NCBI RefSeq assembly: GCF_036320655.1
Contig: NZ_CP143258.1
Coordinates: 2,170,001 to 2,234,000 of the forward strand
DNA from: Porphyromonas pogonae
GTDB taxonomy: Bacteria; Bacteroidota; Bacteroidia; Bacteroidales; Porphyromonadaceae
Reading direction: 5' to 3'
Length of the DNA stretch: 64,000 nt
The notes below the pieces were generated by a model that was not told the DNA's origin, did no database searches, and saw only the letters and a list, made by a program, of their open reading frames with translations. Each line of letters opens with the position of its first letter. Position 1 is the stretch's first letter. Below, piece by piece: positions 1 to 64,000 of the stretch. The position numbers and the translations under genes were made by a program.

Positions 1-519
1 CTCGAACAAGGAATTTTCCGCTCTTACTTTCTCAACTAAAATAAAGGCTCCACCATCTACCAAACCTTTGTAAATACGTTGCACCACTTTCTTTCTTTTC
101 CATAGTGGAAGGAATTGCAAGGTGTACAAAGAAAGGACCAGATCAACATTGGTAAACTCATTGATATCCTCAATCCCCTGCTGTAAAAACTGTACGTCAT
201 CGCCAATACATTTAGTTCGGGCCGCTTCAATCATAGAGATGCTTTCCTCCACTCCTATAAACCTAACATTCTTTTTTCGGGCATGCTTGCGCAATAACAA
301 GGATATTGTCTCACCTGTGGACGAACCCAAATCATAGATAGTGCTATTATCTCTGATAAACCATTCGCTCATCTCTATCACAGCCTTTTGTACCTCTTCG
401 TACAGAGGAACGCTTTTGCGCACATGACTATCAAAACTTTGCGATACCTGTGCGTCGAATTTCCATTCACCGGGAACAGAAGTAATCAACTGATCTACGG
501 ATCCTTTATTATTTTCCAT
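1..519 (-). CDS. CmoA-like SAM-dependent methyltransferase (partial, runs off left edge)
   Basis: The reading frame is open from an ATG at 519 to the window edge, giving 173 codons with the C-terminus missing. Residues 61-70 (IYDLGSSTGE) are the class I SAM-binding motif. The later LVLSLYTLQFLPLWKRKKVV and GGAFILVEK segments closely resemble CmoA, the carboxy-SAM synthase family. CmoA acts in tRNA wobble-uridine modification in gammaproteobacteria, but a CmoA-like protein behind a peptide synthetase locus may instead methylate or carboxymethylate a small molecule; that is inference. The start lies inside the end of the upstream membrane-protein gene (11-bp overlap), so the two are probably translated from one mRNA. 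Confidence 0.8.
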   Translation of the reverse strand, partial: MENNKGSVDQLITSVPGEWKFDAQVSQSFDSHVRKSVPLYEEVQKAVIEMSEWFIRDNSTIYDLGSSTGETISLLLRKHARKKNVRFIGVEESISMIEAARTKCIGDDVQFLQQGIEDINEFTNVDLVLSLYTLQFLPLWKRKKVVQRIYKGLVDGGAFILVEKVRAENSLFE

Positions 520-1318
520 ATTTGTATTTATTTTTTGAAGTATAGATTATTGCCAAGAAACTCAACGCAATCATAAGAAGAACGTACGATAGGAATAGAT
601 TGGAAAAACACACCAGAGGACTGCTCCACACCAAAAAACCAATGAAATAGATTGGCAAAAAGCACGTAACTGCTATAGAGAAATTATTATAATAAGAGAA
701 TTTGTTACTGAGGAAATAAACGATGATCGATGAGAATGCCATGAAACCGCTAATCAGCCCAAAAGTATATCGATCGAATGGCAAGGTCGAGTTATAAGGG
801 ATCTTAGAGAGGACTTGCCATGCCTGCTTAGGAAAAATAACACTGAAAAAATTGAGAAATAACAAGAAAGCAATTACTCTAAACAGAGGGGTGACTATTT
901 TTAATGATCGAGGCTGCATAGGATTACCTTTGATCCCCTTATTGAGATAAAACATAAGTCCTCCTACCACAAACCATATAAACGGTTCGTACTGGGATGA
1001 AATATTGTCTAAATGAGTACGCACTTTGAGCCAGTACATAAATATGCCCATAAAACCTATCAGAAATGATGCAATCCGAGTAATGGGTTTGTATTTATCC
1101 AAGTTAGTCAAATACAAAAAATAAATACAAAAGAATCCGAAAAACAGGCATTGCTGACGAAAAAGAATCATAGTCACAGATGAGAATTCCATATCGTCTA
1201 CATAGGTCTTCAGACTATTTGCTCCCAAGAATATCCAAGGAAAGCCTGTAAAGCAAGCTATAGCACACAACCATAAGATGATTGTAAGGATGCGTCGTAT
1301 TATTAATATCGATGTCAT
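509..1318 (-). CDS. Polytopic membrane protein, unknown function
   Basis: A 269-aa, strongly hydrophobic protein with about seven to eight predicted membrane segments, beginning with an N-terminal helix at residues 5-30 and ending in a lysine-rich tail. I recognise no catalytic or transport motif. It overlaps the methyltransferase gene by 11 bp and is separated from the reductase gene upstream by 343 bp that hold a 22-bp-period repeat array, so it may start a separate transcription unit. A role in exporting or processing the product of the neighbouring synthetase is possible but unsupported by any motif. Confidence 0.7.
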   Translation of the reverse strand: MTSILIIRRILTIILWLCAIACFTGFPWIFLGANSLKTYVDDMEFSSVTMILFRQQCLFFGFFCIYFLYLTNLDKYKPITRIASFLIGFMGIFMYWLKVRTHLDNISSQYEPFIWFVVGGLMFYLNKGIKGNPMQPRSLKIVTPLFRVIAFLLFLNFFSVIFPKQAWQVLSKIPYNSTLPFDRYTFGLISGFMAFSSIIVYFLSNKFSYYNNFSIAVTCFLPIYFIGFLVWSSPLVCFSNLFLSYVLLMIALSFLAIIYTSKNKYKYGK

Positions 1319-1466
1319 ATAAATTATTATTTATGCACTTCAACAAGCACATGAGGCGATGCCGGAGTTTTGGAGTAGAAAATTATGTTTTTTGGTTGTT
1401 CGGATATTGAATGATGTGAATAAAAATCAACAATAAATCAGGATCACAACATCGCAGAAACAAACC

Positions 1467-1578
1467 ATTATTTTCTTAGTTAGGCTTTGTTATTTTCTTA
1501 GTTAGGCTTTTTGATTTTGCTAGTTAGAAAAATTTAAAAGCCTAGTTAGGAAAATAATGAAACATAGTTAGGAAAATA
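1467..1578. repeat. 22-bp-period array 1: five TAGTTAG cores
   Basis: The heptamer TAGTTAG starts at 1477, 1499, 1521, 1543 and 1565, exactly 22 bp apart. The first two copies read TTATTTTCT-TAGTTAG-GCTTT; the last two are flipped, AAGCC or ACA-TAGTTAG-GAAAATA, so the array has inverted symmetry around the middle copy. It fills much of the only sizeable gap (1319-1661) in this gene cluster. The rest of the gap shows no gene. Two turns of B-DNA per repeat suggests a protein-binding array, or a BrickBuilt/MITE-like repeat as described in Porphyromonas; neither is proven. Confidence 0.85.
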
Positions 1579-1661
1579 CGCCCTACGTTTTTTTACAAAA
1601 ATTAAACTCAATAACAGGGGGATTTAACACTAGGCTATTTATACAATACTACTCATTTCTC

Positions 1662-2804
1662 TTATGTACTATGGGCAATATTCCACTTAAAAATATGATT
1701 GTCTCCGATATGCTCCTCTGTAAGACTATATTCTTTCAAGGTTTTCATAAATGCGCAACAATCTATGGCATCACAAGCATAATGAAGCCCGGCAGCAACC
1801 TTGTCATGACACATTTGCTCAAAAATAATAGCAGAGGGCAATGCCGTAAACATCAAATTATCTACTGTATATAAAACAAATCTTTGAGGATCAGATATAG
1901 AATCTTCCGAATCAAACCATTCACAAAATACCCCACCCCATACTTTTTGCTTTTTTACAAGTCGCTCATAATCATTCCTAAGTATTTGGGTAGCACTATC
2001 AGGATCTTTCCTTTTGAATATACTCAAATAACAGAATTTCATCATAGACATGTAGTCGTTCATAATCACAAAGGATGAAATTTCTTTTAGTTGATGGCTT
2101 TTCACGGCCATGGTTGACAATTGATCATCAAACATGGGAAAACATCTTTTTTTACCTGGAAGAAACTCAAACTTCCTTTGATGTACGGAACGAGTAAAAG
2201 ACAGAGGTTTCTTTGCTCCATAGGCATAAATATAGGACGATGTTTTTCTCATTGATGAGACAGCCAAGTCATAACAGGAACTGTATGACCACGTATCTAC
2301 AGCACCAAAATACATACGGAATATGCCCTTTGATGAAGCACCAAGATAGGTATCCATTATATATTTCGAAAATATCCCTGAGATACCGGGCATCCAACCT
2401 GCACCTATGATAAAGCACAGGTTCTTTTCCCGAATATCTTTTTCATATTTCTGCATAGATTGGTAGAGAATATCATAGCCTCCTACATCAATATAGTGGC
2501 ATCCGCATGCCAATGCTTGTAAAGCGATAAGATTTCCTTGTTTTAGAGAGGGTCCTGAGACATTGATGACCAATGAGCATCGATTGCAAAAGGCCTGCAA
2601 ATCCGAATGTCTTTCGCAATTCATAGATTGATACGATACATTGGGACCAAACTCTGCCTTTACAGTTTCACCAGCAATACTTCTTCTACCGCCAATGAGT
2701 AGTTTATTATCAGCCAGTAAAGGAGTCAGTTTTTGTAGCATCAGACGACCTACTGATCCCATACCTCCTATTACTCCTATATATTTTTCAAAATGCATAC
2801 TCAT
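1662..2804 (-). CDS. Saccharopine-dehydrogenase-like NAD(P)-dependent oxidoreductase (second of pair)
   Basis: A 380-aa protein with an N-terminal Rossmann fold: GVIGGMGSVGR at residues 10-20 is the dinucleotide-binding loop, and VINVSGP plus HYIDVGGYD match the saccharopine dehydrogenase NADP-binding domain. The first codons overlap the stop of the preceding gene (ATGA, 2801-2804), so the two reductases are translationally coupled. The C-terminal two thirds show no motif I recognise. Known members reduce or oxidise imines of amino acids. Next to a peptide synthetase the likely job is reducing an imine or carbonyl of a peptide intermediate, but the substrate is unknown. The pair are distant paralogues and could form a heterodimer. 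Confidence 0.75.
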   Translation of the reverse strand: MSMHFEKYIGVIGGMGSVGRLMLQKLTPLLADNKLLIGGRRSIAGETVKAEFGPNVSYQSMNCERHSDLQAFCNRCSLVINVSGPSLKQGNLIALQALACGCHYIDVGGYDILYQSMQKYEKDIREKNLCFIIGAGWMPGISGIFSKYIMDTYLGASSKGIFRMYFGAVDTWSYSSCYDLAVSSMRKTSSYIYAYGAKKPLSFTRSVHQRKFEFLPGKKRCFPMFDDQLSTMAVKSHQLKEISSFVIMNDYMSMMKFCYLSIFKRKDPDSATQILRNDYERLVKKQKVWGGVFCEWFDSEDSISDPQRFVLYTVDNLMFTALPSAIIFEQMCHDKVAAGLHYACDAIDCCAFMKTLKEYSLTEEHIGDNHIFKWNIAHST

Positions 2805-3904
2805 TGTTTTATTATATTCAAACCAAAACTCTGTAATAAACTTTGCAATACAGTAAGATCGAGAGAAAGATCGTCAAAAGACGAAACTACAGAGTTCATA
2901 GATATTTGACCTCTTAGCAGCATCACCACAATAGCCGCACAAAAAGCTCCCGTCAATTCAAAAGAAGATGCAGCCGTAAGCGAAACACTTCTTTTGTTTA
3001 TACCATCCGCAACTTGGGCATTTACCAATACAATTCGTTCATTCCATTTATTATTAGCTAGGTCTTGCTGTTGTTTATATGCCATGTTGCGACACCAATT
3101 ATTCACCCAGACATATTTTCTCGAAAGATAAATGAGCCATTTAGGAAAATTTTGCAAATGAAATGCAGCATCAAAATCTTTTAGATTTTTGAATGTCTGA
3201 TTGTGTCTTAATGTAGCAACTTCAGGAGAGGAAAAATAGGTTAAAGAAACCTTCTGATGCTCAGGATCGAAGCTAAATTTGGTACTTCTTTTGTATTTAC
3301 CAGGCTTCACGACCAGACTTTGCCCCTGTGACAGTACTATCAAACGATTCCTAAAAGCATGAAACATATTGTCAATAGAAGCCTTACCTGATCTTACTCC
3401 CGCTCCAAAATACAATCTTATCCCAGCTTCCAAAGTAGCATCCATAAATTCAATAGCAGCAATATGAAGCATCAAAGAAGTCAAACCCGGACAGAGTCCC
3501 ATTCCTGTCAATACTCTCCCTTGCGGATTTGAAGGCGACATAGAGGATAAAACAGATAGTTTTTCCAAATGCTCGTATTCATCATTAATATCAATACAGA
3601 CAATTCTGTTTTTGAGACAAATCCTATATATGTCCAGTCCTACAGAAAAGAAAGGGCCTAAGGCAAGTATTATAATGTCGAACATTTTCAAAGAATCTTC
3701 ACATTCATTAGCCTGCAAAAGATCCAGCTTCATGTAAGCAACATCAGGATGACTCTCTGATGGAATAACACCTCTGGAAGCTATAGTAATATCGCAAAGA
3801 TGAAAGAAATTGGATAAATGATTCAAAATACATTTACCTGCAACCCCCGTACCTCCGATGAGTAAGACTTTACTTTTTTGCATCACGGAGTTTTCTTTTA
3901 TCAA
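2801..3904 (-). CDS. Saccharopine-dehydrogenase-like NAD(P)-dependent oxidoreductase (first of pair)
   Basis: A 367-aa protein; VLLIGGTGVAGK at residues 13-24 is the Rossmann dinucleotide-binding loop, followed by ITIASRG, IIILALGPF and VCIDINDEYEH, the order seen in saccharopine dehydrogenase family proteins. Met8 (3883) is an equally good start, because the annotated ATG lies 35 bp inside the upstream membrane-protein gene. The stop overlaps the next reductase by 4 bp. It resembles its neighbour in layout but not closely in residues. Its substrate cannot be read from the sequence; tailoring of the synthetase product is the contextual guess. Confidence 0.75.
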   Translation of the reverse strand: MIKENSVMQKSKVLLIGGTGVAGKCILNHLSNFFHLCDITIASRGVIPSESHPDVAYMKLDLLQANECEDSLKMFDIIILALGPFFSVGLDIYRICLKNRIVCIDINDEYEHLEKLSVLSSMSPSNPQGRVLTGMGLCPGLTSLMLHIAAIEFMDATLEAGIRLYFGAGVRSGKASIDNMFHAFRNRLIVLSQGQSLVVKPGKYKRSTKFSFDPEHQKVSLTYFSSPEVATLRHNQTFKNLKDFDAAFHLQNFPKWLIYLSRKYVWVNNWCRNMAYKQQQDLANNKWNERIVLVNAQVADGINKRSVSLTAASSFELTGAFCAAIVVMLLRGQISMNSVVSSFDDLSLDLTVLQSLLQSFGLNIIKQ

Positions 3905-4529
3905 TGTATAAATAGCATATTAAAATATATGCAGTAACAGACAGGCTGAAAATACACGGTTGTAAAGGGGTAAATATTGCAGGGCATATACGGCCTAATA
4001 CCCATAGCAACAAGGTGAGAACTACAGGGTTTATTACAATGGTCCAAACCGGGATAATAGATTTCTTTGACAAAGACATCAAGCCAATAATAATCCATGA
4101 CAAGGGAAGCAAGATAAACATGAAGGGATTGAAAGGAGCATTGATACTATTGAGCAAATCCCAGTCTCCCGGTAAAATGCGGGAAGAAAAGGCTCCCACA
4201 CGATCAATAACAATGTAACTGTAATGATAAAAGCTAAGCATCAATAAAGCGTATACAATGCAAATACTGATAATCAAAGAAAGATTCTTATTGACAAAAA
4301 TACCGGCCTTATATACAAATACCATACCTGCTATCCAAGAAGGAAACATAAATATGCAACCATAAGAAGCAAGATTAAGAATCGTTTGATCCAAAGTCAA
4401 GATACGAGATACAAAATATGATGTCTCTGTTGTAGTCATCTGCACCAAATAATCACATATCGAAATAAATACTCCAGCAAGGATGCTCATAACTATTATG
4501 AAGCGATAAAAGTGTCTTTTACTATCCAT
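3870..4529 (-). CDS. Six-helix membrane protein, unknown function
   Basis: A 219-aa hydrophobic protein with about six membrane segments (approximately residues 8-30, 45-65, 82-105, 130-152, 160-178 and 188-208) and basic ends (MDSKRHFYR, DKRKLRDAKK). I see no transporter or enzyme motif. It overlaps the first reductase gene by 35 bp, which points to coupled translation and a shared role. A strong hairpin lies between this gene and the DUF4374 gene upstream, so its expression may be lower than, or separate from, the uptake genes. Confidence 0.7.
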   Translation of the reverse strand: MDSKRHFYRFIIVMSILAGVFISICDYLVQMTTTETSYFVSRILTLDQTILNLASYGCIFMFPSWIAGMVFVYKAGIFVNKNLSLIISICIVYALLMLSFYHYSYIVIDRVGAFSSRILPGDWDLLNSINAPFNPFMFILLPLSWIIIGLMSLSKKSIIPVWTIVINPVVLTLLLWVLGRICPAIFTPLQPCIFSLSVTAYILICYLYIDKRKLRDAKK

Positions 4530-4549
4530 ATTTGAGAATTTATCTGATC

Positions 4550-4581
4550 TTGGTCAAAAACATTTTACTGTTTTTGACCAA
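4550..4581 (-). terminator. Hairpin after the DUF4374 gene
   Basis: TTGGTCAAAAAC (4550-4561) and GTTTTTGACCAA (4570-4581) form a perfect 12-bp stem with an 8-nt loop in the 61-bp gap after the lipoprotein stop codon. There is no long U-tract afterwards, so it may attenuate or protect mRNA rather than terminate fully. Confidence 0.55.
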
Positions 4582-4590
4582 GATTGATTG

Positions 4591-5769
4591 TTAATCCAGA
4601 TGAGATATCATATAAGGAGCCCCTTCGGTCTTGATCTTGAGAGGTTCATAAGTATTCTTTTGAGCATTATAGACATAGTAACCGGTACCCTGATCTGAAG
4701 CCATCCCGAAAATAACGTCATCACCAGAGATTCCTACGGAAGCAGCCCAACCGGGTGTCCTACCGAATTCCATTCTCTTCACAGTCTTATTGTAAACATC
4801 GATTTCAAACGGTTGCATAGATTTGTCTTTGACATAATCAGGCGGATTGCTCGCATAACCCGGTATATTAAGGAAGCCATATACCTTGCCGTTTTTCCAA
4901 TATACTTTGGTATATATATAAGATGCGTTCTTGCCCGAAGTACCTTCCAATGCAATATTTTTAATAGGGAAATAATAAGATTTATCGAACTCTGTCTGCC
5001 CCTTTTGAATTCTCAGAAATCCCTCATTAAGGGCTGGATTATATCCAAACATACCTACACAATATAAATAAATATCCCCTTTTTCATCAATAAAGAAACT
5101 TCCTTCAGTAGAATAGGAAGAAGCCATGGTAGCTCTATCATCTTTGATCATCTTGATTGGTTTGTCTTTCTCAGTATCAATAACAGCAACATATGCTCCG
5201 GCTTCAGGGTTAAATTTCCCCTTGTCCTGAATAAGCCCCACATATAAGATATTGTCACGAATAATTGCCACTCCGGGCTCAGGGTTTTTATCATTATTAA
5301 CAACTCCCGTAGAGTAGGATGAGAGGTCGATCTCTCCTGTCTTGGTCATAGTAGAAGGATTGATAATGATGATCTTACCCAAACCTATGCAAGAAACATA
5401 TGCTTTTGTCTCCGACTTAAACGTAATAAAAGAAGCAAGGGCTCCTGAAGGGAAAGTCATGGTTTCGCCCTCCTGTTTGAGAGTTCCGTTTACGACTGTA
5501 TACTTATAAAGTCGCTCTGTATTTGACACATAAACCTTACCCTTATAAGCAAAAGAGAAAGCTCCTTTATTGAACACTTGTGAGTTTGCGGTCTGTGTCT
5601 GCTTTACATTAAGATCTTTGAATAAGCTTACATACGTATTATCCCCAACATTCACGCTGTGTACAAAATGCATACGCCCACTATCGGGTAATGGTTCCGA
5701 ATTGTTTTCCTTACATGAGGTACAGAATACGGCTAGCAAAGTAGCCATCATAAATACTGCTTTTTTCAT
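4591..5769 (-). CDS. DUF4374 beta-propeller-type lipoprotein, XusB-like
   Basis: A 392-aa lipoprotein: signal peptide with lipobox ending in Cys19 (AVFCTSC). The body is made of repeated short beta-type segments (KVYVSNTERLYKYTV, KAYVSCIGLGKIIIINPSTM, ILYVGLIQDK, DIYLYCVGMFGY, KVYGFLNIPGY) typical of a propeller. It fits DUF4374. The Bacteroides thetaiotaomicron member XusB is a surface siderophore-binding lipoprotein that works with the TonB receptor XusA. Here the gene follows a TonB receptor gene by 24 bp, the same arrangement. The inferred role is capture of a metal-peptide complex at the cell surface. The XusC PepSY partner is not seen. Family assignment is fairly sure; the ligand is not known. 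Confidence 0.75.
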   Translation of the reverse strand: MKKAVFMMATLLAVFCTSCKENNSEPLPDSGRMHFVHSVNVGDNTYVSLFKDLNVKQTQTANSQVFNKGAFSFAYKGKVYVSNTERLYKYTVVNGTLKQEGETMTFPSGALASFITFKSETKAYVSCIGLGKIIIINPSTMTKTGEIDLSSYSTGVVNNDKNPEPGVAIIRDNILYVGLIQDKGKFNPEAGAYVAVIDTEKDKPIKMIKDDRATMASSYSTEGSFFIDEKGDIYLYCVGMFGYNPALNEGFLRIQKGQTEFDKSYYFPIKNIALEGTSGKNASYIYTKVYWKNGKVYGFLNIPGYASNPPDYVKDKSMQPFEIDVYNKTVKRMEFGRTPGWAASVGISGDDVIFGMASDQGTGYYVYNAQKNTYEPLKIKTEGAPYMISHLD

Positions 5770-5793
5770 TGTTTAAATTATTTATAAGTTGAA

Positions 5794-8220
5794 CTACAAA
5801 CTCATTGCTCCTCCTGACGAATCGTCGCTGAACCAATTGAATCTTAATTTGATCTTAAAAGTGCGTCCTTGCAGAGGCTTCTTAAATTCCATGTAATGCT
5901 CTTTGTTGAAAATATTTTCCAACTCAACACCCAAGGATATTTTATTATCCCAAAATGATTGTTGGAAACCGGCTGTCATGATATGGCTGGCCGGAATAAG
6001 CCATTTTTGTCTTTGGTCGGGAAGATTACTCATCCTCCACGCCCAATCAAACTCATGCACATAAGAGGCATCGAAATAAATACGAGACAATTCCTTATGT
6101 CCTAAGAACCCTGAAGTATGATACTCAAGTCCGTAATTGAAATAGAATTGAGGGATATTGGGTACATGTTTATTATATGTAGGATTTTCGATGTTGTTGT
6201 TTTGGTTCTGCCATTTCATCTTATCCCGAATATCTTGGTAAGTTGTGTTGAAATATCCATAAATTTTAGGAGTAAAATCCATTTTCAAATCGCAATCAAA
6301 GCCTGCGATCTGTGTTTTTCCCAAATTAATGTAAGCCATACGCAAGTCTGCCGGGAAAAGACTTATCATATCACTGATATGCATATAATATAGATTTGCT
6401 TCTAATTGCATTCTATATAGACCAAGAAAGTTATTGCGATCTATTATCACCCCTCCATTGATATTATTACTAATCTCCGGTTTTAGATTTGTGGAGGGCT
6501 TGATGTTAATACCATCTCCAAAAAGTTCATGAGCTACCGGTAGCCTTACATTATGTGATAATGAAAGCTTGGCCCTAAGCCCTCTGATAAATTCCCAACT
6601 AATCCCATTACCAATGCTGTAATAAAAGTCATTGACATGTGTATTTTTCGGAATTATTTTAGTACCCTGCCCATCCTTGGTTATCTTATCAGCCGTATGA
6701 TAAATTTGGGAATTCATATAAAAAAGATTGAACATCAGGGAGTTTTGGATTCTGCTGTCTTTTGATGAATATTCATAAGCCAAACCTAATGCATTCCCTT
6801 TCATCTTGCTGGGAAAAACGCTGGGATCAAAGCCTAAATACTCTGCCATATAGCTGTCTCTGGGCTTATAATTGGAATAAGTAAACTGATTATTTAGATT
6901 GATAGTATGCCGGGAATTGATTTTATATTTAAGATTTAATTTATGTCTTGCTTCGAAAGTTCTATCATCAGACATATTAAAGATATTTTCAGGGGTTTCT
7001 CCAACGGCATTGATGACTGTACCATCCCATTGGCGTTTGGATGTTGCTGTATCTACAAGATGCGTATTGACAATAGGCAATACGAGAGAAGATTTCAGAT
7101 CTAAGCCCTTGAGGATAAAATTTTCTTTTTCAAGTTTGAAAGACGGCATTATATTGGATCCATAGGTATGAGCCCATTGAGAATCAAAATCCAACGCCTG
7201 TATTCCTTTCTTATTATTGTAGAATTCACACTCTAGCTCTACTTTATCGAACCAAAGTTTTGTAAAAGCCAATCCTAAATGATAGAAAGTGGAAGTATAA
7301 TAATCATTGTTTCGCCTAACTGTACGATATGCCGAAGGGGGCAAATTCGTCTCATAGATCGGGTATTTCATCTTGTAATTGTTATTGGACCGATTTCTGA
7401 AAAAGCCAAGACTAAGTTGTATACCCGGTTTTTCAAATATCTTTCGTCCGCTAACCAATGTTTTTGACGTGCCAAAAGAAGCAAACTCCTGCGTAAAACC
7501 TACCAAGTCGCACTCATCCTCACGAGTAACGACATTGATAGCACCTCCTAGCCCGTCGCTTCCGTATTCAGCAGGAACAATGCCTTTATATATCTCAATG
7601 TATTTGATAACATCAATGGGAATATCATTGATATCAAACGAACCGTCAGGACTGTTTAAAGGAAAACCATTGATATATACCGCTACGCGCTTCCCTTCCA
7701 ATCCATGTATAGAAATACGAGAAGAGCTACCCAAACCTCCCGTCTTTCTTACTTTTAGACCTGAAGCTCTGTTCAAGACCTCTTCTATGCCACTTGATCT
7801 TCCTCTCAATGCAGCTCCGTCTACCATAGTTACAGCCATAGGCCCCTTGCGTATTCTATTGATTTCAGCTTTTTGAGAAGACCCGCTTACAACGACTTCG
7901 TTTAGATCAAAAGAAGAACTCTCCAAAGAAAAGTTTTTTATAATGCTCTGATTGATGGTAATAGATCTTTTTACAGGTTTATAACCCAACAGAGATATCT
8001 CTACCTCATAAATCCCTTTTTGGGGAATTCTTATATTATAACTGCCGGTATGATCTGTATTGTCTCCGATATTACACTTTCTAATATATACGGAGGCTCC
8101 TGTGATAGGCTGTTTAGTATTTTTGTCTACTACATGTCCCGATAAAATAATTTGAGACCATGACAGTGTAGAAAAACATAGAACTCCGATAAAAAATAAA
8201 GCGAATTTTAATCTTTGCAT
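5794..8220 (-). CDS. TonB-dependent outer-membrane receptor, siderophore-type (XusA-like context)
   Basis: An 808-aa protein from Met8220; the upstream in-frame ATG at 8232 would add four residues ahead of the signal peptide. Order of parts: signal peptide (to about residue 23), carboxypeptidase-regulatory-like domain (LSGHVVDKNTKQPITGASV onward, to about 105), plug domain with VVVSGS near its start and RISIHGLEGKRVAVYINGFP, GAINVVTRE at the plug end, then a long beta-barrel. There is no SusD partner, so this is a siderophore, haem or cofactor receptor layout rather than a glycan one. The gene overlaps the phosphopantetheinyl transferase gene upstream and precedes the DUF4374 lipoprotein, linking uptake to synthesis. 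Confidence 0.88.
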   Translation of the reverse strand: MQRLKFALFFIGVLCFSTLSWSQIILSGHVVDKNTKQPITGASVYIRKCNIGDNTDHTGSYNIRIPQKGIYEVEISLLGYKPVKRSITINQSIIKNFSLESSSFDLNEVVVSGSSQKAEINRIRKGPMAVTMVDGAALRGRSSGIEEVLNRASGLKVRKTGGLGSSSRISIHGLEGKRVAVYINGFPLNSPDGSFDINDIPIDVIKYIEIYKGIVPAEYGSDGLGGAINVVTREDECDLVGFTQEFASFGTSKTLVSGRKIFEKPGIQLSLGFFRNRSNNNYKMKYPIYETNLPPSAYRTVRRNNDYYTSTFYHLGLAFTKLWFDKVELECEFYNNKKGIQALDFDSQWAHTYGSNIMPSFKLEKENFILKGLDLKSSLVLPIVNTHLVDTATSKRQWDGTVINAVGETPENIFNMSDDRTFEARHKLNLKYKINSRHTINLNNQFTYSNYKPRDSYMAEYLGFDPSVFPSKMKGNALGLAYEYSSKDSRIQNSLMFNLFYMNSQIYHTADKITKDGQGTKIIPKNTHVNDFYYSIGNGISWEFIRGLRAKLSLSHNVRLPVAHELFGDGINIKPSTNLKPEISNNINGGVIIDRNNFLGLYRMQLEANLYYMHISDMISLFPADLRMAYINLGKTQIAGFDCDLKMDFTPKIYGYFNTTYQDIRDKMKWQNQNNNIENPTYNKHVPNIPQFYFNYGLEYHTSGFLGHKELSRIYFDASYVHEFDWAWRMSNLPDQRQKWLIPASHIMTAGFQQSFWDNKISLGVELENIFNKEHYMEFKKPLQGRTFKIKLRFNWFSDDSSGGAMSL

Positions 8221-8819
8221 TGTATAAGACATAAGTTTATTAGGAATTGATTATGCAGAAATAATTGAAAATCAATTTTGTGAATATGTGACACACGAGG
8301 CGAAAGCACATCTAATTCTTTCCAATCACATAATTTATGATAAGCAGAGAAGAAAGCTTTGAAGAAAGCCTCCTTACGAGAAAAAATATTGATTGGAATT
8401 TGAGATTGGTTCCGGATATTTTGAATTTCATTATCTGTACAGAATAGCAAGCATTCTTTCTGAGATAGCTCTATAGATGCATCTTCAATATCCACACCTA
8501 CTCCAAGATAATCATCCTTATTTGCAACAACTGCAATGGCAATATTTTCTTTATGTGATATTGAACCCACAATATGTGCGGGCCATACGGGCTCACCATA
8601 TTGCCCTTTCAAAATGCTTTTGTTTTCAATTTTTAATCTTGATAAAGCCAACCGAGCAGCAATACGTCCTAAAATAAATGTTTTGAGTCTTGAAGCTGAC
8701 CATGAACTTTGCACAATCAGCTTTTCTCCCTCAGCTAAATCGCACATATCAGGGAAAAAATCATCAGCCAAAAGTATTGCCGACAAGCTTGGAGATAAAG
8801 GCAAAGAAAAACTATACAT
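8208..8819 (-). CDS. 4'-phosphopantetheinyl transferase (EntD/Sfp type)
   Basis: A 203-aa protein with the three hallmark motifs: GSISH (85-89), GVDIE (108-112, metal-binding Asp and Glu) and FSRKEAFFKAF (146-156). It would transfer phosphopantetheine from CoA to the carrier-domain serines of the synthetase encoded just upstream, with which it overlaps by 8 bp. GQYGEPVWP before the first motif matches the EntD-like substrate-loop region. Such a dedicated transferase is typical of siderophore and peptide clusters. The gene also overlaps the TonB receptor start, so synthesis and uptake genes form one operon. Confidence 0.9.
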   Translation of the reverse strand: MYSFSLPLSPSLSAILLADDFFPDMCDLAEGEKLIVQSSWSASRLKTFILGRIAARLALSRLKIENKSILKGQYGEPVWPAHIVGSISHKENIAIAVVANKDDYLGVGVDIEDASIELSQKECLLFCTDNEIQNIRNQSQIPINIFSRKEAFFKAFFSAYHKLCDWKELDVLSPRVSHIHKIDFQLFLHNQFLINLCLIQCKD

Positions 8820-11800
8820 TGGCTTTGGTAAATCGGATTACTGTTTGGGCAAGTTCGGCATGGTATTTATTAATAAGCACATGCCCTCCGGGTAGCTCAT
8901 TAAAATGAATTTCCTGAAAATAATCTTTCCATAATTCTTGATTCTCTCTGATTATGGGTTCTTCTTCACGTCCCACAATTGAGTATAAAGGTGTTTTGAG
9001 CTTGGTATTATGAAATTCATATTTTACCATAGCTTTGGTATTTACTCTAAGCTCATGAATGTATTCGAGCCTTTCATCTTCTGATAAAGTCGCTATCACC
9101 TCTTCATTGAGTAGTACTGCAGCTGCAGTGTAATCGGAAAGATTATCATCATCACCGGAAAAAAACTGCATCAGATCGTCTCTCAATGTCGGAGGTGTAC
9201 CTCCAATCATAATGACACCAGACAGAGAAGCCCCTTTCCCTTCCAATATTTTACAAATGTCATAGGCAATATAGCAGCTGTAGGAATAACCTAAGATAAA
9301 AAGAGGTACGTTATCTCTCAGCTTCTCAATTTCACTAACCAAAAGTAAAGACACCTCCTCGACTGTGCTTTTAAGATCTCTATCATCGCCATGTCCCGGA
9401 AATTGTGCTGAGTATAAGTCAACACCATCAATAAAATTACCCGCAAACACATTGTACATACCGGGTGTTCCGGCAGCGTATGGCAAACAAATCAGGCGGG
9501 CGTATGGATTATCAGACTTCTTAATACATACAATGTTTTCAACCTCTTCTTCTGATTTATTCCCTACTAAAAGCTCAATGGTTGGTTTTTCAAAAAGATC
9601 TTTGAGTTTGATATCAGTAAAACCAGCCTCTTTGAGCTCTTTGATCAATCGTACAGATCTAATCGAATCTCCACCTACTTCCCAAAAATTATCTTTTATG
9701 CTTACTTCAGGCAATCCCAAAACCTTCTTCCAGATATGAGCCATTGTTTCTTCATCATGATTTCTAGGCTCTATCACATTTCTCTTTATCAAGTTTTGCT
9801 TTAGGTCTGCGATATGGGGCAAAAGCTTTTTGTCCGTCTTGCCATTGGCTGATATAGGTATCTGCTGCAGTCTCATCATAGCAGAAGGAAGCATGAAATG
9901 AGGTATTTGGGCTTGTATTATCTGCATGATATATTTATCTTCTAAATCTATTCCTGTGGAAGAAACATAAAATGCCACCACTACAGGTTGCTTATTTATA
10001 TCATATTGAACATCAGCACAAGCTTCCGTAATTTCAGGTACACTCAGCATAGAGTTTTCAATCTCTCCCAATTCTATTCTATAGCCCTTTACATTTACTT
10101 GAAAATCTTTTCTCCCCACAAAAACAATATCTCCGGTCACAGTCATCTTCACCAAGTCCCCAGTGTTGTATACGATATCATTGTTATCTCCCGTGAGAGG
10201 ATTGGGGATAAAAACCGATTTGGTTTTCTCTTCCTTATTTAGATAACCGCATGCAACGCCCGCCCCTCCAATATATAATATACCGGGGACATCGGGCAAG
10301 GTACATTTGAGATCATCATTGAGAACATAGACCTGAGTATTGTATATTGGTTTGCCGATGGGTACAGTGGTTAAATGACATTTCCCGTCATTTTCGATGG
10401 GAATAGGGAAAAATGTAGAAGCTACTGTAGTTTCCGTAGGTCCGTATTCATTGATAAATCGATGTTGCGGATAATACTCAAGCCATCTGTTTATATCAGG
10501 GACATTGATGATCTCAGCTCCTAGCATCACAGTCATAACGGGAGACAAAGAGACCGGCCTTTCCAAGAAGCCCATTGTATTGACAAGCATAGAAAAATGC
10601 GAGGGTGTTACATTCAAAAAGTTGATACGCTTATCGTCAATAAAATGCAACAGGACCTCAATATCCTTAGTATCGTTATCAGACAAAATATGTAATGAAG
10701 CCCCGGAGATAAAAGGAAGCCAATTAGATGTTACAGTCATATCAAAAGAATATGATGTAATCAAGGCAAAACGTTTTTCACAATTGACCTCAAAAGCTTC
10801 TTTTTCATAATTCAAGAAATTAGAAACGTTGCAATGCCTCAACATCGTTCCTTTGGGTTGTCCCGTAGACCCCGAAGTGTATATCATGTAAATGAGATCT
10901 TCAGGAACTCCTTTTCTATCAACATCGTCTGTGGAGCACAACTCAATGTCCTTGTATGTGTATTTTACGTATAAGTCGGGCAATGTAACATTTTCTTGTT
11001 CGAGCAAGATGCAAGATTTAATTTTCGATGTTGCCGACTTATTTATATTTTCGACGTGAATCCCTTGAGTAATCAAGATCTCAGCACCACAGTCGTCTAT
11101 CATATATTTAATCCTATCAGAAGGGTACGAAGGGTCAATAGGAACATATGCCCCACCCGCAATCATAATTGCTAACTGTGCTATAGGTAAATCAATAGTC
11201 CTATTCAATAATAATACCACCTTAGCATTACTATCGACGCCCAATCCTCGCAGAAAACGAGCCATCTGATTGGCCTTACCCCAGAATTGTTTATAAGTCA
11301 AAGAAGTTTCTCCGAAGGAAACAGCTTCTCTATGGGGATATAATTTTACAATATCATGGATCTGTTCATGGATGCATCTGTAAGGATAAGCATGATGGGT
11401 TTTATTAACACATTCCAGCAAATCTTTGTATGAATTCGAAAGAATATCAGCGCATGATCGATCAGCTAAAGCCTGACAATTATCTTCAGCAACCAACTGG
11501 TTTAAGATCGAAGTAAGCTGATCCGAAAGTTGATTGATAAATTCAGAGTCAAACAACTCTCTGACATAATTCCAATCGAAACACCATTTCTCCTCCCAAG
11601 TATACATCACAAGATCTATGTAAGTTCCCGGAGCACCTGTTTGGACATAAGGGGCATTAATAATAAAGTTCTCCGAAGAACGGCTAATGCCAGAAGGAAG
11701 CATATTGATAGAGTTACTGAAAATAATGGCGCTGAGAGAACTTTGTTTCAGTCCTTCCTGCTCGGCAATCCTTCTCGAAAGATCGATAGATGAAATAGGA

Positions 11801-14800
11801 TACTCAAGCATGACACGAGCAAAGGTTTCTATCTTACGAGCTATAGCTATAATAGATTCTTGAGGAGATGTTTGGATGCGTACAGGGAATATATCCAGAA
11901 AACTACCTAAGATGTTTCTTGCTCCGGGTAAATGTTGCTCACGGTTGAAAACAGGCATATTGATAATAAGGTCATTCTGTCCCGACCACAAATTCATCAA
12001 CTTAAAATAACATGCCATCAATAATGAATTCAGGCAGATTCCTTCAGTATTATGCGCTATATCCAAAACCTTAATCATCAATTGAGGAGAAAGTTCGGTA
12101 TGCAAAGTATTGAAATGCACATCACCTATCAATGATGGCTTCTGCTTCATGGGAAGCGAGATTTTTTCCGGCAAATTTTTAAATATCTTCAAGGCGAAAT
12201 CCATGGCATTTTGATAACGCTTTGTTTGCCTTCTGAATCTCTCCACAAATACATATTCCGAGAAGTTGAGACCTTTTTCCGGTACACTCTTAGGCTTCTC
12301 ACCTTTCAAAAACAGATCGTATACAGAGGATAGCTCCTGAATAAACTGAAAGAAACTAAACCCATCTATAATTTGATGATCGAGATGAATTATCAATTCA
12401 TATTCATCTTCTCTTGTTTTATATACTTCACAATAAAAAAGAGGATATTTTTTTAGATCAAAACGATAATCATGAGTAGATACATCCTTGGCTTTGAAGA
12501 AATATTCCTGTTGCAATTTGCTCATAGAGCTTATATCTTCATATCGGGTCTTAAAAGCAGGGTAATTCGGTAAGGTTATCATTTCAGGATTATCGGATTC
12601 TTCCCAAAGCACAGAATGTAATAAAGGATGACAAGAAATAAGGTAATTCAATGTTTCGTCCAAAACGGGTACGTCAAATCTCCCTGATATATGGGCTCTA
12701 CAAATTATGTAACAACTAAGCCCCGTAGGTTCATTACGAATAAAACTTTTACTGTGATAAAATAGAGTCTCCTGAAAATCCATCAAAGGAAAAGATTGCC
12801 CCTGATCGCTGTAATAACGCATCTTGATTGTACCTGCGATGTCTCTTACAGTGCTTTTGTCCTGAATATCATCCAATGCTATACGGTCAAAGACTTCTGT
12901 AATTTTCAACATCACTTTATGGACTGTAGCAAAAGATGTAGCTTTGGAAATAAATGATTCTGTATAATTCAAATCCTCAAACGGAATACAAAGTTCCTCA
13001 CAGATAAACTCTCGTACCAACATTTCATATTCATTTGCAGGAGATTGTATATCTGTGGTAAATAATTTCTCAAAATATTCTATTTGTGAACCTAACAAAG
13101 GATATTTATAAAAAAAGCTATTTTCAAGCTTTATGTCTAGTCTCTCTTCTATTGCAGACACCGCAACAACGCTTCTGATAGAGTCACCCCCAAGAGCAAA
13201 AAAGTTGTCTGTTAATTTTATTTCGGAAGAGATTTCCAACGCTTTATTCCATATCCCCTGTAATAAGTTCTTATAGTCCATATTTTGGTTTTTATTTTTT
13301 TGTGCAATAATAAAATCAGTATATTTCCCTTGCTCAAAATACTGTGCCATGGCTCTACGCATTATTTTGGAGCTTGAGGTTTTGGGAATATCTCCCTTTT
13401 TGATATTCATGGTTACTTCTGGCATAAAGCCGACTTTTTGTAAAAGAAAGTCATTGCAATCATCTGCCAAATGTGCCAATTGTACATCAGATAGGTTGGT
13501 AGACGAAATAAGGAAATGAAGCACAATCTCACGCTTTTCCTCTTGAGAATAAAAGGATGTAAAAACAGATTTTTCTATATGAGAAGAAAATCTATCAAGA
13601 ATACATGACTCCAGATCGAAGGGGTGATAATTTTGCCCATTGACAATGATAACTTCCTTCTTTCGCCCCACGATATACAAGATATTATCAGAGTCTAAAA
13701 AACCTAGATCTCCCGTACTGAGCCATCCATCATGCAAAACTTCCGCAGTAGCAACATCATTGTTATAGTACCCTTTCATCACGCAATCACCTCTTACTTG
13801 TATTTCACCTAATACCATGGGTGCCTGCTCAATCGTACCACCATCCGTAATGCGCATTTCCAATCCCGGTAGAATTTGGCCTGCGCTCACAAATTCGCAA
13901 AAAGACTCTCGCCCAGATGCCAATCGGATTATATCTTTATAAAATAGATCACGGTTGATTCGGATTGTTTTATCTCCTTGTCCCGGTGTAGTTGTAGATA
14001 TAATCAATGTAGTCTCGGCCATACCATACCCAGGTCGAAAGGCAGCTCTATCAAGTCCTAACCTGAATAGTGGGTCCAAACCTGCATACAAATTAGAGGG
14101 CACCATTTCGGCCCCTATAGAAAGGGTTTTTACTGTGGATAAGTCGTAGTCATAATCAATACCATCATGCCTACTCATCTTACTTATCAATATTTCTAAT
14201 CCGGAGGGAGTAGTACCTCCACAAATAGTAACCTTGTAATCAGTTATCTTACGTAAATAAATGAGTGGATCTCGTAAATAAGTAAATGGTTCTATTTTGA
14301 TTTCCGTAATACAATTATATACGGACAAGAGATGATTGCCAAACAAACCGTAATCATGATAATAAGGCATCCAATGAATAAGGATATCATCAGAAATAAT
14401 ATTGTCCGCCATAGTTTTCATCCTTAGGTTTGTAATAATATTTTTACTGCTAAGCATTACCCCTTTGGGACAGCCGGTACTACCGGAAGAGAACTGTACC
14501 ACAACCAATTCATCCTCCTCCGTATCGTTGGGATATAAGGGTAGAAAATCATTCTGAATTTCAGCTTGGTTAATAACCTCTCCGGCATAGAAGGCATCCT
14601 TATTATGATTCTGGTATTCCTGAACCAATTCTCTATCACTAGATATAAGAATGGCAGAGTCCAAAAACCGAAAGGCATTCTTTAACCTCTCACAAGCAAT
14701 ACCTTTTTTATCTTTCTGCAGCACCGAAGGCATTAGTACAGGTACGCAACGAGCCATTACACTAGCCCAAAAAAGTAAAATGAAATCTGCAGACGTGTCT

Positions 14801-14985
14801 ACGGAAACTATTATCTTGGATTTTGGCTTAATATTTAAATCTCGCACTAATACATGTGCTATTTTACAGCTCTTAAAATATAATTCTTTGTATGAAAGGA
14901 AAAGATCTTGTTTACCATGATTGACTACTATAAGACCTTTTTCCGGAGTGTTTATTGCTGCTTCGTGTAATAAATTAATTAGCAT
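8812..14985 (-). CDS. Nonribosomal peptide synthetase: FAAL-PCP-(degenerate carrier)-C/Cy-A-PCP-TE
   Basis: A 2057-aa multidomain enzyme. Residues 1-560 are a fatty acyl-AMP ligase-like domain (SSGSTG 166-171, WMPYYHDYGLFG 205-216, GQNYHPFDLE 450-459). A carrier follows with Ser602 in GGDS. Residues 650-720 look like a second carrier in which GGDS is replaced by KATS (Ser684). A condensation domain spans about 728-1165 with DHQIIDGFS at 869-877, which fits the heterocyclization pattern DxxxxDxxS while keeping the condensation His870. Then come adenylation (SGSTG 1371-1375, FDMTV 1414-1418, NEYGPTETT 1512-1520), a carrier with Ser1774, and a thioesterase (GYSYS with Ser1901, His2035). It probably joins one acyl or aryl acid to one amino acid and releases it. 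The amino acid was not predicted. Confidence 0.92.
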   Translation of the reverse strand: MLINLLHEAAINTPEKGLIVVNHGKQDLFLSYKELYFKSCKIAHVLVRDLNIKPKSKIIVSVDTSADFILLFWASVMARCVPVLMPSVLQKDKKGIACERLKNAFRFLDSAILISSDRELVQEYQNHNKDAFYAGEVINQAEIQNDFLPLYPNDTEEDELVVVQFSSGSTGCPKGVMLSSKNIITNLRMKTMADNIISDDILIHWMPYYHDYGLFGNHLLSVYNCITEIKIEPFTYLRDPLIYLRKITDYKVTICGGTTPSGLEILISKMSRHDGIDYDYDLSTVKTLSIGAEMVPSNLYAGLDPLFRLGLDRAAFRPGYGMAETTLIISTTTPGQGDKTIRINRDLFYKDIIRLASGRESFCEFVSAGQILPGLEMRITDGGTIEQAPMVLGEIQVRGDCVMKGYYNNDVATAEVLHDGWLSTGDLGFLDSDNILYIVGRKKEVIIVNGQNYHPFDLESCILDRFSSHIEKSVFTSFYSQEEKREIVLHFLISSTNLSDVQLAHLADDCNDFLLQKVGFMPEVTMNIKKGDIPKTSSSKIMRRAMAQYFEQGKYTDFIIAQKNKNQNMDYKNLLQGIWNKALEISSEIKLTDNFFALGGDSIRSVVAVSAIEERLDIKLENSFFYKYPLLGSQIEYFEKLFTTDIQSPANEYEMLVREFICEELCIPFEDLNYTESFISKATSFATVHKVMLKITEVFDRIALDDIQDKSTVRDIAGTIKMRYYSDQGQSFPLMDFQETLFYHSKSFIRNEPTGLSCYIICRAHISGRFDVPVLDETLNYLISCHPLLHSVLWEESDNPEMITLPNYPAFKTRYEDISSMSKLQQEYFFKAKDVSTHDYRFDLKKYPLFYCEVYKTREDEYELIIHLDHQIIDGFSFFQFIQELSSVYDLFLKGEKPKSVPEKGLNFSEYVFVERFRRQTKRYQNAMDFALKIFKNLPEKISLPMKQKPSLIGDVHFNTLHTELSPQLMIKVLDIAHNTEGICLNSLLMACYFKLMNLWSGQNDLIINMPVFNREQHLPGARNILGSFLDIFPVRIQTSPQESIIAIARKIETFARVMLEYPISSIDLSRRIAEQEGLKQSSLSAIIFSNSINMLPSGISRSSENFIINAPYVQTGAPGTYIDLVMYTWEEKWCFDWNYVRELFDSEFINQLSDQLTSILNQLVAEDNCQALADRSCADILSNSYKDLLECVNKTHHAYPYRCIHEQIHDIVKLYPHREAVSFGETSLTYKQFWGKANQMARFLRGLGVDSNAKVVLLLNRTIDLPIAQLAIMIAGGAYVPIDPSYPSDRIKYMIDDCGAEILITQGIHVENINKSATSKIKSCILLEQENVTLPDLYVKYTYKDIELCSTDDVDRKGVPEDLIYMIYTSGSTGQPKGTMLRHCNVSNFLNYEKEAFEVNCEKRFALITSYSFDMTVTSNWLPFISGASLHILSDNDTKDIEVLLHFIDDKRINFLNVTPSHFSMLVNTMGFLERPVSLSPVMTVMLGAEIINVPDINRWLEYYPQHRFINEYGPTETTVASTFFPIPIENDGKCHLTTVPIGKPIYNTQVYVLNDDLKCTLPDVPGILYIGGAGVACGYLNKEEKTKSVFIPNPLTGDNNDIVYNTGDLVKMTVTGDIVFVGRKDFQVNVKGYRIELGEIENSMLSVPEITEACADVQYDINKQPVVVAFYVSSTGIDLEDKYIMQIIQAQIPHFMLPSAMMRLQQIPISANGKTDKKLLPHIADLKQNLIKRNVIEPRNHDEETMAHIWKKVLGLPEVSIKDNFWEVGGDSIRSVRLIKELKEAGFTDIKLKDLFEKPTIELLVGNKSEEEVENIVCIKKSDNPYARLICLPYAAGTPGMYNVFAGNFIDGVDLYSAQFPGHGDDRDLKSTVEEVSLLLVSEIEKLRDNVPLFILGYSYSCYIAYDICKILEGKGASLSGVIMIGGTPPTLRDDLMQFFSGDDDNLSDYTAAAVLLNEEVIATLSEDERLEYIHELRVNTKAMVKYEFHNTKLKTPLYSIVGREEEPIIRENQELWKDYFQEIHFNELPGGHVLINKYHAELAQTVIRFTKANV

Positions 14986-15325
14986 TCAGGTTTTGTTTTT
15001 AACAAATTTCCTGATTGTTGCCTTAATACACAATACCAATGAATATGTATTTAAAACAGACGAGATCTATTAATCAGTAAAATATAAAAACGTATAAATC
15101 AATACATAATACCAGCCAAAACTTGCGATAAAAGAACACCAAAGCAAACCCGTTCTTTTATAAAGGACAGAAAACACTGTTCTCTGTACCTACATATTAT
15201 TAATGGAAATATGCATTTTAAATGAGATAAAACAGTTCTGGGGAAGAAATACTCCTATGCAGACATGATAATGGCATTGGGGATCAATAATAACCATTAA
15301 TCTTTTTGCTCCCAACTTGTATCCC
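14986..15325. other. Leader region upstream of the synthetase operon
   Basis: This AT-rich stretch must hold the promoter of the synthetase operon on the minus strand, but I find no good TTTG/TAnnTTTG pair. TGATAAT at 15266-15272 is half of a Fur-like site only. No gene, tRNA or convincing riboswitch is visible. Confidence 0.5.
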
Positions 15326-15459
15326 ATATTTTTCTAACTAGGTTTTAATATTTTTCTAACTAAGCTCCGATATTTTCTTAACTAGCAATTTCAAAATCCC
15401 TAGTTAGAAAATTATTAAAACCTAACTAGAAAAATAATGAAGGGTAACTAAGAAAATAA
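15326..15459. repeat. 22-bp-period array 2: six TAACTA/TAGTTA cores
   Basis: The hexamer TAACTA (or its complement TAGTTA) starts at 15335, 15357, 15379, 15401, 15423 and 15445, every step exactly 22 bp. The first three copies are preceded by ATATTTTTC or TATTTTCT; the last three are followed by GAAAATTATT, GAAAAATAAT or AGAAAATAAG, so the array is an inverted repeat around about 15393. It matches array 1 at 1467-1578 in core, period and flanks, and sits between the synthetase operon and the cytolysin-like gene. Confidence 0.87.
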
Positions 15460-15579
15460 GGCAGAATACAAACACTCAAATAAATTTCAATTACCCTTGA
15501 ATTAATAATAAAACTGAATCCATCTGGTATAGCAATATAATCATAGTAAAAGAGTCTCATTCCCGGATAATCAATAAAA

Positions 15580-15610
15580 AACCGGCATATCCCGTATGGG
15601 AATGCCGGTT
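15580..15610 (-). terminator. Rho-independent terminator of the cytolysin-like gene
   Basis: AACCGGCAT (15580-15588) pairs with ATGCCGGTT (15602-15610). Read on the minus strand the stem is followed by a run of T, 34 bp after the stop codon. Confidence 0.8.
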
Positions 15611-15643
15611 ATTTGAGGTTAATATCTTTTACTATACCATATT

Positions 15644-17341
15644 CTAATTAGCATTCGCTATCCCGATGCTTTTAAGTTTGGTATTTCCTTTCATGTAGTA
15701 TATTTCAGCTACTTTGATATGTGCCTCTATGCTAACGCCACGTCCGTTGGATCCGATAACAAAGTGAGGATCTTCCGATTTAACTAATGTTACCAAATCG
15801 GCAATAGAGCGTTCCTGATAGAACTCCCCGTAATCTTTGTCTTTTGCCGGATGATCATTATCATATAAATGAGTGTAGAATTTCAAACGAGTACGTACAA
15901 ATTCTTCAAATGACATATCTTTGGGCTTAGTAATAGTGATAACGGTATTAGGCTCTTTGAGCGAAACAAGTTGTCCTTTGTTTAGGTTGATATAATTGTC
16001 TCTTTTGTGATTGAAAAACTCTGCTGTAACGCCACCGACAGAAGCCCATCCTTTTCCATAAACTTCAAATTGTCCGGTTTCTGTTAGGCCGCTTCCATTG
16101 GCTTTCAAAGCATCCATATTTACAACAATACCAATCTTATCAAATTCCGGGACAAAATCTCTGCGAGTTACAGAGTATTCGGTAGAGGCAACTACACGTG
16201 CCAAGGAATTGTCTGAAGCATAACGCATAGAGAAGCTGATGGGAGTAATCTCTTGCATGGGCACTTTGGCAGTCATGAATTTCAAGAAGCCTTTCCAGCC
16301 ATTTGTAAGTGGTTCATTATGGATACTGGCACTTCCTCCGATAACGGTAACATTGATTTTACTATCCTCCAAAACTTTCTTGTATTTTTGGTCCAATTCC
16401 CCCTTAGCATCCATAACTTTTACAGCAACATTGAGAGCTGTGCGCACTTCAGCCAAAGAGTGCTTAGTATCGATACTCATAAAGATCATGCGACCATAAT
16501 TGATATTGCTCACATAAGCCGGCTTATAAGTATTGATATATTGAGTATCCACTTTTGAGAAAATTGTAGGAGATTTGGGCACATCCATCGTCACAGAATA
16601 TTGCTTCTGAATAAATTTGGCTAGGATGTGATTTTCTGATTTATTAAAATCAAAACCCAAACTACCGGCAACATCTACCATCTTATGTTTGAAGCTAGCA
16701 CCAATTTTGAGCAAGGCTTCTTCTTTAGACTCTACAGACTCTAAGCTATGCATAGCAGTTACCGCACCTTCTTTGTAATTGAGACGTGCCCATTCATTGA
16801 ATTGCTGACGATAATCACTCATGCGTATGTTGCGCACAGTTTTGGTCACAGATTCAGGCTTTTCTTTAGGGTCAAGGACTTTACTGATTGAGAAAGTAAC
16901 ATCCCCCACTTCACAATCACTCACGGCAGCATATGTACCATCAGCAATAGTGCTTCCTTTGATCACACAGCCGGGGTACAAAATGTCTACTGTAGGGTCA
17001 AGTAAAATAGTCTCATCAAACATTTGAGATAGTTTGTAGTCTCTCTTGGTAGTAACCCAAAAACCGGGAATGCCATTTACATTGGCATTTTCACGTTTCA
17101 CGACTACAGGTTCCGAAACGGGAGCAGGCTTATTGCCATTAGGTAATGAGCCTTCATTAACGCTTCTTAGGCCCGGAGGGTTTTGCAATCCATTAAGATA
17201 ATCTTTGATGTGCAATGCATTGGTAATGATTCGGTTGTTGTTTTTGTCTCCGGAATTACCGGGCCCCCTATCTGCGCTACAACTACCCAAACTAAATGAT
17301 AAAACAGCAAGGGATAAAAAAGAGATTAAATTCCTTTTCAT
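15644..17341 (-). CDS. Cholesterol-dependent-cytolysin-like pore-forming lipoprotein
   Basis: A 565-aa protein with a lipobox ending at Cys21 (SFSLGSC). Thiol-cytolysin family segments appear in order: DPTVDILYPGCVIKG (115-129), TFSIS (149-153), SMRYASDN (371-378), QKQYSVTMDVP (245-255), PAYVSNINYGRMIFMS (274-289), VTVIGG (331-336) and STEYSV (386-391). These cover the pore-forming core of domains 1-3. The C-terminal 140 residues contain no tryptophan-rich undecapeptide (only one Trp, at 432), so cholesterol binding through that loop is unlikely. This places it with CDC-like proteins of Bacteroidota. Ser/Gly/Asn-rich residues 22-90 are probably a linker. It lies behind a fimbrial operon but is separated by a hairpin. 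The target membrane is unknown. Confidence 0.82.
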   Translation of the reverse strand: MKRNLISFLSLAVLSFSLGSCSADRGPGNSGDKNNNRIITNALHIKDYLNGLQNPPGLRSVNEGSLPNGNKPAPVSEPVVVKRENANVNGIPGFWVTTKRDYKLSQMFDETILLDPTVDILYPGCVIKGSTIADGTYAAVSDCEVGDVTFSISKVLDPKEKPESVTKTVRNIRMSDYRQQFNEWARLNYKEGAVTAMHSLESVESKEEALLKIGASFKHKMVDVAGSLGFDFNKSENHILAKFIQKQYSVTMDVPKSPTIFSKVDTQYINTYKPAYVSNINYGRMIFMSIDTKHSLAEVRTALNVAVKVMDAKGELDQKYKKVLEDSKINVTVIGGSASIHNEPLTNGWKGFLKFMTAKVPMQEITPISFSMRYASDNSLARVVASTEYSVTRRDFVPEFDKIGIVVNMDALKANGSGLTETGQFEVYGKGWASVGGVTAEFFNHKRDNYINLNKGQLVSLKEPNTVITITKPKDMSFEEFVRTRLKFYTHLYDNDHPAKDKDYGEFYQERSIADLVTLVKSEDPHFVIGSNGRGVSIEAHIKVAEIYYMKGNTKLKSIGIANAN

Positions 17342-17421
17342 AGAAATTAAAGGTTTTAATGGTTAATATACTTTTAGCCTAAGAAGGCTGGATAAATACA
17401 GGTTTATCAACAAATATATAA

Positions 17422-17460
17422 TAATCTTGACGAAATGGCAAATGCCATTTCATCAAGATT
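17422..17460 (-). terminator. Strong hairpin between the fimbrial operon and the cytolysin-like gene
   Basis: An 18-bp stem with one mismatch and a 2-nt loop: AATCTTGACGAAATGGCA and TGCCATTTCATCAAGATT, followed on the minus strand by an A/T-rich run. It probably ends most fimbrial transcripts. Confidence 0.65.
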
Positions 17461-17597
17461 ATTCCTTTTCGGTCAAAAAACAACCGCTTTTACACAAAAC
17501 CTCGTAATCTTAGTACAAATCTCAACGATATAGCTACATCCCAAAAAGATTATTTGCACAGGTGATTTTCCAACTATAAATCAATTATATGTAAAAT

Positions 17598-19352
17598 TTA
17601 CAATTGAGTACCCATTACATGATGAATAATGAGTTTTCCTGTGATAAAACCATCAGATGACACCGTTACAGTTATTTCTTTATACTGATTCTCTTCCGAG
17701 GGATTCACAGGGAAATGAATCGGAATTTTCAGAAAATCTTCAGAGGGATCCACATTGAATATCTTTTCCTTATTCAATGCAATAAACTGAGAATACGAAG
17801 GAGCCTCAAATGTAACTTTTATACTAGAAGGTCTATCTTTCAGAGATTTCCACTTGAGTATAGCATCCACTGTATGATTCATAAACACCTCATTTCTTGT
17901 GTAATAATAAAATGAGCCGTCAGATGCTTGCTGTTTTTGACTACCATAAAATATGAATTCATTAAGAGATTGTGTAAAAGGGATAATTTGTTCCAAACCT
18001 CCAACTCTTACTGCTGCATAAAAAGTTCTTGATCCACGAGGGAGTGTTTTGAGGGAAGCAATATCTCCAAACGAAGCATATACAGCAAATTTATTTTCTC
18101 CTGACACATATGATATGGCAGAAAATAATTCTACCTTAGTAAGCCATCCCGGAAAACCGACATCTTGAATAGGCTTTATATCAATATCATTGATGCTTTT
18201 GATAGGATAATTTGTAGTACCTGTAACTACCAACTTATTATTTACATCAAGATATGCCGTATCAGCCTGTGTCAATAATAACCGATATGTACCATTTGTG
18301 CTGACACTATTATACTCTTCGGAAACCGTGACCTGTACTTCAAGGGGATTGAAGATATTGGCCCCTTTACTTTTTAAAGCCTCTTCAAGCGTGTCAAAAC
18401 CTTTTCCTAAAACCGATAAAATATTGAAGGCATAATGGTAGTTGCGCAGATTGGATATATAAGCATTCGTAACAGGAGATATCAAATCTATTCTATAATA
18501 ATAGCTTTTAGCAGTTGGTATGGAATATGGATATTTGGCCTTAATAATCAGACAAGGTCTTTGTGAATTATCATTAATTGTATTTCCATTGTATGTTTCG
18601 AAGAAATACAACGGAGAAGCTTCTTTGGATACATAAGGAAGCGAAGGTGATAACGAAGAGATAGATGCATCCGACGGAATATTCTGTTCAGTAACAGGGC
18701 TTCCGATCTCCAATGGAACATTTATATTTTTAGGTGCAACTAATCCCGAAGAAGCGATATTATACAAGCCGATAGACTCTATAAAAAAGTATTTCCTGGC
18801 ACTCTCGGTAATATCCACTGTGAGTTTGGATACACATCTAAGAAGCCGCACTTGATTAACAGCCATATCAGCAACAATACCTGAAGGTGTCAAAAATAAT
18901 CCCCACATGGGAAAAGGGGCAGAGATACTACCATTCGAAACAGATTTTTTTAGTGTCTTAATATCAGACTCCGAGTTTACACTTGCCAAATTAGCGATGG
19001 TGCTAGCATTGGCTATAAAATGGACTTTTCTTACAGACGGATTTGCCTCAAAAGGTATCTTCACCTGATAAACCGCACCACCTTCAGGGATATTAGACTT
19101 GAAATGAATATTATCAGATCCGGAAACATCTATCTTCTTGATCAAGGCTCCATTTTCGCCAAATAGAAAAAGAGTGATATCCTGTATACTATTGTCATGA
19201 GCTTGTGCTCTCATATGATCAGCTCTCTGCCCGGGTACAATAATATCTATGGAAATAGTGGTATCGGGAACTTTGGGTTCACGAAAATCACTATGGGTAC
19301 AGGAAGCAAACAATAGCACAAAGCCTAATATCCCAATATATTTGAGTTTCAT
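17598..19352 (-). CDS. Large fimbrillin-like lipoprotein (fimbrial accessory or tip subunit)
   Basis: A 584-aa lipoprotein starting at Met19352 (MKLKYIGILG), two bases after the upstream stop codon; an ATG five codons earlier would precede the signal peptide poorly. The lipobox is LFASC. The N-terminal half has the fimbrillin-type pattern: ITLFLFGENGALIKKIDV, then VRKVHFIANAS, then RCVSKLTVDI, as in Mfa-like proteins. The C-terminal half holds repeated beta-rich segments. In this group of organisms such lipoproteins are exported, cleaved by a gingipain-type protease and polymerised or placed at the fimbrial tip. Fourth gene of the operon. Which accessory subunit it corresponds to is not clear. 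Confidence 0.65.
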   Translation of the reverse strand: MKLKYIGILGFVLLFASCTHSDFREPKVPDTTISIDIIVPGQRADHMRAQAHDNSIQDITLFLFGENGALIKKIDVSGSDNIHFKSNIPEGGAVYQVKIPFEANPSVRKVHFIANASTIANLASVNSESDIKTLKKSVSNGSISAPFPMWGLFLTPSGIVADMAVNQVRLLRCVSKLTVDITESARKYFFIESIGLYNIASSGLVAPKNINVPLEIGSPVTEQNIPSDASISSLSPSLPYVSKEASPLYFFETYNGNTINDNSQRPCLIIKAKYPYSIPTAKSYYYRIDLISPVTNAYISNLRNYHYAFNILSVLGKGFDTLEEALKSKGANIFNPLEVQVTVSEEYNSVSTNGTYRLLLTQADTAYLDVNNKLVVTGTTNYPIKSINDIDIKPIQDVGFPGWLTKVELFSAISYVSGENKFAVYASFGDIASLKTLPRGSRTFYAAVRVGGLEQIIPFTQSLNEFIFYGSQKQQASDGSFYYYTRNEVFMNHTVDAILKWKSLKDRPSSIKVTFEAPSYSQFIALNKEKIFNVDPSEDFLKIPIHFPVNPSEENQYKEITVTVSSDGFITGKLIIHHVMGTQL

Positions 19353-19354
19353 AC

Positions 19355-21433
19355 TTAACCTTTCCATAAGTTTTGATAATAATTTTCACTTCCTAAATAA
19401 TCTCTTACACATCGGACAATACGGACTGAATCTTTAAAAGAAGATTTTTCACTCGGAACCTGTGCATTATTGACAAATTGAAATTGTTGAATGTCTACAA
19501 CACCCATTCTACCATAATAGTCTTTATAAGAATCAATAGTACGTGACCAATACGTATAACCCTCATGAAAGTTTTTATAAGGGTTAGGTTTTGTGTTGAG
19601 ATAATCTGACTTATTTCGATAATGCCCCCAAGCTTGATAAATCATCTTGAGTTCTAATATCGTGGGCATTCTCCATCCGTATCCCAAATTCTCACAAGAC
19701 GAAGATGACAATGCTACAGATACTTTAGCTGGTTCGGAACTTTCGTCAACTTGACGTCCTGCAACCTGCTCCCATGCCCCGGAATAATCATTAGCGTATA
19801 TTTCTATTCGAGGATAAAGGCGGGGATAAGGATCACTCGGAGTCGGAATAGGTGTTTTGTCGAATACCCCCATATTGTTTCTCGCATTATTATAAAGCTC
19901 GTGTCCCGGCCATACCATGATTACATTGGGATTGTCAGGCAAAAGTTCTATAAGAGGTATTTGCCTCACTTTGACTCTTTTGGTTATAGCTCCAGCCTTT
20001 ATTTTGAAATATACGTCTCTACGAGCAGAAAATTCAGGAAATTGATCTCCTTTGAGTTTAAGTAGTCCATTGCTTATTTTTTCTATTTTCAACATAGATT
20101 TATAAGGCTCTTCCACCTCAAAAGAAATCATCTCATCCGGAATATTACTGCTATACTTATAATAATAAGGAGGATTGCGCTGATCCTTAAGTTTCTGAGC
20201 TTCTTCGGGAGATAATGTAGGGTAATTTCCAATATCTGTGCGACAATACATAATCACAGTATTTTCAGCATTCAGATAAATATTACCGAGATGTACATCA
20301 ACGCCCCGATTGGTCCAGGGTAATACTATCAATTGGGATTCAGGAGCCTCCGGCAAAGCTTTAACCAATATATTGTAGTTTAAAGACTGATTTCTCAGAA
20401 TGGAAAATTCTGAGGGTTTGGCTTCGCCCACTGAAACTTGATAGGACATATTCTTCGAATCATCTCCTAATTTACCAATCGTAATGTTCATAAATATCCG
20501 ATTTTCCCCATCATATATATACTCTGGAACATAAAAGAATATAGGATTTACACCACTCACAGTCTCTACTGTGGGATTATCCTGTGGCCCACTTAAGATA
20601 TACTTATACGGGAGATAACTATGTAAAGTTACTCTCTCCACCTCAAAAGTAAGCCCCCAATCTTCTTCATCATACGGATTGGTTATTGGCACAAGGCTAT
20701 AATCCAACGGAAACCTTGCAATCTGTATTTTTTTCACTACAATGTTGCTTTTACGAGCGGCAGGTGATTGTGCCAACTCAATACTTATTTTAGCCGAGTT
20801 CCTAACCAACTCCATAACTTTTCCATTGGTACAACTTTCCAATGGCTGAGGATTTCTAATAGTCCCCCCCTTTGAAATAACAACATTTCTAACAAGAGTC
20901 AATCCCGATGCATCTGTTTTTGAAGACATCAAAAAGCCTCGTTCTTTAGATGGTATCTTGGGATTCTCATATTGAGCGCGTTCTTCGAAAAGTACCATTT
21001 TAAGCTCCGGCATTGTTGTCAAATCAGACTCATGTGATACTCGGCTCAAAGCCTCACTTAAAGTTGTAATTCCGGATGATTCAAATGCCCCTTTTTTACA
21101 TCGGGGAGCACTAATCTCATTTGCAATCACATAGAAATTATATACCCCTGTTCTAAGCAAGATCGATTCACTTTTTTTGTCCAAACCATCAGGGAAATAT
21201 ATTCTTTCATTTATATGAACTCGGCCTGTTTTACTGTCAAAAGCCAAAAGCCGCACTTCATTCACCCTATCCTCAAAAAGGATATTGTCTTCATTGGCAC
21301 CTCTCAGAGAAACTGTGATATAAGTATCTCCTTCCGCATCTACAATATTTGCGTCATCAATACCCTGACATGAATTTATCCAAAACACACCAAAGAGCAA
21401 TAATACATACGATAAGATATCTTTTCTCTTCAT
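19355..21433 (-). CDS. Fimbrial tip-type lipoprotein with C-terminal FISUMP-like domain (DUF4906-like)
   Basis: A 692-aa lipoprotein (lipobox INSCQ near residue 22). Residues 40-120 have the fimbrillin start pattern (YITVSLRG, NEVRLLAFDSKTGRVH, GVYNFYVIANE). A middle segment, VVISKGGTIRNPQP to NILVKALPEAP, resembles DUF4906 proteins. The C-terminus (CENLGYGWRMPTILELKMIY, YWSRT, VRIVRCVRD) resembles the Fibrobacter succinogenes major paralogous domain found on surface proteins. The three-part layout fits an adhesive subunit at the fimbrial end. It sits 26 bp after the anchor gene and 2 bp before the next subunit. Confidence 0.65.
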   Translation of the reverse strand: MKRKDILSYVLLLFGVFWINSCQGIDDANIVDAEGDTYITVSLRGANEDNILFEDRVNEVRLLAFDSKTGRVHINERIYFPDGLDKKSESILLRTGVYNFYVIANEISAPRCKKGAFESSGITTLSEALSRVSHESDLTTMPELKMVLFEERAQYENPKIPSKERGFLMSSKTDASGLTLVRNVVISKGGTIRNPQPLESCTNGKVMELVRNSAKISIELAQSPAARKSNIVVKKIQIARFPLDYSLVPITNPYDEEDWGLTFEVERVTLHSYLPYKYILSGPQDNPTVETVSGVNPIFFYVPEYIYDGENRIFMNITIGKLGDDSKNMSYQVSVGEAKPSEFSILRNQSLNYNILVKALPEAPESQLIVLPWTNRGVDVHLGNIYLNAENTVIMYCRTDIGNYPTLSPEEAQKLKDQRNPPYYYKYSSNIPDEMISFEVEEPYKSMLKIEKISNGLLKLKGDQFPEFSARRDVYFKIKAGAITKRVKVRQIPLIELLPDNPNVIMVWPGHELYNNARNNMGVFDKTPIPTPSDPYPRLYPRIEIYANDYSGAWEQVAGRQVDESSEPAKVSVALSSSSCENLGYGWRMPTILELKMIYQAWGHYRNKSDYLNTKPNPYKNFHEGYTYWSRTIDSYKDYYGRMGVVDIQQFQFVNNAQVPSEKSSFKDSVRIVRCVRDYLGSENYYQNLWKG

Positions 21434-21459
21434 AATATCACTCTTATAATCAATTATAA

Positions 21460-22398
21460 CTAAATTTCAGCATCAATCTTATAACTATGGACATGCCATC
21501 CATTAATATATATCTGAGCAATGATATACTTGCCATTGACATCAGCTGCCGTAAGTACTAAGTCAAAATCATGTACACAATCCAGATTTATATTAGTTAT
21601 ATGATTTTTCAAGAGAATAATCCCCACTAAATCATGATTGAAAATTTCTAACCCGGTCTTTTTATTTGTAATAATAATACGACTGTTATGACCCGTCTGT
21701 AATTTCAATATCCCCAGCTTAGTTACAGACATGCCATTTTGAACGTTTGCCTGCTTGGGATACAGCATGGGTAAATTTTCCTTGATAAGTGTACCATCCA
21801 GAGCATAAGATGTATTATCAGAAAGGACTGCGATTTCATAATCTTCGGGATTTATTACCCCTTCCAATCTTATATTTATCCTATTGGTAAGCTCTTTTAA
21901 GTTGATTGAGACCTTATTTTCCATAAAAGAAGGATCATCTTTCAACACATTGAATGATTTACTTTCCCCAACAAACATATTCAAACTGATCAATCGCTCA
22001 AAAGCAGTGATGGTTCTGTTTAATTTTATATACAGATCCTTCTTAGTAGTCTTGCCCGGAACACAATCAGTAATTAAAAATATATTTGAAACACCTGCCC
22101 ACGCGACTAACGAGTACTTACCCTCCTTGACACTGATAGGAAAAGAAAATGAAGGGGAAAGTGTAATATTGTTGAGGTTATAAGAACTGACCAAAATATC
22201 ATCTTTATCAAAAACAAAAAGCTTGATATCCCTTATTTGCTCAGGATAGGTAGGTTCGGATTGACATATAGTTTGGGACATAAAAGATACGTCTATCTCT
22301 TGCAAACAACGATCCGTATCATCGTACAACCAAGAATCGCAACTCTGGAATCCACATGCCATGATGAAGAAAGCCAGAAAAAGTATCTTTTTTTTCAT
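21460..22398 (-). CDS. FimB/Mfa2-family fimbrial anchor lipoprotein
   Basis: A 312-aa lipoprotein with CGFQSCDSWLYDD at the lipobox region, a sequence pattern typical of FimB/Mfa2 proteins, followed by IRDIKLFVFDKDDILVSSY and GKYSLVAWAGVSN, the shared core of this family. FimB and Mfa2 anchor fimbriae in the outer membrane and limit their length in Porphyromonas gingivalis. It directly follows the Mfa1-like gene by 61 bp, the same order as mfa1-mfa2. The C-terminal half has no separate recognisable domain. Confidence 0.8.
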   Translation of the reverse strand: MKKKILFLAFFIMACGFQSCDSWLYDDTDRCLQEIDVSFMSQTICQSEPTYPEQIRDIKLFVFDKDDILVSSYNLNNITLSPSFSFPISVKEGKYSLVAWAGVSNIFLITDCVPGKTTKKDLYIKLNRTITAFERLISLNMFVGESKSFNVLKDDPSFMENKVSINLKELTNRINIRLEGVINPEDYEIAVLSDNTSYALDGTLIKENLPMLYPKQANVQNGMSVTKLGILKLQTGHNSRIIITNKKTGLEIFNHDLVGIILLKNHITNINLDCVHDFDLVLTAADVNGKYIIAQIYINGWHVHSYKIDAEI

Positions 22399-22452
22399 AA
22401 AACTTACTTTTAAGTATTGCGCCCAAAAGGCGCAGTCTTTTTATATTGCCAA

Positions 22453-23868
22453 TCAATAGCCATTACCCACTTCAACTTTATAGAAATGAACATCCCAAGG
22501 CACAGTTGTTATAGTGACAGAAAGGTACGTTTTGGAGCTCAACAAAGGATCTTCAGGATCTATAGGATTAATGGGTTCGTCAGGCATTTTAGGATCTTCC
22601 GGATTTAATGGATTATAGGATAATCCAACTTCTTTAAAGCCTGTTACCTCTACATGATATATATTACTCCTCACAACGGGTGATATTGTTGGATTGGTGA
22701 TATTGTCAGGATTCAACCACAAAACATATTTCATAATTCCTTTCTTAAAAGTTGAGACCTTTTGTCCGGGTATCGCCACTTTTGCGTCCTCCAATGTTTT
22801 ATAGAATTTACGGTCGGATATCCCCATGTACAAATCGTCTCCGGGATTATAAGCTTTCCCATTTTCGAGTTTATTACCAACCGGAGCAAATGTTGCCTGT
22901 AACTCAATGTAAGGGGTATTTCCTTTTCTATATTCAGCATCAGGATGAGTGACAGGGAAGAGGAATTTACCATGATTGAGTGATCCTATAGTTTCGGGTG
23001 TTGGAGATACAAGTGTTGTAGTTGTTGCTATTAGGTTATTTAATTGTGAATAGTCATAGTAGATTTTCCCCTTATTAAGCCAGTCTCCATTAGTAGGTAC
23101 ATATCCGTAACCGGGAGATTGTAGATCTGTACGTCTCAGCATATACACCTTTTTGTTTCCCTGACCCACGGTGTATTGTACTTTAGATATCGTTACATAA
23201 GGAACCCCACTCTTATCAATTTGAGCAGATTGAGGAGATGTCACAATAGCTCTCGCAACAATTCTCTCCGCATTCACTTTGAACATATTAGGATTATCCG
23301 GTTTAAGGGCTTCAGCCTCGGTAACATTGTCTCGAACCAGTATCTTCACCTCATTAGTATTGGTCATCATAATCTCATCTTTGCCTGTAGACGTGTCATA
23401 CTTCGCAACATCATTCAAAGTAAACTCATGCTCAACCTCGGAATATTCCTTTTCAAAGCCTTCCAACCCGGCAGCCTTTAATTTGTTAATGAAAGATGTT
23501 GTTGCATTAATAAGTACATACGCCTTGATCTCCTTACCAGCTTGTGCCTTCAGCGCAATATTAGGCTCTAAGACTCCTTGAGAATTAATATTCTTAAAAG
23601 CCGACTTATCAAAAGTCTGTGCATTCATGTAGTCTTTTCCAACAAGAAAAACTGTAACATTATTAATAACGTCTCGTCCATTCCATGTTCCCGCATTATT
23701 GTAATCAGATGAAGTAGCTTTCAATGAAGTATTTTTAGGAAACTTGATTGACATTCCCACATAAGTATTCCCAGTTTGTTCAGGTTGGGGTTGTACATTA
23801 TTGTCTCGTCCACATGAAAAAAAGCTTAACGCAATAATACCTAACGTAAGCATACATTTTGCCTTCAT
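22453..23868 (-). CDS. Mfa1-like fimbrial major subunit
   Basis: A 471-aa lipoprotein precursor (lipobox SFFSCG). After the signal come YVGMSIKFP, INNVTVFLVG, IKAYVLINAT and a later VNAERIVARAIV segment, then a C-terminus reading YLSVTITTVPWDVHFYKVEV, the strand motif characteristic of Mfa1-type fimbrillins that completes the next subunit after proteolytic priming. A proline- and aspartate-rich linker (NPLNPEDPKMPDEPINPIDP) precedes it. As the first gene of the operon it is likely the shaft protein. About 320 bp of non-coding DNA upstream should carry the operon promoter. Confidence 0.82.
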   Translation of the reverse strand: MKAKCMLTLGIIALSFFSCGRDNNVQPQPEQTGNTYVGMSIKFPKNTSLKATSSDYNNAGTWNGRDVINNVTVFLVGKDYMNAQTFDKSAFKNINSQGVLEPNIALKAQAGKEIKAYVLINATTSFINKLKAAGLEGFEKEYSEVEHEFTLNDVAKYDTSTGKDEIMMTNTNEVKILVRDNVTEAEALKPDNPNMFKVNAERIVARAIVTSPQSAQIDKSGVPYVTISKVQYTVGQGNKKVYMLRRTDLQSPGYGYVPTNGDWLNKGKIYYDYSQLNNLIATTTTLVSPTPETIGSLNHGKFLFPVTHPDAEYRKGNTPYIELQATFAPVGNKLENGKAYNPGDDLYMGISDRKFYKTLEDAKVAIPGQKVSTFKKGIMKYVLWLNPDNITNPTISPVVRSNIYHVEVTGFKEVGLSYNPLNPEDPKMPDEPINPIDPEDPLLSSKTYLSVTITTVPWDVHFYKVEVGNGY

Positions 23869-24131
23869 AATTTAAGGATTTTAATTGTGAATTAAGACGA
23901 CTCCCTCCCCTCTCAAGCCATAGTGATAGCCTAAAAAGAAAAGGATACTGTGATAGTATTATTCAGAAGTAAAGAATATATAACATAGAACAGCAGAAGC
24001 ACTGTTGCTATTTATTATAGGAAGAGGGCATCAATCATCTAGATCAATGAAGGGGGTCTCAGTCTTTTATGTTATTAATCAGTGTCTAAAAACTCTCTTA
24101 ATGTAATAACAGATACAAGTATAAAAAAGTT
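23869..24131. other. Non-coding region upstream of the fimbrial operon
   Basis: No gene is visible. The promoter of the fimbrial operon should lie here on the minus strand, but I see no clear TAnnTTTG box and no invertible-element repeats. Confidence 0.5.
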
Positions 24132-24163
24132 GAGGCGCAACATAAAAAAATATGTTGCGCCTC
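24132..24163 (-). terminator. Terminator after the thioredoxin gene
   Basis: GAGGCGCAACATA (24132-24144) pairs perfectly with TATGTTGCGCCTC (24151-24163). On the minus strand T-rich sequence follows. It lies 28 bp after the thioredoxin stop. Confidence 0.8.
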
Positions 24164-24190
24164 AATAATTATGTTAAATGAAATATTATC

Positions 24191-24685
24191 TTACTTCATA
24201 ATCTTTTGGATAGTACTTTCTATATCCTTCATAGGTATATTACCCATCGTTTGGATAGGAGTACCTTTTACCGGAATAAATAACACCATAGGAATGCTAT
24301 TTGCACCAAACATTTGTGCCAATGCCGGCTCTTTATCTACATTAATCTTGTAAACGATGAGCTTACCTGCATATTTCTTGGCTACCTCTTCTAATTTTGG
24401 AGAAAGGGAGCGACAAGGTCCACACCAATCAGCATAGAAATCCAAAATTGCAGGCACATTGCCTTTATACACAAATTCAGTTGCATTAGCTTCATAATCG
24501 AAGATATGCTCTTTCATGTATGCAGCATCAATATGGATAATTTTTCCTTCATCTGCCTTAGCCATCACTTTTTCAGCTTTTGGATTTTCTGTATCTGTTT
24601 TTGACGAACATGCTTGTAATACAGGATAGAAAGAGCCCAAAATAGTCAGGGCTATGAGGGAAACTTTTAATTTCTTCTTAAGCAT
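24191..24685 (-). CDS. Lipoprotein thioredoxin
   Basis: A 164-aa protein with a signal peptide and probable lipobox at Cys26 (VLQAC), a linker, and a thioredoxin fold from about residue 50. The active site is Cys88-Gly-Pro-Cys91 in DFYADWCGPC, and the cis-proline is in NSIPMVLF. The residues between cysteines are those of true thioredoxins rather than of DsbA. Being lipidated it should act in the periplasm on disulfides of envelope proteins. It is preceded by an oxidoreductase gene with a 72-bp gap; a shared role in redox stress is plausible. Confidence 0.85.
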   Translation of the reverse strand: MLKKKLKVSLIALTILGSFYPVLQACSSKTDTENPKAEKVMAKADEGKIIHIDAAYMKEHIFDYEANATEFVYKGNVPAILDFYADWCGPCRSLSPKLEEVAKKYAGKLIVYKINVDKEPALAQMFGANSIPMVLFIPVKGTPIQTMGNIPMKDIESTIQKIMK

Positions 24686-24757
24686 TTTAAATTTATTTAA
24701 AGTGATTATATTATAAAACGAAAAATATACACTATTTGTTTTTCGTCATCAATATTT

Positions 24758-25276
24758 TTATTTCTTAAGCCAATGCACATACTCTTGCGCATTATCTGCA
24801 AGAGACAAGAGAGCCTGGGGATTATAGGTATCATAGAATGCATGGAAGCCTATGTATTTTGAGCGGAGAAAAGCTGCGATACCATCAAAAACAAACAAAT
24901 AATGTTCCAATGTATGCAACTGAGTACCCTGAGTACTGAAAGCAGAAGAAGGGCTACCGCAAGATACAGCTGCACCGATCTCTTTCCCTTCCATTTTATC
25001 GCCACCTTCACCATAAGCCCAACCCAAAGTAAACACTTCGTCCATATACTTCTTGAGCATATAAGGTGCCGCATACCAATACAGGGGGTACTGGAAGATT
25101 ATTCTATCATACTGCTCCAACAATTGATGTTCAGCCTCTATATCGATCTTCTCATCAGGGTAAACATCGCAAAGGTTTCGGCTAGCTATCCCCGCTTTAT
25201 CCAGTTCTTCTTTCCATCTTTTATTAATTACCGAAGTAGATAAGTCAGGGTGAGTAATAATTACTAAAGTTTTCAT
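24758..25276 (-). CDS. Flavodoxin-fold NAD(P)H oxidoreductase (KefF/MdaB type)
   Basis: A 172-aa protein of the flavodoxin-like fold 2 family: TLVIITHPDLSTSVINKRW at residues 3-21 forms the phosphate-binding start, and FQYPLYWYAAPYMLKKYMDEVF (about residues 60-82) is the signature of quinone reductases such as MdaB, YwrO and KefF. FMN or FAD would be the cofactor and quinones or nitro compounds likely substrates. It is divergently placed from kdsB. The exact subfamily is not decided from sequence alone. Confidence 0.8.
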   Translation of the reverse strand: MKTLVIITHPDLSTSVINKRWKEELDKAGIASRNLCDVYPDEKIDIEAEHQLLEQYDRIIFQYPLYWYAAPYMLKKYMDEVFTLGWAYGEGGDKMEGKEIGAAVSCGSPSSAFSTQGTQLHTLEHYLFVFDGIAAFLRSKYIGFHAFYDTYNPQALLSLADNAQEYVHWLKK

Positions 25277-25373
25277 AATTTTATGTGATCAATTTGAGGT
25301 CTCTATAATAAATTTCGACTCGAAAGTTATAAATTAATCCTCAATCATCAATTATTGAATATTCATTCCATCT

Positions 25374-26138
25374 ATGAGCAATCGAGTAATAGCCATTATC
25401 CCGGCACGGTACGCCTCATCCAGATTTCCGGGCAAGCCCCTTGCCGATATGCTGGGTAAACCGATGATTCGGAGAGTAGTCGAGCAGGCAAAAAAAGTAG
25501 TGCACCGAGTGGTAGTTGCTACTGATGATCAGAGAATATATGATACGGTTAGTAATTTTGGGGGAGAAGTAGTGATGACCTCGCCCAATCACAGGTCTGG
25601 GACCGACAGATGTGCAGAGGCCTACCAAATTATGAACAAAGGTGAGGAGATAGTACTAAACCTTCAGGGAGACGAACCGTTCATACATCTACAACAAATC
25701 AGTGACCTGGTAGCAGCTTTCGACACGGCAGAAGTACAGATAGCCACACTGGCCGAAGCTTATTGCCCTGATGTTCCCGACATGACATTACAAAATCCCA
25801 ACCAAGTCAAAGTTGTAATGGACATACGGAACAACGCCCTATATTTCAGCAGGTCGGTGATCCCTCATTTCAGAGATTGCACAGCCAATATGGCTTCTTT
25901 GCATACTTACTATAAGCATATCGGACTATATGCATTCAGGAGTGATGTATTGAAAGAGATCACCAGCTTACCTCGCGGAATACTGGAGCAGGCCGAAAGC
26001 CTGGAACAACTAAGATGGCTCGAAAACGGCTATAAGATACGTATCATCAAGACATCAGAATCAACCATAGGAATTGATACTCCGGAAGACTTGGAGCGTG
26101 CTGTTGCCCTGCTCAAAACCCTTGATTTACAAAAGTGA
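25374..26138 (+). CDS. kdsB: 3-deoxy-manno-octulosonate cytidylyltransferase
   Basis: A 254-aa protein that matches KdsB along its length: [18 protein letters not shown] at residues 6-23 is the nucleotide-binding start, followed by [25 protein letters not shown] and [11 protein letters not shown] near the end. It makes CMP-Kdo from CTP and Kdo in the cytoplasm for lipopolysaccharide core synthesis. The length equals the usual one. Its stop codon overlaps the GTG start of dnaG by 4 bp, so the two are translated together. Confidence 0.95.
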
Positions 26139-28123
26139 TTGATCCTATTACCAAACAAAGAATAATAGACGCTGCCAACATTGTCGATGTAGTAAGTGAC
26201 TTCGTAAGCTTGCGCAAAAAAGGTGTAAGCTACGTGGGCCTATGTCCTTTTCATAGCGACAGGAGCCCCTCATTCTATGTATCACCGTCAAAAAACATAT
26301 GCAAATGTTTCTCTTGTGGCGAAGGTGGATCTCCCCTTCATTTTATTATGAAACACGAGCAACTGTCATACACGGAAGCACTCAAATATCTGGCAAAAAA
26401 GTATAATATTGAAGTCCAGGAACGAGAAGAAACAGATGAGGAGAAAAGAGAAGCCAATGAACGTGAGAGCCTTTTTATCGTCAATGAATTTGCCAAGGAC
26501 TATTTTCATAAAACACTTCTCGATACCGAAGACGGTCGCCTCATAGGATTGTCTTATTTTACAGAAAGAGGTATCAGACCCGATACAATAGAAAAATTTA
26601 ATCTCGGATACTGTACGGATAGCAGACATGCTTTTAGCGATCAGGCTCTGAAATCAGGATTTTCCACCAAAGCGTTGGTAGACTCGGGACTTGCCTATCC
26701 TAATGAGCAGAATAAGCTTATCGACAGATTTCGCGGCCGTGTAATATTTCCCGTACAAACCATAAGCGGGAAATTTGTAGCTTTTGGCGGGCGAATACTT
26801 TCTAAAAAGGACAAAGTAGCCAAATACGTCAATTCACCTGAAAGTCTTATATACTCCAAAAGCAAGGAACTGTACGGATTGTTTCAGGCAAAGAAAGCAA
26901 TCTCCAAAGAAGAAAAATGTTTTCTGGTAGAGGGGTACACTGACGTGATCTCGATGCATCAATCAGGTATCGAGAATGTGGTATCGTCCTCCGGCACCGC
27001 TCTCACAGTACAACAGATAAGGCTTATCAGAAGGTTCTCGGAAAACGTCACCGTCCTCTACGATGGCGATGCTGCGGGTATCAAAGCGGCTCTTAGGGGC
27101 ATAGACCTTTTGTTGGAAGAAGGTCTTCATATCAAAGTAGTACTCCTGCCCGACGGTGAAGACCCTGATAGCTACGCACGTAGCCATAGTGCCACAGAGT
27201 TCAAGCAATTTATCAAAGATAGTGAAGTAGACTTCATCACTTTCAAAACACAGCTATTGCTCAAGGATGTGGAAAATGATCCACTGGCACGTGCCCAGCT
27301 TATCAACGACGTCATCAAGAGCATCTCTCTTATCCCTGAACCCATAGAACGCGCTGTGTATATACAAAATACCAGCCAGCAACTCAACATGGATGAGCAG
27401 CTGATATTCAATGAAGTAAAACGTCTGAGGATACAGAGAGGAATGGCATCTCATCCTCAACCCGCCCCTGCACCTACTATCGCGACCTCACTACACACAG
27501 AAAACAATGCCGCCACGCCGGATAAACAAGAAATCATAGAAGCGCTTGTGGACGAAGGGCCCTACAGGAATGAGCTGGAGTTGATAAGGATGATCATCAA
27601 ATACGGTGATGAAGACATCCTTGTAAAAGATAATGAAGACTCTCTCGAATACCCCATCAGACTAGCTGCCTTTGTAAAAAGAGAGCTCGACTCTGACGAT
27701 ATCGAGATCGGTAGTACCATCTTTACTCAGATACTCAATGAAGCGGTGGAGCTCATAGGCAATGAAGATATCAAACTCGACTCTTACTTTGTAAATCATC
27801 ACAATGAGAAGATCCGATCCGTAGCTTCAGATTTGATTTCGGACAAATATCTACTGAGCAAGGTACACAAACATGCCGGCATAGCAGTGGAAAATGAATT
27901 GGAAGTGATGTTGAGAACTCGCTACCAGAGAGCCGTACGTGAGATATATGCCATCAAGAATGCTTACATTATCAAATGTATAGACGAAGTGCGTAAGGAA
28001 ATCATGGAAGCTCAACAATCCCGAAATAATGATCTTATCATAGAGCTTATGCAGGAGTTGGTAGAACTCAACTCCATGAAGGCCGCCTTTGCACAGGCTT
28101 TGGGAGATCGTACCATTATATGA
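26135..28123 (+). CDS. dnaG: DNA primase
   Basis: A 662-aa primase with a GTG start inside the kdsB stop (GTGA). The N-terminal CHC2 zinc finger is Cys37-His40-Cys58-Cys61. The catalytic core follows, with GRVIFPV and AFGGRILS, then the TOPRIM part ([14 protein letters not shown] near residue 270 and [12 protein letters not shown] near 310). The C-terminal third is the variable helicase-binding region. It synthesises RNA primers for replication. No alternative in-frame ATG fits before the conserved start [16 protein letters not shown], so GTG is the likely initiator. Confidence 0.95.
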
Positions 28124-28142
28124 CAAGTTCATATAGAAGTAA

Positions 28143-28174
28143 TTTGCTAAAATCCCTTTTTTAGACTAATTTTG
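28143..28174 (+). promoter_or_regulatory. Bacteroidetes-type promoter of tig
   Basis: TTTG (28143-28146), 20 nt, TAATTTTG (28167-28174) fits the -33/-7 consensus. It gives a leader of about 80 nt. Confidence 0.75.
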
Positions 28175-28258
28175 CCGAGCTATTGTTAGAACCCTGTCCT
28201 AACTCTAACGTTGTTGGTTGAGTGAATATTAAATACAAACATAAAATATATCAAAAGA

Positions 28259-29632
28259 ATGACTGTATCCATTGAACATAAAAATGATGTAACGGCTCTT
28301 ATCACCGTTGCTGTTCAAAAAGCAGACTATGAAGCTGAAGTGGAAAAAACACTTCGTAATTACCGCCAGCGTGCTGACATACCCGGATTCCGCAAAGGTA
28401 ATGTACCTATGGGTATGATCAAGAAAAAGTATGGGGTAGGCATTAAGATAGAAGAGATCAATAAGGCAGTAGGCAAAGCTCTATACGACTATATCAACGA
28501 AAACAAGTTGGCCGTACTGGGTGAGCCCATGCCTCATGAAGATGGTCAGAAGGAATATGACTTCAACAAGGACGAAGACTTCGAATTTAAGTTTGATGTA
28601 GCTATCGCACCCAAAGCAGAGATAGCTCTCGGCAAAGAAGACAAAGTGCCTTATTTCAACATTGAGCCTACAGAGGAAATGGTTTCTTCTCAAATAGAAT
28701 CTATGCTAAACAGCTACGGCAAGTCTGAAGAAGCTGATACTGTAGAAGAAAATGACATCGTAAAGGGTATACTTACAGAACTCGAAAACGGTGAAATCAA
28801 AGACGGCGGTATCCAGAAAGAGGATGCTATGTTACTACCCAAATATATCAAAGCAGAAGAGGAAAAAGCACTGTTTATCGGAGCTAAGAAAAACAGCGTG
28901 ATTACCTTCAACCCCTTTGTAGCATATGATGGTAACGAGTATGAACTAAGCTCTTTCTTGGGCATAGACAGAAAGCAAGTAGCCAACTATAAAGACAAAG
29001 AATTTACTTTTGAGATCACATCGATATCTCGCCACACACCTGCTGACATTGATGAGGAGTTCTTCAAGTTGGCTTTCGGTGAACAAAGCGAAGTAAGAGA
29101 CGAAGCCGGATTGCGTGCCAAAATAACCGAAGGCTTCCAAGAGCAATTCAATAATGAGAGTGACTACAAATTCCTACTTGATCTTCGTCAGATAATGATG
29201 GAAAAAGCAGGTAAACTGGAATTCCCAGACGAATTGCTCAAACGCTGGCTTAAGGTGAGCAACCCTGAGCGTACTCAGGAGCAGCTTGATGAGGAATATC
29301 CTAAAATGATAGAAGATCTTACTTACCACATGCTCAAGGATAAACTCGTTGAGAAAAACAACATTGAAGTAAGTGAAGAAGAAGTTAAGAACTTCGCTAT
29401 CATCGTTGCTAAAAGCCAATTTGCCCAGTACGGTATGAGCTCTGTTCCTGATGAAGTATTGGCCAACTATGCCAAATCTCTTTTGGAAAAAGAAGATAGC
29501 CGTCGCAACTTTACCAACCGTGTTGTAGAGAACAAACTTGCAGCTGTAATAAAAGGACAAGTAACACTTGATGAAAAGACGGTATCACCTGACGAATTCT
29601 CAAAAATGATTCAGGAACAAGAACAAGCTTAG
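28259..29632 (+). CDS. tig: Trigger factor (ribosome-associated chaperone)
   Basis: A 457-aa protein. The ribosome-binding signature IPGFRKGNVPMGMIKKKYG lies at about residues 41-59. The middle region is the FKBP-type domain, which is divergent in Bacteroidota and probably a weak prolyl isomerase. The C-terminal part forms the helical chaperone arms (EFPDELLKRWL, SEEEVKNFA). It binds nascent chains at the exit tunnel. It has its own promoter upstream and a strong terminator 30 bp downstream, so it is a single-gene unit. Confidence 0.93.
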   Translation: MTVSIEHKNDVTALITVAVQKADYEAEVEKTLRNYRQRADIPGFRKGNVPMGMIKKKYGVGIKIEEINKAVGKALYDYINENKLAVLGEPMPHEDGQKEYDFNKDEDFEFKFDVAIAPKAEIALGKEDKVPYFNIEPTEEMVSSQIESMLNSYGKSEEADTVEENDIVKGILTELENGEIKDGGIQKEDAMLLPKYIKAEEEKALFIGAKKNSVITFNPFVAYDGNEYELSSFLGIDRKQVANYKDKEFTFEITSISRHTPADIDEEFFKLAFGEQSEVRDEAGLRAKITEGFQEQFNNESDYKFLLDLRQIMMEKAGKLEFPDELLKRWLKVSNPERTQEQLDEEYPKMIEDLTYHMLKDKLVEKNNIEVSEEEVKNFAIIVAKSQFAQYGMSSVPDEVLANYAKSLLEKEDSRRNFTNRVVENKLAAVIKGQVTLDEKTVSPDEFSKMIQEQEQA

Positions 29633-29661
29633 TATTTCTCAACTAAAGATATCTTTTTGAT

Positions 29662-29707
29662 GAGCGGAGTGTTGAAGAACAAAAACTTCAACACTCCGCT
29701 CTCTTTT
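29662..29707 (+). terminator. Terminator of tig
   Basis: GAGCGGAGTGTTGAAG (29662-29677) and CTTCAACACTCCGCTC (29686-29701) form a perfect 16-bp stem followed by TCTTTTTT. Confidence 0.92.
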
Positions 29708-29879
29708 TTCCCGGAAAATATATAATAACCAATGACGCTATTGTTACAACCAACCCAGACTATTCGCTCCCATACCCCCCTCCTTCACCATAATAACCGG
29801 TTGATAAAAGAACTTATACATCCATAACCCGATACTTCCATACCGCTAGATCACTAAACATAAAGAGCACACCCCTTAT

Positions 29880-30066
29880 GAGACTGTTCCAAAAGTCAAC
29901 AGTCTCGTGGATTTTGGAGGCAAAGCCGACAAAAGACTCTTTGACCGGGCAGAGAAGGTAAAGTGCAAGGCGCTAAGAGTGAGTGCACAGGGAGTTTACT
30001 TCAGGTAAATGACCAAGCGCGAATCTCGCAAGCAACGAAGCAATTGGCCTGCTATGCAACGGTCTC
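29880..30066. mobile_element. 187-bp MITE-like element with 5-bp target duplication
   Basis: The ends GAGACTGTTCCA and TGCAACGGTCTC are imperfect inverted repeats (10 of 12). CTTAT stands directly outside both ends (29875-29879 and 30067-30071), as expected for a target-site duplication. The left end also folds on itself: GAGACTGTT at 29880 pairs with AACAGTCTC at 29898. It holds no reading frame of note, so it would depend on a transposase elsewhere. The flanking stretch 29708-29874 shows no gene. Confidence 0.7.
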
Positions 30067-30194
30067 CTTATACATTTTTTAACAATCCCCTATTGACAAG
30101 GCGGCGGGATGGATCGTATATTTGTAATGCAACTGCGCATTATATTTTCATCACAAAAGTTTATTAATTATTCAACCTTTATAGTTTACATATT

Positions 30195-30371
30195 ATGCTC
30201 TTTACACATACAAAAATCAATGATTACGCATACCATAATGTAGGATATAGCTACCTCATTTCCTCCTACGGGAATAGCAATAAATCTCCCCTGTTCGATT
30301 ACAAGTATAAGCTCATGCTCCACTCCAGCATCAAGTACAATGTATATTGCCATGAAATAGAAATGTCTTGA
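30195..30371 (+). CDS. Possible 58-aa protein, unknown
   Basis: An ATG-to-TGA frame rich in Tyr, Asn and Ser (MLFTHTKINDYAYHNVGYSY at the start, ending CHEIEMS). I recognise no family. It follows the MITE-like element and precedes a terminator at 30541, which slightly supports transcription. It may equally be a chance frame in a degenerate region. Confidence 0.25.
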   Translation: MLFTHTKINDYAYHNVGYSYLISSYGNSNKSPLFDYKYKLMLHSSIKYNVYCHEIEMS

Positions 30372-30540
30372 TGGAGGTTTTATTTACTTAGCTTTTGTAA
30401 GGCAAAAACACAATGTAGATATCTAAGCAAGAATGAAATATCACCTATCTTAATCTCAATAAAGGTTTGTTATGATCACCACCCCGCATTGATCACAGGT
30501 GCCACATCCTATTTGATATACATCATCTACACTTTGCACA

Positions 30541-30590
30541 AAAACGAATGGCTCCGGAAGCGACTTTGCTTTCTGAGCCATTCGTTTTTT
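30541..30590 (+). terminator. Rho-independent terminator
   Basis: AAAACGAATGGCTC (30541-30554) pairs with GAGCCATTCGTTTT (30575-30588) and is followed by T residues. Which gene it serves is unclear; the nearest is the small frame at 30195. Confidence 0.7.
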
Positions 30591-30655
30591 ACCTGATATC
30601 TATAAATTATAGCTCTCTATTTTAGTTAAAACACGATGCTATTTTAGTTAAGATA

Positions 30656-31732
30656 ACGTGAGTTCGATATAAGGGATAATAGGAATAATAGAGTTTAGAA
30701 AGTGTTGTAAATCAGTGTAATTTCTTATGTATTTCATTGCAAAAGTGGTGAATTATTTGTATCTTAGTAGTTGATAATCAATAAGATATAAACAAACAAA
30801 ACACCACTTTATGAAAACAAATATAGTTGAAATTTTCTGTCTTACCGATGATTTTTCCAAACTTTTCGATACCTTGATTCAGCAAAGAACCCTTTGCGAA
30901 GGAAACAAAAAGCGAAGAAATCGCAAGTTTAGGATGTCCGATGCTGAAATCATGACTATTCTGATTCTTTTCCATCATTCGAGGTATCGCGATTTTAAGT
31001 CCTTTTATCTTCAATATATTACGCAACAATGTCATTCGGATTTTCCTTCGTTGGTCTCTTACAATCGTTTTGTGGAATTACAAAGCAAGGTGGCATTCAA
31101 ACTAATTTCATTTCTCAATATGTGTTGTTTGGGCGAATGCACCGGTATCTCATTCATTGATTCCACACCTTTACGCACCTGCCATATCAAGCGGGCACAC
31201 GGGCATAAGACCATGAAAGGATGGGCCCAAAAGGGCAAATGCAGTATGGGATGGTTCTATGGTTTCAAACTGCATATTGTGATTAACGACCGGGGTGAAA
31301 TCATTCAATATCAAATCACACCGGGGAATACGGATGACCGTGCTCCACTTAAAGGCGGAACCTTCACGAAGAAACTATTCGGCAAACTTGTTGGCGACAG
31401 AGGATACATCTCACAAAGTCTTTTCGATAAGCTCTTCATTGACGACATACACATGATTACGAAGATAAAGAAAAACATGAAAAACACACTGATGAGCCTG
31501 TATGATAGGATATTACTCAGAAAAAGAGCACTTGTGGAAACCGTTAATGACCTACTCAAAAACGTTTGTCAAATAGAGCATACACGACATAGAAGCGTCA
31601 ATAATTTCGCCATTAATTTGATTGCCGGCATAATTGCCTACAATCTGCTACCCAAAAAGCCGGAATTAAACCTAGAAATCATACACAATCCATCAACCCT
31701 CTTAGTACACCACGCTTAGACCGAACTCACGT
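30656..31732 (+). mobile_element. IS982-family insertion sequence, 1077 bp, complete
   Basis: Terminal inverted repeats start ACGTGAGTTCG at both ends (11 perfect, 17 of 20 overall). TAAGATA flanks both sides (30649-30655 and 31733-31739) as a 7-bp target duplication. A single intact transposase gene occupies 30811-31719. Perfect target duplications suggest a fairly recent insertion. Confidence 0.9.
30811..31719 (+). CDS. IS982-family transposase
   Basis: A 302-aa DDE transposase. Likely catalytic residues are Asp in FIDSTPLRTC, Asp in GDRGYIS and Glu in VETVNDLL. The KRAHGHKTMKGWAQKGKCSMGWFYGFKLH stretch following the first Asp is typical of the IS982 family, including IS195 of Porphyromonas gingivalis. 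The frame is intact from the ATG to the stop 13 bp before the right terminal repeat, so the element may still be mobile. Confidence 0.93.
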   Translation: MKTNIVEIFCLTDDFSKLFDTLIQQRTLCEGNKKRRNRKFRMSDAEIMTILILFHHSRYRDFKSFYLQYITQQCHSDFPSLVSYNRFVELQSKVAFKLISFLNMCCLGECTGISFIDSTPLRTCHIKRAHGHKTMKGWAQKGKCSMGWFYGFKLHIVINDRGEIIQYQITPGNTDDRAPLKGGTFTKKLFGKLVGDRGYISQSLFDKLFIDDIHMITKIKKNMKNTLMSLYDRILLRKRALVETVNDLLKNVCQIEHTRHRSVNNFAINLIAGIIAYNLLPKKPELNLEIIHNPSTLLVHHA

Positions 31733-31806
31733 TAAGATACAGTAGTATTACAGTTAAACTGTTTCAGTACTTTAACTAAAACACAGAAACATTTTAGTTA
31801 AAATAC

Positions 31807-32284
31807 AACAGCAAGAGAAAAACGGTAAATACCAACTAAGATTTTACAAGAAAATTCCCTATGAAAGCAACAAGATTATTATCATGCTTGTAATTACTTA
31901 TATATTAGATAAAGTACACCCTCAATTAGAAAAATCAGAGAAGTTACAACACTATCAAAATAGTTAAAAAACAACAAAAAACATGATTGTATCATAAAAA
32001 ACACCCATAAAAATAATGACTATCATGTAAATACATCCCCTTTTGACTATGCACAAAATAACAATACAAGACAAGCCGCAATATTAGATAACAGGTTATG
32101 ATTTACACCTTTGCATGACTTTATGAAAATATAGGAAACGTCTATATTATTAAATGAGAGAAATGGGTATCGGCTTGAATAAAGATCCAATTTAATATTA
32201 TAAAATAGCGGTTATAAATAATCAATGTACTAACTTTGAAAAACTTAAACATGCAAATAATTGTTAGATAAATAGAGTAAAAAC
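31807..32284. other. Non-coding AT-rich region with a probable promoter
   Basis: No gene is visible. TAACTTTG at 32231-32238 fits a -7 box for the gene starting at 32285, but no matching TTTG stands 20 nt upstream. Confidence 0.5.
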
Positions 32285-32731
32285 ATGCAAAAGAAAATAT
32301 ACCCGTGTAAGGGCTTCGAAAAAGGCAGTAAAATACCTAACCTCTTTATTGCACTACTTATTGTGAGTGTAATATTTATAATAGCGACTCCTATTATTTA
32401 TGCACAAAGCAATATGGTCAATGAAAGCCCTGTCAGAGGATGGATATACACAATGATTTGGGTGGTATTGATCATCTCTTTACTGATGAAACCCGCAAAA
32501 CTGATTATTGATCTTGAAAAGAAACAAATAACAGGAATGCGCTTCCTAAACCTCTTTCCCCCAACTCGACTAAGTTTTGAACACATACTGAAAGCAGAGT
32601 TATGGCCAGGTAGCAAAAACTATGTAGCCATACATACAACTAACGGAAGAAAAGATATTATGGTGGCCGATGCTGCCAATTTTGTAAATGACCTGAACCG
32701 CGCTATTACAGCCGGTAAAAATGAAGATTGA
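32285..32731 (+). CDS. Small membrane protein with PH-like cytoplasmic tail, unknown
   Basis: A 148-aa protein with two membrane helices (about residues 18-40 and 55-73) and a beta-rich C-terminal part (KLIIDLEKKQITGMRFLNLFPPTRLSF, YVAIHTTNGRKDIMV), like bacterial PH-domain membrane proteins. No enzyme motif is seen. Its stop lies 4 bp before the favoured start of the ComB-family gene, so the two form an operon. The function is unknown. Confidence 0.7.
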   Translation: MQKKIYPCKGFEKGSKIPNLFIALLIVSVIFIIATPIIYAQSNMVNESPVRGWIYTMIWVVLIISLLMKPAKLIIDLEKKQITGMRFLNLFPPTRLSFEHILKAELWPGSKNYVAIHTTNGRKDIMVADAANFVNDLNRAITAGKNED

Positions 32732-32735
32732 AAGT

Positions 32736-33479
32736 ATGATAAAAGTAGCACTTTGTCCAAGCCCCGAGCTATACCCCATCTACCATAATCCCAATGCCAC
32801 AGTGATAGTAGTAGACGTGTTTCGTGCCAGTACGTCTATTGTAACGGCTCTGCATCATGGTGCAGATGCCATACTCCCGGTAAAGGACACACAGGAGGCG
32901 CAAAACTTGGGTAAAAAAATGGGATATGGCATAGCTGCGGAACGCAATGTAAAGAAGTGTGATTTTGCAGAGTTTGGTAATGACCCATTTGAGTTTACTG
33001 CTGAGAGAGTAAAAGGACGCAAAATAGTATTTTCGACCACCAATGGCACACGAGCAGTAAGAACTGTGGAACGCTTAGGTGTCAAAAACATACTCATAGG
33101 AGCCTTGATCAACTTATGTGCTACGGCGCGTTTTTGTGAAGAAAAGGGCATCAAAGACATTGTGGTATTGGCTGCCGGCTGGAATGGAAAAATGTCAATC
33201 GAAGATTGCCTATACGCCGGAGCGTTGTCTACTTACTTCGAAGCTCATCAGTCCGGCACCTGCGAAGGTGACGCTGCCACTGTGATGCACGACTTATGGA
33301 AAAGCAAGTGCTCGTCTCTACAGGGAAGACTAAGCTATGTACGCAAAAGCGAACATTACAAAAGACTTGTAGACAATCATCTTGAAAATAGTGTGGAGTA
33401 CTGCCTGCAAACAGAGGGAGCCGACTGTGTGGCCAAAGTAGAGATAATAGATGGTCAACCATGGATCAAAAAATATTGA
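32736..33479 (+). CDS. comB: 2-phosphosulfolactate phosphatase family protein (ComB)
   Basis: A 247-aa protein from ATG 32736, the start that fits the family (IKVALCPSPELYP); an ATG 15 bp upstream is also in frame. Motifs VIVVDVFRASTSIVTAL, GNDPFEF, STTNGTRAV and AAGWNGKMSIEDCLYAGAL are those of ComB, which removes phosphate from 2-phosphosulfolactate in coenzyme M synthesis. Bacteroidota do not make coenzyme M, so the substrate here may be another phosphorylated 2-hydroxy acid. Family assignment is firm; the role is not. Confidence 0.85.
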   Translation: MIKVALCPSPELYPIYHNPNATVIVVDVFRASTSIVTALHHGADAILPVKDTQEAQNLGKKMGYGIAAERNVKKCDFAEFGNDPFEFTAERVKGRKIVFSTTNGTRAVRTVERLGVKNILIGALINLCATARFCEEKGIKDIVVLAAGWNGKMSIEDCLYAGALSTYFEAHQSGTCEGDAATVMHDLWKSKCSSLQGRLSYVRKSEHYKRLVDNHLENSVEYCLQTEGADCVAKVEIIDGQPWIKKY

Positions 33480-33490
33480 ATTATTTTTAT

Positions 33491-33498
33491 TATCTTTG
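33491..33498 (+). promoter_or_regulatory. -7 box upstream of rplY
   Basis: TATCTTTG fits TAnnTTTG and lies 105 bp before the rplY start. No clear -33 TTTG is present. Confidence 0.5.
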
Positions 33499-33602
33499 TG
33501 GCGTTTTTATATGGACTATTCACCTATAACAGGTTATCTGTAGTGTGATGGGAGATTAGGAAACACTAATTTTGAGTAACACAATTAAAAAAATCAATTC
33601 AG

Positions 33603-34175
33603 ATGAAATCATTTTCATTAGAAGGATCATTGAGAAATGACCTTGGAAAAAAGGCTTCAAAGACTCTGCGTAAAGAAGATTTGATCCCGGCCGTAATTTA
33701 CGGAGGAGAAAACAACACCAACTTCGTGGTATCACAAGACAACGTACGTAAGCTTGTTTACTCTCCGGAAATCTTCCATATCGATCTTACAATCGACGGC
33801 AAAGCTACTAAAGCTATTTTGAAAGATATGCAGTTTCACCCTGTTACAGACGAAATCATGCACATTGACTTCCTTGAAATATCAGAAGACAAACCTATCG
33901 TGATGGAAGTTCCTGTAGTGCTTGAAGGCCATGCCGAAGGTGTTAAAGCCGGTGGTAAGCTTAGCCTTGAGATGCGTAAACTCAAAGTAAAAGCTCCTTA
34001 TACTCAAATACCCGAGCAACTTCAGATCAATGTATCACACCTAGGTCTAGGAAAGACTATCCAAGTGGGTGCTTTGAGCTTCGATGGTCTTGAGATCGTA
34101 AACGCTAAGAACGCAGTAGTATGTGCCGTGAAGTTGACTCGTGCTGCTCGTGGTGCTATGGCAAAAGGAAAATAA
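33603..34175 (+). CDS. rplY: 50S ribosomal protein L25 (CTC/general stress form)
   Basis: A 190-aa protein of the two-domain bL25 (CTC) type: the N-terminal 5S rRNA-binding domain (LEGSLRNDLGKKASKTLRKEDLIPAVIYGG) and a C-terminal TL5-type beta domain (VPVVLEGHAEGVKAGGKL). It binds 5S rRNA in the large subunit. A terminator follows at 34217. The order rplY-pth is common in this order of bacteria, but here each gene has its own promoter element. Confidence 0.93.
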   Translation: MKSFSLEGSLRNDLGKKASKTLRKEDLIPAVIYGGENNTNFVVSQDNVRKLVYSPEIFHIDLTIDGKATKAILKDMQFHPVTDEIMHIDFLEISEDKPIVMEVPVVLEGHAEGVKAGGKLSLEMRKLKVKAPYTQIPEQLQINVSHLGLGKTIQVGALSFDGLEIVNAKNAVVCAVKLTRAARGAMAKGK

Positions 34176-34216
34176 TAGGATTTCTACAGAATAACTATTA
34201 TTTCAAAAATAATATA

Positions 34217-34255
34217 AAGGCTTGCTCCTTCCTTGGGGAGCAAGCCTTGCTTTTT
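34217..34255 (+). terminator. Terminator of rplY
   Basis: AAGGCTTGCTCC (34217-34228) pairs with GGAGCAAGCCTT (34237-34248), followed by GCTTTTT. Confidence 0.9.
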
Positions 34256-34315
34256 GGGATGTAATATAGAGCCTAAAGGCTTGTTTGTATCGATGGTATG
34301 GAGCAACATAGAGTC

Positions 34316-34347
34316 TTTGTAAAGAGATGGCAAATTGACTATCTTTG
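34316..34347 (+). promoter_or_regulatory. Bacteroidetes-type promoter of pth
   Basis: TTTG (34316-34319), 20 nt, TATCTTTG (34340-34347). The predicted transcript would start about 20 nt before the pth ATG, which rules out any start codon before about 34355. Confidence 0.8.
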
Positions 34348-34374
34348 CACAGATCAAAAACAATGATAACTAAT

Positions 34375-34932
34375 ATGAAATACTTGATAGTAGGACTCGG
34401 TAACATAGGAGAAGAATACCGTGGCACACGGCACAATATCGGATTCAGAATGGCTAATGCACTGGCTCGTAAAATGAATATAGATTTCAAAGAAGACAGA
34501 TATGGAGCCATAGCCAGAGGAAGAGTAAAGAATGCTGAATTAGTGATATTGAAACCCTCTACTTACATGAATCTCAGCGGACAGGCTGTAAGATATTGGA
34601 TGGGTAAAGAAAATATTCCCATTGATCGCATATTGGTATTGGTGGATGATTTGGCACTGCCCTTCGGCACTATAAGACTCAAAGGAAAAGGTAGTGATGC
34701 CGGACATAACGGGCTCAAAAACATAGCCCAACTCACCGGAACTACATCTTATCCACGACTGAGGTTTGGGATAGGTAATGACTTTCCCCAAGGCGGACAA
34801 ATAGACTATGTATTAGGATTTTTCAATGACGAGCAAGAACAAAGTATTGACGACCTTACCGCTCAGTCTGCCAATATTATAGAAAGCTTCTGCCTGCAAG
34901 GGATAGAGCGTACCATGAACCTGTATAACTAA
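34375..34932 (+). CDS. pth: Peptidyl-tRNA hydrolase
   Basis: A 185-aa protein beginning [24 protein letters not shown], which contains the conserved Asn and catalytic His of Pth; [33 protein letters not shown] and GHNGLKNI follow as expected. It frees tRNA from dropped-off peptidyl-tRNA. An ATG at 34363 would add four residues; further upstream starts are excluded by the promoter position. The usual S4-domain gene is not found downstream, where an insertion sequence now lies. Confidence 0.94.
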
Positions 34933-35050
34933 AAGTGTCAAAAGCAATAAAAGAGAAAAAGGCCAATAGCTTCTCAAAAGAAGTAACTTGGTACTACTAG
35001 CCCACATCTATAGAATCGGAGTTGTTCAATAACAACTTCTATGTAAATCT

Positions 35051-35080
35051 AACCCCGAAAGTTGTGTAACTTTCGGGGTT
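35051..35080 (+). terminator. Hairpin after pth
   Basis: AACCCCGAAAGTT (35051-35063) and AACTTTCGGGGTT (35068-35080) form a perfect 13-bp stem with loop GTGT. The following sequence is only weakly T-rich. Confidence 0.75.
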
Positions 35081-35096
35081 AGATTTATGATAGTTA

Positions 35097-36526
35097 GTCG
35101 TCCCTTAAAAAGCACATTTCAGCGCAATCCTCTCCATTGGGAGTGTTTCGCTGATTTTGTTTATTAGGTACAAAAGAAGCTTCATGGCTCTTTTGAAGTT
35201 ATATGCCGCTGCAGCTAACATTACATTGATAGCATCCCCGAAGAGCCCTTTGTAAAAGTTACGTCCCAAGCGATAATCTGATTTTAAATGTCCGATAGTT
35301 GGTTCTATTCCTGCACGCTTGCAGAAAAGTCGATGCTTCTTTTTACGTTGATAATAACTGTCTTTAGCTTTTGGAGTGTCAGGAATCAATATCTGCGTAC
35401 CGTTTATTTCTTTTTTTCCACGGTAACCTCTATCTCCGGCCAGTTTCTTAATCCTTTCTCCCGTGAGTCTCTTCACCTGATCGAGGCTTTGCTCTATGGT
35501 ATGTCCGTCGTACTCATTACGGAAAGAAGAGGCTCCCAAAATCACTCCCGTCATGGAGCGTATAATCGAGACTTTGTTTCCAAACTCATATTTTTTGTGC
35601 TCCTTACCTTTACTGATGCATTGAACATCCGGTTCATGAAGAGAATAAATCTTTTGAGTGGAATTACGCCGTTGCGAAAGAATCCTTTCAAAGAGGGAAA
35701 TGAGTTTGTCGTACTCCCTGTTACTACCTAGGTTTCGTTTAAGTTCCCGAACCAAACGTCCCGCTATTGTTCGTAACCGTTTATCCGCTTTAAGAGCTTT
35801 CTTACGGTTCTTGGGATGGTTGCGAAAACGTTGATCCCGATAAATTCTTTTCAATACGAAAGTATAGCTTTGACGAATGGGTAGATTGAGAGCCCTTGCG
35901 ATTTTGAGAACCTTGCCTACTATCTTCTTATGCAACTTGGCATCTGTAGGATAGGTCACATTCTTTTCCTGCACGGTGGAGTCTATAAAAGCGGTATCGT
36001 GGTGATCCTTATCATTTTTGTCATCATTCACACGAATACTTTCTGCAAGAATAAGCTCTATCCCTCTTTCGCCGATACGTTTGCGGAAGTGAACCAGTTC
36101 CGAGGCATTGCAGGGAAAGGAAGGTGTAAACTCCTGCATGCCACAAAAATATTGAAAATAAGCGTTCTCACTCCATTGTTCTACAACAGATTCATCTGAA
36201 ATATTGCGCAAATGCTTGAGAATTAAAAGACCACACATTAAACGAATAGGCTTACCTGGACGACCATTGTCAGGGCAATACAAGGAAGAAAAAGCCTCTT
36301 CGAACCTTTTCCAATCGATTTTATGGGAAAGTTTATACAGAGGATGTTGCTGGTTGAGCAAATCGTCCAGCGAAGAGAACAGAGATTGAACTGTTTGAGT
36401 AGGGCGTATCATAAAAAAATCTGCAAGTTTCTATATCCAAAGATACAAAAACTTGCAGATTTATCAAAGAATAGAAGAGTGCAATTTGCTGTATATCAGA
36501 AAATAAACACGATTTTAAGGGGCGAC
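35097..36526 (-). mobile_element. IS5-type insertion sequence, 1430 bp, complete
   Basis: The ends GTCGTCCCTTAAAA and TTTTAAGGGGCGAC are 14-bp inverted repeats with one mismatch. TAGTTA flanks both ends (35091-35096 and 36527-36532), a probable 6-bp target duplication. The element separates pth from mltD without breaking a gene. Confidence 0.82.
35105..36412 (-). CDS. IS5-type DDE transposase
   Basis: A 435-aa transposase with an N-terminal DUF772-like domain (PLYKLSHKIDWKRFEEAFSS, RPGKPIRLMCGLLILKHL) and a DDE core: Asp in AFIDSTVQ, Asp in AGDRGYRGK and Glu in IEPTIGHLKSDYRLGRNF. The frame is intact and ends 8 bp inside the left terminal repeat side of the element. The middle (KALKADKRLRTIAGRLVREL) is a long basic helical insert. 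The family label between IS5 groups is not certain. Confidence 0.9.
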   Translation of the reverse strand: MIRPTQTVQSLFSSLDDLLNQQHPLYKLSHKIDWKRFEEAFSSLYCPDNGRPGKPIRLMCGLLILKHLRNISDESVVEQWSENAYFQYFCGMQEFTPSFPCNASELVHFRKRIGERGIELILAESIRVNDDKNDKDHHDTAFIDSTVQEKNVTYPTDAKLHKKIVGKVLKIARALNLPIRQSYTFVLKRIYRDQRFRNHPKNRKKALKADKRLRTIAGRLVRELKRNLGSNREYDKLISLFERILSQRRNSTQKIYSLHEPDVQCISKGKEHKKYEFGNKVSIIRSMTGVILGASSFRNEYDGHTIEQSLDQVKRLTGERIKKLAGDRGYRGKKEINGTQILIPDTPKAKDSYYQRKKKHRLFCKRAGIEPTIGHLKSDYRLGRNFYKGLFGDAINVMLAAAAYNFKRAMKLLLYLINKISETLPMERIALKCAF

Positions 36527-36552
36527 TAGTTAGAGGAAATGAACTGTAACTT

Positions 36553-37920
36553 CTACCGAACTTTGAGTCTCTGCCCTATTTGCAGGTTATTTGACTTAAG
36601 TCCGTTCCAAGACTTTATCTTGGATAGTTTTTGTTTGTATTTACGCGCAATACCTCCGAGAGTCTCTCCTTTTTTCACAGTGTGATAATCAATAGTTTTG
36701 CCTTTGCTCTTGGAGGGAGTGGATTTATTGTCGGAAAAAGGCTGATAATTGATAGGATCTTCCAATACCATCTTCAGCTCATCGCTATACAATGAGTCTC
36801 TACGCATATCAAGATTCAGTGCCGCTGCCAAGGGAAGCCGCACAGGGTAAGGTGTGCTATTACCGGGAACTATACCTCTTTTGTATTGAGGATTGAGCAT
36901 CTCCAACTCCTGCCTGGATATGCCGGAAAGCTTCTGTATGCGATCGAAGGAAATATCCTTGGTTATCATTACAGTATCTGTAGCGAGAGGTACACCAGCT
37001 TCACGGGGTTTGATGTTATGCTCTTTGTAATAGACCATAGAGTAATATGCACCCATGAAAAGAGGAACGTATCGCCTTGTCTCACGAGGCAGGTAGGGAT
37101 ATATCTGCCAAAAGTCTGTAGCGCCACCTGCTCTGTTGATAGCCCTATTGACTGCTCCGGGACCACAATTGTATGCGGCAATGACCAATAACCAGTCACC
37201 ATAGATGCGATACATGTCTTTAAAATAGCGCATAGCTGCTTCAGAGCTCTTTTTGGGGCAAAGTCTTTCGTCGACCAAACTATTCACTGTAAGCCCGTAG
37301 GCCTTGGCCGTAGGCAACATAAACTGCCACAAGCCTGATGCTCCCATGTGTGACACAGCTTTTGGGTTTAGTCCGGACTCAATAATCGTGAGGTATTTGA
37401 GCTCTATCGGTAATCCATTCCTATCAAGGAGAGCCTCGATATCAGGGAAATATAGATCGGCAACGGTGAGCATTGAACTCACTAGAGATCTATTCCTATT
37501 GAGATATAGCTCGATGCATTCTTTCACAATGGGATTATAGGTCATCTTCACTACGGAAGGAAGCTTTTCCAAACGTGAAATATAAACACTGTCAGCGACG
37601 CGCACACCATCGGGATTATAGGTCATTCCTTTTTTTGAAGATAAGGAGGAACCTTGTGTGTACCCCTTGTGCCAACTCTTGATGAGTTGCTCCAGCTCTT
37701 TATCATAATTTGCCGGTAAAGATATAGGATCTTTGGGCAAATTGAGGGTATCTGTCTTCTGAAAGTTATTCTTGGTCTGCGGACTCTCTTTTACTACTTT
37801 ATCTTTTGCGGGATTGGGGTTAGTTGTTTTATTATTCTGCGCACATACTATGTCTCCCCCATGGACAAAGCTTATCAGTATAAGAAAAGAAACTGCGACG
37901 CTATTAATTTTAAGTTGCAC
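36553..37920 (-). CDS. mltD: Membrane-bound lytic transglycosylase with LysM domain (MltD-like)
   Basis: A 455-aa exported protein: signal peptide (residues 1-27), a polar linker, an SLT domain with catalytic Glu181 in IIESGLNPKAVS followed by GASGLWQFMLPTAKAYGL and AYNCGPGAVNRAI, and a single C-terminal LysM (about 411-455, YHTVKKGETLGGIARKY). It cleaves peptidoglycan glycan strands in the periplasm. It is the last gene of the parA-parB-DUF5683-mltD group. E. coli MltD carries two or more LysM repeats, so this one is shorter. Confidence 0.9.
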   Translation of the reverse strand: MQLKINSVAVSFLILISFVHGGDIVCAQNNKTTNPNPAKDKVVKESPQTKNNFQKTDTLNLPKDPISLPANYDKELEQLIKSWHKGYTQGSSLSSKKGMTYNPDGVRVADSVYISRLEKLPSVVKMTYNPIVKECIELYLNRNRSLVSSMLTVADLYFPDIEALLDRNGLPIELKYLTIIESGLNPKAVSHMGASGLWQFMLPTAKAYGLTVNSLVDERLCPKKSSEAAMRYFKDMYRIYGDWLLVIAAYNCGPGAVNRAINRAGGATDFWQIYPYLPRETRRYVPLFMGAYYSMVYYKEHNIKPREAGVPLATDTVMITKDISFDRIQKLSGISRQELEMLNPQYKRGIVPGNSTPYPVRLPLAAALNLDMRRDSLYSDELKMVLEDPINYQPFSDNKSTPSKSKGKTIDYHTVKKGETLGGIARKYKQKLSKIKSWNGLKSNNLQIGQRLKVR

Positions 37921-37947
37921 TCAGTATTGGTTTAAATTATAATACAA

Positions 37948-38787
37948 TCAAAAGGTTAGGTTGCACATTAACCCTATTTGATGAGAATTAAAGACATCTT
38001 TGGACATGTTTAATTCAGGCTTCACACGAAGAGAGAGGTCAGGAGAGATATCGAAGTAAAACAACTCCGCATCTACATAAGCATCCAAAATAGACAATGC
38101 ATACACTCCTACAGCAACAATAATACTGAGATCCCGCCAACGTCTGTAATTATCACTACCTCTTTTGAGATTATCCCTGAGCTGCATATATTTAGGATAA
38201 TCCTCGGGCTTGGTGCCAATAGGCGCAAAAGCTAACCATGAAGTATTCTTTGCAGGGTTGGGGCCGGCGAGGTCCTTATATGCATTATGATACTCCTTAT
38301 AAGTCCTATTGTTCCAGTTGATCGCATAAGCACAAGCAGTAAATGCTCCCCAAACGATAGGAAGCTTCCAATATTTTCTATTATAGACTTGCCCACCACC
38401 GGGGATAATAGCAAATAGAAGAGCTTTCTTGGAACTGGGTTTCCATAGATTCAGGGGAGGCATCACGGCTGATTGTTCTTTGGGAGACAATGCTTGGGTA
38501 GATGCAGGTTTCCCCTTTAAATTGAGCGTATCCTGAACCCTTTGTGCTGATGTAAATGTTGGTTGAGTATTATTCAAAGAATCAGAAGCGTGATGACGAG
38601 CCTTGTTTAAGCTGTCAGGCACCGCAACTTTTGTTACGGAGAGAGTATCTCTCCGCACTATGATAGAGTCTGTGGTAATCTCACGTTTAGATAAAAGTGT
38701 ACCGACAACGGACAAATCCCGATTACCGGCAAAAGCATGTGTGGTGAGAGTTACCAGAGCAAGAATATAAACAATAAAATATTTCAC
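37948..38787 (-). CDS. DUF5683 family exported protein
   Basis: A 279-aa protein with a signal peptide (ending near AFAGN), a Ser/Thr-rich linker to about residue 110, and the DUF5683 core (LWKPSSKKALLFAIIPGGGQVYNRKYWKLP, then NRTYKEYHNAYKDL and RGSDNYRRWRDLSIIVAVGVYALSILDAYVDAELF). Two hydrophobic stretches suggest membrane contact. The gene shares one base with parB and is placed between parB and mltD, as in many Bacteroidales. The function of the family is unknown. Confidence 0.85.
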   Translation of the reverse strand: MKYFIVYILALVTLTTHAFAGNRDLSVVGTLLSKREITTDSIIVRRDTLSVTKVAVPDSLNKARHHASDSLNNTQPTFTSAQRVQDTLNLKGKPASTQALSPKEQSAVMPPLNLWKPSSKKALLFAIIPGGGQVYNRKYWKLPIVWGAFTACAYAINWNNRTYKEYHNAYKDLAGPNPAKNTSWLAFAPIGTKPEDYPKYMQLRDNLKRGSDNYRRWRDLSIIVAVGVYALSILDAYVDAELFYFDISPDLSLRVKPELNMSKDVFNSHQIGLMCNLTF

Positions 38788-39659
38788 TAATTATGAATTT
38801 TCTCCATTAACAACATGATGCGTTCCAACTCATCATCAGAGTCAAAAGCGATGGTGAGTTTGCCTTTACCCTTGTCATTGCGATCGACAGCTACTTTAGT
38901 ATGGAATACTTGGGTAAGATGTCCGGCGAGCAATTTGTACTCTTCAGGCACATGAGGCTTACCTTTGCGAGAAACAGGAGCCTGCTCCCCCTCCTCCATC
39001 TCGCGTGCTATTTTTTCTACTGCGCGTACACTGAGACCTTCATGTATGATACGACTATAGAGTGCCAATTGCTTCTTGGTGTCTGAGATCTGAAGTAACG
39101 CCCGAGCATGCCCCATATCAACTTTACGCTGTGTAAGCCCAAGCTGTATTTCGGCAGGAAGTCTGAGTAACCTTAAATAATTACTAATAGTGGCTCGCTT
39201 CTTCCCGACTCTTTTACCGAGATCTTCCTGTGTAAGCCCGCAATGATCGAGTAAATTCTGATATGCCAGAGCGACCTCGATAGCATTGAGATCTTCACGC
39301 TGAATATTTTCGACAAGAGCCATTTCCATGACATTCTCGTCATTTACGGTTTTGATATACGCAGGAATACTGTCAAGCCCCGCCATTTGTGAGGCACGCC
39401 ATCGCCTTTCTCCTGAAATAATCATATACCTTCCCGGAGAAATCTCCTGCAGAGTAATGGGTTGTACCAGCCCCAATGATTGAATGGATGAAGCCAACTC
39501 ATGTAATGTATCTTCGGTAAACTCTTTACGTGGCTGGTTAGGGTTGGGCTCGATTTGGTTGAGAGGAATCTCATTGATAGAAGAGGTTCCGGCAATTTCT
39601 CCACCAAGAAGAGAGTCTAAACCACGCCCCAAAGCAAACTTATTCTTTTGTTTTGTCAT
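38787..39659 (-). CDS. parB: Chromosome partitioning protein ParB (Spo0J)
   Basis: A 290-aa protein from ATG 39659, two bases after the parA stop; an upstream TTG in frame is less likely. The sequence LGRGLDSLLGG starts it, then INEIPLNQIEPNPNQPRKEF, the CTP-binding motif ISGERRWRAS, ALVENIQREDLNAIEVALAY and the helix-turn-helix (LTQEDLGKRVGKKRATISNYLRLL). It loads on parS sites and spreads as a clamp. No parS site was identified by eye in the window. Confidence 0.94.
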   Translation of the reverse strand: MTKQKNKFALGRGLDSLLGGEIAGTSSINEIPLNQIEPNPNQPRKEFTEDTLHELASSIQSLGLVQPITLQEISPGRYMIISGERRWRASQMAGLDSIPAYIKTVNDENVMEMALVENIQREDLNAIEVALAYQNLLDHCGLTQEDLGKRVGKKRATISNYLRLLRLPAEIQLGLTQRKVDMGHARALLQISDTKKQLALYSRIIHEGLSVRAVEKIAREMEEGEQAPVSRKGKPHVPEEYKLLAGHLTQVFHTKVAVDRNDKGKGKLTIAFDSDDELERIMLLMEKIHN

Positions 39660-39661
39660 GA

Positions 39662-40429
39662 TCAATTTTCGTGCTTTTTGAGTATTTCAGCAGCTAATTG
39701 CAGATGGTTAATGGCTCCCCTACTATCGGCATCATACAGCAGAGCTGGTAATCCATGGCTTGGAGCCTCACCCAGCTTAACATTTCTCTGGATTACTGTG
39801 TCAAACACCAAATCCTTGAAATGTCGCTTCACTTCCTCATAGATCTGATTATTGAGTCGGGTACGACTATCATACATGGTAAGCAAAAAACCTTCGATAT
39901 CCAACTGCGGATTAAGACGCCCTTTAATAATGCGAATTGTATTGAGCAGTTTACTTATTCCCTCTAAAGCAAAATATTCACATTGTACCGGAATGATAAC
40001 CGATCCGGCCGCAACAAGGGAATTAACAGTAATGAGCCCAAGTGAAGGCGAACAGTCGATAAAGATATAATCATATTTATCAACTATAGGAGCTAATACC
40101 TTTTTTAAGACTAACTCACGATTAGAACGCTCGAGGAGTTCAATCTCAGCCCCCACCAAGTCTATGTGAGAAGGTACAATATCCAACCCATCTACCGGTG
40201 TAGGCATAATGGCCTGCTCAATAGGCATGTCGTTACAGATACATTCATATATTGTATTCTGCAAACTTCCTACATCAACACCTAATCCGGAGGATGCGTT
40301 TGCCTGAGCATCGGTATCAACCAAGAGTACCTTACGCTCAAGAGAGGCTAAAGAGGCAGCTAGATTAATCGCCGTTGTAGTTTTACCTACTCCGCCTTTC
40401 TGATTAGCCAAGGCTATGATTCGTCCCAT
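39662..40429 (-). CDS. parA: Chromosome partitioning ATPase ParA (Soj)
   Basis: A 255-aa Walker-type ATPase: deviant Walker [10 protein letters not shown] at residues 9-17 with the signature Lys, [16 protein letters not shown] (Walker A') and [14 protein letters not shown] (Walker B). With ParB it segregates the replication origin. Length and motifs fit chromosomal Soj rather than plasmid ParA, which has an extra N-terminal domain. A promoter-like sequence lies just upstream. Confidence 0.94.
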
Positions 40430-40452
40430 ACTTTAGTGTTATAATTTCACCC

Positions 40453-40484
40453 CAAAACTAACGATTTTATAGCAGATGAACAAG
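40453..40484 (-). promoter_or_regulatory. Probable promoter of parA operon
   Basis: On the minus strand CTTG, 20 nt, TAGTTTTG; the -7 box fits TAnnTTTG fully and the -33 box has one mismatch to TTTG. The -7 box ends 23 bp before the parA start. Confidence 0.6.
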
Positions 40485-40574
40485 GCTCTTAAAACTGTTT
40501 GAAAATATAACGCACGAAGAATGAATATAGTATAAGAAAATGCCCTAAAAACAAATATTTTTTCACACCAAAAA

Positions 40575-40605
40575 TTTGGAGATTCAAAATTTTCCTTTAC
40601 CTTTG
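40575..40605 (+). promoter_or_regulatory. Promoter of tRNA-Ser
   Basis: TTTG (40575-40578), 19 nt, TACCTTTG (40598-40605) fits the Bacteroidetes consensus, 43 bp before the tRNA. Confidence 0.75.
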
Positions 40606-40648
40606 CAACGCAATTGAGAACAACGGTAGCAATAAAGTTGAATCAATT

Positions 40649-40734
<86 letters not shown>

Positions 40735-40789
40735 AGAAAACATTTTGAAGTGCTCTGAAAAGAGCTTTTAACAATGCAAACAAATACGG

Positions 40790-40831
40790 ATAAGTGTCGT
40801 AATTCTAAGGAGTTACGACACTTATTCTTTT
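40790..40831 (+). terminator. Terminator after tRNA-Ser
   Basis: ATAAGTGTCGTAA (40790-40802) pairs perfectly with TTACGACACTTAT (40813-40825), followed by TCTTTT. Confidence 0.85.
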
Positions 40832-40892
40832 AATACCACTAATTGCTTAGAGTAGCATTAGGACATTGAAGTTATCTCAAAATACTCTTAAT

Positions 40893-41073
40893 TGGCTACA
40901 ATATGGCTACAAAAAAAGTTACAAAAAAACAATTGTAGCCAAGAGTACTTTCAGAGCTCGTATAGATGACTATCAAATTACTGTTTTTCAAATAATTATG
41001 TCGAACTTTGCATCGGCAAGTTTTAGAAAAAAGTAAAAAAACAATGATGTTTTTTATAGCCTCATGGCTACAA
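40893..41073. repeat. TGGCTACAA repeats, candidate integrase arm sites
   Basis: The nonamer TGGCTACAA occurs at 40894, 40905 (11 bp apart) and 41065, and inverted as TTGTAGCCA at 40934. All lie between the tRNA and the integrase gene, where tyrosine recombinases of integrated elements bind arm sites. The binding role is inferred. Apart from these repeats, 40832-41128 shows nothing coding. Confidence 0.6.
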
Positions 41074-41128
41074 TAAATTATTTTCTTTTTTACTCAAAAA
41101 CTTCCAAGGCAATTAAAAAACAGTAGAA

Positions 41129-42355
41129 ATGAAAACAATTTTTCGAACAGTCTTCTATTTAAGGAGCAACTACACAAACAAAGAAGGGTTATCGCCCGTA
41201 ATGATTCGTATTTATCTAAACAATCAACGACTATCTATCGGCTCATCAGGAGTTGCCATTAATCCAAAATCATGGGATAATGAAAAAAATCGTTTGAAAG
41301 GTCGCTCAACAGAAATCCTACAAGCAAACCTTCAATTAGATAATATCCAAGCAGGATTACAAGCTATTTTTCGCCGTTTAGAGTTATCCGAAGATCTCAG
41401 TCTTGAATTAATTAAGTCAGAGTTTTTGGGCAAAAAAGAGCAACTTGACACTATTTTATCGTTGTTTGAAAAACATAACAACGACATACGAAATCAAGTA
41501 GGTATTAGTAAATCAGTAGCCACCCTGCAAAAATATGAAAACTGTAAACGCCACTTTTCTAATTTTATTAAATCGAAATACGGTCGTACAGATTTAAAAC
41601 TATCCGAAGTAACACCTATCGTTATTCACGATTTTAGGATTTATTTATTGACAACTAAGAAATGTATGCCTAATACAACTACAAAAATCCTAAAATTTTT
41701 CAAAACAATTATCTTATTTGGGCGTAAAAACGGCTTCTTAACACATGATCCTTTTCGTGAAATTCGCTTTCATTTAGAGCCCGTGGACCGTGGTTTTCTG
41801 ACAGATAATGAAATCAAGACAATAATGCAAAAAGAAATGGTTACACCTCGCTTAGAGTTGGTTCGTGACATGTTCATTTTCTCTTGCTTTACAGGACTTG
41901 CATATATAGATGTAGCAAACCTCACAGAAGACAATATAGTTGAATTGGACGGTAAACAATGGATTATGACTAAACGCCAAAAAACTAAAATCGCCACTAA
42001 CATTATCTTGCTTGATATTCCTAAAATGATCATAGAAAAATATGCTTCTGTTAGAAAAGACGGAAAGCTTTTACCCATACTTTCTAATCAGAAAATGAAT
42101 GCCTATTTAAAAGAGATTGCAGATATATGTCAGATTAATAAGAATTTAACCTATCATGTGGCACGTCATACATTTGCTACAATGAGCATAAGTAAAGGCG
42201 TCCCTATTGAAACAGTTTCTAAAATGCTTGGACACAGCAAAATACAGACAACTCAAATTTATGCAAGAATAACGAACAAAAAGTTAGAAGCAGATATGTT
42301 GGCTTTATCTTCCAAATTAGATAAATTTACTGATTCAATGAATATTAACCCTTAA
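41129..42355 (+). CDS. int: Tyrosine recombinase (site-specific integrase)
   Basis: A 408-aa integrase with the Bacteroidetes N-terminal arm domain (residues 1-100), a SAM-like core-binding domain (about 110-210) and the catalytic domain. His343-Val-Ala-Arg346 and nucleophile Tyr378 in TTQIYARI are present; LGHSKIQTT supplies the second His. The position of the first catalytic Arg reads FTGLAYIDVANL, without Arg, as reported for IntDOT-type enzymes. It should catalyse integration and excision of the element, presumably at the tRNA-Ser 3' end. Confidence 0.92.
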   Translation: MKTIFRTVFYLRSNYTNKEGLSPVMIRIYLNNQRLSIGSSGVAINPKSWDNEKNRLKGRSTEILQANLQLDNIQAGLQAIFRRLELSEDLSLELIKSEFLGKKEQLDTILSLFEKHNNDIRNQVGISKSVATLQKYENCKRHFSNFIKSKYGRTDLKLSEVTPIVIHDFRIYLLTTKKCMPNTTTKILKFFKTIILFGRKNGFLTHDPFREIRFHLEPVDRGFLTDNEIKTIMQKEMVTPRLELVRDMFIFSCFTGLAYIDVANLTEDNIVELDGKQWIMTKRQKTKIATNIILLDIPKMIIEKYASVRKDGKLLPILSNQKMNAYLKEIADICQINKNLTYHVARHTFATMSISKGVPIETVSKMLGHSKIQTTQIYARITNKKLEADMLALSSKLDKFTDSMNINP

Positions 42356-42367
42356 AACATCCAAATT

Positions 42368-42826
42368 ATGAAAACAACAAAAAAAGAATTGTCTTATTAC
42401 CGACTAAGATTAGAAGCTTATTTGAAAGATTATCATCCGCACCGATTATCGGATGAAAGGTTTATCACAGCTCGTTCAGATGCTTCGGCAAAGGCTTATG
42501 AAGAAAGTTTCCTATCGGGTGCATCGCCCGATGAAGCTAATGCAACAGCCTTGGAAGTGCTGTTTGAAGGATTGCATTTTTCTGAATACTTTTTTATCGA
42601 ACAAATTCTCGACAACGAATTTTCCGATGAAGTTCCTGCTGAACTTACTCAGAAATTAAGCTTATTACTATTAAAAAATGATACAGTAAAAGCAACTATT
42701 GCTAAATACAGCCTCGACGACAAATTAGATGAAAAGCCGGAATACAGCCTGCTTTACACCGAACTTACAGGTGTGATACAACTCGTTATCGAAAACAACA
42801 GTCTTCTGAAAAGCCTGAAAGCATAA
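42368..42826 (+). CDS. DUF1896 family protein
   Basis: A 152-aa acidic protein beginning MKTTKKELSYYRLRLEAYLKDYHPHRL and containing ERFITARSDASAKAYEESFLSG and FEGLHFSEYFFIEQIL, the pattern of DUF1896, found almost only in Bacteroidota conjugative elements. It starts 12 bp after the integrase stop and ends at a terminator, so int and this gene probably form one transcript. The function is unknown. Confidence 0.85.
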   Translation: MKTTKKELSYYRLRLEAYLKDYHPHRLSDERFITARSDASAKAYEESFLSGASPDEANATALEVLFEGLHFSEYFFIEQILDNEFSDEVPAELTQKLSLLLLKNDTVKATIAKYSLDDKLDEKPEYSLLYTELTGVIQLVIENNSLLKSLKA

Positions 42827-42837
42827 CCTTAGTTTTT

Positions 42838-43128
42838 TTACTTCATAAAAGGGATAGTTTCTACCAAGAAATTATCCCTTTTTCGTTTTCTCACTTTCCG
42901 GTTATAATCTGACTTCATTTTTGTTCTTCCCGATTTTTTCCAAAAGGACGAGTATTGTTTCGTTCGGCGGGCAAAGGTAAAACGTGTTTCGTCAAATGCA
43001 AGGTCAAGCCCTTTGGATTTGGCTAAAAAATCTTCCTCTTTCCACTTTGTGGCGAGCGTATTTTTTGCCAAAACCTTGCTTTTTGCCGAAGCCACTACCT
43101 TTTTAAGCCCTCGAAACGAAACAGGCAT
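42838..43128 (-). CDS. Possible small basic protein, unknown
   Basis: A 96-aa, very basic frame (RGLKKVVASAKSKVLAKN, TRFTFARRTKQYSSFWKKSGRTKMKSDYNRKVRKRKRD). It lies antisense in the gap between DUF1896 and the next plus-strand gene and its end overlaps a terminator hairpin. Similar frames sit in this position in other Bacteroidota elements, to my memory, but it may be a non-coding conserved stretch. No family is recognised. Confidence 0.25.
   Translation of the reverse strand: MPVSFRGLKKVVASAKSKVLAKNTLATKWKEEDFLAKSKGLDLAFDETRFTFARRTKQYSSFWKKSGRTKMKSDYNRKVRKRKRDNFLVETIPFMK
42847..42884 (+). terminator. Terminator after the DUF1896 gene
   Basis: AAAAGGGATA (42847-42856) pairs with TATCCCTTTT (42873-42882), with an inner TTTCT/AGAAA stem, followed by T residues. 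Confidence 0.75.
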
Positions 43129-43154
43129 ACTCCGACCTTTGGACGCAAAAAAAA

Positions 43155-43325
43155 ATGTCAGAAGTTATGAAACAGTCAGAAATATATACAGAAAAGGACT
43201 TTGGGAAACGAAGCGACACCTCCTCCCATTACCGCATAAACTGTGGTAAAAACCCTGTCCCTGTGGGCGAAATAGTGAAACATTGTGTGGAACAACTTAA
43301 AAAGAAAAGCTATGAGTACCAATAA
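43155..43325 (+). CDS. Small 56-aa leading-region protein, unknown
   Basis: The frame starts at ATG 43155 and reads MSEVMKQSEIYTEKDFGKRS at the start, HYRINCGKNPVPVGEIV in the middle and ends KKKSYEYQ. Charged and hydrophobic residues are balanced as in a real protein, and its end overlaps the start of the next gene by 14 bp. I recognise no family. Small genes of this kind are common in leading regions of these elements. Confidence 0.55.
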   Translation: MSEVMKQSEIYTEKDFGKRSDTSSHYRINCGKNPVPVGEIVKHCVEQLKKKSYEYQ

Positions 43326-43866
43326 TTTTGCTTTTGAAAATCGCTGTATAGTGGTGGAAGACGATGATTTTACATTTGAGAATGTGCCTAAACATCTTGA
43401 ATACGTGCAAGGAAGTAACCGGAACTATCCGAGTTACTATTTGGATAAGTATAGACACCGCTTTCATACGCTTGATATTGTGATAACGGCAGCTTATTAT
43501 TCGGGTGCTTGTATTGATTATACACCCAATGACAAGTATTTAGACTGCATTTACGAGTGCAGGAATTATGTTTCAAACCGTGACGCAGATGATATATTCG
43601 ATGATATTTATGCCGACTTCAAAGCCTATAAGCCGAAAAAACGTGAATTGCGTAAACTTGTGAGAGATGCTTACAACGCCAAATTGGGAAATTATAAGCC
43701 TTTTGATACACTTTTCGAGTTTCTGTTTGCCTTAGAAAAAGTTGAAGCTGATAAAATTCTCGATAAAATACGTGATGATTACGGTTACACGGAAGTCCGT
43801 AAAATTGCCAATTTCTGTAATGGCGAAGCCTTGTACGAGCCTATTAAAGAACATCAAGCCGTATGA
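43312..43866 (+). CDS. Conserved-type element protein, unknown
   Basis: A 184-aa protein; the start at ATG 43312 (MSTNNFAFENRC) is preferred over an upstream TTG at 43285 because it follows an A/G-rich stretch and coincides with the end of the previous small gene. It is rich in Asp and Tyr (YHLDIVITAAYYSGACIDYT-like core, NYVSNRDADDIFDDIYADF). No domain is recognised. Its stop overlaps the next start (ATGA), indicating an operon. Confidence 0.65.
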   Translation: MSTNNFAFENRCIVVEDDDFTFENVPKHLEYVQGSNRNYPSYYLDKYRHRFHTLDIVITAAYYSGACIDYTPNDKYLDCIYECRNYVSNRDADDIFDDIYADFKAYKPKKRELRKLVRDAYNAKLGNYKPFDTLFEFLFALEKVEADKILDKIRDDYGYTEVRKIANFCNGEALYEPIKEHQAV

Positions 43867-44030
43867 AAATTATCCGATTATCACACCGAATTGTTATCAC
43901 GCAAGCACGTAACTTTCGTGAATACAGAATATTACAATCCAAGAACTACAAAGGTAATTCTTTCTCGAAGTTCCTACGAATGTGGATGGATTGGCAAGAA
44001 ATCAAAGACGTATTAACATCTAATCAATAA
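43863..44030 (+). CDS. Small basic 55-aa protein, unknown
   Basis: Begins at ATG 43863, overlapping the previous stop by 4 bp, and reads MKIIRLSHRIVITQARNFRE at the start and SFSKFLRMWMDWQEIKDVLTSNQ at the end. It is basic and amphipathic. The coupling to both neighbours supports it as a real gene. No family is recognised. Confidence 0.55.
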   Translation: MKIIRLSHRIVITQARNFREYRILQSKNYKGNSFSKFLRMWMDWQEIKDVLTSNQ

Positions 44031-44034
44031 CTCA

Positions 44035-44262
44035 ATGAAATCAACCCCTTTACGGCTGATAGTAGCTTTATTTCTGATAATCGGAACGGTTTACGCTGTT
44101 TCGGTTATCGCTACTTCGGAAACGTTAATGCTTGTAATGATTTTAACGGCATCTACGCTACTGAAATTCATCATCCGAGAAACGCTTTACATCTTGTTAA
44201 CCGTACTGAAATTGGCAGTTATTATTGCCGTAATAGGATTGATATTATCATACATATTATAA
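44035..44262 (+). CDS. Small membrane protein, unknown
   Basis: A 75-aa, almost entirely hydrophobic protein with two to three membrane helices (about residues 5-22, 28-45 and 50-75). It starts 4 bp after the previous stop. Small membrane proteins like this occur in the leading part of conjugative elements, where their role is not known. Confidence 0.55.
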   Translation: MKSTPLRLIVALFLIIGTVYAVSVIATSETLMLVMILTASTLLKFIIRETLYILLTVLKLAVIIAVIGLILSYIL

Positions 44263-44291
44263 CAATCAAATAACATTCAAACAAACAGAAT

Positions 44292-44507
44292 ATGAAACCG
44301 ACCAATTTAATAACGATGCGTGAAAACCTTACCAAGTTGGACGCCAAAGAGATTTACTATTTCCGTTGGACTTCGGGCAGTCTTTACACGGTAATGGCAT
44401 CAGACGGAAAGAGATACGGACAAATAATCACTATCGGGTACGTTAAGGAGACCAAGATATTGAACGAATTGGGACTGCCTATATACAACCATTGTCCCAT
44501 TAATTAA
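44292..44507 (+). CDS. Small protein, unknown
   Basis: A 71-aa protein (MKPTNLITMRENLTKLDAKE at the start, then YYFRWTSGSLYTVMASDGKRYGQIITI) of soluble, mixed composition. Its position in a run of same-strand genes with short gaps supports translation. No domain is recognised. Confidence 0.5.
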   Translation: MKPTNLITMRENLTKLDAKEIYYFRWTSGSLYTVMASDGKRYGQIITIGYVKETKILNELGLPIYNHCPIN

Positions 44508-44540
44508 ATCATTTACAAACAGTTAAAAACAGAATGAGAT

Positions 44541-45014
44541 ATGAAAAAAGCATTTAACATTACAGATTATATTTTGGTAAAAGCCGATACAGACAGCGAT
44601 TGGGACAACTGCCACTTCGCTATCATCCATTGCACAAAAGAGTGGCGAGAAACGATGATACAACGACTTAAAGCCGTTCAGTCAGTTGAAAATGAACCCG
44701 GATTTATATCGCTAAACTATTACGAAACATCGGTTGATTTTTATTGTGCAGACGAAAACACCCAAAGCGAAATAGACCAAATATTGGGCGGAAAAGATTG
44801 GGCGTTTGTTGAATTGGATGAAAACGAACAAGAAACATTCCTTACACCCGAAAGCTGTTTGAACAACTACAAAATGTCGTTTTATCAACACGGAACAGCA
44901 ATTTACTCTGCACACGGAAAGCATTCCGGCGATGAGTTTTTCACTTCTGATTTTTCAATCAAAAGTGTTTTGAACTATCATCAATCTACTATCGCAATCA
45001 AACGGCTATTTTAA
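44541..45014 (+). CDS. Soluble protein of the conjugative element, unknown
   Basis: A 157-aa acidic protein with several aromatic-rich segments (SDWDNCHFAIIHCTKEWRETM, SVDFYCADENTQSEIDQIL, KMSFYQHGTAIYSAHGKHSGDEFF). No motif links it to a known enzyme. It is followed 24 bp later by the PcfK-like gene and is probably co-transcribed with it. A role in element maintenance is only a guess from position. Confidence 0.6.
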   Translation: MKKAFNITDYILVKADTDSDWDNCHFAIIHCTKEWRETMIQRLKAVQSVENEPGFISLNYYETSVDFYCADENTQSEIDQILGGKDWAFVELDENEQETFLTPESCLNNYKMSFYQHGTAIYSAHGKHSGDEFFTSDFSIKSVLNYHQSTIAIKRLF

Positions 45015-45038
45015 TACACCATTAAAACATTCAGAAAA

Positions 45039-45452
45039 ATGAAAACAACAGAACATTTCAAAAACACCATAGGAACCTATCTGAGAGATAGAGCCGAAAC
45101 GGACAAGCTGTTTGCCGTATCTTTTAGTAATCCCGACAAGAATATCAACGATTGTTGTACCTACATTCTTAATTGGGTAAAACAGAGCGGATGCAATGGT
45201 TTTGCCGATGAAGAAATTTACTCGTTGGCAGTGCATTATTATGACGAAAAAGATATTGAAATCGGCAATCCAATCAACTGTCAAGTGGTCGTAAATCACA
45301 CTGTTGAATTGACTGCCGAAGAAAAGGAACAAGCACGTCAAAACGCAATCAAACGAGTTGAAAATGAAGTTTACAATCGTATGACTATAAGCAGGAAACG
45401 TCAGAATGTACAAGCTCAACCGTGCGTTCAAAAAAGCCTTTTTGACCTATGA
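45039..45452 (+). CDS. PcfK-like protein
   Basis: A 137-aa protein starting MKTTEHFKNTIGTYLRDRAE and containing PDKNINDCCTYILNWVKQSGCNGFADEEIYSLAVHYYDEKDI, the pattern of the PcfK-like family found in Bacteroidota conjugative elements and named after a gene of plasmid pCF10. The C-terminal tail is basic and ends QKSLFDL, a motif that could bind a sliding clamp. It overlaps the PcfJ-like gene by 4 bp. The molecular role is unknown. Confidence 0.75.
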   Translation: MKTTEHFKNTIGTYLRDRAETDKLFAVSFSNPDKNINDCCTYILNWVKQSGCNGFADEEIYSLAVHYYDEKDIEIGNPINCQVVVNHTVELTAEEKEQARQNAIKRVENEVYNRMTISRKRQNVQAQPCVQKSLFDL

Positions 45453-46732
45453 AACCTAAAACAAAACTTCAAAAGCAAGTCGCCGAACAAAGTAAGCGAC
45501 TTGCACCAATTACCCAAAGACAGAAAGATTGGGCATTTCAAAACTGTTTTGACCTGCAAGCCCGACGACTGAAAAGCGGCAAGCTAACCTGTTTGGAATG
45601 CGGACACTCGTGGAAAGGTGGACACGTTTTAGCAGAGAGCATTTGCGGTTGCACGTGTCCGAATTGCGGAACAGAGTTAAAGGTAATCAATAGCCAAAAA
45701 CAGACTTTTAAGTATGCCGAGTACTTTGGAATGATAACCGTTTGCGGTGGCTTTCAAGTCTTGCGTTATTTCTTTTTAGAGAAACATTGTCAAGTAGGTA
45801 ATCCGGCACGTCTGTTTTGTCGCGAAGTGGTGCAACATTGGATAACACCAAGCGGAAAATGTGAGATAATGGCACGGTCGAGAAATATGAGTATATTTTA
45901 TTACGATGTTTGGAATTGGACGTCAGAACTTGAAATACGCCGTGAACATCATTCACAACATATTTCGCCCGTAGCAGTTTATCTACATAAACGTTATATT
46001 CCCGAAGTGAAACGCAACGGATTTAAAGGAAATTTTCATCGCTTATCGCCCCGAACACTGTTTTGCAACATCCTTTCGGATAGTCGAATGGAAACCTTAT
46101 TGAAAGCGGAACAATACGATTTATTACGTCACTTTTCGGTTAGACGTTCACAAAGCCTTGATGATTATTGGGCAAGTATTAAGATTTGCATCCGTAATAA
46201 GTACACAGTAACTGATGTATCACTTTGGTGCGACTATGTGGATTTGTTGCGATTTTTCGGGAAAGATGTGCAGAACGCAAAATTTGTATGTCCGATTGAT
46301 TTAAAAGCCGAACACGACCGTTGGATGAAAAAGAAAAAGGCGTGGCAAGAACGCCAAAAGCGTGAAGAAGAGCGAAAACGCTTGTTGAAAAATGAACAAG
46401 CGTATCAAGAACTGAAAGCAAAATTTATCGGATTGGAATTTTCGGAAGGTAGTTTGTACATTCGTGTTTTGAAAGATGTAAACGAGTTTTACGAAGAAGG
46501 AAACGCCCTTAAACATTGCGTATTTACGAACGAATACTTTTTGAAACCCGACACACTTGTTTTTACTGCACAAATAAACGGCAAACGAATTGAAACGGTG
46601 GAAGTTTCGTTAGAAACCTTGAAAGTTATTCAATCACGTGGCGTTTGCAACGTAAATACCGAATATCACGAACAAATTATTTCACTTGTAAATCGTAACG
46701 CACACCTTATCCGAAAGCGGATGACGGCTTGA
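45449..46732 (+). CDS. PcfJ-like protein with zinc-ribbon
   Basis: A 427-aa protein. Residues 35-80 hold two CxxC-type pairs (LTCLECGHSW and CTCPNCGTEL), a probable zinc ribbon. The C-terminal half has the PcfJ signature around HCVFTNEYFLKPDTLVFTAQ and RIETVEVSLETLKVIQSRG, preceded by a charged coiled stretch (RQKREEERKRLLKNEQAYQE). Its start overlaps the PcfK-like stop. PcfJ proteins are tied to conjugative elements, but their activity is not established. Confidence 0.75.
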   Translation: MKPKTKLQKQVAEQSKRLAPITQRQKDWAFQNCFDLQARRLKSGKLTCLECGHSWKGGHVLAESICGCTCPNCGTELKVINSQKQTFKYAEYFGMITVCGGFQVLRYFFLEKHCQVGNPARLFCREVVQHWITPSGKCEIMARSRNMSIFYYDVWNWTSELEIRREHHSQHISPVAVYLHKRYIPEVKRNGFKGNFHRLSPRTLFCNILSDSRMETLLKAEQYDLLRHFSVRRSQSLDDYWASIKICIRNKYTVTDVSLWCDYVDLLRFFGKDVQNAKFVCPIDLKAEHDRWMKKKKAWQERQKREEERKRLLKNEQAYQELKAKFIGLEFSEGSLYIRVLKDVNEFYEEGNALKHCVFTNEYFLKPDTLVFTAQINGKRIETVEVSLETLKVIQSRGVCNVNTEYHEQIISLVNRNAHLIRKRMTA

Positions 46733-46752
46733 TGTTTTCATTTTTTCTGACT

Positions 46753-46790
46753 GCCCCGAAAGTTTTTCGTGAACTTTCGGGGCTTCTTTT
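46753..46790 (+). terminator. Terminator after the PcfJ-like gene
   Basis: GCCCCGAAAGTT (46753-46764) pairs with AACTTTCGGGGC (46772-46783), followed by TTCTTTT. Confidence 0.88.
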
Positions 46791-46891
46791 CTTTGGGGAA
46801 AAGGCAAACAAAGAAAAGAAGGAAAAGAAATTTGCCGAGATGGACTGGATTTTAACAAAGTTATAAACTTTGCGGAAAACAGATTTTAGTC

Positions 46892-46926
46892 AAAAAGCCC
46901 CTACATATCACATGTAAGGGCTTTTC
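46892..46926 (-). terminator. Terminator of the tra operon
   Basis: AAAAGCCCCTACAT and ATGTAAGGGCTTTT form an imperfect stem (one bulge) with A- and T-runs on both sides, so it can work in both directions. It lies 42 bp after the traQ stop. Confidence 0.75.
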
Positions 46927-46967
46927 CATAATTTATTTAATTTTCATGTATGAAACAATTTGGGATA

Positions 46968-47417
46968 TCACTCCCTTTTATCTTCATCTTTTGCATTAAA
47001 CTGAAACTCCAACTTCCTTTCATTTCCGAAACTATCTTCCACAACCACTTCAAACTGCTGACTATCGTCTGAGCGTGAAGTGTAGTACAATCGGAACTCT
47101 TTATCCGGTAATGGATAGCGGTCATTAGGCAGAAAAACATCTCCATCTTTTCCTAATTGCAACTCGCCGTATCCTTCACTTTGGAAATAACGAATGGTAT
47201 AACGATTATCGGCAAAGTTCCCTGTTTCGATTAAGGTGCATCTAACTTCGACAGTTTCGTTTTGTTTGATGTCTTTACGCACCGGCATCGTGCGAATATC
47301 GAATTCGTAAGCCTGTTGAATATCCAATTTACTATCACAAGCAGATAGACAAAACCCGGCAATGAGTAGCACTCCCACTACCCAAATATCTTTAAGTAAT
47401 TTCTGTTTTATTTTCAT
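46968..47417 (-). CDS. traQ: Conjugal transfer lipoprotein TraQ (DUF3872)
   Basis: A 149-aa lipoprotein (lipobox FCLSAC near residue 27) with the DUF3872 core: LDIQQAYEFDIRTMPVRKDI, ETVEVRCTLIETG and YTIRYFQSEGYGELQL. It is the last gene of the transfer operon, as in CTnDOT. It likely sits at the outer membrane as part of the mating apparatus. The usual traP primase gene between traO and traQ is missing here. Confidence 0.85.
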   Translation of the reverse strand: MKIKQKLLKDIWVVGVLLIAGFCLSACDSKLDIQQAYEFDIRTMPVRKDIKQNETVEVRCTLIETGNFADNRYTIRYFQSEGYGELQLGKDGDVFLPNDRYPLPDKEFRLYYTSRSDDSQQFEVVVEDSFGNERKLEFQFNAKDEDKRE

Positions 47418-47482
47418 TTTTATTTCTTTTTTGTTTGTTGATTTTACTTTTGTAAAGTTTCCCTTTATGGAGATTTATAGAG

Positions 47483-48052
47483 CTATAAAATAAGCCTTAT
47501 CCCCGTTTGCAAAGAAGGTCTGAACATCTCCACATCACTTCCCCACAACACATTGCATTTCCCTTTTACGAAAAGCACAAGATTGTCGATTACAAACACA
47601 TCTAATGCCAAGTGATAAGCACCGCCGTAAACAAATCGGTCTCGTGTCAATAGTGTTGCACCGTCGGACAAAAGCTTTTCATTTCGATTAACCGTTTCAT
47701 AACCTGTAACGGCAGTAATTCCGGTATTGAGCAATACGTTCTTTCCTGCATCGGAAAAGAGATTTAAGAGATAACCGCCTTCAAAAACAACCGTTTCGGA
47801 AGGGATTTGCATTTCACGATAAGCAAAATGCTTTTTCGCATATTCCAATCCAAACAACCATTGATTAGCTCGTTTGTGATTAATCGTCATCGCCATTTCC
47901 AAATTGAAATTACCGTTTTCAAACAGCTTGCTTTCCGTAATCGGAACACCTGCGGATAATTGCAATCCACGTTGTCCGGGAATAAGCCGTTGAGCGTGTG
48001 ATGCAGTAACTATCGCCACCGTCATCACGAAAAATAAAAGTATCCGTCTCAT
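47483..48052 (-). CDS. traO: Conjugal transfer protein TraO
   Basis: A 189-aa exported protein with a signal peptide (ending at SHAQR) and an outer-membrane-like beta-rich body ending in a terminal hydrophobic strand (LQTGIRLIL). RLIPGQRGLQLSAGVP matches the TraO family of Bacteroidota transposons. It shares its first base with the traN stop. Its role is probably in the outer-membrane part of the channel. Confidence 0.85.
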   Translation of the reverse strand: MRRILLFFVMTVAIVTASHAQRLIPGQRGLQLSAGVPITESKLFENGNFNLEMAMTINHKRANQWLFGLEYAKKHFAYREMQIPSETVVFEGGYLLNLFSDAGKNVLLNTGITAVTGYETVNRNEKLLSDGATLLTRDRFVYGGAYHLALDVFVIDNLVLFVKGKCNVLWGSDVEMFRPSLQTGIRLIL

Positions 48053-48972
48053 CAGAATTTCAGTTTTAAGTTATCGATGTTTTTCGCACGGATTAAATCT
48101 TCGTTCTCTACGATAAAGGTCTGATGGCGACCGCCGTTTTGTTCAAAGAGCGTTACTTCCAATACTTTATCATCCGGCAAAGTGAACTGTTCCAATGTAA
48201 ATATCGAACGTTGTGTTTGCAATCCGCCGATACGGATAACATCGTTATAGGCTCTCAATGGTTGTAGAACTTGTTCTTGAATGGCGGTACGTTTGGCTAT
48301 TTTTTTATCGACCACCTTAAACGTGATAAAGTCGATGTTGTACGGCATTTCACTTTGGTTTTTCATTTGTAAGTGAAAGTACAGAAGTCCGTTGTGCGAA
48401 TACAGTCCACGTAACAGAAACTGAATACCGAACTTTTTCGAGCCGATATGTTTGATTTCACTGCGGTTGTTTTGCCAAATGGTTTTCATTATCAGCTTGA
48501 CCAACACGGGCGATTGATTACCCAATTCCTTGAAATAAATATCGGCTTTGTTGGTGGGCAAATTGTTCGTACCCGAATGCAAAAAATCCTGCATTTCGAT
48601 ATTCAGGCGTTCCGGTTCTTCGGCATATTTTACATTGAAACTGTAATAACTACCGTCATCACAAATAACCGAAAGATTGGTTTCCGTTTCAAAATCACGC
48701 ACGGCAGCCTTTACGCGAAGTACGTTGTCGGCATCTTCCGCTTTCCCTGCAATAATGTTACTGCTTCCCAAATCAACGTAACGGATTTGAGCGGGAAAAA
48801 TCAGATGAACGGTTTTCTCGAACGTGATTTGCAAGCCGTAAGGCAACACTACTCTTCCGTTAGGAATGGAACGGCTCATACCTTGATACAGGTCGCCCGA
48901 GCCGATTTGGGCGTTAGCAAGAAAACTTCCTGCCAATAAAATGGTAGATAAAAATAGTTGTTTAATTTTCAT
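48052..48972 (-). CDS. traN: Conjugal transfer protein TraN (DUF4138, VirB9-like)
   Basis: A 306-aa exported protein: signal peptide (to about residue 21), then RVVLPYGLQITFEKTVHLIFPAQIRYVDLGS, the family signature, and FGIQFLLRGLYSHNGLLYFHLQMKN near the middle. By analogy TraN plays the VirB9 role in the outer-membrane core complex. It lies 30 bp behind traM in the usual order. Confidence 0.88.
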   Translation of the reverse strand: MKIKQLFLSTILLAGSFLANAQIGSGDLYQGMSRSIPNGRVVLPYGLQITFEKTVHLIFPAQIRYVDLGSSNIIAGKAEDADNVLRVKAAVRDFETETNLSVICDDGSYYSFNVKYAEEPERLNIEMQDFLHSGTNNLPTNKADIYFKELGNQSPVLVKLIMKTIWQNNRSEIKHIGSKKFGIQFLLRGLYSHNGLLYFHLQMKNQSEMPYNIDFITFKVVDKKIAKRTAIQEQVLQPLRAYNDVIRIGGLQTQRSIFTLEQFTLPDDKVLEVTLFEQNGGRHQTFIVENEDLIRAKNIDNLKLKF

Positions 48973-49002
48973 TGTTGTTGTTTTTTTTGATTTGTAATTA
49001 AC

Positions 49003-50397
49003 TTATTTATTGTCTGTTAGATAAAGCAAATGTCCGCTTTTAAGCGTTACTTTTACTTCCCGCATTTTTTTGTTAATGTATTGCGATGCACCCTGCATTA
49101 CACCCTTTCCTGCATCGGCAGCCAATTGTTGTCCTGCGGATGAATTAAACGTGAAACTCGTTCCTGCCGATTGTCCCATTCCGGCAACGACTTCCTTCAC
49201 GGCGTTCATCTCTTCGTGATTGGGAATAAAGATACCCTGCTGTCCGTCCATATCATACGCCGAGAGATTGACGCCGATAATTCGCCCTTGTTGCTCAATG
49301 CTTGTTACGGAAAGGGTTAAGCGATTACCTTGTATTTTGGCAATGGCGGTCAAGAGTTTGTTTTTCGGAAGGTGCAGATTGGCTACCCGTGCCGTTTCCA
49401 ACAGACGTAAACGAACAGCTTCGCCGTCTTTTATGGTTATCGTTTCATGAACCGATACTTTCAGCGTGTTTTTATCCAAGCCTTCATTGATATTATTCGT
49501 ACCGGAAAAGAAATAGCGATTACGCTCTTGTAATTGTTCAGCCATAAACACGCTGTCCGGTACTTCTTGATAAAGTGACGAAACCACGTTTTTCATTTCG
49601 GGCAGTACGGTAAATGTCGGCTCTTTGGTTTTGGCTTCCGCTTTGGTGTGAGCATTAGGCAACGGCTCGTCCATTTCTCGCTCAACGGCAGTTTCAAAAG
49701 GATTTGTTGTTGCCGTTTGCTGATTTTGCGGCATATATTTGGCAGCCAACTGATACGACTTTTCCATTAAAGCGATGTGGTCGTCTTCTTCATTTTTACT
49801 CTCTTCCAACTCGATAAGCTTGTCACGAAGTTCCGTTACTTCTCGCCATAACTCTTCCTTTTCAGGGTCGTGAGCAGGCGGCTCGTTAAATGCTTGCAAC
49901 ATCCGGGTAGTTTCTTGATATTGATTGACCGATTTTAACATAGGGTCGTCGTTGTCGGTTTTGTATGCCGATAAAGCTTCGTTCCTGTTTTCGCTTTCAC
50001 GGTCGAAATAATCGTACAAACTGCCAATCATTCCTTGTTGATTTTTCTCTTTTTCTTCGTCTGTACCAAGTGTATAGGCTTTCAGTTTATCGTCGGGTAA
50101 GTCGAGATTGGATGCTTGCGGAATATCGTCGTTCAATCCGATTTGCTCTTCCGCTTTTTTCTTTTCATCCGATGACGGCTTAAAAACAAGCCACATAAAC
50201 AGAACGAAAAGAATACCCATTGCACTGAAAACAATTGCCTTTTTTAGTTTCTCTTTATCTTGTGGCGACAATTGTTTAACGATGTCTCTTTTGTCGGGTT
50301 TGTCTTGTTTTCCGCTGTTTTCTTGTTCTTCTTGCGTCGAATGAGCGGTCTGTTCCGGTGGAAGGATTTCTTGACTTTGTTCTTTTTCATTTTTCAT
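49003..50397 (-). CDS. traM: Conjugal transfer protein TraM (VirB10-like)
   Basis: A 464-aa protein with a charged cytoplasmic start (residues 1-50), one membrane helix (about 53-68), a long Glu/Gln-rich periplasmic stalk and a C-terminal globular domain (LKVSVHETITIKDGEAVRLRLLETARV, VNLSAYDMDGQQGIFIPN). The layout equals VirB10, linking inner and outer membranes. Position between traL and traN agrees. Confidence 0.88.
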   Translation of the reverse strand: MKNEKEQSQEILPPEQTAHSTQEEQENSGKQDKPDKRDIVKQLSPQDKEKLKKAIVFSAMGILFVLFMWLVFKPSSDEKKKAEEQIGLNDDIPQASNLDLPDDKLKAYTLGTDEEKEKNQQGMIGSLYDYFDRESENRNEALSAYKTDNDDPMLKSVNQYQETTRMLQAFNEPPAHDPEKEELWREVTELRDKLIELEESKNEEDDHIALMEKSYQLAAKYMPQNQQTATTNPFETAVEREMDEPLPNAHTKAEAKTKEPTFTVLPEMKNVVSSLYQEVPDSVFMAEQLQERNRYFFSGTNNINEGLDKNTLKVSVHETITIKDGEAVRLRLLETARVANLHLPKNKLLTAIAKIQGNRLTLSVTSIEQQGRIIGVNLSAYDMDGQQGIFIPNHEEMNAVKEVVAGMGQSAGTSFTFNSSAGQQLAADAGKGVMQGASQYINKKMREVKVTLKSGHLLYLTDNK

Positions 50398-50408
50398 AGT
50401 TATTGATT

Positions 50409-50681
50409 TTAGGTAGTTGATTGTTCAAATTTTTCTGTCTGATACAAACTGTCTTTCAGTATCGGTGTATCTATCAGTTCCGGCACGTCTTGTTTGATTA
50501 TTTCGGTCTGTTCCGTTTTTTCGGTTTTCTTTTCAGGAATAAACATCGGTATAATCAATCCGATACAACTGATAAAATAAATACTGCACACGGTTATCAG
50601 AATTACTCGTCGCTGACGCATAGTCAGTCGTTCGCACCCTGCTTTAAGCCACAAGTGCAATCTCAAATAGGCTCGCTTCAT
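50409..50681 (-). CDS. traL: Conjugal transfer protein TraL (DUF3989)
   Basis: A 90-aa protein with a basic N-terminus (residues 1-25), one membrane helix (about 27-48) and an acidic tail. Size, layout and position between traK and traM match TraL of CTnDOT-type elements. It overlaps the traK stop by 4 bp. Its exact role is unknown. Confidence 0.8.
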   Translation of the reverse strand: MKRAYLRLHLWLKAGCERLTMRQRRVILITVCSIYFISCIGLIIPMFIPEKKTEKTEQTEIIKQDVPELIDTPILKDSLYQTEKFEQSTT

Positions 50682-51301
50682 CGCTTTATGGTTTGAATGT
50701 CTTGATTTTGCAATACAACGAAACGTTCCAAGGTAAACCCTTGCGGATTATTGTCGGAGCGCACCGAATTAATCAGTTCGCAATCGGTTATAAGCGAACG
50801 TTCCGTGATGTTGCTTTGACGAATAATGTATTGCCGAGCAAATGTTTTTGCTCTGTAAGGATAGCTCTCGAAGTTGCACACGATGCTGTCTATTTCGATG
50901 CGTTGATTGATATTTCCCGAAATTATTCGTGTGAAATACCCTTTTTCCATTAAATCTTTATAGTAATTGTATGCAGACTTGTCGGCAAGCATAAAGGCAC
51001 GTTTCATATTGCTTTCAATGGCATTTTTGTCGGGTGCAACGGTAAAAAAGAGTTCGTGAAAACGTCTTATGTGTTCCCTTGCTTCTACCGGACGATTGGC
51101 TTCCGCATTTTGTGAAAGTGCCAATATCAACGATTTTCCGTTGTCCAACACATATACTTTTTCTCGTTGTTTTTCGGCAAAGCTGTATGATTGATAGAGT
51201 GCGTATCCGCAGACACACAAGCAGAGAACAACAAAAATCAATGCGTACAAGCGTATCTGCTTGAAGGATGTTTCGATGTTTTTTAATGATTTGAATTCCA
51301 T
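50678..51301 (-). CDS. traK: Conjugal transfer protein TraK (VirB8-like)
   Basis: A 207-aa protein with one membrane helix (about residues 17-37) and a periplasmic domain. EFKSLKNIETSFKQIRLYAL and REHIRRFHELFFTVAPD with YYKDLMEKGYFTRIISGN are typical of TraK. It would act as the VirB8-type scaffold of the channel. A 14-bp inverted repeat separates it from traJ. Confidence 0.87.
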   Translation of the reverse strand: MEFKSLKNIETSFKQIRLYALIFVVLCLCVCGYALYQSYSFAEKQREKVYVLDNGKSLILALSQNAEANRPVEAREHIRRFHELFFTVAPDKNAIESNMKRAFMLADKSAYNYYKDLMEKGYFTRIISGNINQRIEIDSIVCNFESYPYRAKTFARQYIIRQSNITERSLITDCELINSVRSDNNPQGFTLERFVVLQNQDIQTIKR

Positions 51302-51315
51302 AATATTAGTTTTTT

Positions 51316-51372
51316 GTGGACAAGTAAACGGATTGTCAAGGATTTTTCCCTTTACGCAGTTTACTTGTCCAC
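51316..51372. repeat. Perfect 14-bp inverted repeat between traJ and traK
   Basis: GTGGACAAGTAAAC (51316-51329) and GTTTACTTGTCCAC (51359-51372) form a perfect stem around 29 nt. A related pair lies on the other side of traJ. Confidence 0.85.
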
Positions 51373-51387
51373 TTGTTTGTTTTTGGG

Positions 51388-52422
51388 TTATCTCTTTTTA
51401 AGCATTCCGCGAATGCGTCCGGCAACATTTCCTGCCACTGCACCGCCTGCCGCAGCCGTCGCTTTTCCGCCTGTTACGGCTTTGTTTCCGGCATGTTTTG
51501 CCTGTTCACTCAGGTTTTTGCTGTAATTGCCCATACCACCGCCTGCTTCGATAATCCATCCTGCTATGGTGGGTACGGTAAAATAACCCACGATACCGAT
51601 AAGAAAGAAAACGATGTAATACCAATTGCTTCCATCGGCAATAAAGTTAGGGTCTTCCAACATGGCGATGTCTTTTTGTAGCATTAACACCTGTATTTTT
51701 GTCAAAAGAGCAGTCAAGATACTACTCACAGGCAACCACAAATAGACGGAAATATATCTGCTGAACCAAGCCGTTATTGAACCGCCCAATCCATCCCACA
51801 TACCAATGGCAAATACAATTGGTCCTAAAATGGATAGGACAATCAAAAAGAAAGTTCGAACCGTGTCGATGACTAATCCCGCAGCTTGATATAAAAGTTC
51901 CAACAGTTCATAGACCTTTTCCATCATCCATTTTTTGGTATTGTAAGCTGCTCTTTCAGCATACATTCCCGCAATGGTAACTGCATCGGATACACCGATG
52001 ATTCCCATTTCTTCGATTTTCTCGTCCCATTTGGCTTGGTCTTCCAAATATGCCGTTTCGGGATTTCGCAAGAGTGCTTCGTATTGCAAATCATCTCGTT
52101 TCTGTTTCAATGTCTGTACTTCACTGTTTTGCTGTTTTACCATCTGTTCCGTGCCTTTTACTATCGGACTTAATACGGCATTGATACTTCCCAAAACCAA
52201 CGGCGAGAAAAACAGGATGCACAATCCCAATGCAAAAGGTCGTAGCAAGGGATACACGTCAATGGGTTCGGCACGTGCCAACGATGCCCATACTCGCATC
52301 GCGATGTAAAATAACGCACCCAATCCCGCAATTCCTTTGGCTACACCCGTCAATTGTGATGATAAGGGTATCATCTCGTTGTACGTTGTACGTAACAATT
52401 CGTGTAGGCTGTTAAAATCCAT
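51388..52422 (-). CDS. traJ: Conjugal transfer protein TraJ (VirB6-like)
   Basis: A 344-aa polytopic membrane protein with about six helices, matching TraJ: LHELLRTTYNEMIPLSSQLTG at the start, then GLGALFYIAMRVWASLARAEPIDVYPLLRPFALGLC, and a Gly/Ala-rich C-terminal tail (AAAGGAVAGNVAGRIRGML). It should form the inner-membrane translocation unit like VirB6. It is the only tra gene here with long non-coding gaps and repeats on both sides. Confidence 0.88.
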   Translation of the reverse strand: MDFNSLHELLRTTYNEMIPLSSQLTGVAKGIAGLGALFYIAMRVWASLARAEPIDVYPLLRPFALGLCILFFSPLVLGSINAVLSPIVKGTEQMVKQQNSEVQTLKQKRDDLQYEALLRNPETAYLEDQAKWDEKIEEMGIIGVSDAVTIAGMYAERAAYNTKKWMMEKVYELLELLYQAAGLVIDTVRTFFLIVLSILGPIVFAIGMWDGLGGSITAWFSRYISVYLWLPVSSILTALLTKIQVLMLQKDIAMLEDPNFIADGSNWYYIVFFLIGIVGYFTVPTIAGWIIEAGGGMGNYSKNLSEQAKHAGNKAVTGGKATAAAGGAVAGNVAGRIRGMLKKR

Positions 52423-52436
52423 ATTATTAGTTTTTA

Positions 52437-52528
52437 GTGGATGAGTTTACAAGTAAACAAGATACGATTATCCTTATTTTCAGCATTTTGTCTATCGCTT
52501 TGACCCGTTTACTCGTCAACTTGTTTAC
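52437..52528. repeat. Imperfect inverted repeat between traI and traJ
   Basis: GTGGATGAGTTTACAAGTAAAC (52437-52458) and GTTTACTCGTCAACTTG (52507-52523), which is followed by another GTTTAC (52523-52528). The left arm itself contains the palindrome GTTTACAAGTAAAC. The words match those of the repeat at 51316. Confidence 0.75.
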
Positions 52529-52534
52529 TTTTAT

Positions 52535-53164
52535 TTACCAAAATCTATGTTCATCCATACCGTAAAGTTCCTGTACACGACGAGTATCGTCTTTTTTCTT
52601 GGCACGAACGTAGCTTACTGAGATGTTTTTGCGAGTGTAATAGGATGTGATTGCTTTGTACTCTTTTACCTGTTCATAGATAGCGTTAATCATATCCATA
52701 CGTTCCTTGTCGTTCATCGAGAAAGAACCATTTTGCACTATGGATTTCAACTCTTTGATTGACTCGCCGCTCAATTCAAGCAATCGGGCATAACCCGATG
52801 CCATCGCAGCAAGTTCGGTTGGACGAAAGTTGGTGTCGGAAAGCATTCGTTTGTAAGCATCCACGTAAATTCCCGTGATGTCGCCCACCATAACCAATGT
52901 TTCCTTTACCTTGTAAGCATCGCCGATTAAGTTGTTTACTTTTTTAAGGGCATCATAATACTTTTTGGTGTCGTTGTAGAGTTTTTCCACTTCTTTAAAC
53001 CCGTTCAGGGTGTTTTTTACGGTTTTACTTGCCGTGGCTATCTCTTTAACCGAGTTGGCGATATTACCTGCAAAGTTACCCGGGTCGGTTACCACCCATT
53101 GGGCGTTGGCTGTCCCGAAACAAAGAGCAAAAGCCAATAGAATAAGAGAAAGTTTCGCTTTCAT
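52535..53164 (-). CDS. traI: Conjugal transfer protein TraI (DUF4141)
   Basis: A 209-aa exported protein; ATG 53164 is chosen because it begins the signal peptide MKAKLSLILLAFALCFGTAN. The longer frame up to 53263 would run into traG. The body is helical (EIATASKTVKNTLNGFKEVEKLYNDTKKYYDALKKV), as in VirB5-type pilus-tip proteins. DUF4141 is the matching family. It lies 20 bp after the traG stop. Confidence 0.85.
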   Translation of the reverse strand: MKAKLSLILLAFALCFGTANAQWVVTDPGNFAGNIANSVKEIATASKTVKNTLNGFKEVEKLYNDTKKYYDALKKVNNLIGDAYKVKETLVMVGDITGIYVDAYKRMLSDTNFRPTELAAMASGYARLLELSGESIKELKSIVQNGSFSMNDKERMDMINAIYEQVKEYKAITSYYTRKNISVSYVRAKKKDDTRRVQELYGMDEHRFW

Positions 53165-53183
53165 GATGATAATTTTTAAAAGG

Positions 53184-55712
53184 TTATTGATTTGATTTAT
53201 TTCCATTTCTTTTCTCCCTTGCCTTTTCAGCAAGTTGTTTGATTGCCTGTTCAATGTTGCCATCGAGCTTTTCAGCCAAATTGAGCACTTCCATTTTTTC
53301 GGTCTCTTCGGTGGTGTAGGTCAAATACTCTTCCGTGGAAACCTCGGTAGCATAAACGGCAGATTGTGTCCCACCCAAACCAATCCACACTTCTTTATAG
53401 AGCCTGCCTCCGTCGTTGTTCATGTTAATGGAAAGGATTTGCGATTTCTCTTTTTCTGTCAGACCCAACAAGTTCTGTATGCTGTCGAACTTATTGGCAT
53501 ACTTGCGTTGGTCTAACAGGATTTTACAGTCCGAGTTATTGATGATACTCTCTTTCACGATAGGACTTTGAATAATATCGTCCACTTCCTGCGTTACCAC
53601 AATGGCTTCTCCAAAATATTTGCGGACGGTTTTGTATAGATACTTGATATAATCCGCCATATTTGCCGATGCAATAGCTTTCCACGCTTCTTCAATCAAT
53701 ATCATCTTGCGAATACCTTTCAGGCGTCGCATCTTATTGATAAAGACTTCCATAATGATAATGGTTACTACCGGAAATAGGTCTTTATTGTCTTTCACCG
53801 CATCAATTTCAAACACGATAAAGCGTTTGGATAACAAGTCGATGTTTTTATCGGAATTGAGCAGAAAATCGTAGCGACCGCCTTTGTAGTACTGTTTGAG
53901 CGTAGTCAAAAGATTATCGATATTGAAATCTTCTTTGGTTACTTTGATGTCCCTGTTTTCCAAATCATTTCGATAAGTATCCCTGAGAAATTCGTAAAAC
54001 GAATTAAATCCGGGCACAATCTCTCTGTTTTCTCGGATAAGGTCAAGATACACGTTCACGGCAGAACCCAATTCGCCCGCTTCCGTTTTAGAAATCTTTT
54101 CGTCTTCGCTTTTCCATAGCGTTAACAAAAGCGTAGAGATACTTTCCCGTTTTTCTACGTCATAAACATAGTCATCGGTGTAAAACGGATTAAACGAAAT
54201 GGGATTTTCATCGGTATAGGTGTAATAAATACCGTCTTCTCCTTTTGTTTTACGGTTAATCAACGAGCAAAGTCCCTGATACGAGTTTCCCGTATCCACA
54301 AGCAGTACGTGTGTGCCTTGCTCGTAGTATTGGCGTACCATGTGGTTGGTAAAAAAGGATTTTCCGCTTCCCGATGGTCCTAAAATAAATTTATTTCGGT
54401 TCGTGATAACGCCTTTTTTCATCGGCAAATCGGAAATATCCAAATGCAGCGGTTTTCCCGTGAGCCTGTCCGCCATTTTAATACCGAAAGGCGACGGCGA
54501 ACTTTTGTAGTTGGTCTCTCCGGTAAAGAAACAGAGTGCCTGTTCGATAAAGGTAAAGAAACTCTCTTCGGCGGGGAAATCGCCTGCATTACCCGGCATT
54601 GCCGCCCAATAGAGCGTTCCGGCATCTACGGTGTTGTGTCGTGGACGGCACTCCATAAGGGCAAGAGCCGAACCAACATCGTTTTTTATCTGTTTGAGTT
54701 CTTCTTTGTCATTGCTCCACGCCAACACGTTGAAGTGTGCTTTGATGGAAGTCAAACCTTGCGAATGTGCCACGTTCAGATACTCTTCTATCCACTCCCG
54801 ATTGATTTGGTTGGAACGAGAATATCTTGCCAACGAAAGCATATTGCGAGCTTGCTTCTCGAAGTTTCGCAAGTTTTCATCGCTATCCCCGATAAACAGA
54901 TATTGATTGTAGATATGGTTGCACGAAAGTAACAACCCCACGGGTGCGGCAAAAGATAGTCGGCAATCCGAGCGGTCGGTGGATAGTTTTTCATAACGAC
55001 TGTCGGTGCTGACATTTGTCGGCAAATCATCGGTATCGCTAAGCGTGTGAAGGCAGAGTATATTGTCGCCTATTTTCACTTCCGACGCTCCGAGTTTTAT
55101 ATCTGCCAAAGATGCCTGCTCCGCTTCATTTAGTGTAAAATAGCGGTCTAATAATCCCCTTTTTCTATTCGTCCCGCAAATATCGTCTGCCGAAAGACGG
55201 GTAAGTTGCATTATTCCGCTGTCGTTAATAATCCGCTCGAACTGATCCACGCTTTCCAAAAATCGACCGATGGTCTCTTTGTCTTTTATCTCTTTAGGTA
55301 AAATAGTTCCCCGGCACAAAGTGCTGAAATCACTCTGTTGTGCCATTCGTTGTTTGGTGGTTTTGGTCAGATAGAGATATACGGAATGGTTGAGAAACGG
55401 ACGTTCATTGAAATGTCTTTTATACGAACGGCTCAAAAAAGAGAGATTTTCCTTGCCGAAATCGGAACGGTAATTCTCTTTGATAAACCAATCTTGCTTA
55501 TGCAAAATGCTGTAATCGGGCAATACACGCACGGCTTTGTTCCAAGTGGCGTGCATTATTTCGTATTCGGGCGATGTAAGGGTAAAAAGTTCGGGCAGTT
55601 CCAACGAGAAGGCAACGGTTACATCGGCATCTTTCGATACGATGCAATCGCCTTCAATCGCCAAAAGCGGGAACTTATCTTCCAATCGGCTTTTCTTGCT
55701 GATGTTTCTCAT
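53184..55712 (-). CDS. traG: Conjugal transfer ATPase TraG (VirB4-like)
   Basis: An 842-aa ATPase. Walker A GPSGSGKSF lies near residue 445 and Walker B RKMILIEEAWKAI near 674, followed by VTQEVDDIIQSPIVKESIINN, typical for VirB4 proteins. The N-terminal 400 residues are the membrane-associated domain. It powers assembly of the transfer channel. It overlaps traF by 4 bp. Length agrees with the family. Confidence 0.93.
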   Translation of the reverse strand: MRNISKKSRLEDKFPLLAIEGDCIVSKDADVTVAFSLELPELFTLTSPEYEIMHATWNKAVRVLPDYSILHKQDWFIKENYRSDFGKENLSFLSRSYKRHFNERPFLNHSVYLYLTKTTKQRMAQQSDFSTLCRGTILPKEIKDKETIGRFLESVDQFERIINDSGIMQLTRLSADDICGTNRKRGLLDRYFTLNEAEQASLADIKLGASEVKIGDNILCLHTLSDTDDLPTNVSTDSRYEKLSTDRSDCRLSFAAPVGLLLSCNHIYNQYLFIGDSDENLRNFEKQARNMLSLARYSRSNQINREWIEEYLNVAHSQGLTSIKAHFNVLAWSNDKEELKQIKNDVGSALALMECRPRHNTVDAGTLYWAAMPGNAGDFPAEESFFTFIEQALCFFTGETNYKSSPSPFGIKMADRLTGKPLHLDISDLPMKKGVITNRNKFILGPSGSGKSFFTNHMVRQYYEQGTHVLLVDTGNSYQGLCSLINRKTKGEDGIYYTYTDENPISFNPFYTDDYVYDVEKRESISTLLLTLWKSEDEKISKTEAGELGSAVNVYLDLIRENREIVPGFNSFYEFLRDTYRNDLENRDIKVTKEDFNIDNLLTTLKQYYKGGRYDFLLNSDKNIDLLSKRFIVFEIDAVKDNKDLFPVVTIIIMEVFINKMRRLKGIRKMILIEEAWKAIASANMADYIKYLYKTVRKYFGEAIVVTQEVDDIIQSPIVKESIINNSDCKILLDQRKYANKFDSIQNLLGLTEKEKSQILSINMNNDGGRLYKEVWIGLGGTQSAVYATEVSTEEYLTYTTEETEKMEVLNLAEKLDGNIEQAIKQLAEKAREKRNGNKSNQ

Positions 55713-56047
55713 CGAGTTGCTCCTTTCTTGCGGTTAGATTTTTGTATAAGACGGCACACCGAACTACGGCAGATCAAATAGCGGGGATGATAACCCACCG
55801 CACGGCGTTTCATTAAGCCGTACTCTCCGTATTTTCGGTTCATGGCGAAAGTTTGCCACACCAACACGGTGGCACCCGATACACCCAAGACCAAACAGAG
55901 TGATTGGCTTACGCCGAACATGTAAAGGACAACGACAAGGATGAAATCAGCCAACAACCCGCCCACGAAAATGAACAGGTATTGAGATTTCAGTCCTTTG
56001 AACTCTACCGTTCTGCCGATTCCTTTGTTGATTTCGAATTCCGCCAT
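55709..56047 (-). CDS. traF: Conjugal transfer protein TraF (DUF4133, VirB3-like)
   Basis: A 112-aa protein starting at ATG 56047 (MAEFEINKGIGRTVEFKGLK), the conserved family start; longer frames overlap traE. Two membrane helices follow, then a basic tail (RAVGYHPRYLICRSSVCRLIQKSNRKK). It is the VirB3-type partner of the TraG ATPase, with which it overlaps by 4 bp. Confidence 0.87.
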   Translation of the reverse strand: MAEFEINKGIGRTVEFKGLKSQYLFIFVGGLLADFILVVVLYMFGVSQSLCLVLGVSGATVLVWQTFAMNRKYGEYGLMKRRAVGYHPRYLICRSSVCRLIQKSNRKKGATR

Positions 56048-56049
56048 TT

Positions 56050-56352
56050 TTACAAAAAGAATGAACGTAAAATGGTAGCTGCTACAATCAGGAACACACA
56101 AGCTCCGAACCACGATGCTGCCGTTTTGCTCGTATCGGGGTCGCCGGCTGAGAATTTTCCGTACACTTTTACTCCGCCGATAAGTCCTACTACTGCACCA
56201 ATGGCATAAATCAATTTGGTGGCAGGGTCGAAATAACCAGTTATCATTTTAGTGGCTTCGTTAATTCCGGCAGAGCCGTCGCCCTGAGCAAAAAGGTTGG
56301 CAGCAGAGAGTGTCGCCATAATGAACACAAGATGAATTTTCTTTTTTGTCAT
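56050..56352 (-). CDS. traE: Conjugal transfer protein TraE (DUF4134, VirB2-like pilin)
   Basis: A 100-aa protein starting at ATG 56352, with a signal peptide and then GINEATKMITGYFDPATKLIYAIGAVVGLIGGVKVYGKFSAGDPDTSK, the DUF4134 signature. Two hydrophobic helices flank a small loop as in VirB2 pilins. It stands 2 bp ahead of traF. Confidence 0.87.
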   Translation of the reverse strand: MTKKKIHLVFIMATLSAANLFAQGDGSAGINEATKMITGYFDPATKLIYAIGAVVGLIGGVKVYGKFSAGDPDTSKTAASWFGACVFLIVAATILRSFFL

Positions 56353-56487
56353 AATATTAATGTTTAAGGTTATGAAATGTCGGTTAAAAAGAGTACGGAA
56401 CAAGCCTTAGATTTAAGGTTTAGATTGGCTGACGCGGCTTGTTCCGTCTCTTGCTTTCAAGGTTTAGATTAAGGTTAACTTTGGGCT

Positions 56488-57114
56488 TTATAAAAATTGC
56501 ATCCAATTTTCCGGTGGTGTTTCAACTTCGGATTTAACTTCCGATGTTTCATTTCCGGCTAAAATCTGCATCAATTGTGTGCTGAGTTCTTGCTGCATGG
56601 CTTCGTGCATTTTCAACTTTTCAAGAAAATCGCTGCCACGCAGCTTTTGAGCCGTCTTTTGTAATGATGTTTTCTCTTGTTCGGAAACTGTTTTACGTTC
56701 GACGGCTCGTTGCATCTGACGAATTTCTTTTGTCGTCAGGCTTTCGTCGGAAACTTGAATATCTTCGCCGAAAAGGATGTTGAGTTCTTCATTTTCAATC
56801 AAGCTTTCATCTATTTCATTTTCGGGCGACATCGGATGAAACTCGTTTTCATCGTCCACGCTTGGACTTTCGGGTGCAAATGTAGCTGTTTTTATAACCC
56901 GATTTTCATCGGCTTCCTTAGGCTTTCTTTCCGTTCCTTGCGATGGAAACGATGTTTTGGTTTTCCCGATAACGGATATCTGTTTTTCTGCTTTCAGCAC
57001 ATTTTCGGAAGTCGTGTTCGGCTTGTTTCTCGGTGCTTTTTTGTCGTGTTCAAAAATTATTATGTACACCAACAGCAACACAATAACAATTAGAAGTAAG
57101 GGTATTGCATTCAT
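56488..57114 (-). CDS. TraD-position transfer protein
   Basis: A 208-aa protein with one N-terminal membrane helix (residues 4-22) and a long, acidic, probably unstructured middle, ending in a helical segment (TTKEIRQMQRAVERKTVSEQEKTS). Its place between the DUF3408 gene and traE corresponds to traD of CTnDOT. Residue similarity to TraD was judged by position and layout only, so the name is provisional. Confidence 0.65.
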   Translation of the reverse strand: MNAIPLLLIVIVLLLVYIIIFEHDKKAPRNKPNTTSENVLKAEKQISVIGKTKTSFPSQGTERKPKEADENRVIKTATFAPESPSVDDENEFHPMSPENEIDESLIENEELNILFGEDIQVSDESLTTKEIRQMQRAVERKTVSEQEKTSLQKTAQKLRGSDFLEKLKMHEAMQQELSTQLMQILAGNETSEVKSEVETPPENWMQFL

Positions 57115-57126
57115 AGTAGTTCTGTT

Positions 57127-57522
57127 TTATGGGATAATGGGTTTTCGTCTGTTTTTCTCGATGCCTTTGCCGATGGTATCCTTGTGTCGGGATAGATGTT
57201 CCCGCAAAACATTTTCTATGTAGGCAGAAAGCGTGGTTTTACTACGCAAATCGTGCAGGATATGGCGATACACGTCGAGTGTTTCTCTATTTAACGAAAA
57301 AGATACACGATTTTCAATTATGCAGGGATTAAGAAATGTTTCCGTATAGGTTTCAAAATCTACAATTTGTGAAACTATTTCTTGGGCTTTCTCTTTCGGT
57401 TTTTCCGTTTTCTGTTTCGGAATAACGGTGTTTGATTGGGATGTTTCTTCCGGTTCCATTCCTGCCATTTTGCGGATTTGTTCGGCAATGGCTTTGTTAC
57501 GTTGTTCTTCGATTGTAGGCAT
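57127..57522 (-). CDS. DUF3408 protein (TraB/TraC type)
   Basis: A 131-aa protein. The C-terminal part (RVSFSLNRETLDVYRHILHDLRSKTTLSAYIENVLREHLSRHKD) fits the ribbon-helix-helix-like DUF3408 domain; the N-terminal part is a charged linker. Such proteins sit behind the ParA-type TraA gene in these elements and may bind DNA with it, in the manner of ParB partners. Confidence 0.75.
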   Translation of the reverse strand: MPTIEEQRNKAIAEQIRKMAGMEPEETSQSNTVIPKQKTEKPKEKAQEIVSQIVDFETYTETFLNPCIIENRVSFSLNRETLDVYRHILHDLRSKTTLSAYIENVLREHLSRHKDTIGKGIEKNRRKPIIP

Positions 57523-57544
57523 ATTCTTTGGCTTTTTGCTTTTT

Positions 57545-57630
57545 GCTGTTGGCTATTAGCTTGGCATTCAAAATCATTGGGCAGTCAGTAAATTTTCCAT
57601 TTTCCCTGCCAACAGCCAATGGCTAACAGC
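57545..57630. repeat. Inverted GCTGTTGGC repeats between traA and the DUF3408 gene
   Basis: GCTGTTGGC (57545-57553) faces GCCAACAGC (57608-57616), and GCTATTAGC (57552) faces GGCTAACAGC (57621-57630). The gap also holds CTTTTTGCTTTTTGC direct repeats. Possible hairpin or operator. Confidence 0.55.
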
Positions 57631-57633
57631 TTA

Positions 57634-58422
57634 TTATAATGTTAGTTTTCTAATTATTTCTTCGGCAAGCTCTTCGATATTGCTTCCTGCGAGCAGCTTT
57701 TTATCGGGTGGCAGGTAGGTGGAACGGAACACATCCCGATTGTCGGGTGTCAACTCTTTTTTGAAACGGGATGAGCGGGGTAACCGACTGTCGAGAATAC
57801 CCAACTCCTGACGGGCTATCTCTTGGTCGTAAAACTCGATAACGGCAGGATTGACCCGTTTGTCGATTTTGTTCCAAAGCATATAAATCTGACGGATTTT
57901 ACTGCTTGTCAGTGAAACACCTAAATCACGCACGGCAAGAGCGTAAGTCATACAAGCTACAAGCGATTGCGGATCGGGTTCTATGGGCGAAATTACGTAA
58001 TCCATATCTACTGTTAATCCAACCAATGCCGTATCGTCGGCTCTGCCGGGCAAATCGAAAAAGACGTAGTCGAACTTCTCAGCAGAATGCTTTGCCAAAA
58101 AGCTTTCGGCATCTTGCAAAGCTCTTTCAGACGTACTTTTTAGAATACGATAGGCAGGTTTGCCAAAACTCTCAAAATGTTTTTTCATTCGCTCCAACAG
58201 TGCGGAATTGCCATTTTGAACGGTCTGTTTGTCTCTTTCCCGCATATTGAAAAAACTGTATTGCGAAAAATCGCAATCAACGACAAACAGATTGATTTTT
58301 TTCTCGTAATACAGGTAGCTTGCCAAAATTTCGGCAATGCTACTTTTACCCACGCCACCTTTCAGCGAACCGAAACCGACGTAAACAGGTTTGTGCTTTT
58401 GTTCATTCTTTTGTTTTTGCAT
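57634..58422 (-). CDS. traA: ParA-family ATPase TraA
   Basis: A 262-aa ATPase with deviant Walker A SLKGGVGKSSI at about residues 19-29, FVVDCDFSQYSFFNMRERD and YVFFDLPGRADDTALVG (Walker B). It is the first gene of the transfer operon in the usual element order. ParA-like proteins here are thought to affect transfer or stability. The 565-bp divergent gap upstream separates it from mobA. Confidence 0.88.
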   Translation of the reverse strand: MQKQKNEQKHKPVYVGFGSLKGGVGKSSIAEILASYLYYEKKINLFVVDCDFSQYSFFNMRERDKQTVQNGNSALLERMKKHFESFGKPAYRILKSTSERALQDAESFLAKHSAEKFDYVFFDLPGRADDTALVGLTVDMDYVISPIEPDPQSLVACMTYALAVRDLGVSLTSSKIRQIYMLWNKIDKRVNPAVIEFYDQEIARQELGILDSRLPRSSRFKKELTPDNRDVFRSTYLPPDKKLLAGSNIEELAEEIIRKLTL

Positions 58423-58546
58423 AATTGTATTTGTTTAATTGTTTGTGTATTCTTTTATTCTTTTCTGCACACATTCCTTTATTCTCATATTCTTTTATTA
58501 TCGTATTCACATAATATTGTATTCATTCTCTTATTCTTGTATGCTT

Positions 58547-58594
58547 GCACAACTGCACAACTGCATAATTGCATAACTGCATAACTGCACAAAG
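58547..58594. repeat. Six tandem 8-bp repeats
   Basis: GCACAACT, GCACAACT, GCATAATT, GCATAACT, GCATAACT and GCACAAAG follow each other without gaps. They could be iterons bound by a mobilisation or partition protein. Confidence 0.75.
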
Positions 58595-58873
58595 AAAATA
58601 TTGCACACATTCTTGCATTCATTCTTTTGTTTGTTCATTCTCTTATTCTTTTCTGTATTATTGCACAAAGAAAAGCGTAAATACACCAAAGTCAAGGCTT
58701 CGATTGACTACGCTTTCTTAGGCTTTCCTCGGATGGAGATAAACCCGCCTATTGCTACAAAATAGCGACGTAACTTTGTATCGGATAAGTTCACATTGTT
58801 TCCGAACAACTGTTTTTGGACAGTCATCGCATAAATTCCGACTGCCTTGATAGCTTTTCAATACGTTTAATTC

Positions 58874-58941
58874 GGCAAGGTGTACTTTTGTCCGACAACG
58901 CGCTGCTTAGCCGACAAAAGTTCCTTGCCCCGGTGCGGGGA
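58874..58941. other. Candidate origin of transfer (oriT)
   Basis: GGCAAGG-TGT-ACTTTTGTC (58874-58892) faces GACAAAAGT-T-CCTTGCC (58913-58929), with a GC-rich loop between; a CCCCG/CGGGG hairpin follows at 58929-58941. It lies 47 bp before mobA, where oriT is expected. The nick site is not identified. Confidence 0.6.
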
Positions 58942-58987
58942 TGTGAAGTTTACTCCAAAGTCGTAACCTAAAACCTAAATCTATACA

Positions 58988-59389
58988 ATGATGAAAAAGC
59001 AAGAGATTGAAAACAGTACATCGTTTCGCTATTATCTGCGATTGAACGAAAGGGATAATGCCCGATTTCTCGACCTGTTCGAGCGGTCAGGTGCGAAAAG
59101 CAAGTCGGATTTTATCCGTCATCGGATATTTCAAACGCCTTTTCGAGTAATTTCTCACGATGCTTCCGCCGTAGATTTTTACGTGCGATTAACCCATATC
59201 AACGCTCAAATGCGTAAAATAGGCGTGCTGTATAATCAGGCTGTCCGCTCGATTAATGTTTATCATTCGATAAATACCGCTCGTGTTTTATTGGCAAAAT
59301 TGGAAACCTATCAAGAGAAAACTACATCGCTTTTGGAAGAGAGCATCCGTTTAACCGAAGAATTTAGTGTGAAATGGTTGCCGAAATAA
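58988..59389 (+). CDS. mobA: Mobilisation accessory protein MobA (relaxosome)
   Basis: A 133-aa protein. RYYLRLNERDNARFLDLFERSGAKSKSDFIRHRIF is a ribbon-helix-helix-type DNA-binding part, and ITHINAQMRKIGVLYNQAVRSIN-like helical residues follow, as in MobC/MobA relaxosome proteins. It overlaps mobB by 16 bp. It probably binds oriT and helps the relaxase. Naming follows Bacteroides usage. Confidence 0.8.
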   Translation: MMKKQEIENSTSFRYYLRLNERDNARFLDLFERSGAKSKSDFIRHRIFQTPFRVISHDASAVDFYVRLTHINAQMRKIGVLYNQAVRSINVYHSINTARVLLAKLETYQEKTTSLLEESIRLTEEFSVKWLPK

Positions 59390-60660
59390 CTGCTCCGATT
59401 AGCCTGAAAAATGTATTGGGATACAACTTCGCCAAGGTAAAAGCGGGAACGGCTTCGGTTATTCTTACTTCGCTTTTGAGCGTGGACGAGAACGGCAAAA
59501 CAGACTTGTTTCGTGCATTGGCAGATATGGAAAACCGTTTGCCGTCGGGTATTCGCACCAAAAAGCCTGTATTTCATTGCTCAATTAATCCGCATCCGAA
59601 TGATGTATTGACAGACCAACAATTACAAAATATCGCTTCGGAATATATGGAACGAATGGGTTATGGAAATCAGCCTTTTATCGTATTTAAGCACAACGAT
59701 ATTGCTCGTGAGCATATTCATATTGTATCGCTTCGGGTAGATAGTTTCGGAAAAAAACTCCCACACGCTTTTGAAGGTAGACGAAGCAAGAAAATAACCG
59801 ATGATTTGGAACTGAAATACGGTTTAATACCGAGCGAAAGTCGTAAAAAACCGCAAAAAGATATTGCCGTAAAGGAAATTAAATCGGCAGATATAAATAA
59901 TGGGAATGTTCGTGAACAGATTTCCGATGTGGTTCGGGCTGTACTGAAACGATACGCTTTTCAGTCGCTCGGCGAGATGAATTTGATTTTATCCCGATAC
60001 AATATTTCCGTAGAAGAAGTACGAAAGGAATACAAAGGTAAACAGTACGACGGTTTGGTCTATGCCATAACCGACAAAGACGGGAATAAATTGATGTCGC
60101 CTTTGCACGCGAGTAAAATCGGTCGTGGAACCGGATTTAGTGCTGTTTCACGTCATTTTGAAAAATCGAAAGCGGTTATCAAAGAGAAAGCTCCTTTGTT
60201 TCGCAATGCGATTATTGAAACAATGAAAAATTCGCCTGATAAAGAGCAATTTTTGACTACAATGAAGGTTCACGGTATTGATGTGGTTTTTCGTCAAAAC
60301 GAAGAAGGACGAATTTACGGTGTTACGTTTCTTTCGGATAGTTTGGGTATGGTCGCCAATGGTTCACGATTGGGCAAAGGCTATTCGGCTAACGTGTTTA
60401 ACGACTATTTTACAAACGGAAAAAATCCGTTTTTAGACTATTCTATACAAGAGATTGATACAGTGAAACAAATCAATACAGAAAAAGAACTTTCTGCGAA
60501 TCAAGCAATCGAAGAAGAACTATTTTACGAAGAGTTTTCCGAAAACAGTGATTTGCCAATTACCGTTCACGGTATCGATTACAAAGAGTTGGCTTTTCAA
60601 CGTAAGTTGAGAAACAAATACGGAAAACTGAAAATCAACAGAAAAAGAAGAAAACTATAA
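59374..60660 (+). CDS. mobB: Relaxase MobB
   Basis: A 428-aa relaxase/mobilisation nuclease. The metal-binding histidines are in HNDIAREHIHIVSLRVD (about residues 107-123), the HxH pattern of MOBP enzymes. KNVLGYNFAKVKAGTASVI near the N-terminus and NPHPNDVLTDQQ follow the family. It nicks oriT and leads the strand into the recipient. The catalytic Tyr was not assigned. The C-terminal 150 residues are Asn/Glu-rich. Confidence 0.88.
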   Translation: MVAEITAPISLKNVLGYNFAKVKAGTASVILTSLLSVDENGKTDLFRALADMENRLPSGIRTKKPVFHCSINPHPNDVLTDQQLQNIASEYMERMGYGNQPFIVFKHNDIAREHIHIVSLRVDSFGKKLPHAFEGRRSKKITDDLELKYGLIPSESRKKPQKDIAVKEIKSADINNGNVREQISDVVRAVLKRYAFQSLGEMNLILSRYNISVEEVRKEYKGKQYDGLVYAITDKDGNKLMSPLHASKIGRGTGFSAVSRHFEKSKAVIKEKAPLFRNAIIETMKNSPDKEQFLTTMKVHGIDVVFRQNEEGRIYGVTFLSDSLGMVANGSRLGKGYSANVFNDYFTNGKNPFLDYSIQEIDTVKQINTEKELSANQAIEEELFYEEFSENSDLPITVHGIDYKELAFQRKLRNKYGKLKINRKRRKL

Positions 60661-60666
60661 GGCTTT

Positions 60667-62670
60667 ATGCAACAAGAAGACGATTTAAGGGGACTCGCCA
60701 AAACAATGGAATTTATGCGAGCCGTAAGTATTTTATTTGTGGTAATTCACTGTTATTGGTATTGCTACGAAGCGTTCCGGGAATGGAACGTAACGATTGG
60801 TGTATTAGACAGAATTTTGATGAATTTTCATCGAACGGCAGGATTGTACAAGCATCCGCTGATTACGAAATTCTTTTCGGTGTTGTTTTTAGCTTTATCT
60901 TGTTTGGGAACAAAAGGCGTAAAAACCGAAAAAATCACGTGGACGAAAATTTGGATTGTGTTGGGTTTCGGCATTGTGCTGTTTTTTCTGAATTTTTGGA
61001 TATTGGCGTTGCCAATTGCCAAAGCAGGTATTGCAGTGTGGTATATTTTTACAATTTCGGCAGGTTATATTTGCCTATTGATGGCAGGACTTTGGATTAG
61101 TCGCCTTTTGAAAAACAACCTGATGGATGATGTGTTCAATACCGAAAACGAGAGTTTTATGCAGGAAACCCGATTGATGGAAAACGAATATTCGGTCAAT
61201 CTGCCTACGCGATTTTACTATAAAAAGAAGTGGAATAACGGTTGGATAAATGTGGTAAATCCGTTTCGTGCGACTATTGTTTTAGGTACTCCCGGCTCGG
61301 GAAAATCGTATGCCGTGGTTAACAACTACATCAAGCAACAAATTGAGAAAGGCTTTTCGATGTATATCTACGATTTTAAATTCGACGACCTTTCTACCAT
61401 TGCTTACAATCATCTGCTGAAACATATTGATAAGTATGAAGTGCCGCCGAAGTTTTACGTGATTAACTTCGATAATCCGCGCAAAAGCCACCGATGTAAC
61501 CCGATAAATCCGCAGTTTATGACCGATATTTCGGATGCGTACGAGAGTGCTTATACCATTATGCTGAACCTGAACAAAACGTGGATACAGAAACAGGGCG
61601 ATTTTTTTGTGGAAAGTCCGATTATTTTGTTGGCTGCCATTATTTGGTATTTGAAAATCTATGAAAACGGCAAATATTGCACTTTTCCGCACGCTATCGA
61701 GTTTCTAAACAAGAAATATGCCGATACTTTTACTATTCTCACAAGCTATCCCGAATTGGAAAACTACTTGTCGCCTTTTATGGATGCGTGGGAAGGCGGT
61801 GCACAAGACCAATTGCAAGGGCAGATTGCATCGGCAAAAATTCCGTTATCAAGAATGATTTCGCCCGCACTCTATTGGGTAATGACGGGCGATGATTTTT
61901 CATTGGATATTAATAACCCGAAAGAGCCGAAAATACTTTGTGTGGGTAACAATCCCGACCGTCAAAATATCTATTCGGCAGCGTTGGGATTGTATAATTC
62001 GAGAATTGTCAAGCTGATTAACAAGAAAGGGCAGTTGAAAAGTTCGGTAATTATTGATGAGTTGCCGACAATCTATTTTCGTGGATTGGATAACTTGATT
62101 GCCACGGCACGAAGTAATAAAGTGGCTGTTTGCTTGGGATTTCAGGATTACTCGCAATTGACACGCGATTACGGCGATAAGGAGAGCAAGGTTATCCAAA
62201 ATACGGTGGGTAATATCTTTTCGGGACAGGTGGTTGGCGAAACCGCCAAAACCTTATCGGAACGTTTCGGAAAAGTGTTACAGAAACGGCAATCGATGAC
62301 CATCAACCGACAGGATAAATCGACTTCTATTTCCACGCAGATGGACAGCCTTATTCCGGCATCAAAAATTAGCAATCTTACGCAGGGAATGTTCGTAGGT
62401 GCGGTGTCGGATAATTTCGACGAACGCATTGAGCAGAAAATCTTTCACTGCGAAATCGTGGTGGACAATGCTCGTGTTGCTGCCGAAACAAAAGCTTACC
62501 AAAAAATCCCGGAAATTGTCTCTTTTACCGATGAAAACGGAAACGACACGATGCAACAAGATATCGAACGAAACTATAAGCAAATAAAAGCAGATGTAGA
62601 AAATATTGTCTTATCTGAAATGGAACGGATTAGGAATGATGATAGTTTGAAGCATTTGGTAAAGGAATAG
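60667..62670 (+). CDS. mobC: Type IV coupling protein (MobC/TraD type)
   Basis: A 667-aa protein with N-terminal membrane helices (about residues 15-35, 60-80, 95-115 and 120-145), Walker A LGTPGSGKSYAVV at about residue 205, and Walker B VIIDELPTIYF near 463. It delivers the relaxase-DNA complex to the channel. It starts 6 bp after mobB. An IS1-type transposase gene lies tail to tail only 6 bp behind the stop, so the natural 3' end may be altered. Confidence 0.88.
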   Translation: MQQEDDLRGLAKTMEFMRAVSILFVVIHCYWYCYEAFREWNVTIGVLDRILMNFHRTAGLYKHPLITKFFSVLFLALSCLGTKGVKTEKITWTKIWIVLGFGIVLFFLNFWILALPIAKAGIAVWYIFTISAGYICLLMAGLWISRLLKNNLMDDVFNTENESFMQETRLMENEYSVNLPTRFYYKKKWNNGWINVVNPFRATIVLGTPGSGKSYAVVNNYIKQQIEKGFSMYIYDFKFDDLSTIAYNHLLKHIDKYEVPPKFYVINFDNPRKSHRCNPINPQFMTDISDAYESAYTIMLNLNKTWIQKQGDFFVESPIILLAAIIWYLKIYENGKYCTFPHAIEFLNKKYADTFTILTSYPELENYLSPFMDAWEGGAQDQLQGQIASAKIPLSRMISPALYWVMTGDDFSLDINNPKEPKILCVGNNPDRQNIYSAALGLYNSRIVKLINKKGQLKSSVIIDELPTIYFRGLDNLIATARSNKVAVCLGFQDYSQLTRDYGDKESKVIQNTVGNIFSGQVVGETAKTLSERFGKVLQKRQSMTINRQDKSTSISTQMDSLIPASKISNLTQGMFVGAVSDNFDERIEQKIFHCEIVVDNARVAAETKAYQKIPEIVSFTDENGNDTMQQDIERNYKQIKADVENIVLSEMERIRNDDSLKHLVKE

Positions 62671-62676
62671 AGCAGT

Positions 62677-63384
62677 CTAATACCACAAATAAATTATTAT
62701 CGTAGCCATTAGTACCGCCAAACTCCTGCTATAGCAAATAGTTTTTCGATTTAATCGTTTCAAGTGGGTGCGAAGTGTCAGATTGTGTCGTTCGATATGG
62801 TTGGTGGAGCGAAAAACGGTGCGATGTATTTTTCGGCTGATAAGATAGCCGTAGTTTTTCAGTTTATCGGTATAAATCATTTTGGCTTTCGATAGAAAAA
62901 GACTTTTAAGCACTACCGACAAGGTGCGGTTAGTGCGTCTGCCCACATTGAAAGCTACTACCTTGCGAGTTTCTCTATCCAAAGCGTACACTAACCAACG
63001 CAAACGGCTTTTCTTGCCGATAAATATACGCATCTCGTCCACTTCGTAGCTTTTGCCTATAGCAATAGGTGGTTGTTTGATTTTGCTTGCTATCAGCAAA
63101 ATTCGTTTTAGCAAAGTGGTAACTGAAATCCCCAATACTCGTGCCGTGCTACGAATGCCCAATCCTTCTTTGGTTAGTTGAATAATTTTGTGATTGGTGT
63201 TGGGCATATAGGCTTTGTATCTGTAGTTCGTTATAAAACGTTTGTGACAATTCTTACATTGGTAACGTTGTTTACCTGTACTACTTTTACCACTTTTGAT
63301 AATATTGTTAGAGTGGCAATGCGGACATAAAAACTCAACTCCCAATCTGGAGCATAAAGTACCGAAACGTTCTTGTAAACTCAT
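62677..63384 (-). CDS. IS1-family transposase
   Basis: A 235-aa protein joining both IS1 functions: an N-terminal zinc finger (CPHCHSNN, YQCKNCHKRF) as in InsA, a helix-turn-helix (GLGIRSTARVLGISVTTLLKR), and the DDE part with Asp in YEVDEMRIFI, Asp in IYTDKLKNYG and Glu in NHIERHNLTLRTHLKRLNR. It is made from a single frame, without the frameshift of classical IS1. I could not find matching terminal inverted repeats, so the element borders remain open. Confidence 0.88.
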   Translation of the reverse strand: MSLQERFGTLCSRLGVEFLCPHCHSNNIIKSGKSSTGKQRYQCKNCHKRFITNYRYKAYMPNTNHKIIQLTKEGLGIRSTARVLGISVTTLLKRILLIASKIKQPPIAIGKSYEVDEMRIFIGKKSRLRWLVYALDRETRKVVAFNVGRRTNRTLSVVLKSLFLSKAKMIYTDKLKNYGYLISRKIHRTVFRSTNHIERHNLTLRTHLKRLNRKTICYSRSLAVLMATIIIYLWY

Positions 63385-63459
63385 TTTTTCATTGTTTTTA
63401 ATCGTAAAAATAGCGAAAGGCAGAGAATATATCCCTGCCTTTATACCTATAGATTAAAA

Positions 63460-64000
63460 TTATTGTTGATAATCAGATGATTTTTTTGACAACTCCCGAT
63501 CTGGAGCATTACCCTCCTTAAGGGTGATATATGACTGTATTAAATCGTAATTATTTCTGTTAAAGTTTAAAATTTCGACTCGATTGAGTTTTCCATCATA
63601 ATGTTTTTCTACATCCTTTATGTAGTAATTATGAAAAAAGTCATCATAATTTATCCAAGGAACATATTTAAGCCACCTTTTAGGAGTAAAAATTATAGGT
63701 TCATTATTTTCAGGATTTATTGGTAAATATGTTTCTTCTGTTTTAAACTTAAAGGATTTATAGTCATAGATTGGAATTGAGCACTTCTCTATTGGAATTT
63801 TCAATTTTTGACATTGGTCTATTGTGTAGTCTGCCAAGAATGACTTTATTAATGAGCAACTTATGTCACTAATTCTGTCTTTTGAAACATTATCAACCAA
63901 CAATTGAATTTCTTCAAAATGTTGAAAACCTTGCTTATTTAATTGTGGAATTGCCCTGAAAAGGTTTAAAATTTCATCTGCGGTTTTTATCCCAATTTTT
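63460..64000 (-). CDS. Unknown cargo protein (partial, runs off right edge)
   Basis: The frame is open from the window edge to the stop at 63460, at least 180 residues, with the N-terminus missing. The sequence is rich in Ile, Asn, Asp, Lys and Tyr (NPENNEPIIFTPKRWLKYVP, PWINYDDFFHNYYIKDVEKHY). I recognise no family. It is more AT-rich than the tra genes, which suggests a later acquisition. The place next to a transposase inside a conjugative element fits a cargo gene, for example a defence gene, but nothing in the visible part proves that. Confidence 0.6.
   Translation of the reverse strand, partial: KIGIKTADEILNLFRAIPQLNKQGFQHFEEIQLLVDNVSKDRISDISCSLIKSFLADYTIDQCQKLKIPIEKCSIPIYDYKSFKFKTEETYLPINPENNEPIIFTPKRWLKYVPWINYDDFFHNYYIKDVEKHYDGKLNRVEILNFNRNNYDLIQSYITLKEGNAPDRELSKKSSDYQQ

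Follow-up and report, generated by a model that had tools for sequence, protein, structure and literature searches.

A peptide synthetase gene cluster with a linked Xus-like uptake pair, a candidate metallophore pathway recurring in Bacteroidales

The window, i.e., the whole analysed stretch of 64,000 nucleotides of the gut/mouth-type anaerobe Porphyromonas pogonae (contig NZ_CP143258.1, positions 2,170,001 to 2,234,000), opens with a gene cluster that forms a single minus-strand block and extends beyond the left edge of the window. The features of this block are as follows (positions in the window).

1..519, minus strand: CmoA-like methyltransferase, truncated by the window edge, complete in the flanking DNA (L004:15713-16519)
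509..1318, minus strand: large membrane protein without family
1662..2804, minus strand: reductase 1, with carboxyspermidine and saccharopine dehydrogenases as nearest solved relatives
2801..3904, minus strand: reductase 2, NAD(P)-binding, weakly saccharopine-dehydrogenase-like
3870..4529, minus strand: small membrane protein (DUF6796 match in relatives)
4591..5769, minus strand: DUF4374-like lipoprotein (ORF, weak Pfam match, structure model)
5794..8232, minus strand: TonB-dependent receptor with an N-terminal carboxypeptidase-like domain (CarbopepD_reg_2, Plug and TonB barrel match)
8208..8819, minus strand: 4'-phosphopantetheinyl transferase (PPTase; ORF, 4PPT_N/ACPS family match)
8812..14985, minus strand: synthetase of 2057 aa (ORF, Pfam and NCBIfam matches)
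15032..15051, no strand: inverted repeat AATACCAATGAATATGTATT, candidate operator, agreeing with AATACC-N8-GGTATT at 11 of 12 positions

An earlier note on this DNA had placed these genes on one minus-strand run, and all of them are indeed present as complete ORFs, the methyltransferase reaching its full length of 268 aa in the flanking DNA. The same note described many of the genes as overlapping. This holds for five junctions according to the ORF coordinates: synthetase/PPTase (8 bp), PPTase/receptor (25 bp), small membrane protein/reductase 2 (35 bp, with an unsure TTG start), the two reductases (4 bp) and large membrane protein/methyltransferase (11 bp). It does not hold for the other three, where gaps separate the receptor from the DUF4374 gene (24 bp), the latter from the small membrane protein gene (61 bp) and reductase 1 from the large membrane protein gene (343 bp). 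To the left of the window, the cluster adds a PEMT-like methyltransferase and a leucine-carboxyl-methyltransferase-like protein, and a DAHP synthase/chorismate mutase gene lies 6 bases beyond the gene for the latter. No match was detected in the viral contigs searched.

The same gene set, mostly in the same order, is present in seven other Bacteroidales genomes, those of Phocaeicola massiliensis, Bacteroides pyogenes, Prevotella veroralis and four MAGs, and because of this recurrence the grouping is more than chance. The receptor gene is found in all eight clusters, including the rearranged cluster of Tannerella, and the DUF4374 gene in seven, the contig of the eighth ending within the receptor gene, which agrees with the proposal that the genes for synthesis and those for uptake are inherited together as a unit. 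The earlier note had allowed that the receptor and DUF4374 genes might elsewhere have unrelated neighbours only; the search for the gene set across Bacteroidales shows that the pair is not so confined. Distance correlations with the synthetase over seven clusters are modest (r 0.55 for the receptor and 0.29 for the DUF4374 protein), and we therefore do not claim strict co-divergence. The cluster clade is not resolved in a DUF4374 tree that includes two long-branch paralogues.

Profile scans of the synthetase detected AMP-binding (twice), PP-binding (twice), Condensation and Thioesterase domains. The protein starts with a FAAL-like acyl-AMP ligase (residues ~1-555), followed by a carrier (574-637), a degenerate second carrier-like stretch (~640-730), a heterocyclisation-like condensation domain (~731-1167), an amino-acid adenylation domain (~1205-1722), a last carrier with GGDS at ~1771 and a thioesterase (1830-2049). 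The nearest relatives of the condensation domain are heterocyclisation (Cy) domains, which serve in the assembly of oxazoline/thiazoline metallophores and exhibit the motif DxxxxDxxS where ordinary condensation (C) domains have HHxxxDG. A Cy-type motif, D-H-Q-x-x-D-G-x-S, is invariant in the eight clusters, and two residues typical of ordinary C domains, the second His and the Gly, are preserved as well. The catalytic residues of Cy domains are a Thr and an Asp; in all eight clusters the Asp is retained and a Ser replaces the aligned Thr. In the sequence comparison, some Cy domains of proven function, namely those of HMWP2, Irp2 and PchE, rank below ordinary C domains, which weakens the assignment. 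The code of the adenylation domain, read with GrsA numbering, differs from the standard codes for Cys, Ser and Thr. Among the closest solved starters for the acyl-AMP ligase are McyG and a keto-acid-type module, and the loaded acid may therefore not be fatty.

Among the tailoring enzymes, one reductase matches Sacchrp_dh_NADP with 36.3 bits (cut-off 25.1), the other staying below this cut-off with 21.9 bits. The window copies of both membrane proteins have no Pfam match; DUF6796 is matched by relatives of the smaller one. The CmoA-like enzyme and the adjoining prephenate-side gene (DAHP synthase/chorismate mutase) had suggested a carboxy-SAM route, in which carboxymethylation would provide extra metal ligands. 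According to passages of PMC3663124, Arg199 of CmoA binds the carboxylate. This residue is Ser or Ala in all six cluster CmoA-like proteins, and the DAHP synthase/chorismate mutase gene was not found in the compared stretches of other clusters; the route was therefore rejected. An LCM methyltransferase of P. veroralis with the AATACC-N8-GGTATT repeat upstream (L182) does not exceed 33-36% against four cluster copies, and we therefore do not claim it as the missing part of the P. veroralis cluster.

The uptake genes recall XusABC, the siderophore-piracy system of Bacteroides for which structures are reported in sections of PMC13142918: in both cases the gene of a DUF4374 beta-propeller lipoprotein adjoins that of a TonB receptor with a carboxypeptidase-like N-domain. 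The cluster lipoprotein shares ~19% identity with XusB, and its DUF4374 match of 18.1 bits is below the Pfam cut-off of 25. Its structure model is a seven-bladed beta-propeller that comes nearest to XusB of B. fragilis, a siderophore-binding protein and a hookless one according to the same sections (PMC13142918), and this modelled fold favours the resemblance to XusB put forward in the earlier note. A Cys followed by Lys-Glu was seen by eye after the signal peptide, and the lipoprotein is probably surface-exposed. Unlike in XusABC, the pair is set within biosynthetic genes, and profile scans found no PepSY (XusC) inner-membrane partner among the proteins of the window cluster; elsewhere in this genome, a PepSY_TM gene adjoins the AATACC-N8-GGTATT repeat. 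The genome also contains two further DUF4374/TonB pairs, and in a tree the cluster receptors form one clade, apart from the two other Xus-type receptors of this genome. Seven clusters encode an ABC pair as in the YbtPQ/IrtAB importers, the single member tested being nearest to YbtP/IrtA.

In its Cy-like domain, thioesterase, separate reductases, methyltransferases and TonB receptor, the cluster resembles the yersiniabactin, pyochelin and mycobactin systems. It differs from them by the lack of a visible salicylate pathway, an acyl-AMP ligase starter, a single amino-acid module, reductases of the saccharopine/carboxyspermidine dehydrogenase family and the presence of a surface lipoprotein. Two points speak against a metallophore. 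A single oxazoline or thiazoline carboxylate would by itself be a weak ligand, and among the cluster proteins covered by Pfam and NCBIfam scans none of the eight known chelator pathways (catechol, salicylate, hydroxamate, hydroxy-Asp/His) was detected. According to parts of PMC12971057, the antiSMASH chelator rule for NRP metallophores requires the NRPS to be accompanied by one or more of eight chelator pathways, and thiazol(id)ine/oxazol(id)ine chelators assembled by an NRPS could not be detected without many false positives. Judged from the same scans, the cluster falls outside this rule, and its class would probably escape chelator-based mining. In the open-licence PMC literature searched, no paper could be recognised as a description of this cluster.

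The lack of a chelator pathway among the scanned proteins would also suit a lipopeptide that is induced by iron starvation but serves a different purpose, as a signal, antibiotic, surfactant or redox lipid, the receptor pair importing a foreign siderophore or reimporting the product for self-protection or sensing. FAAL-started lipopeptide synthetases share the N-terminal acyl-AMP ligase, carrier, single module and thioesterase, but have a starter-C domain instead of a Cy-like one and lack the linked receptor and transporters. Acylated amino-acid-type chemistry, a possible outcome here, is known in gut Bacteroidota from the glsAB doreamide lipids of B. dorei, made by a two-gene cluster without a synthetase of this kind, and the N-acyl amides and doreamides of gut bacteria have other roles (excerpts of PMC12746155). 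Moreover, Xus pairs elsewhere import foreign siderophores (sections of PMC13142918), and the two additional DUF4374/TonB pairs of the window's genome fit this explanation. We nevertheless consider it unlikely: receptor and synthetase genes occur together in eight of eight clusters, the receptors forming a clade of their own, and a Cy-like domain and a YbtP-like transporter travel with them.

The AATACC-N8-GGTATT repeat lies in the synthetase promoter, 46 bp before the synthetase start in the window. Its neighbours elsewhere in the same genome include genes for flavodoxin, PepSY and TonB-receptor proteins and the HmuY operon, and in P. veroralis the repeat adjoins feoAB; these are raw observations, uncorrected for how often iron genes lie beside random sites. 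Sites outnumber those of the reversed pattern in each of the four genomes searched (20/5, 28/19, 16/9 and 24/10). Two genomes, the window's and that of P. veroralis, show promoter enrichment with iron and heme neighbours, statistics that are post hoc since the repeat was first noticed by eye. No promoter enrichment was detected in P. massiliensis, where 5 of the 28 sites are intergenic (binomial p 0.41), or in B. pyogenes, where 2 of 16 are (p 0.72), and in both the sole perfect intergenic copy found is that of the synthetase promoter. In these two genomes, the repeat does not mark iron genes in general. The repeat is missing at five of seven feoB genes, and three of seven synthetase promoters, including that of P. 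veroralis, match it no better than shuffles. An E. coli-type Fur box was rejected, its best matches upstream of seven synthetases being reached by at least 28% of shuffles, and excerpts of PMC4222909 and PMC10913741 give no published iron operator. We regard the repeat as a candidate operator and the cluster as possibly iron-regulated.

The pattern in P. massiliensis and B. pyogenes would suit a repeat that is confined to this promoter or binds a regulator specific to the cluster and has no bearing on metal, with synthesis and uptake linked and metal control coincidental; the excess over the reversed pattern in four of four genomes and, in two of them, the promoter enrichment and the iron and heme genes nearby make this rather improbable. 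A product directed at a metal other than iron, such as zinc or copper, is very unlikely: metallophores with oxazoline/thiazoline-type rings exist for metals other than iron, and by eye the one perfect repeat of the window's genome adjoins a cation-diffusion-facilitator-like gene and one P. veroralis site precedes a GTP cyclohydrolase I-like gene, but the neighbours that family matches tie to one metal are iron/heme genes (flavodoxin, HmuY operon, PepSY_TM and feoAB).

We consider it fairly probable that the cluster, spread by horizontal transfer, directs both the synthesis of the carrier's own metallophore, most likely one for iron, and its recapture by a dedicated system. When iron is short, a repressor that probably belongs to the Fur family would leave the repeat in the synthetase promoter. 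The acyl-AMP ligase would put a carboxylic acid, probably fatty, on the first carrier and the adenylation domain a beta-nucleophile amino acid (Thr, Ser or Cys) on the last one; the Cy-like domain would then couple both and close an oxazoline or thiazoline ring, and the thioesterase would free the product. Judging from their families, the two reductases could act on a C=N bond, reducing it, and the product could be methylated by two or three methyltransferases. The surface lipoprotein would catch the loaded metallophore and hand it to the TonB receptor, as XusB does to XusA for siderophores, and in most carriers the inner membrane would be crossed via the ABC pair, in the direction suggested by YbtPQ/IrtAB. 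In the window's copy, this pair may have been lost, or a distant paralogue encoded at another genomic locus may be used.

More tentatively, as a possibility we hold to be somewhat short of even, gut and oral Bacteroidales might make a new class of siderophore (acyl-capped, with a single oxazoline/thiazoline ring, methylated and reduced), whose genes would be carried from genus to genus by conjugative elements and whose uptake would be ensured by the XusB-like lipoprotein and its receptor. These Bacteroidales are regarded as non-producers that live on heme and stolen siderophores, and the cluster would point to production of their own. If so, the reading of iron competition in the gut and mouth would change, and DUF4374 lipoproteins would gain a second role, their pairs being more than piracy tools. 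Several carriers, P. massiliensis DSM 17679, B. pyogenes DSM 19673 and P. veroralis DSM 19559, are held in culture collections, which makes the proposal directly testable.

The genome that holds the cluster is a single contig of 2.92 Mb (completeness 99.99%), of which the window covers positions 2170001-2234000. Leftward from window position 14985, on the minus strand, the cluster encodes a synthetase of 2057 aa, a phosphopantetheinyl transferase (PPTase), a TonB receptor and a DUF4374-like lipoprotein, followed on the same strand by a small membrane protein, two saccharopine-dehydrogenase-like reductases (reductases 1 and 2), a larger membrane protein and a CmoA-like methyltransferase. The latter is the last gene of the window and is interrupted by its edge (window 1-519; L004:15713-16519 in the left flanking DNA, L004). 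Beyond the edge are encoded a PEMT-like membrane methyltransferase and a leucine-carboxyl-methyltransferase-like protein. Immediately behind the last cluster gene lies:

L004:13087-14172, minus strand, DAHP synthase/chorismate mutase

The other clusters showed no such gene in the stretches that were compared. In the window, a 343-bp gap (1319-1661) separates reductase 1 from the large membrane protein. The gap is 81 bp in RUG12352, whereas the ORF calls for B. pyogenes, P. massiliensis, P. veroralis, RUI502, UBA8128 and Tannerella make the two genes overlap.

The cluster is one inherited unit. Among 393 sampled genomes of the order, reductase 1 had a single strong match (E 6.8e-96) beyond the window's genome; the second best, at E 2.6e-10, covers part of the protein only. 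Reductase 2 attained E 1e-12 in two genomes, one of them the window's own, out of a phylum sample of 395. The family to which the strong reductase 1 match belongs has the condensation region in 3 of 201 genomes, the matched genome counted. The synthetase was not found in the 25 same-genus genomes searched, where the matches listed were all short adenylation-type stretches (71 to about 215 residues, E 8e-18 or weaker). A two-pattern scan over genomes of 84,980 species, whose count is a lower bound, recovered at least seven loci: the Bacteroidaceae MAG RUI502, Phocaeicola massiliensis DSM 17679, Bacteroides pyogenes DSM 19673, Prevotella veroralis DSM 19559, a Tannerella MAG, the Porphyromonadaceae MAG UBA8128 and the Bacteroidales MAG RUG12352.

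All eight clusters encode the synthetase, both reductases and two membrane proteins; the UBA8128 synthetase ORF begins at the contig end and is divided in two, and BLAST gave no match for the small membrane protein of Tannerella, which nevertheless belongs to DUF6796. The linkage of synthesis and uptake claimed by the earlier note is borne out, with the receptor present in 8/8 clusters and DUF4374 in 7/8. The eighth is Tannerella, whose receptor (50% identical to the window's) is relocated behind an ABC pair and an LCM-type gene; since this receptor gene runs past the contig end, Tannerella falls outside the DUF4374 comparison. The sole DUF4374 match in this MAG is weak and on a different contig. 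A second DUF4374 protein of the UBA8128 MAG (G1012:C290:144-1271; 46% identity to the window's) is intermediate between cluster copies and other copies.

The PPTase gene adjoins that of the synthetase in five of the eight clusters and lies elsewhere in the cluster or at its end in Tannerella and RUI502; none was seen in the RUG12352 cluster. Five other clusters encode a CmoA-like methyltransferase 76-79% identical to the window's, UBA8128 has only a distant one (22-25%), and none was seen in the Tannerella cluster. This is the best conserved cluster protein (mean pairwise identity of 82% over six clusters versus 62% for the synthetase over eight), despite being missing or replaced in two clusters. 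An ABC pair is present in every cluster except the window's, with diverged versions in P. veroralis, Tannerella and UBA8128 (35-43% identity to B. pyogenes); away from its cluster, the window's genome encodes an ABC pair 35-36% identical to the first ABC protein of RUG12352.

The P. veroralis cluster is flanked on one side by topoisomerase, DUF4099/DUF3945 and N6-methylase genes and on the other by genes for a YWFCY/TraG-type coupling protein, a relaxase and MobC, and is probably cargo of a conjugative element. A transposase gene and a NikA-like mobilisation gene lie upstream of the P. massiliensis cluster. Together with the scattered distribution, these mobility genes point to horizontal spread. 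A gene that by eye resembles a transposase lies within the P. massiliensis cluster on the opposite strand (L051:18687-19901, minus), where it separates the DUF4374 gene from that of the small membrane protein.

A profile of reductase 1 matches two dehydrogenases that act on C=N bonds by reducing them, those of carboxyspermidine (E 1e-12) and of saccharopine (5e-12); reductase 2 is too divergent to be placed. The first ABC protein of RUG12352, the only one compared with the PDB, was closest to YbtP (331 bits) and IrtA (269), ahead of MsbA (256), among the single-chain half-transporters in the best 60 of 280 matches; full-length P-glycoproteins had higher scores over two stretches. YbtPQ and IrtAB are metallophore importers, and the producers of those metallophores also use Cy domains.

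The cluster is probably an iron metallophore pathway with a putative product. We restrict the claim to gut and oral Bacteroidales, because marine members probably do make siderophores. Searches of the open-licence literature listed no description of it. PMC12971057 defines NRP metallophores through eight chelator pathways, and states that oxazol(id)ine/thiazol(id)ine chelators produced by NRPSs could not be picked up unless many false positives were accepted; none of the eight pathways was seen in the cluster.

Four synthetase promoters (window, B. pyogenes, P. massiliensis, RUI502) contain an inverted repeat, AATACC-N8-GGTATT, matched at 11 or 12 of its 12 scored positions. None of 1000 first-order shuffles of each promoter reached its score, figures that are post hoc because the repeat was first noticed by eye. 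Among the seven clusters compared (UBA8128 left out), P. veroralis, Tannerella and RUG12352 have 9 positions, with 8-18% of shuffles as good. The genome-wide count, allowing at most one mismatch and with the reversed pattern as control, is a fairer test (table).

Genome-wide sites of the repeat, with binomial p of the intergenic share
Genome; sites/control; intergenic; p against 15% non-coding; p against 25%
Window's genome; 20/5; 10/20 (two borderline, inside ORFs by another assignment); 2.5e-4 (for 10/20); 0.014
P. veroralis; 24/10; 14/24; 1.3e-6; 5e-4
P. massiliensis; 28/19; 5/28; 0.41
B. pyogenes; 16/9; 2/16; 0.72

Under a similar ORF rule, non-coding DNA made up 12% of the window and 19% of 20 P. 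veroralis stretches. The intergenic sites of the window's genome lie beside:

synthetase
flavodoxin
TonB receptor
PepSY_TM protein on one side, alpha-L-fucosidase on the other
outer-membrane protein gene, first of a same-strand gene run with HmuY
lipoprotein, weakly cupredoxin-like
diffusion-facilitator-like gene (by eye), glycosyltransferase-like gene on the opposite side
thiamin-pyrophosphokinase-like and symporter-like genes (by eye)
no nearby ORF (one site)

The synthetase site aside, 4/9 intergenic sites (raw count) thus adjoin genes whose families tie them to iron, heme or TonB. Of the 14 intergenic sites in P. veroralis, four lie away from any ORF; five of the remaining ten lie at feoAB, at TonB-like receptors (L127, L175, L176) and at an ABC binding protein (L170), the genes of these four stretches being classed by eye, and the other five at seemingly unrelated genes. 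Two of the five intergenic P. massiliensis sites are the synthetase promoter, and another precedes a possibly hemerythrin-like gene (by eye). Seven feoB genes were checked for the repeat. The site at P. veroralis feoAB is perfect, and one with 10/12 positions (equalled by 2.2% of shuffles) lies at the second feoB in the window's genome; at the other five the repeat was not found. Support for an iron-type regulon thus comes from two of the four genomes; the other two give none.

The window's genome encodes two more DUF4374/TonB pairs (L005:3269-6912 and L006:1789-5462), one with a TetR-like gene upstream (by eye), which are candidates for ordinary xenosiderophore uptake. Adjoining the cluster on the minus strand (window 15644-17341) is a lipoprotein-type gene matching Pfam Thiol_cytolysin (79 bits, cut-off 25), followed by fimbrial-type genes of the FimA and Mfa2 families (17598-22398). 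Between the cluster promoter and this cytolysin-like gene, window 15326-15436 holds three direct repeats of 22 nt, of the ATATTTTTCTAACTAGGTTTTA type, and an inverted pair of 36-nt arms, 92% complementary.
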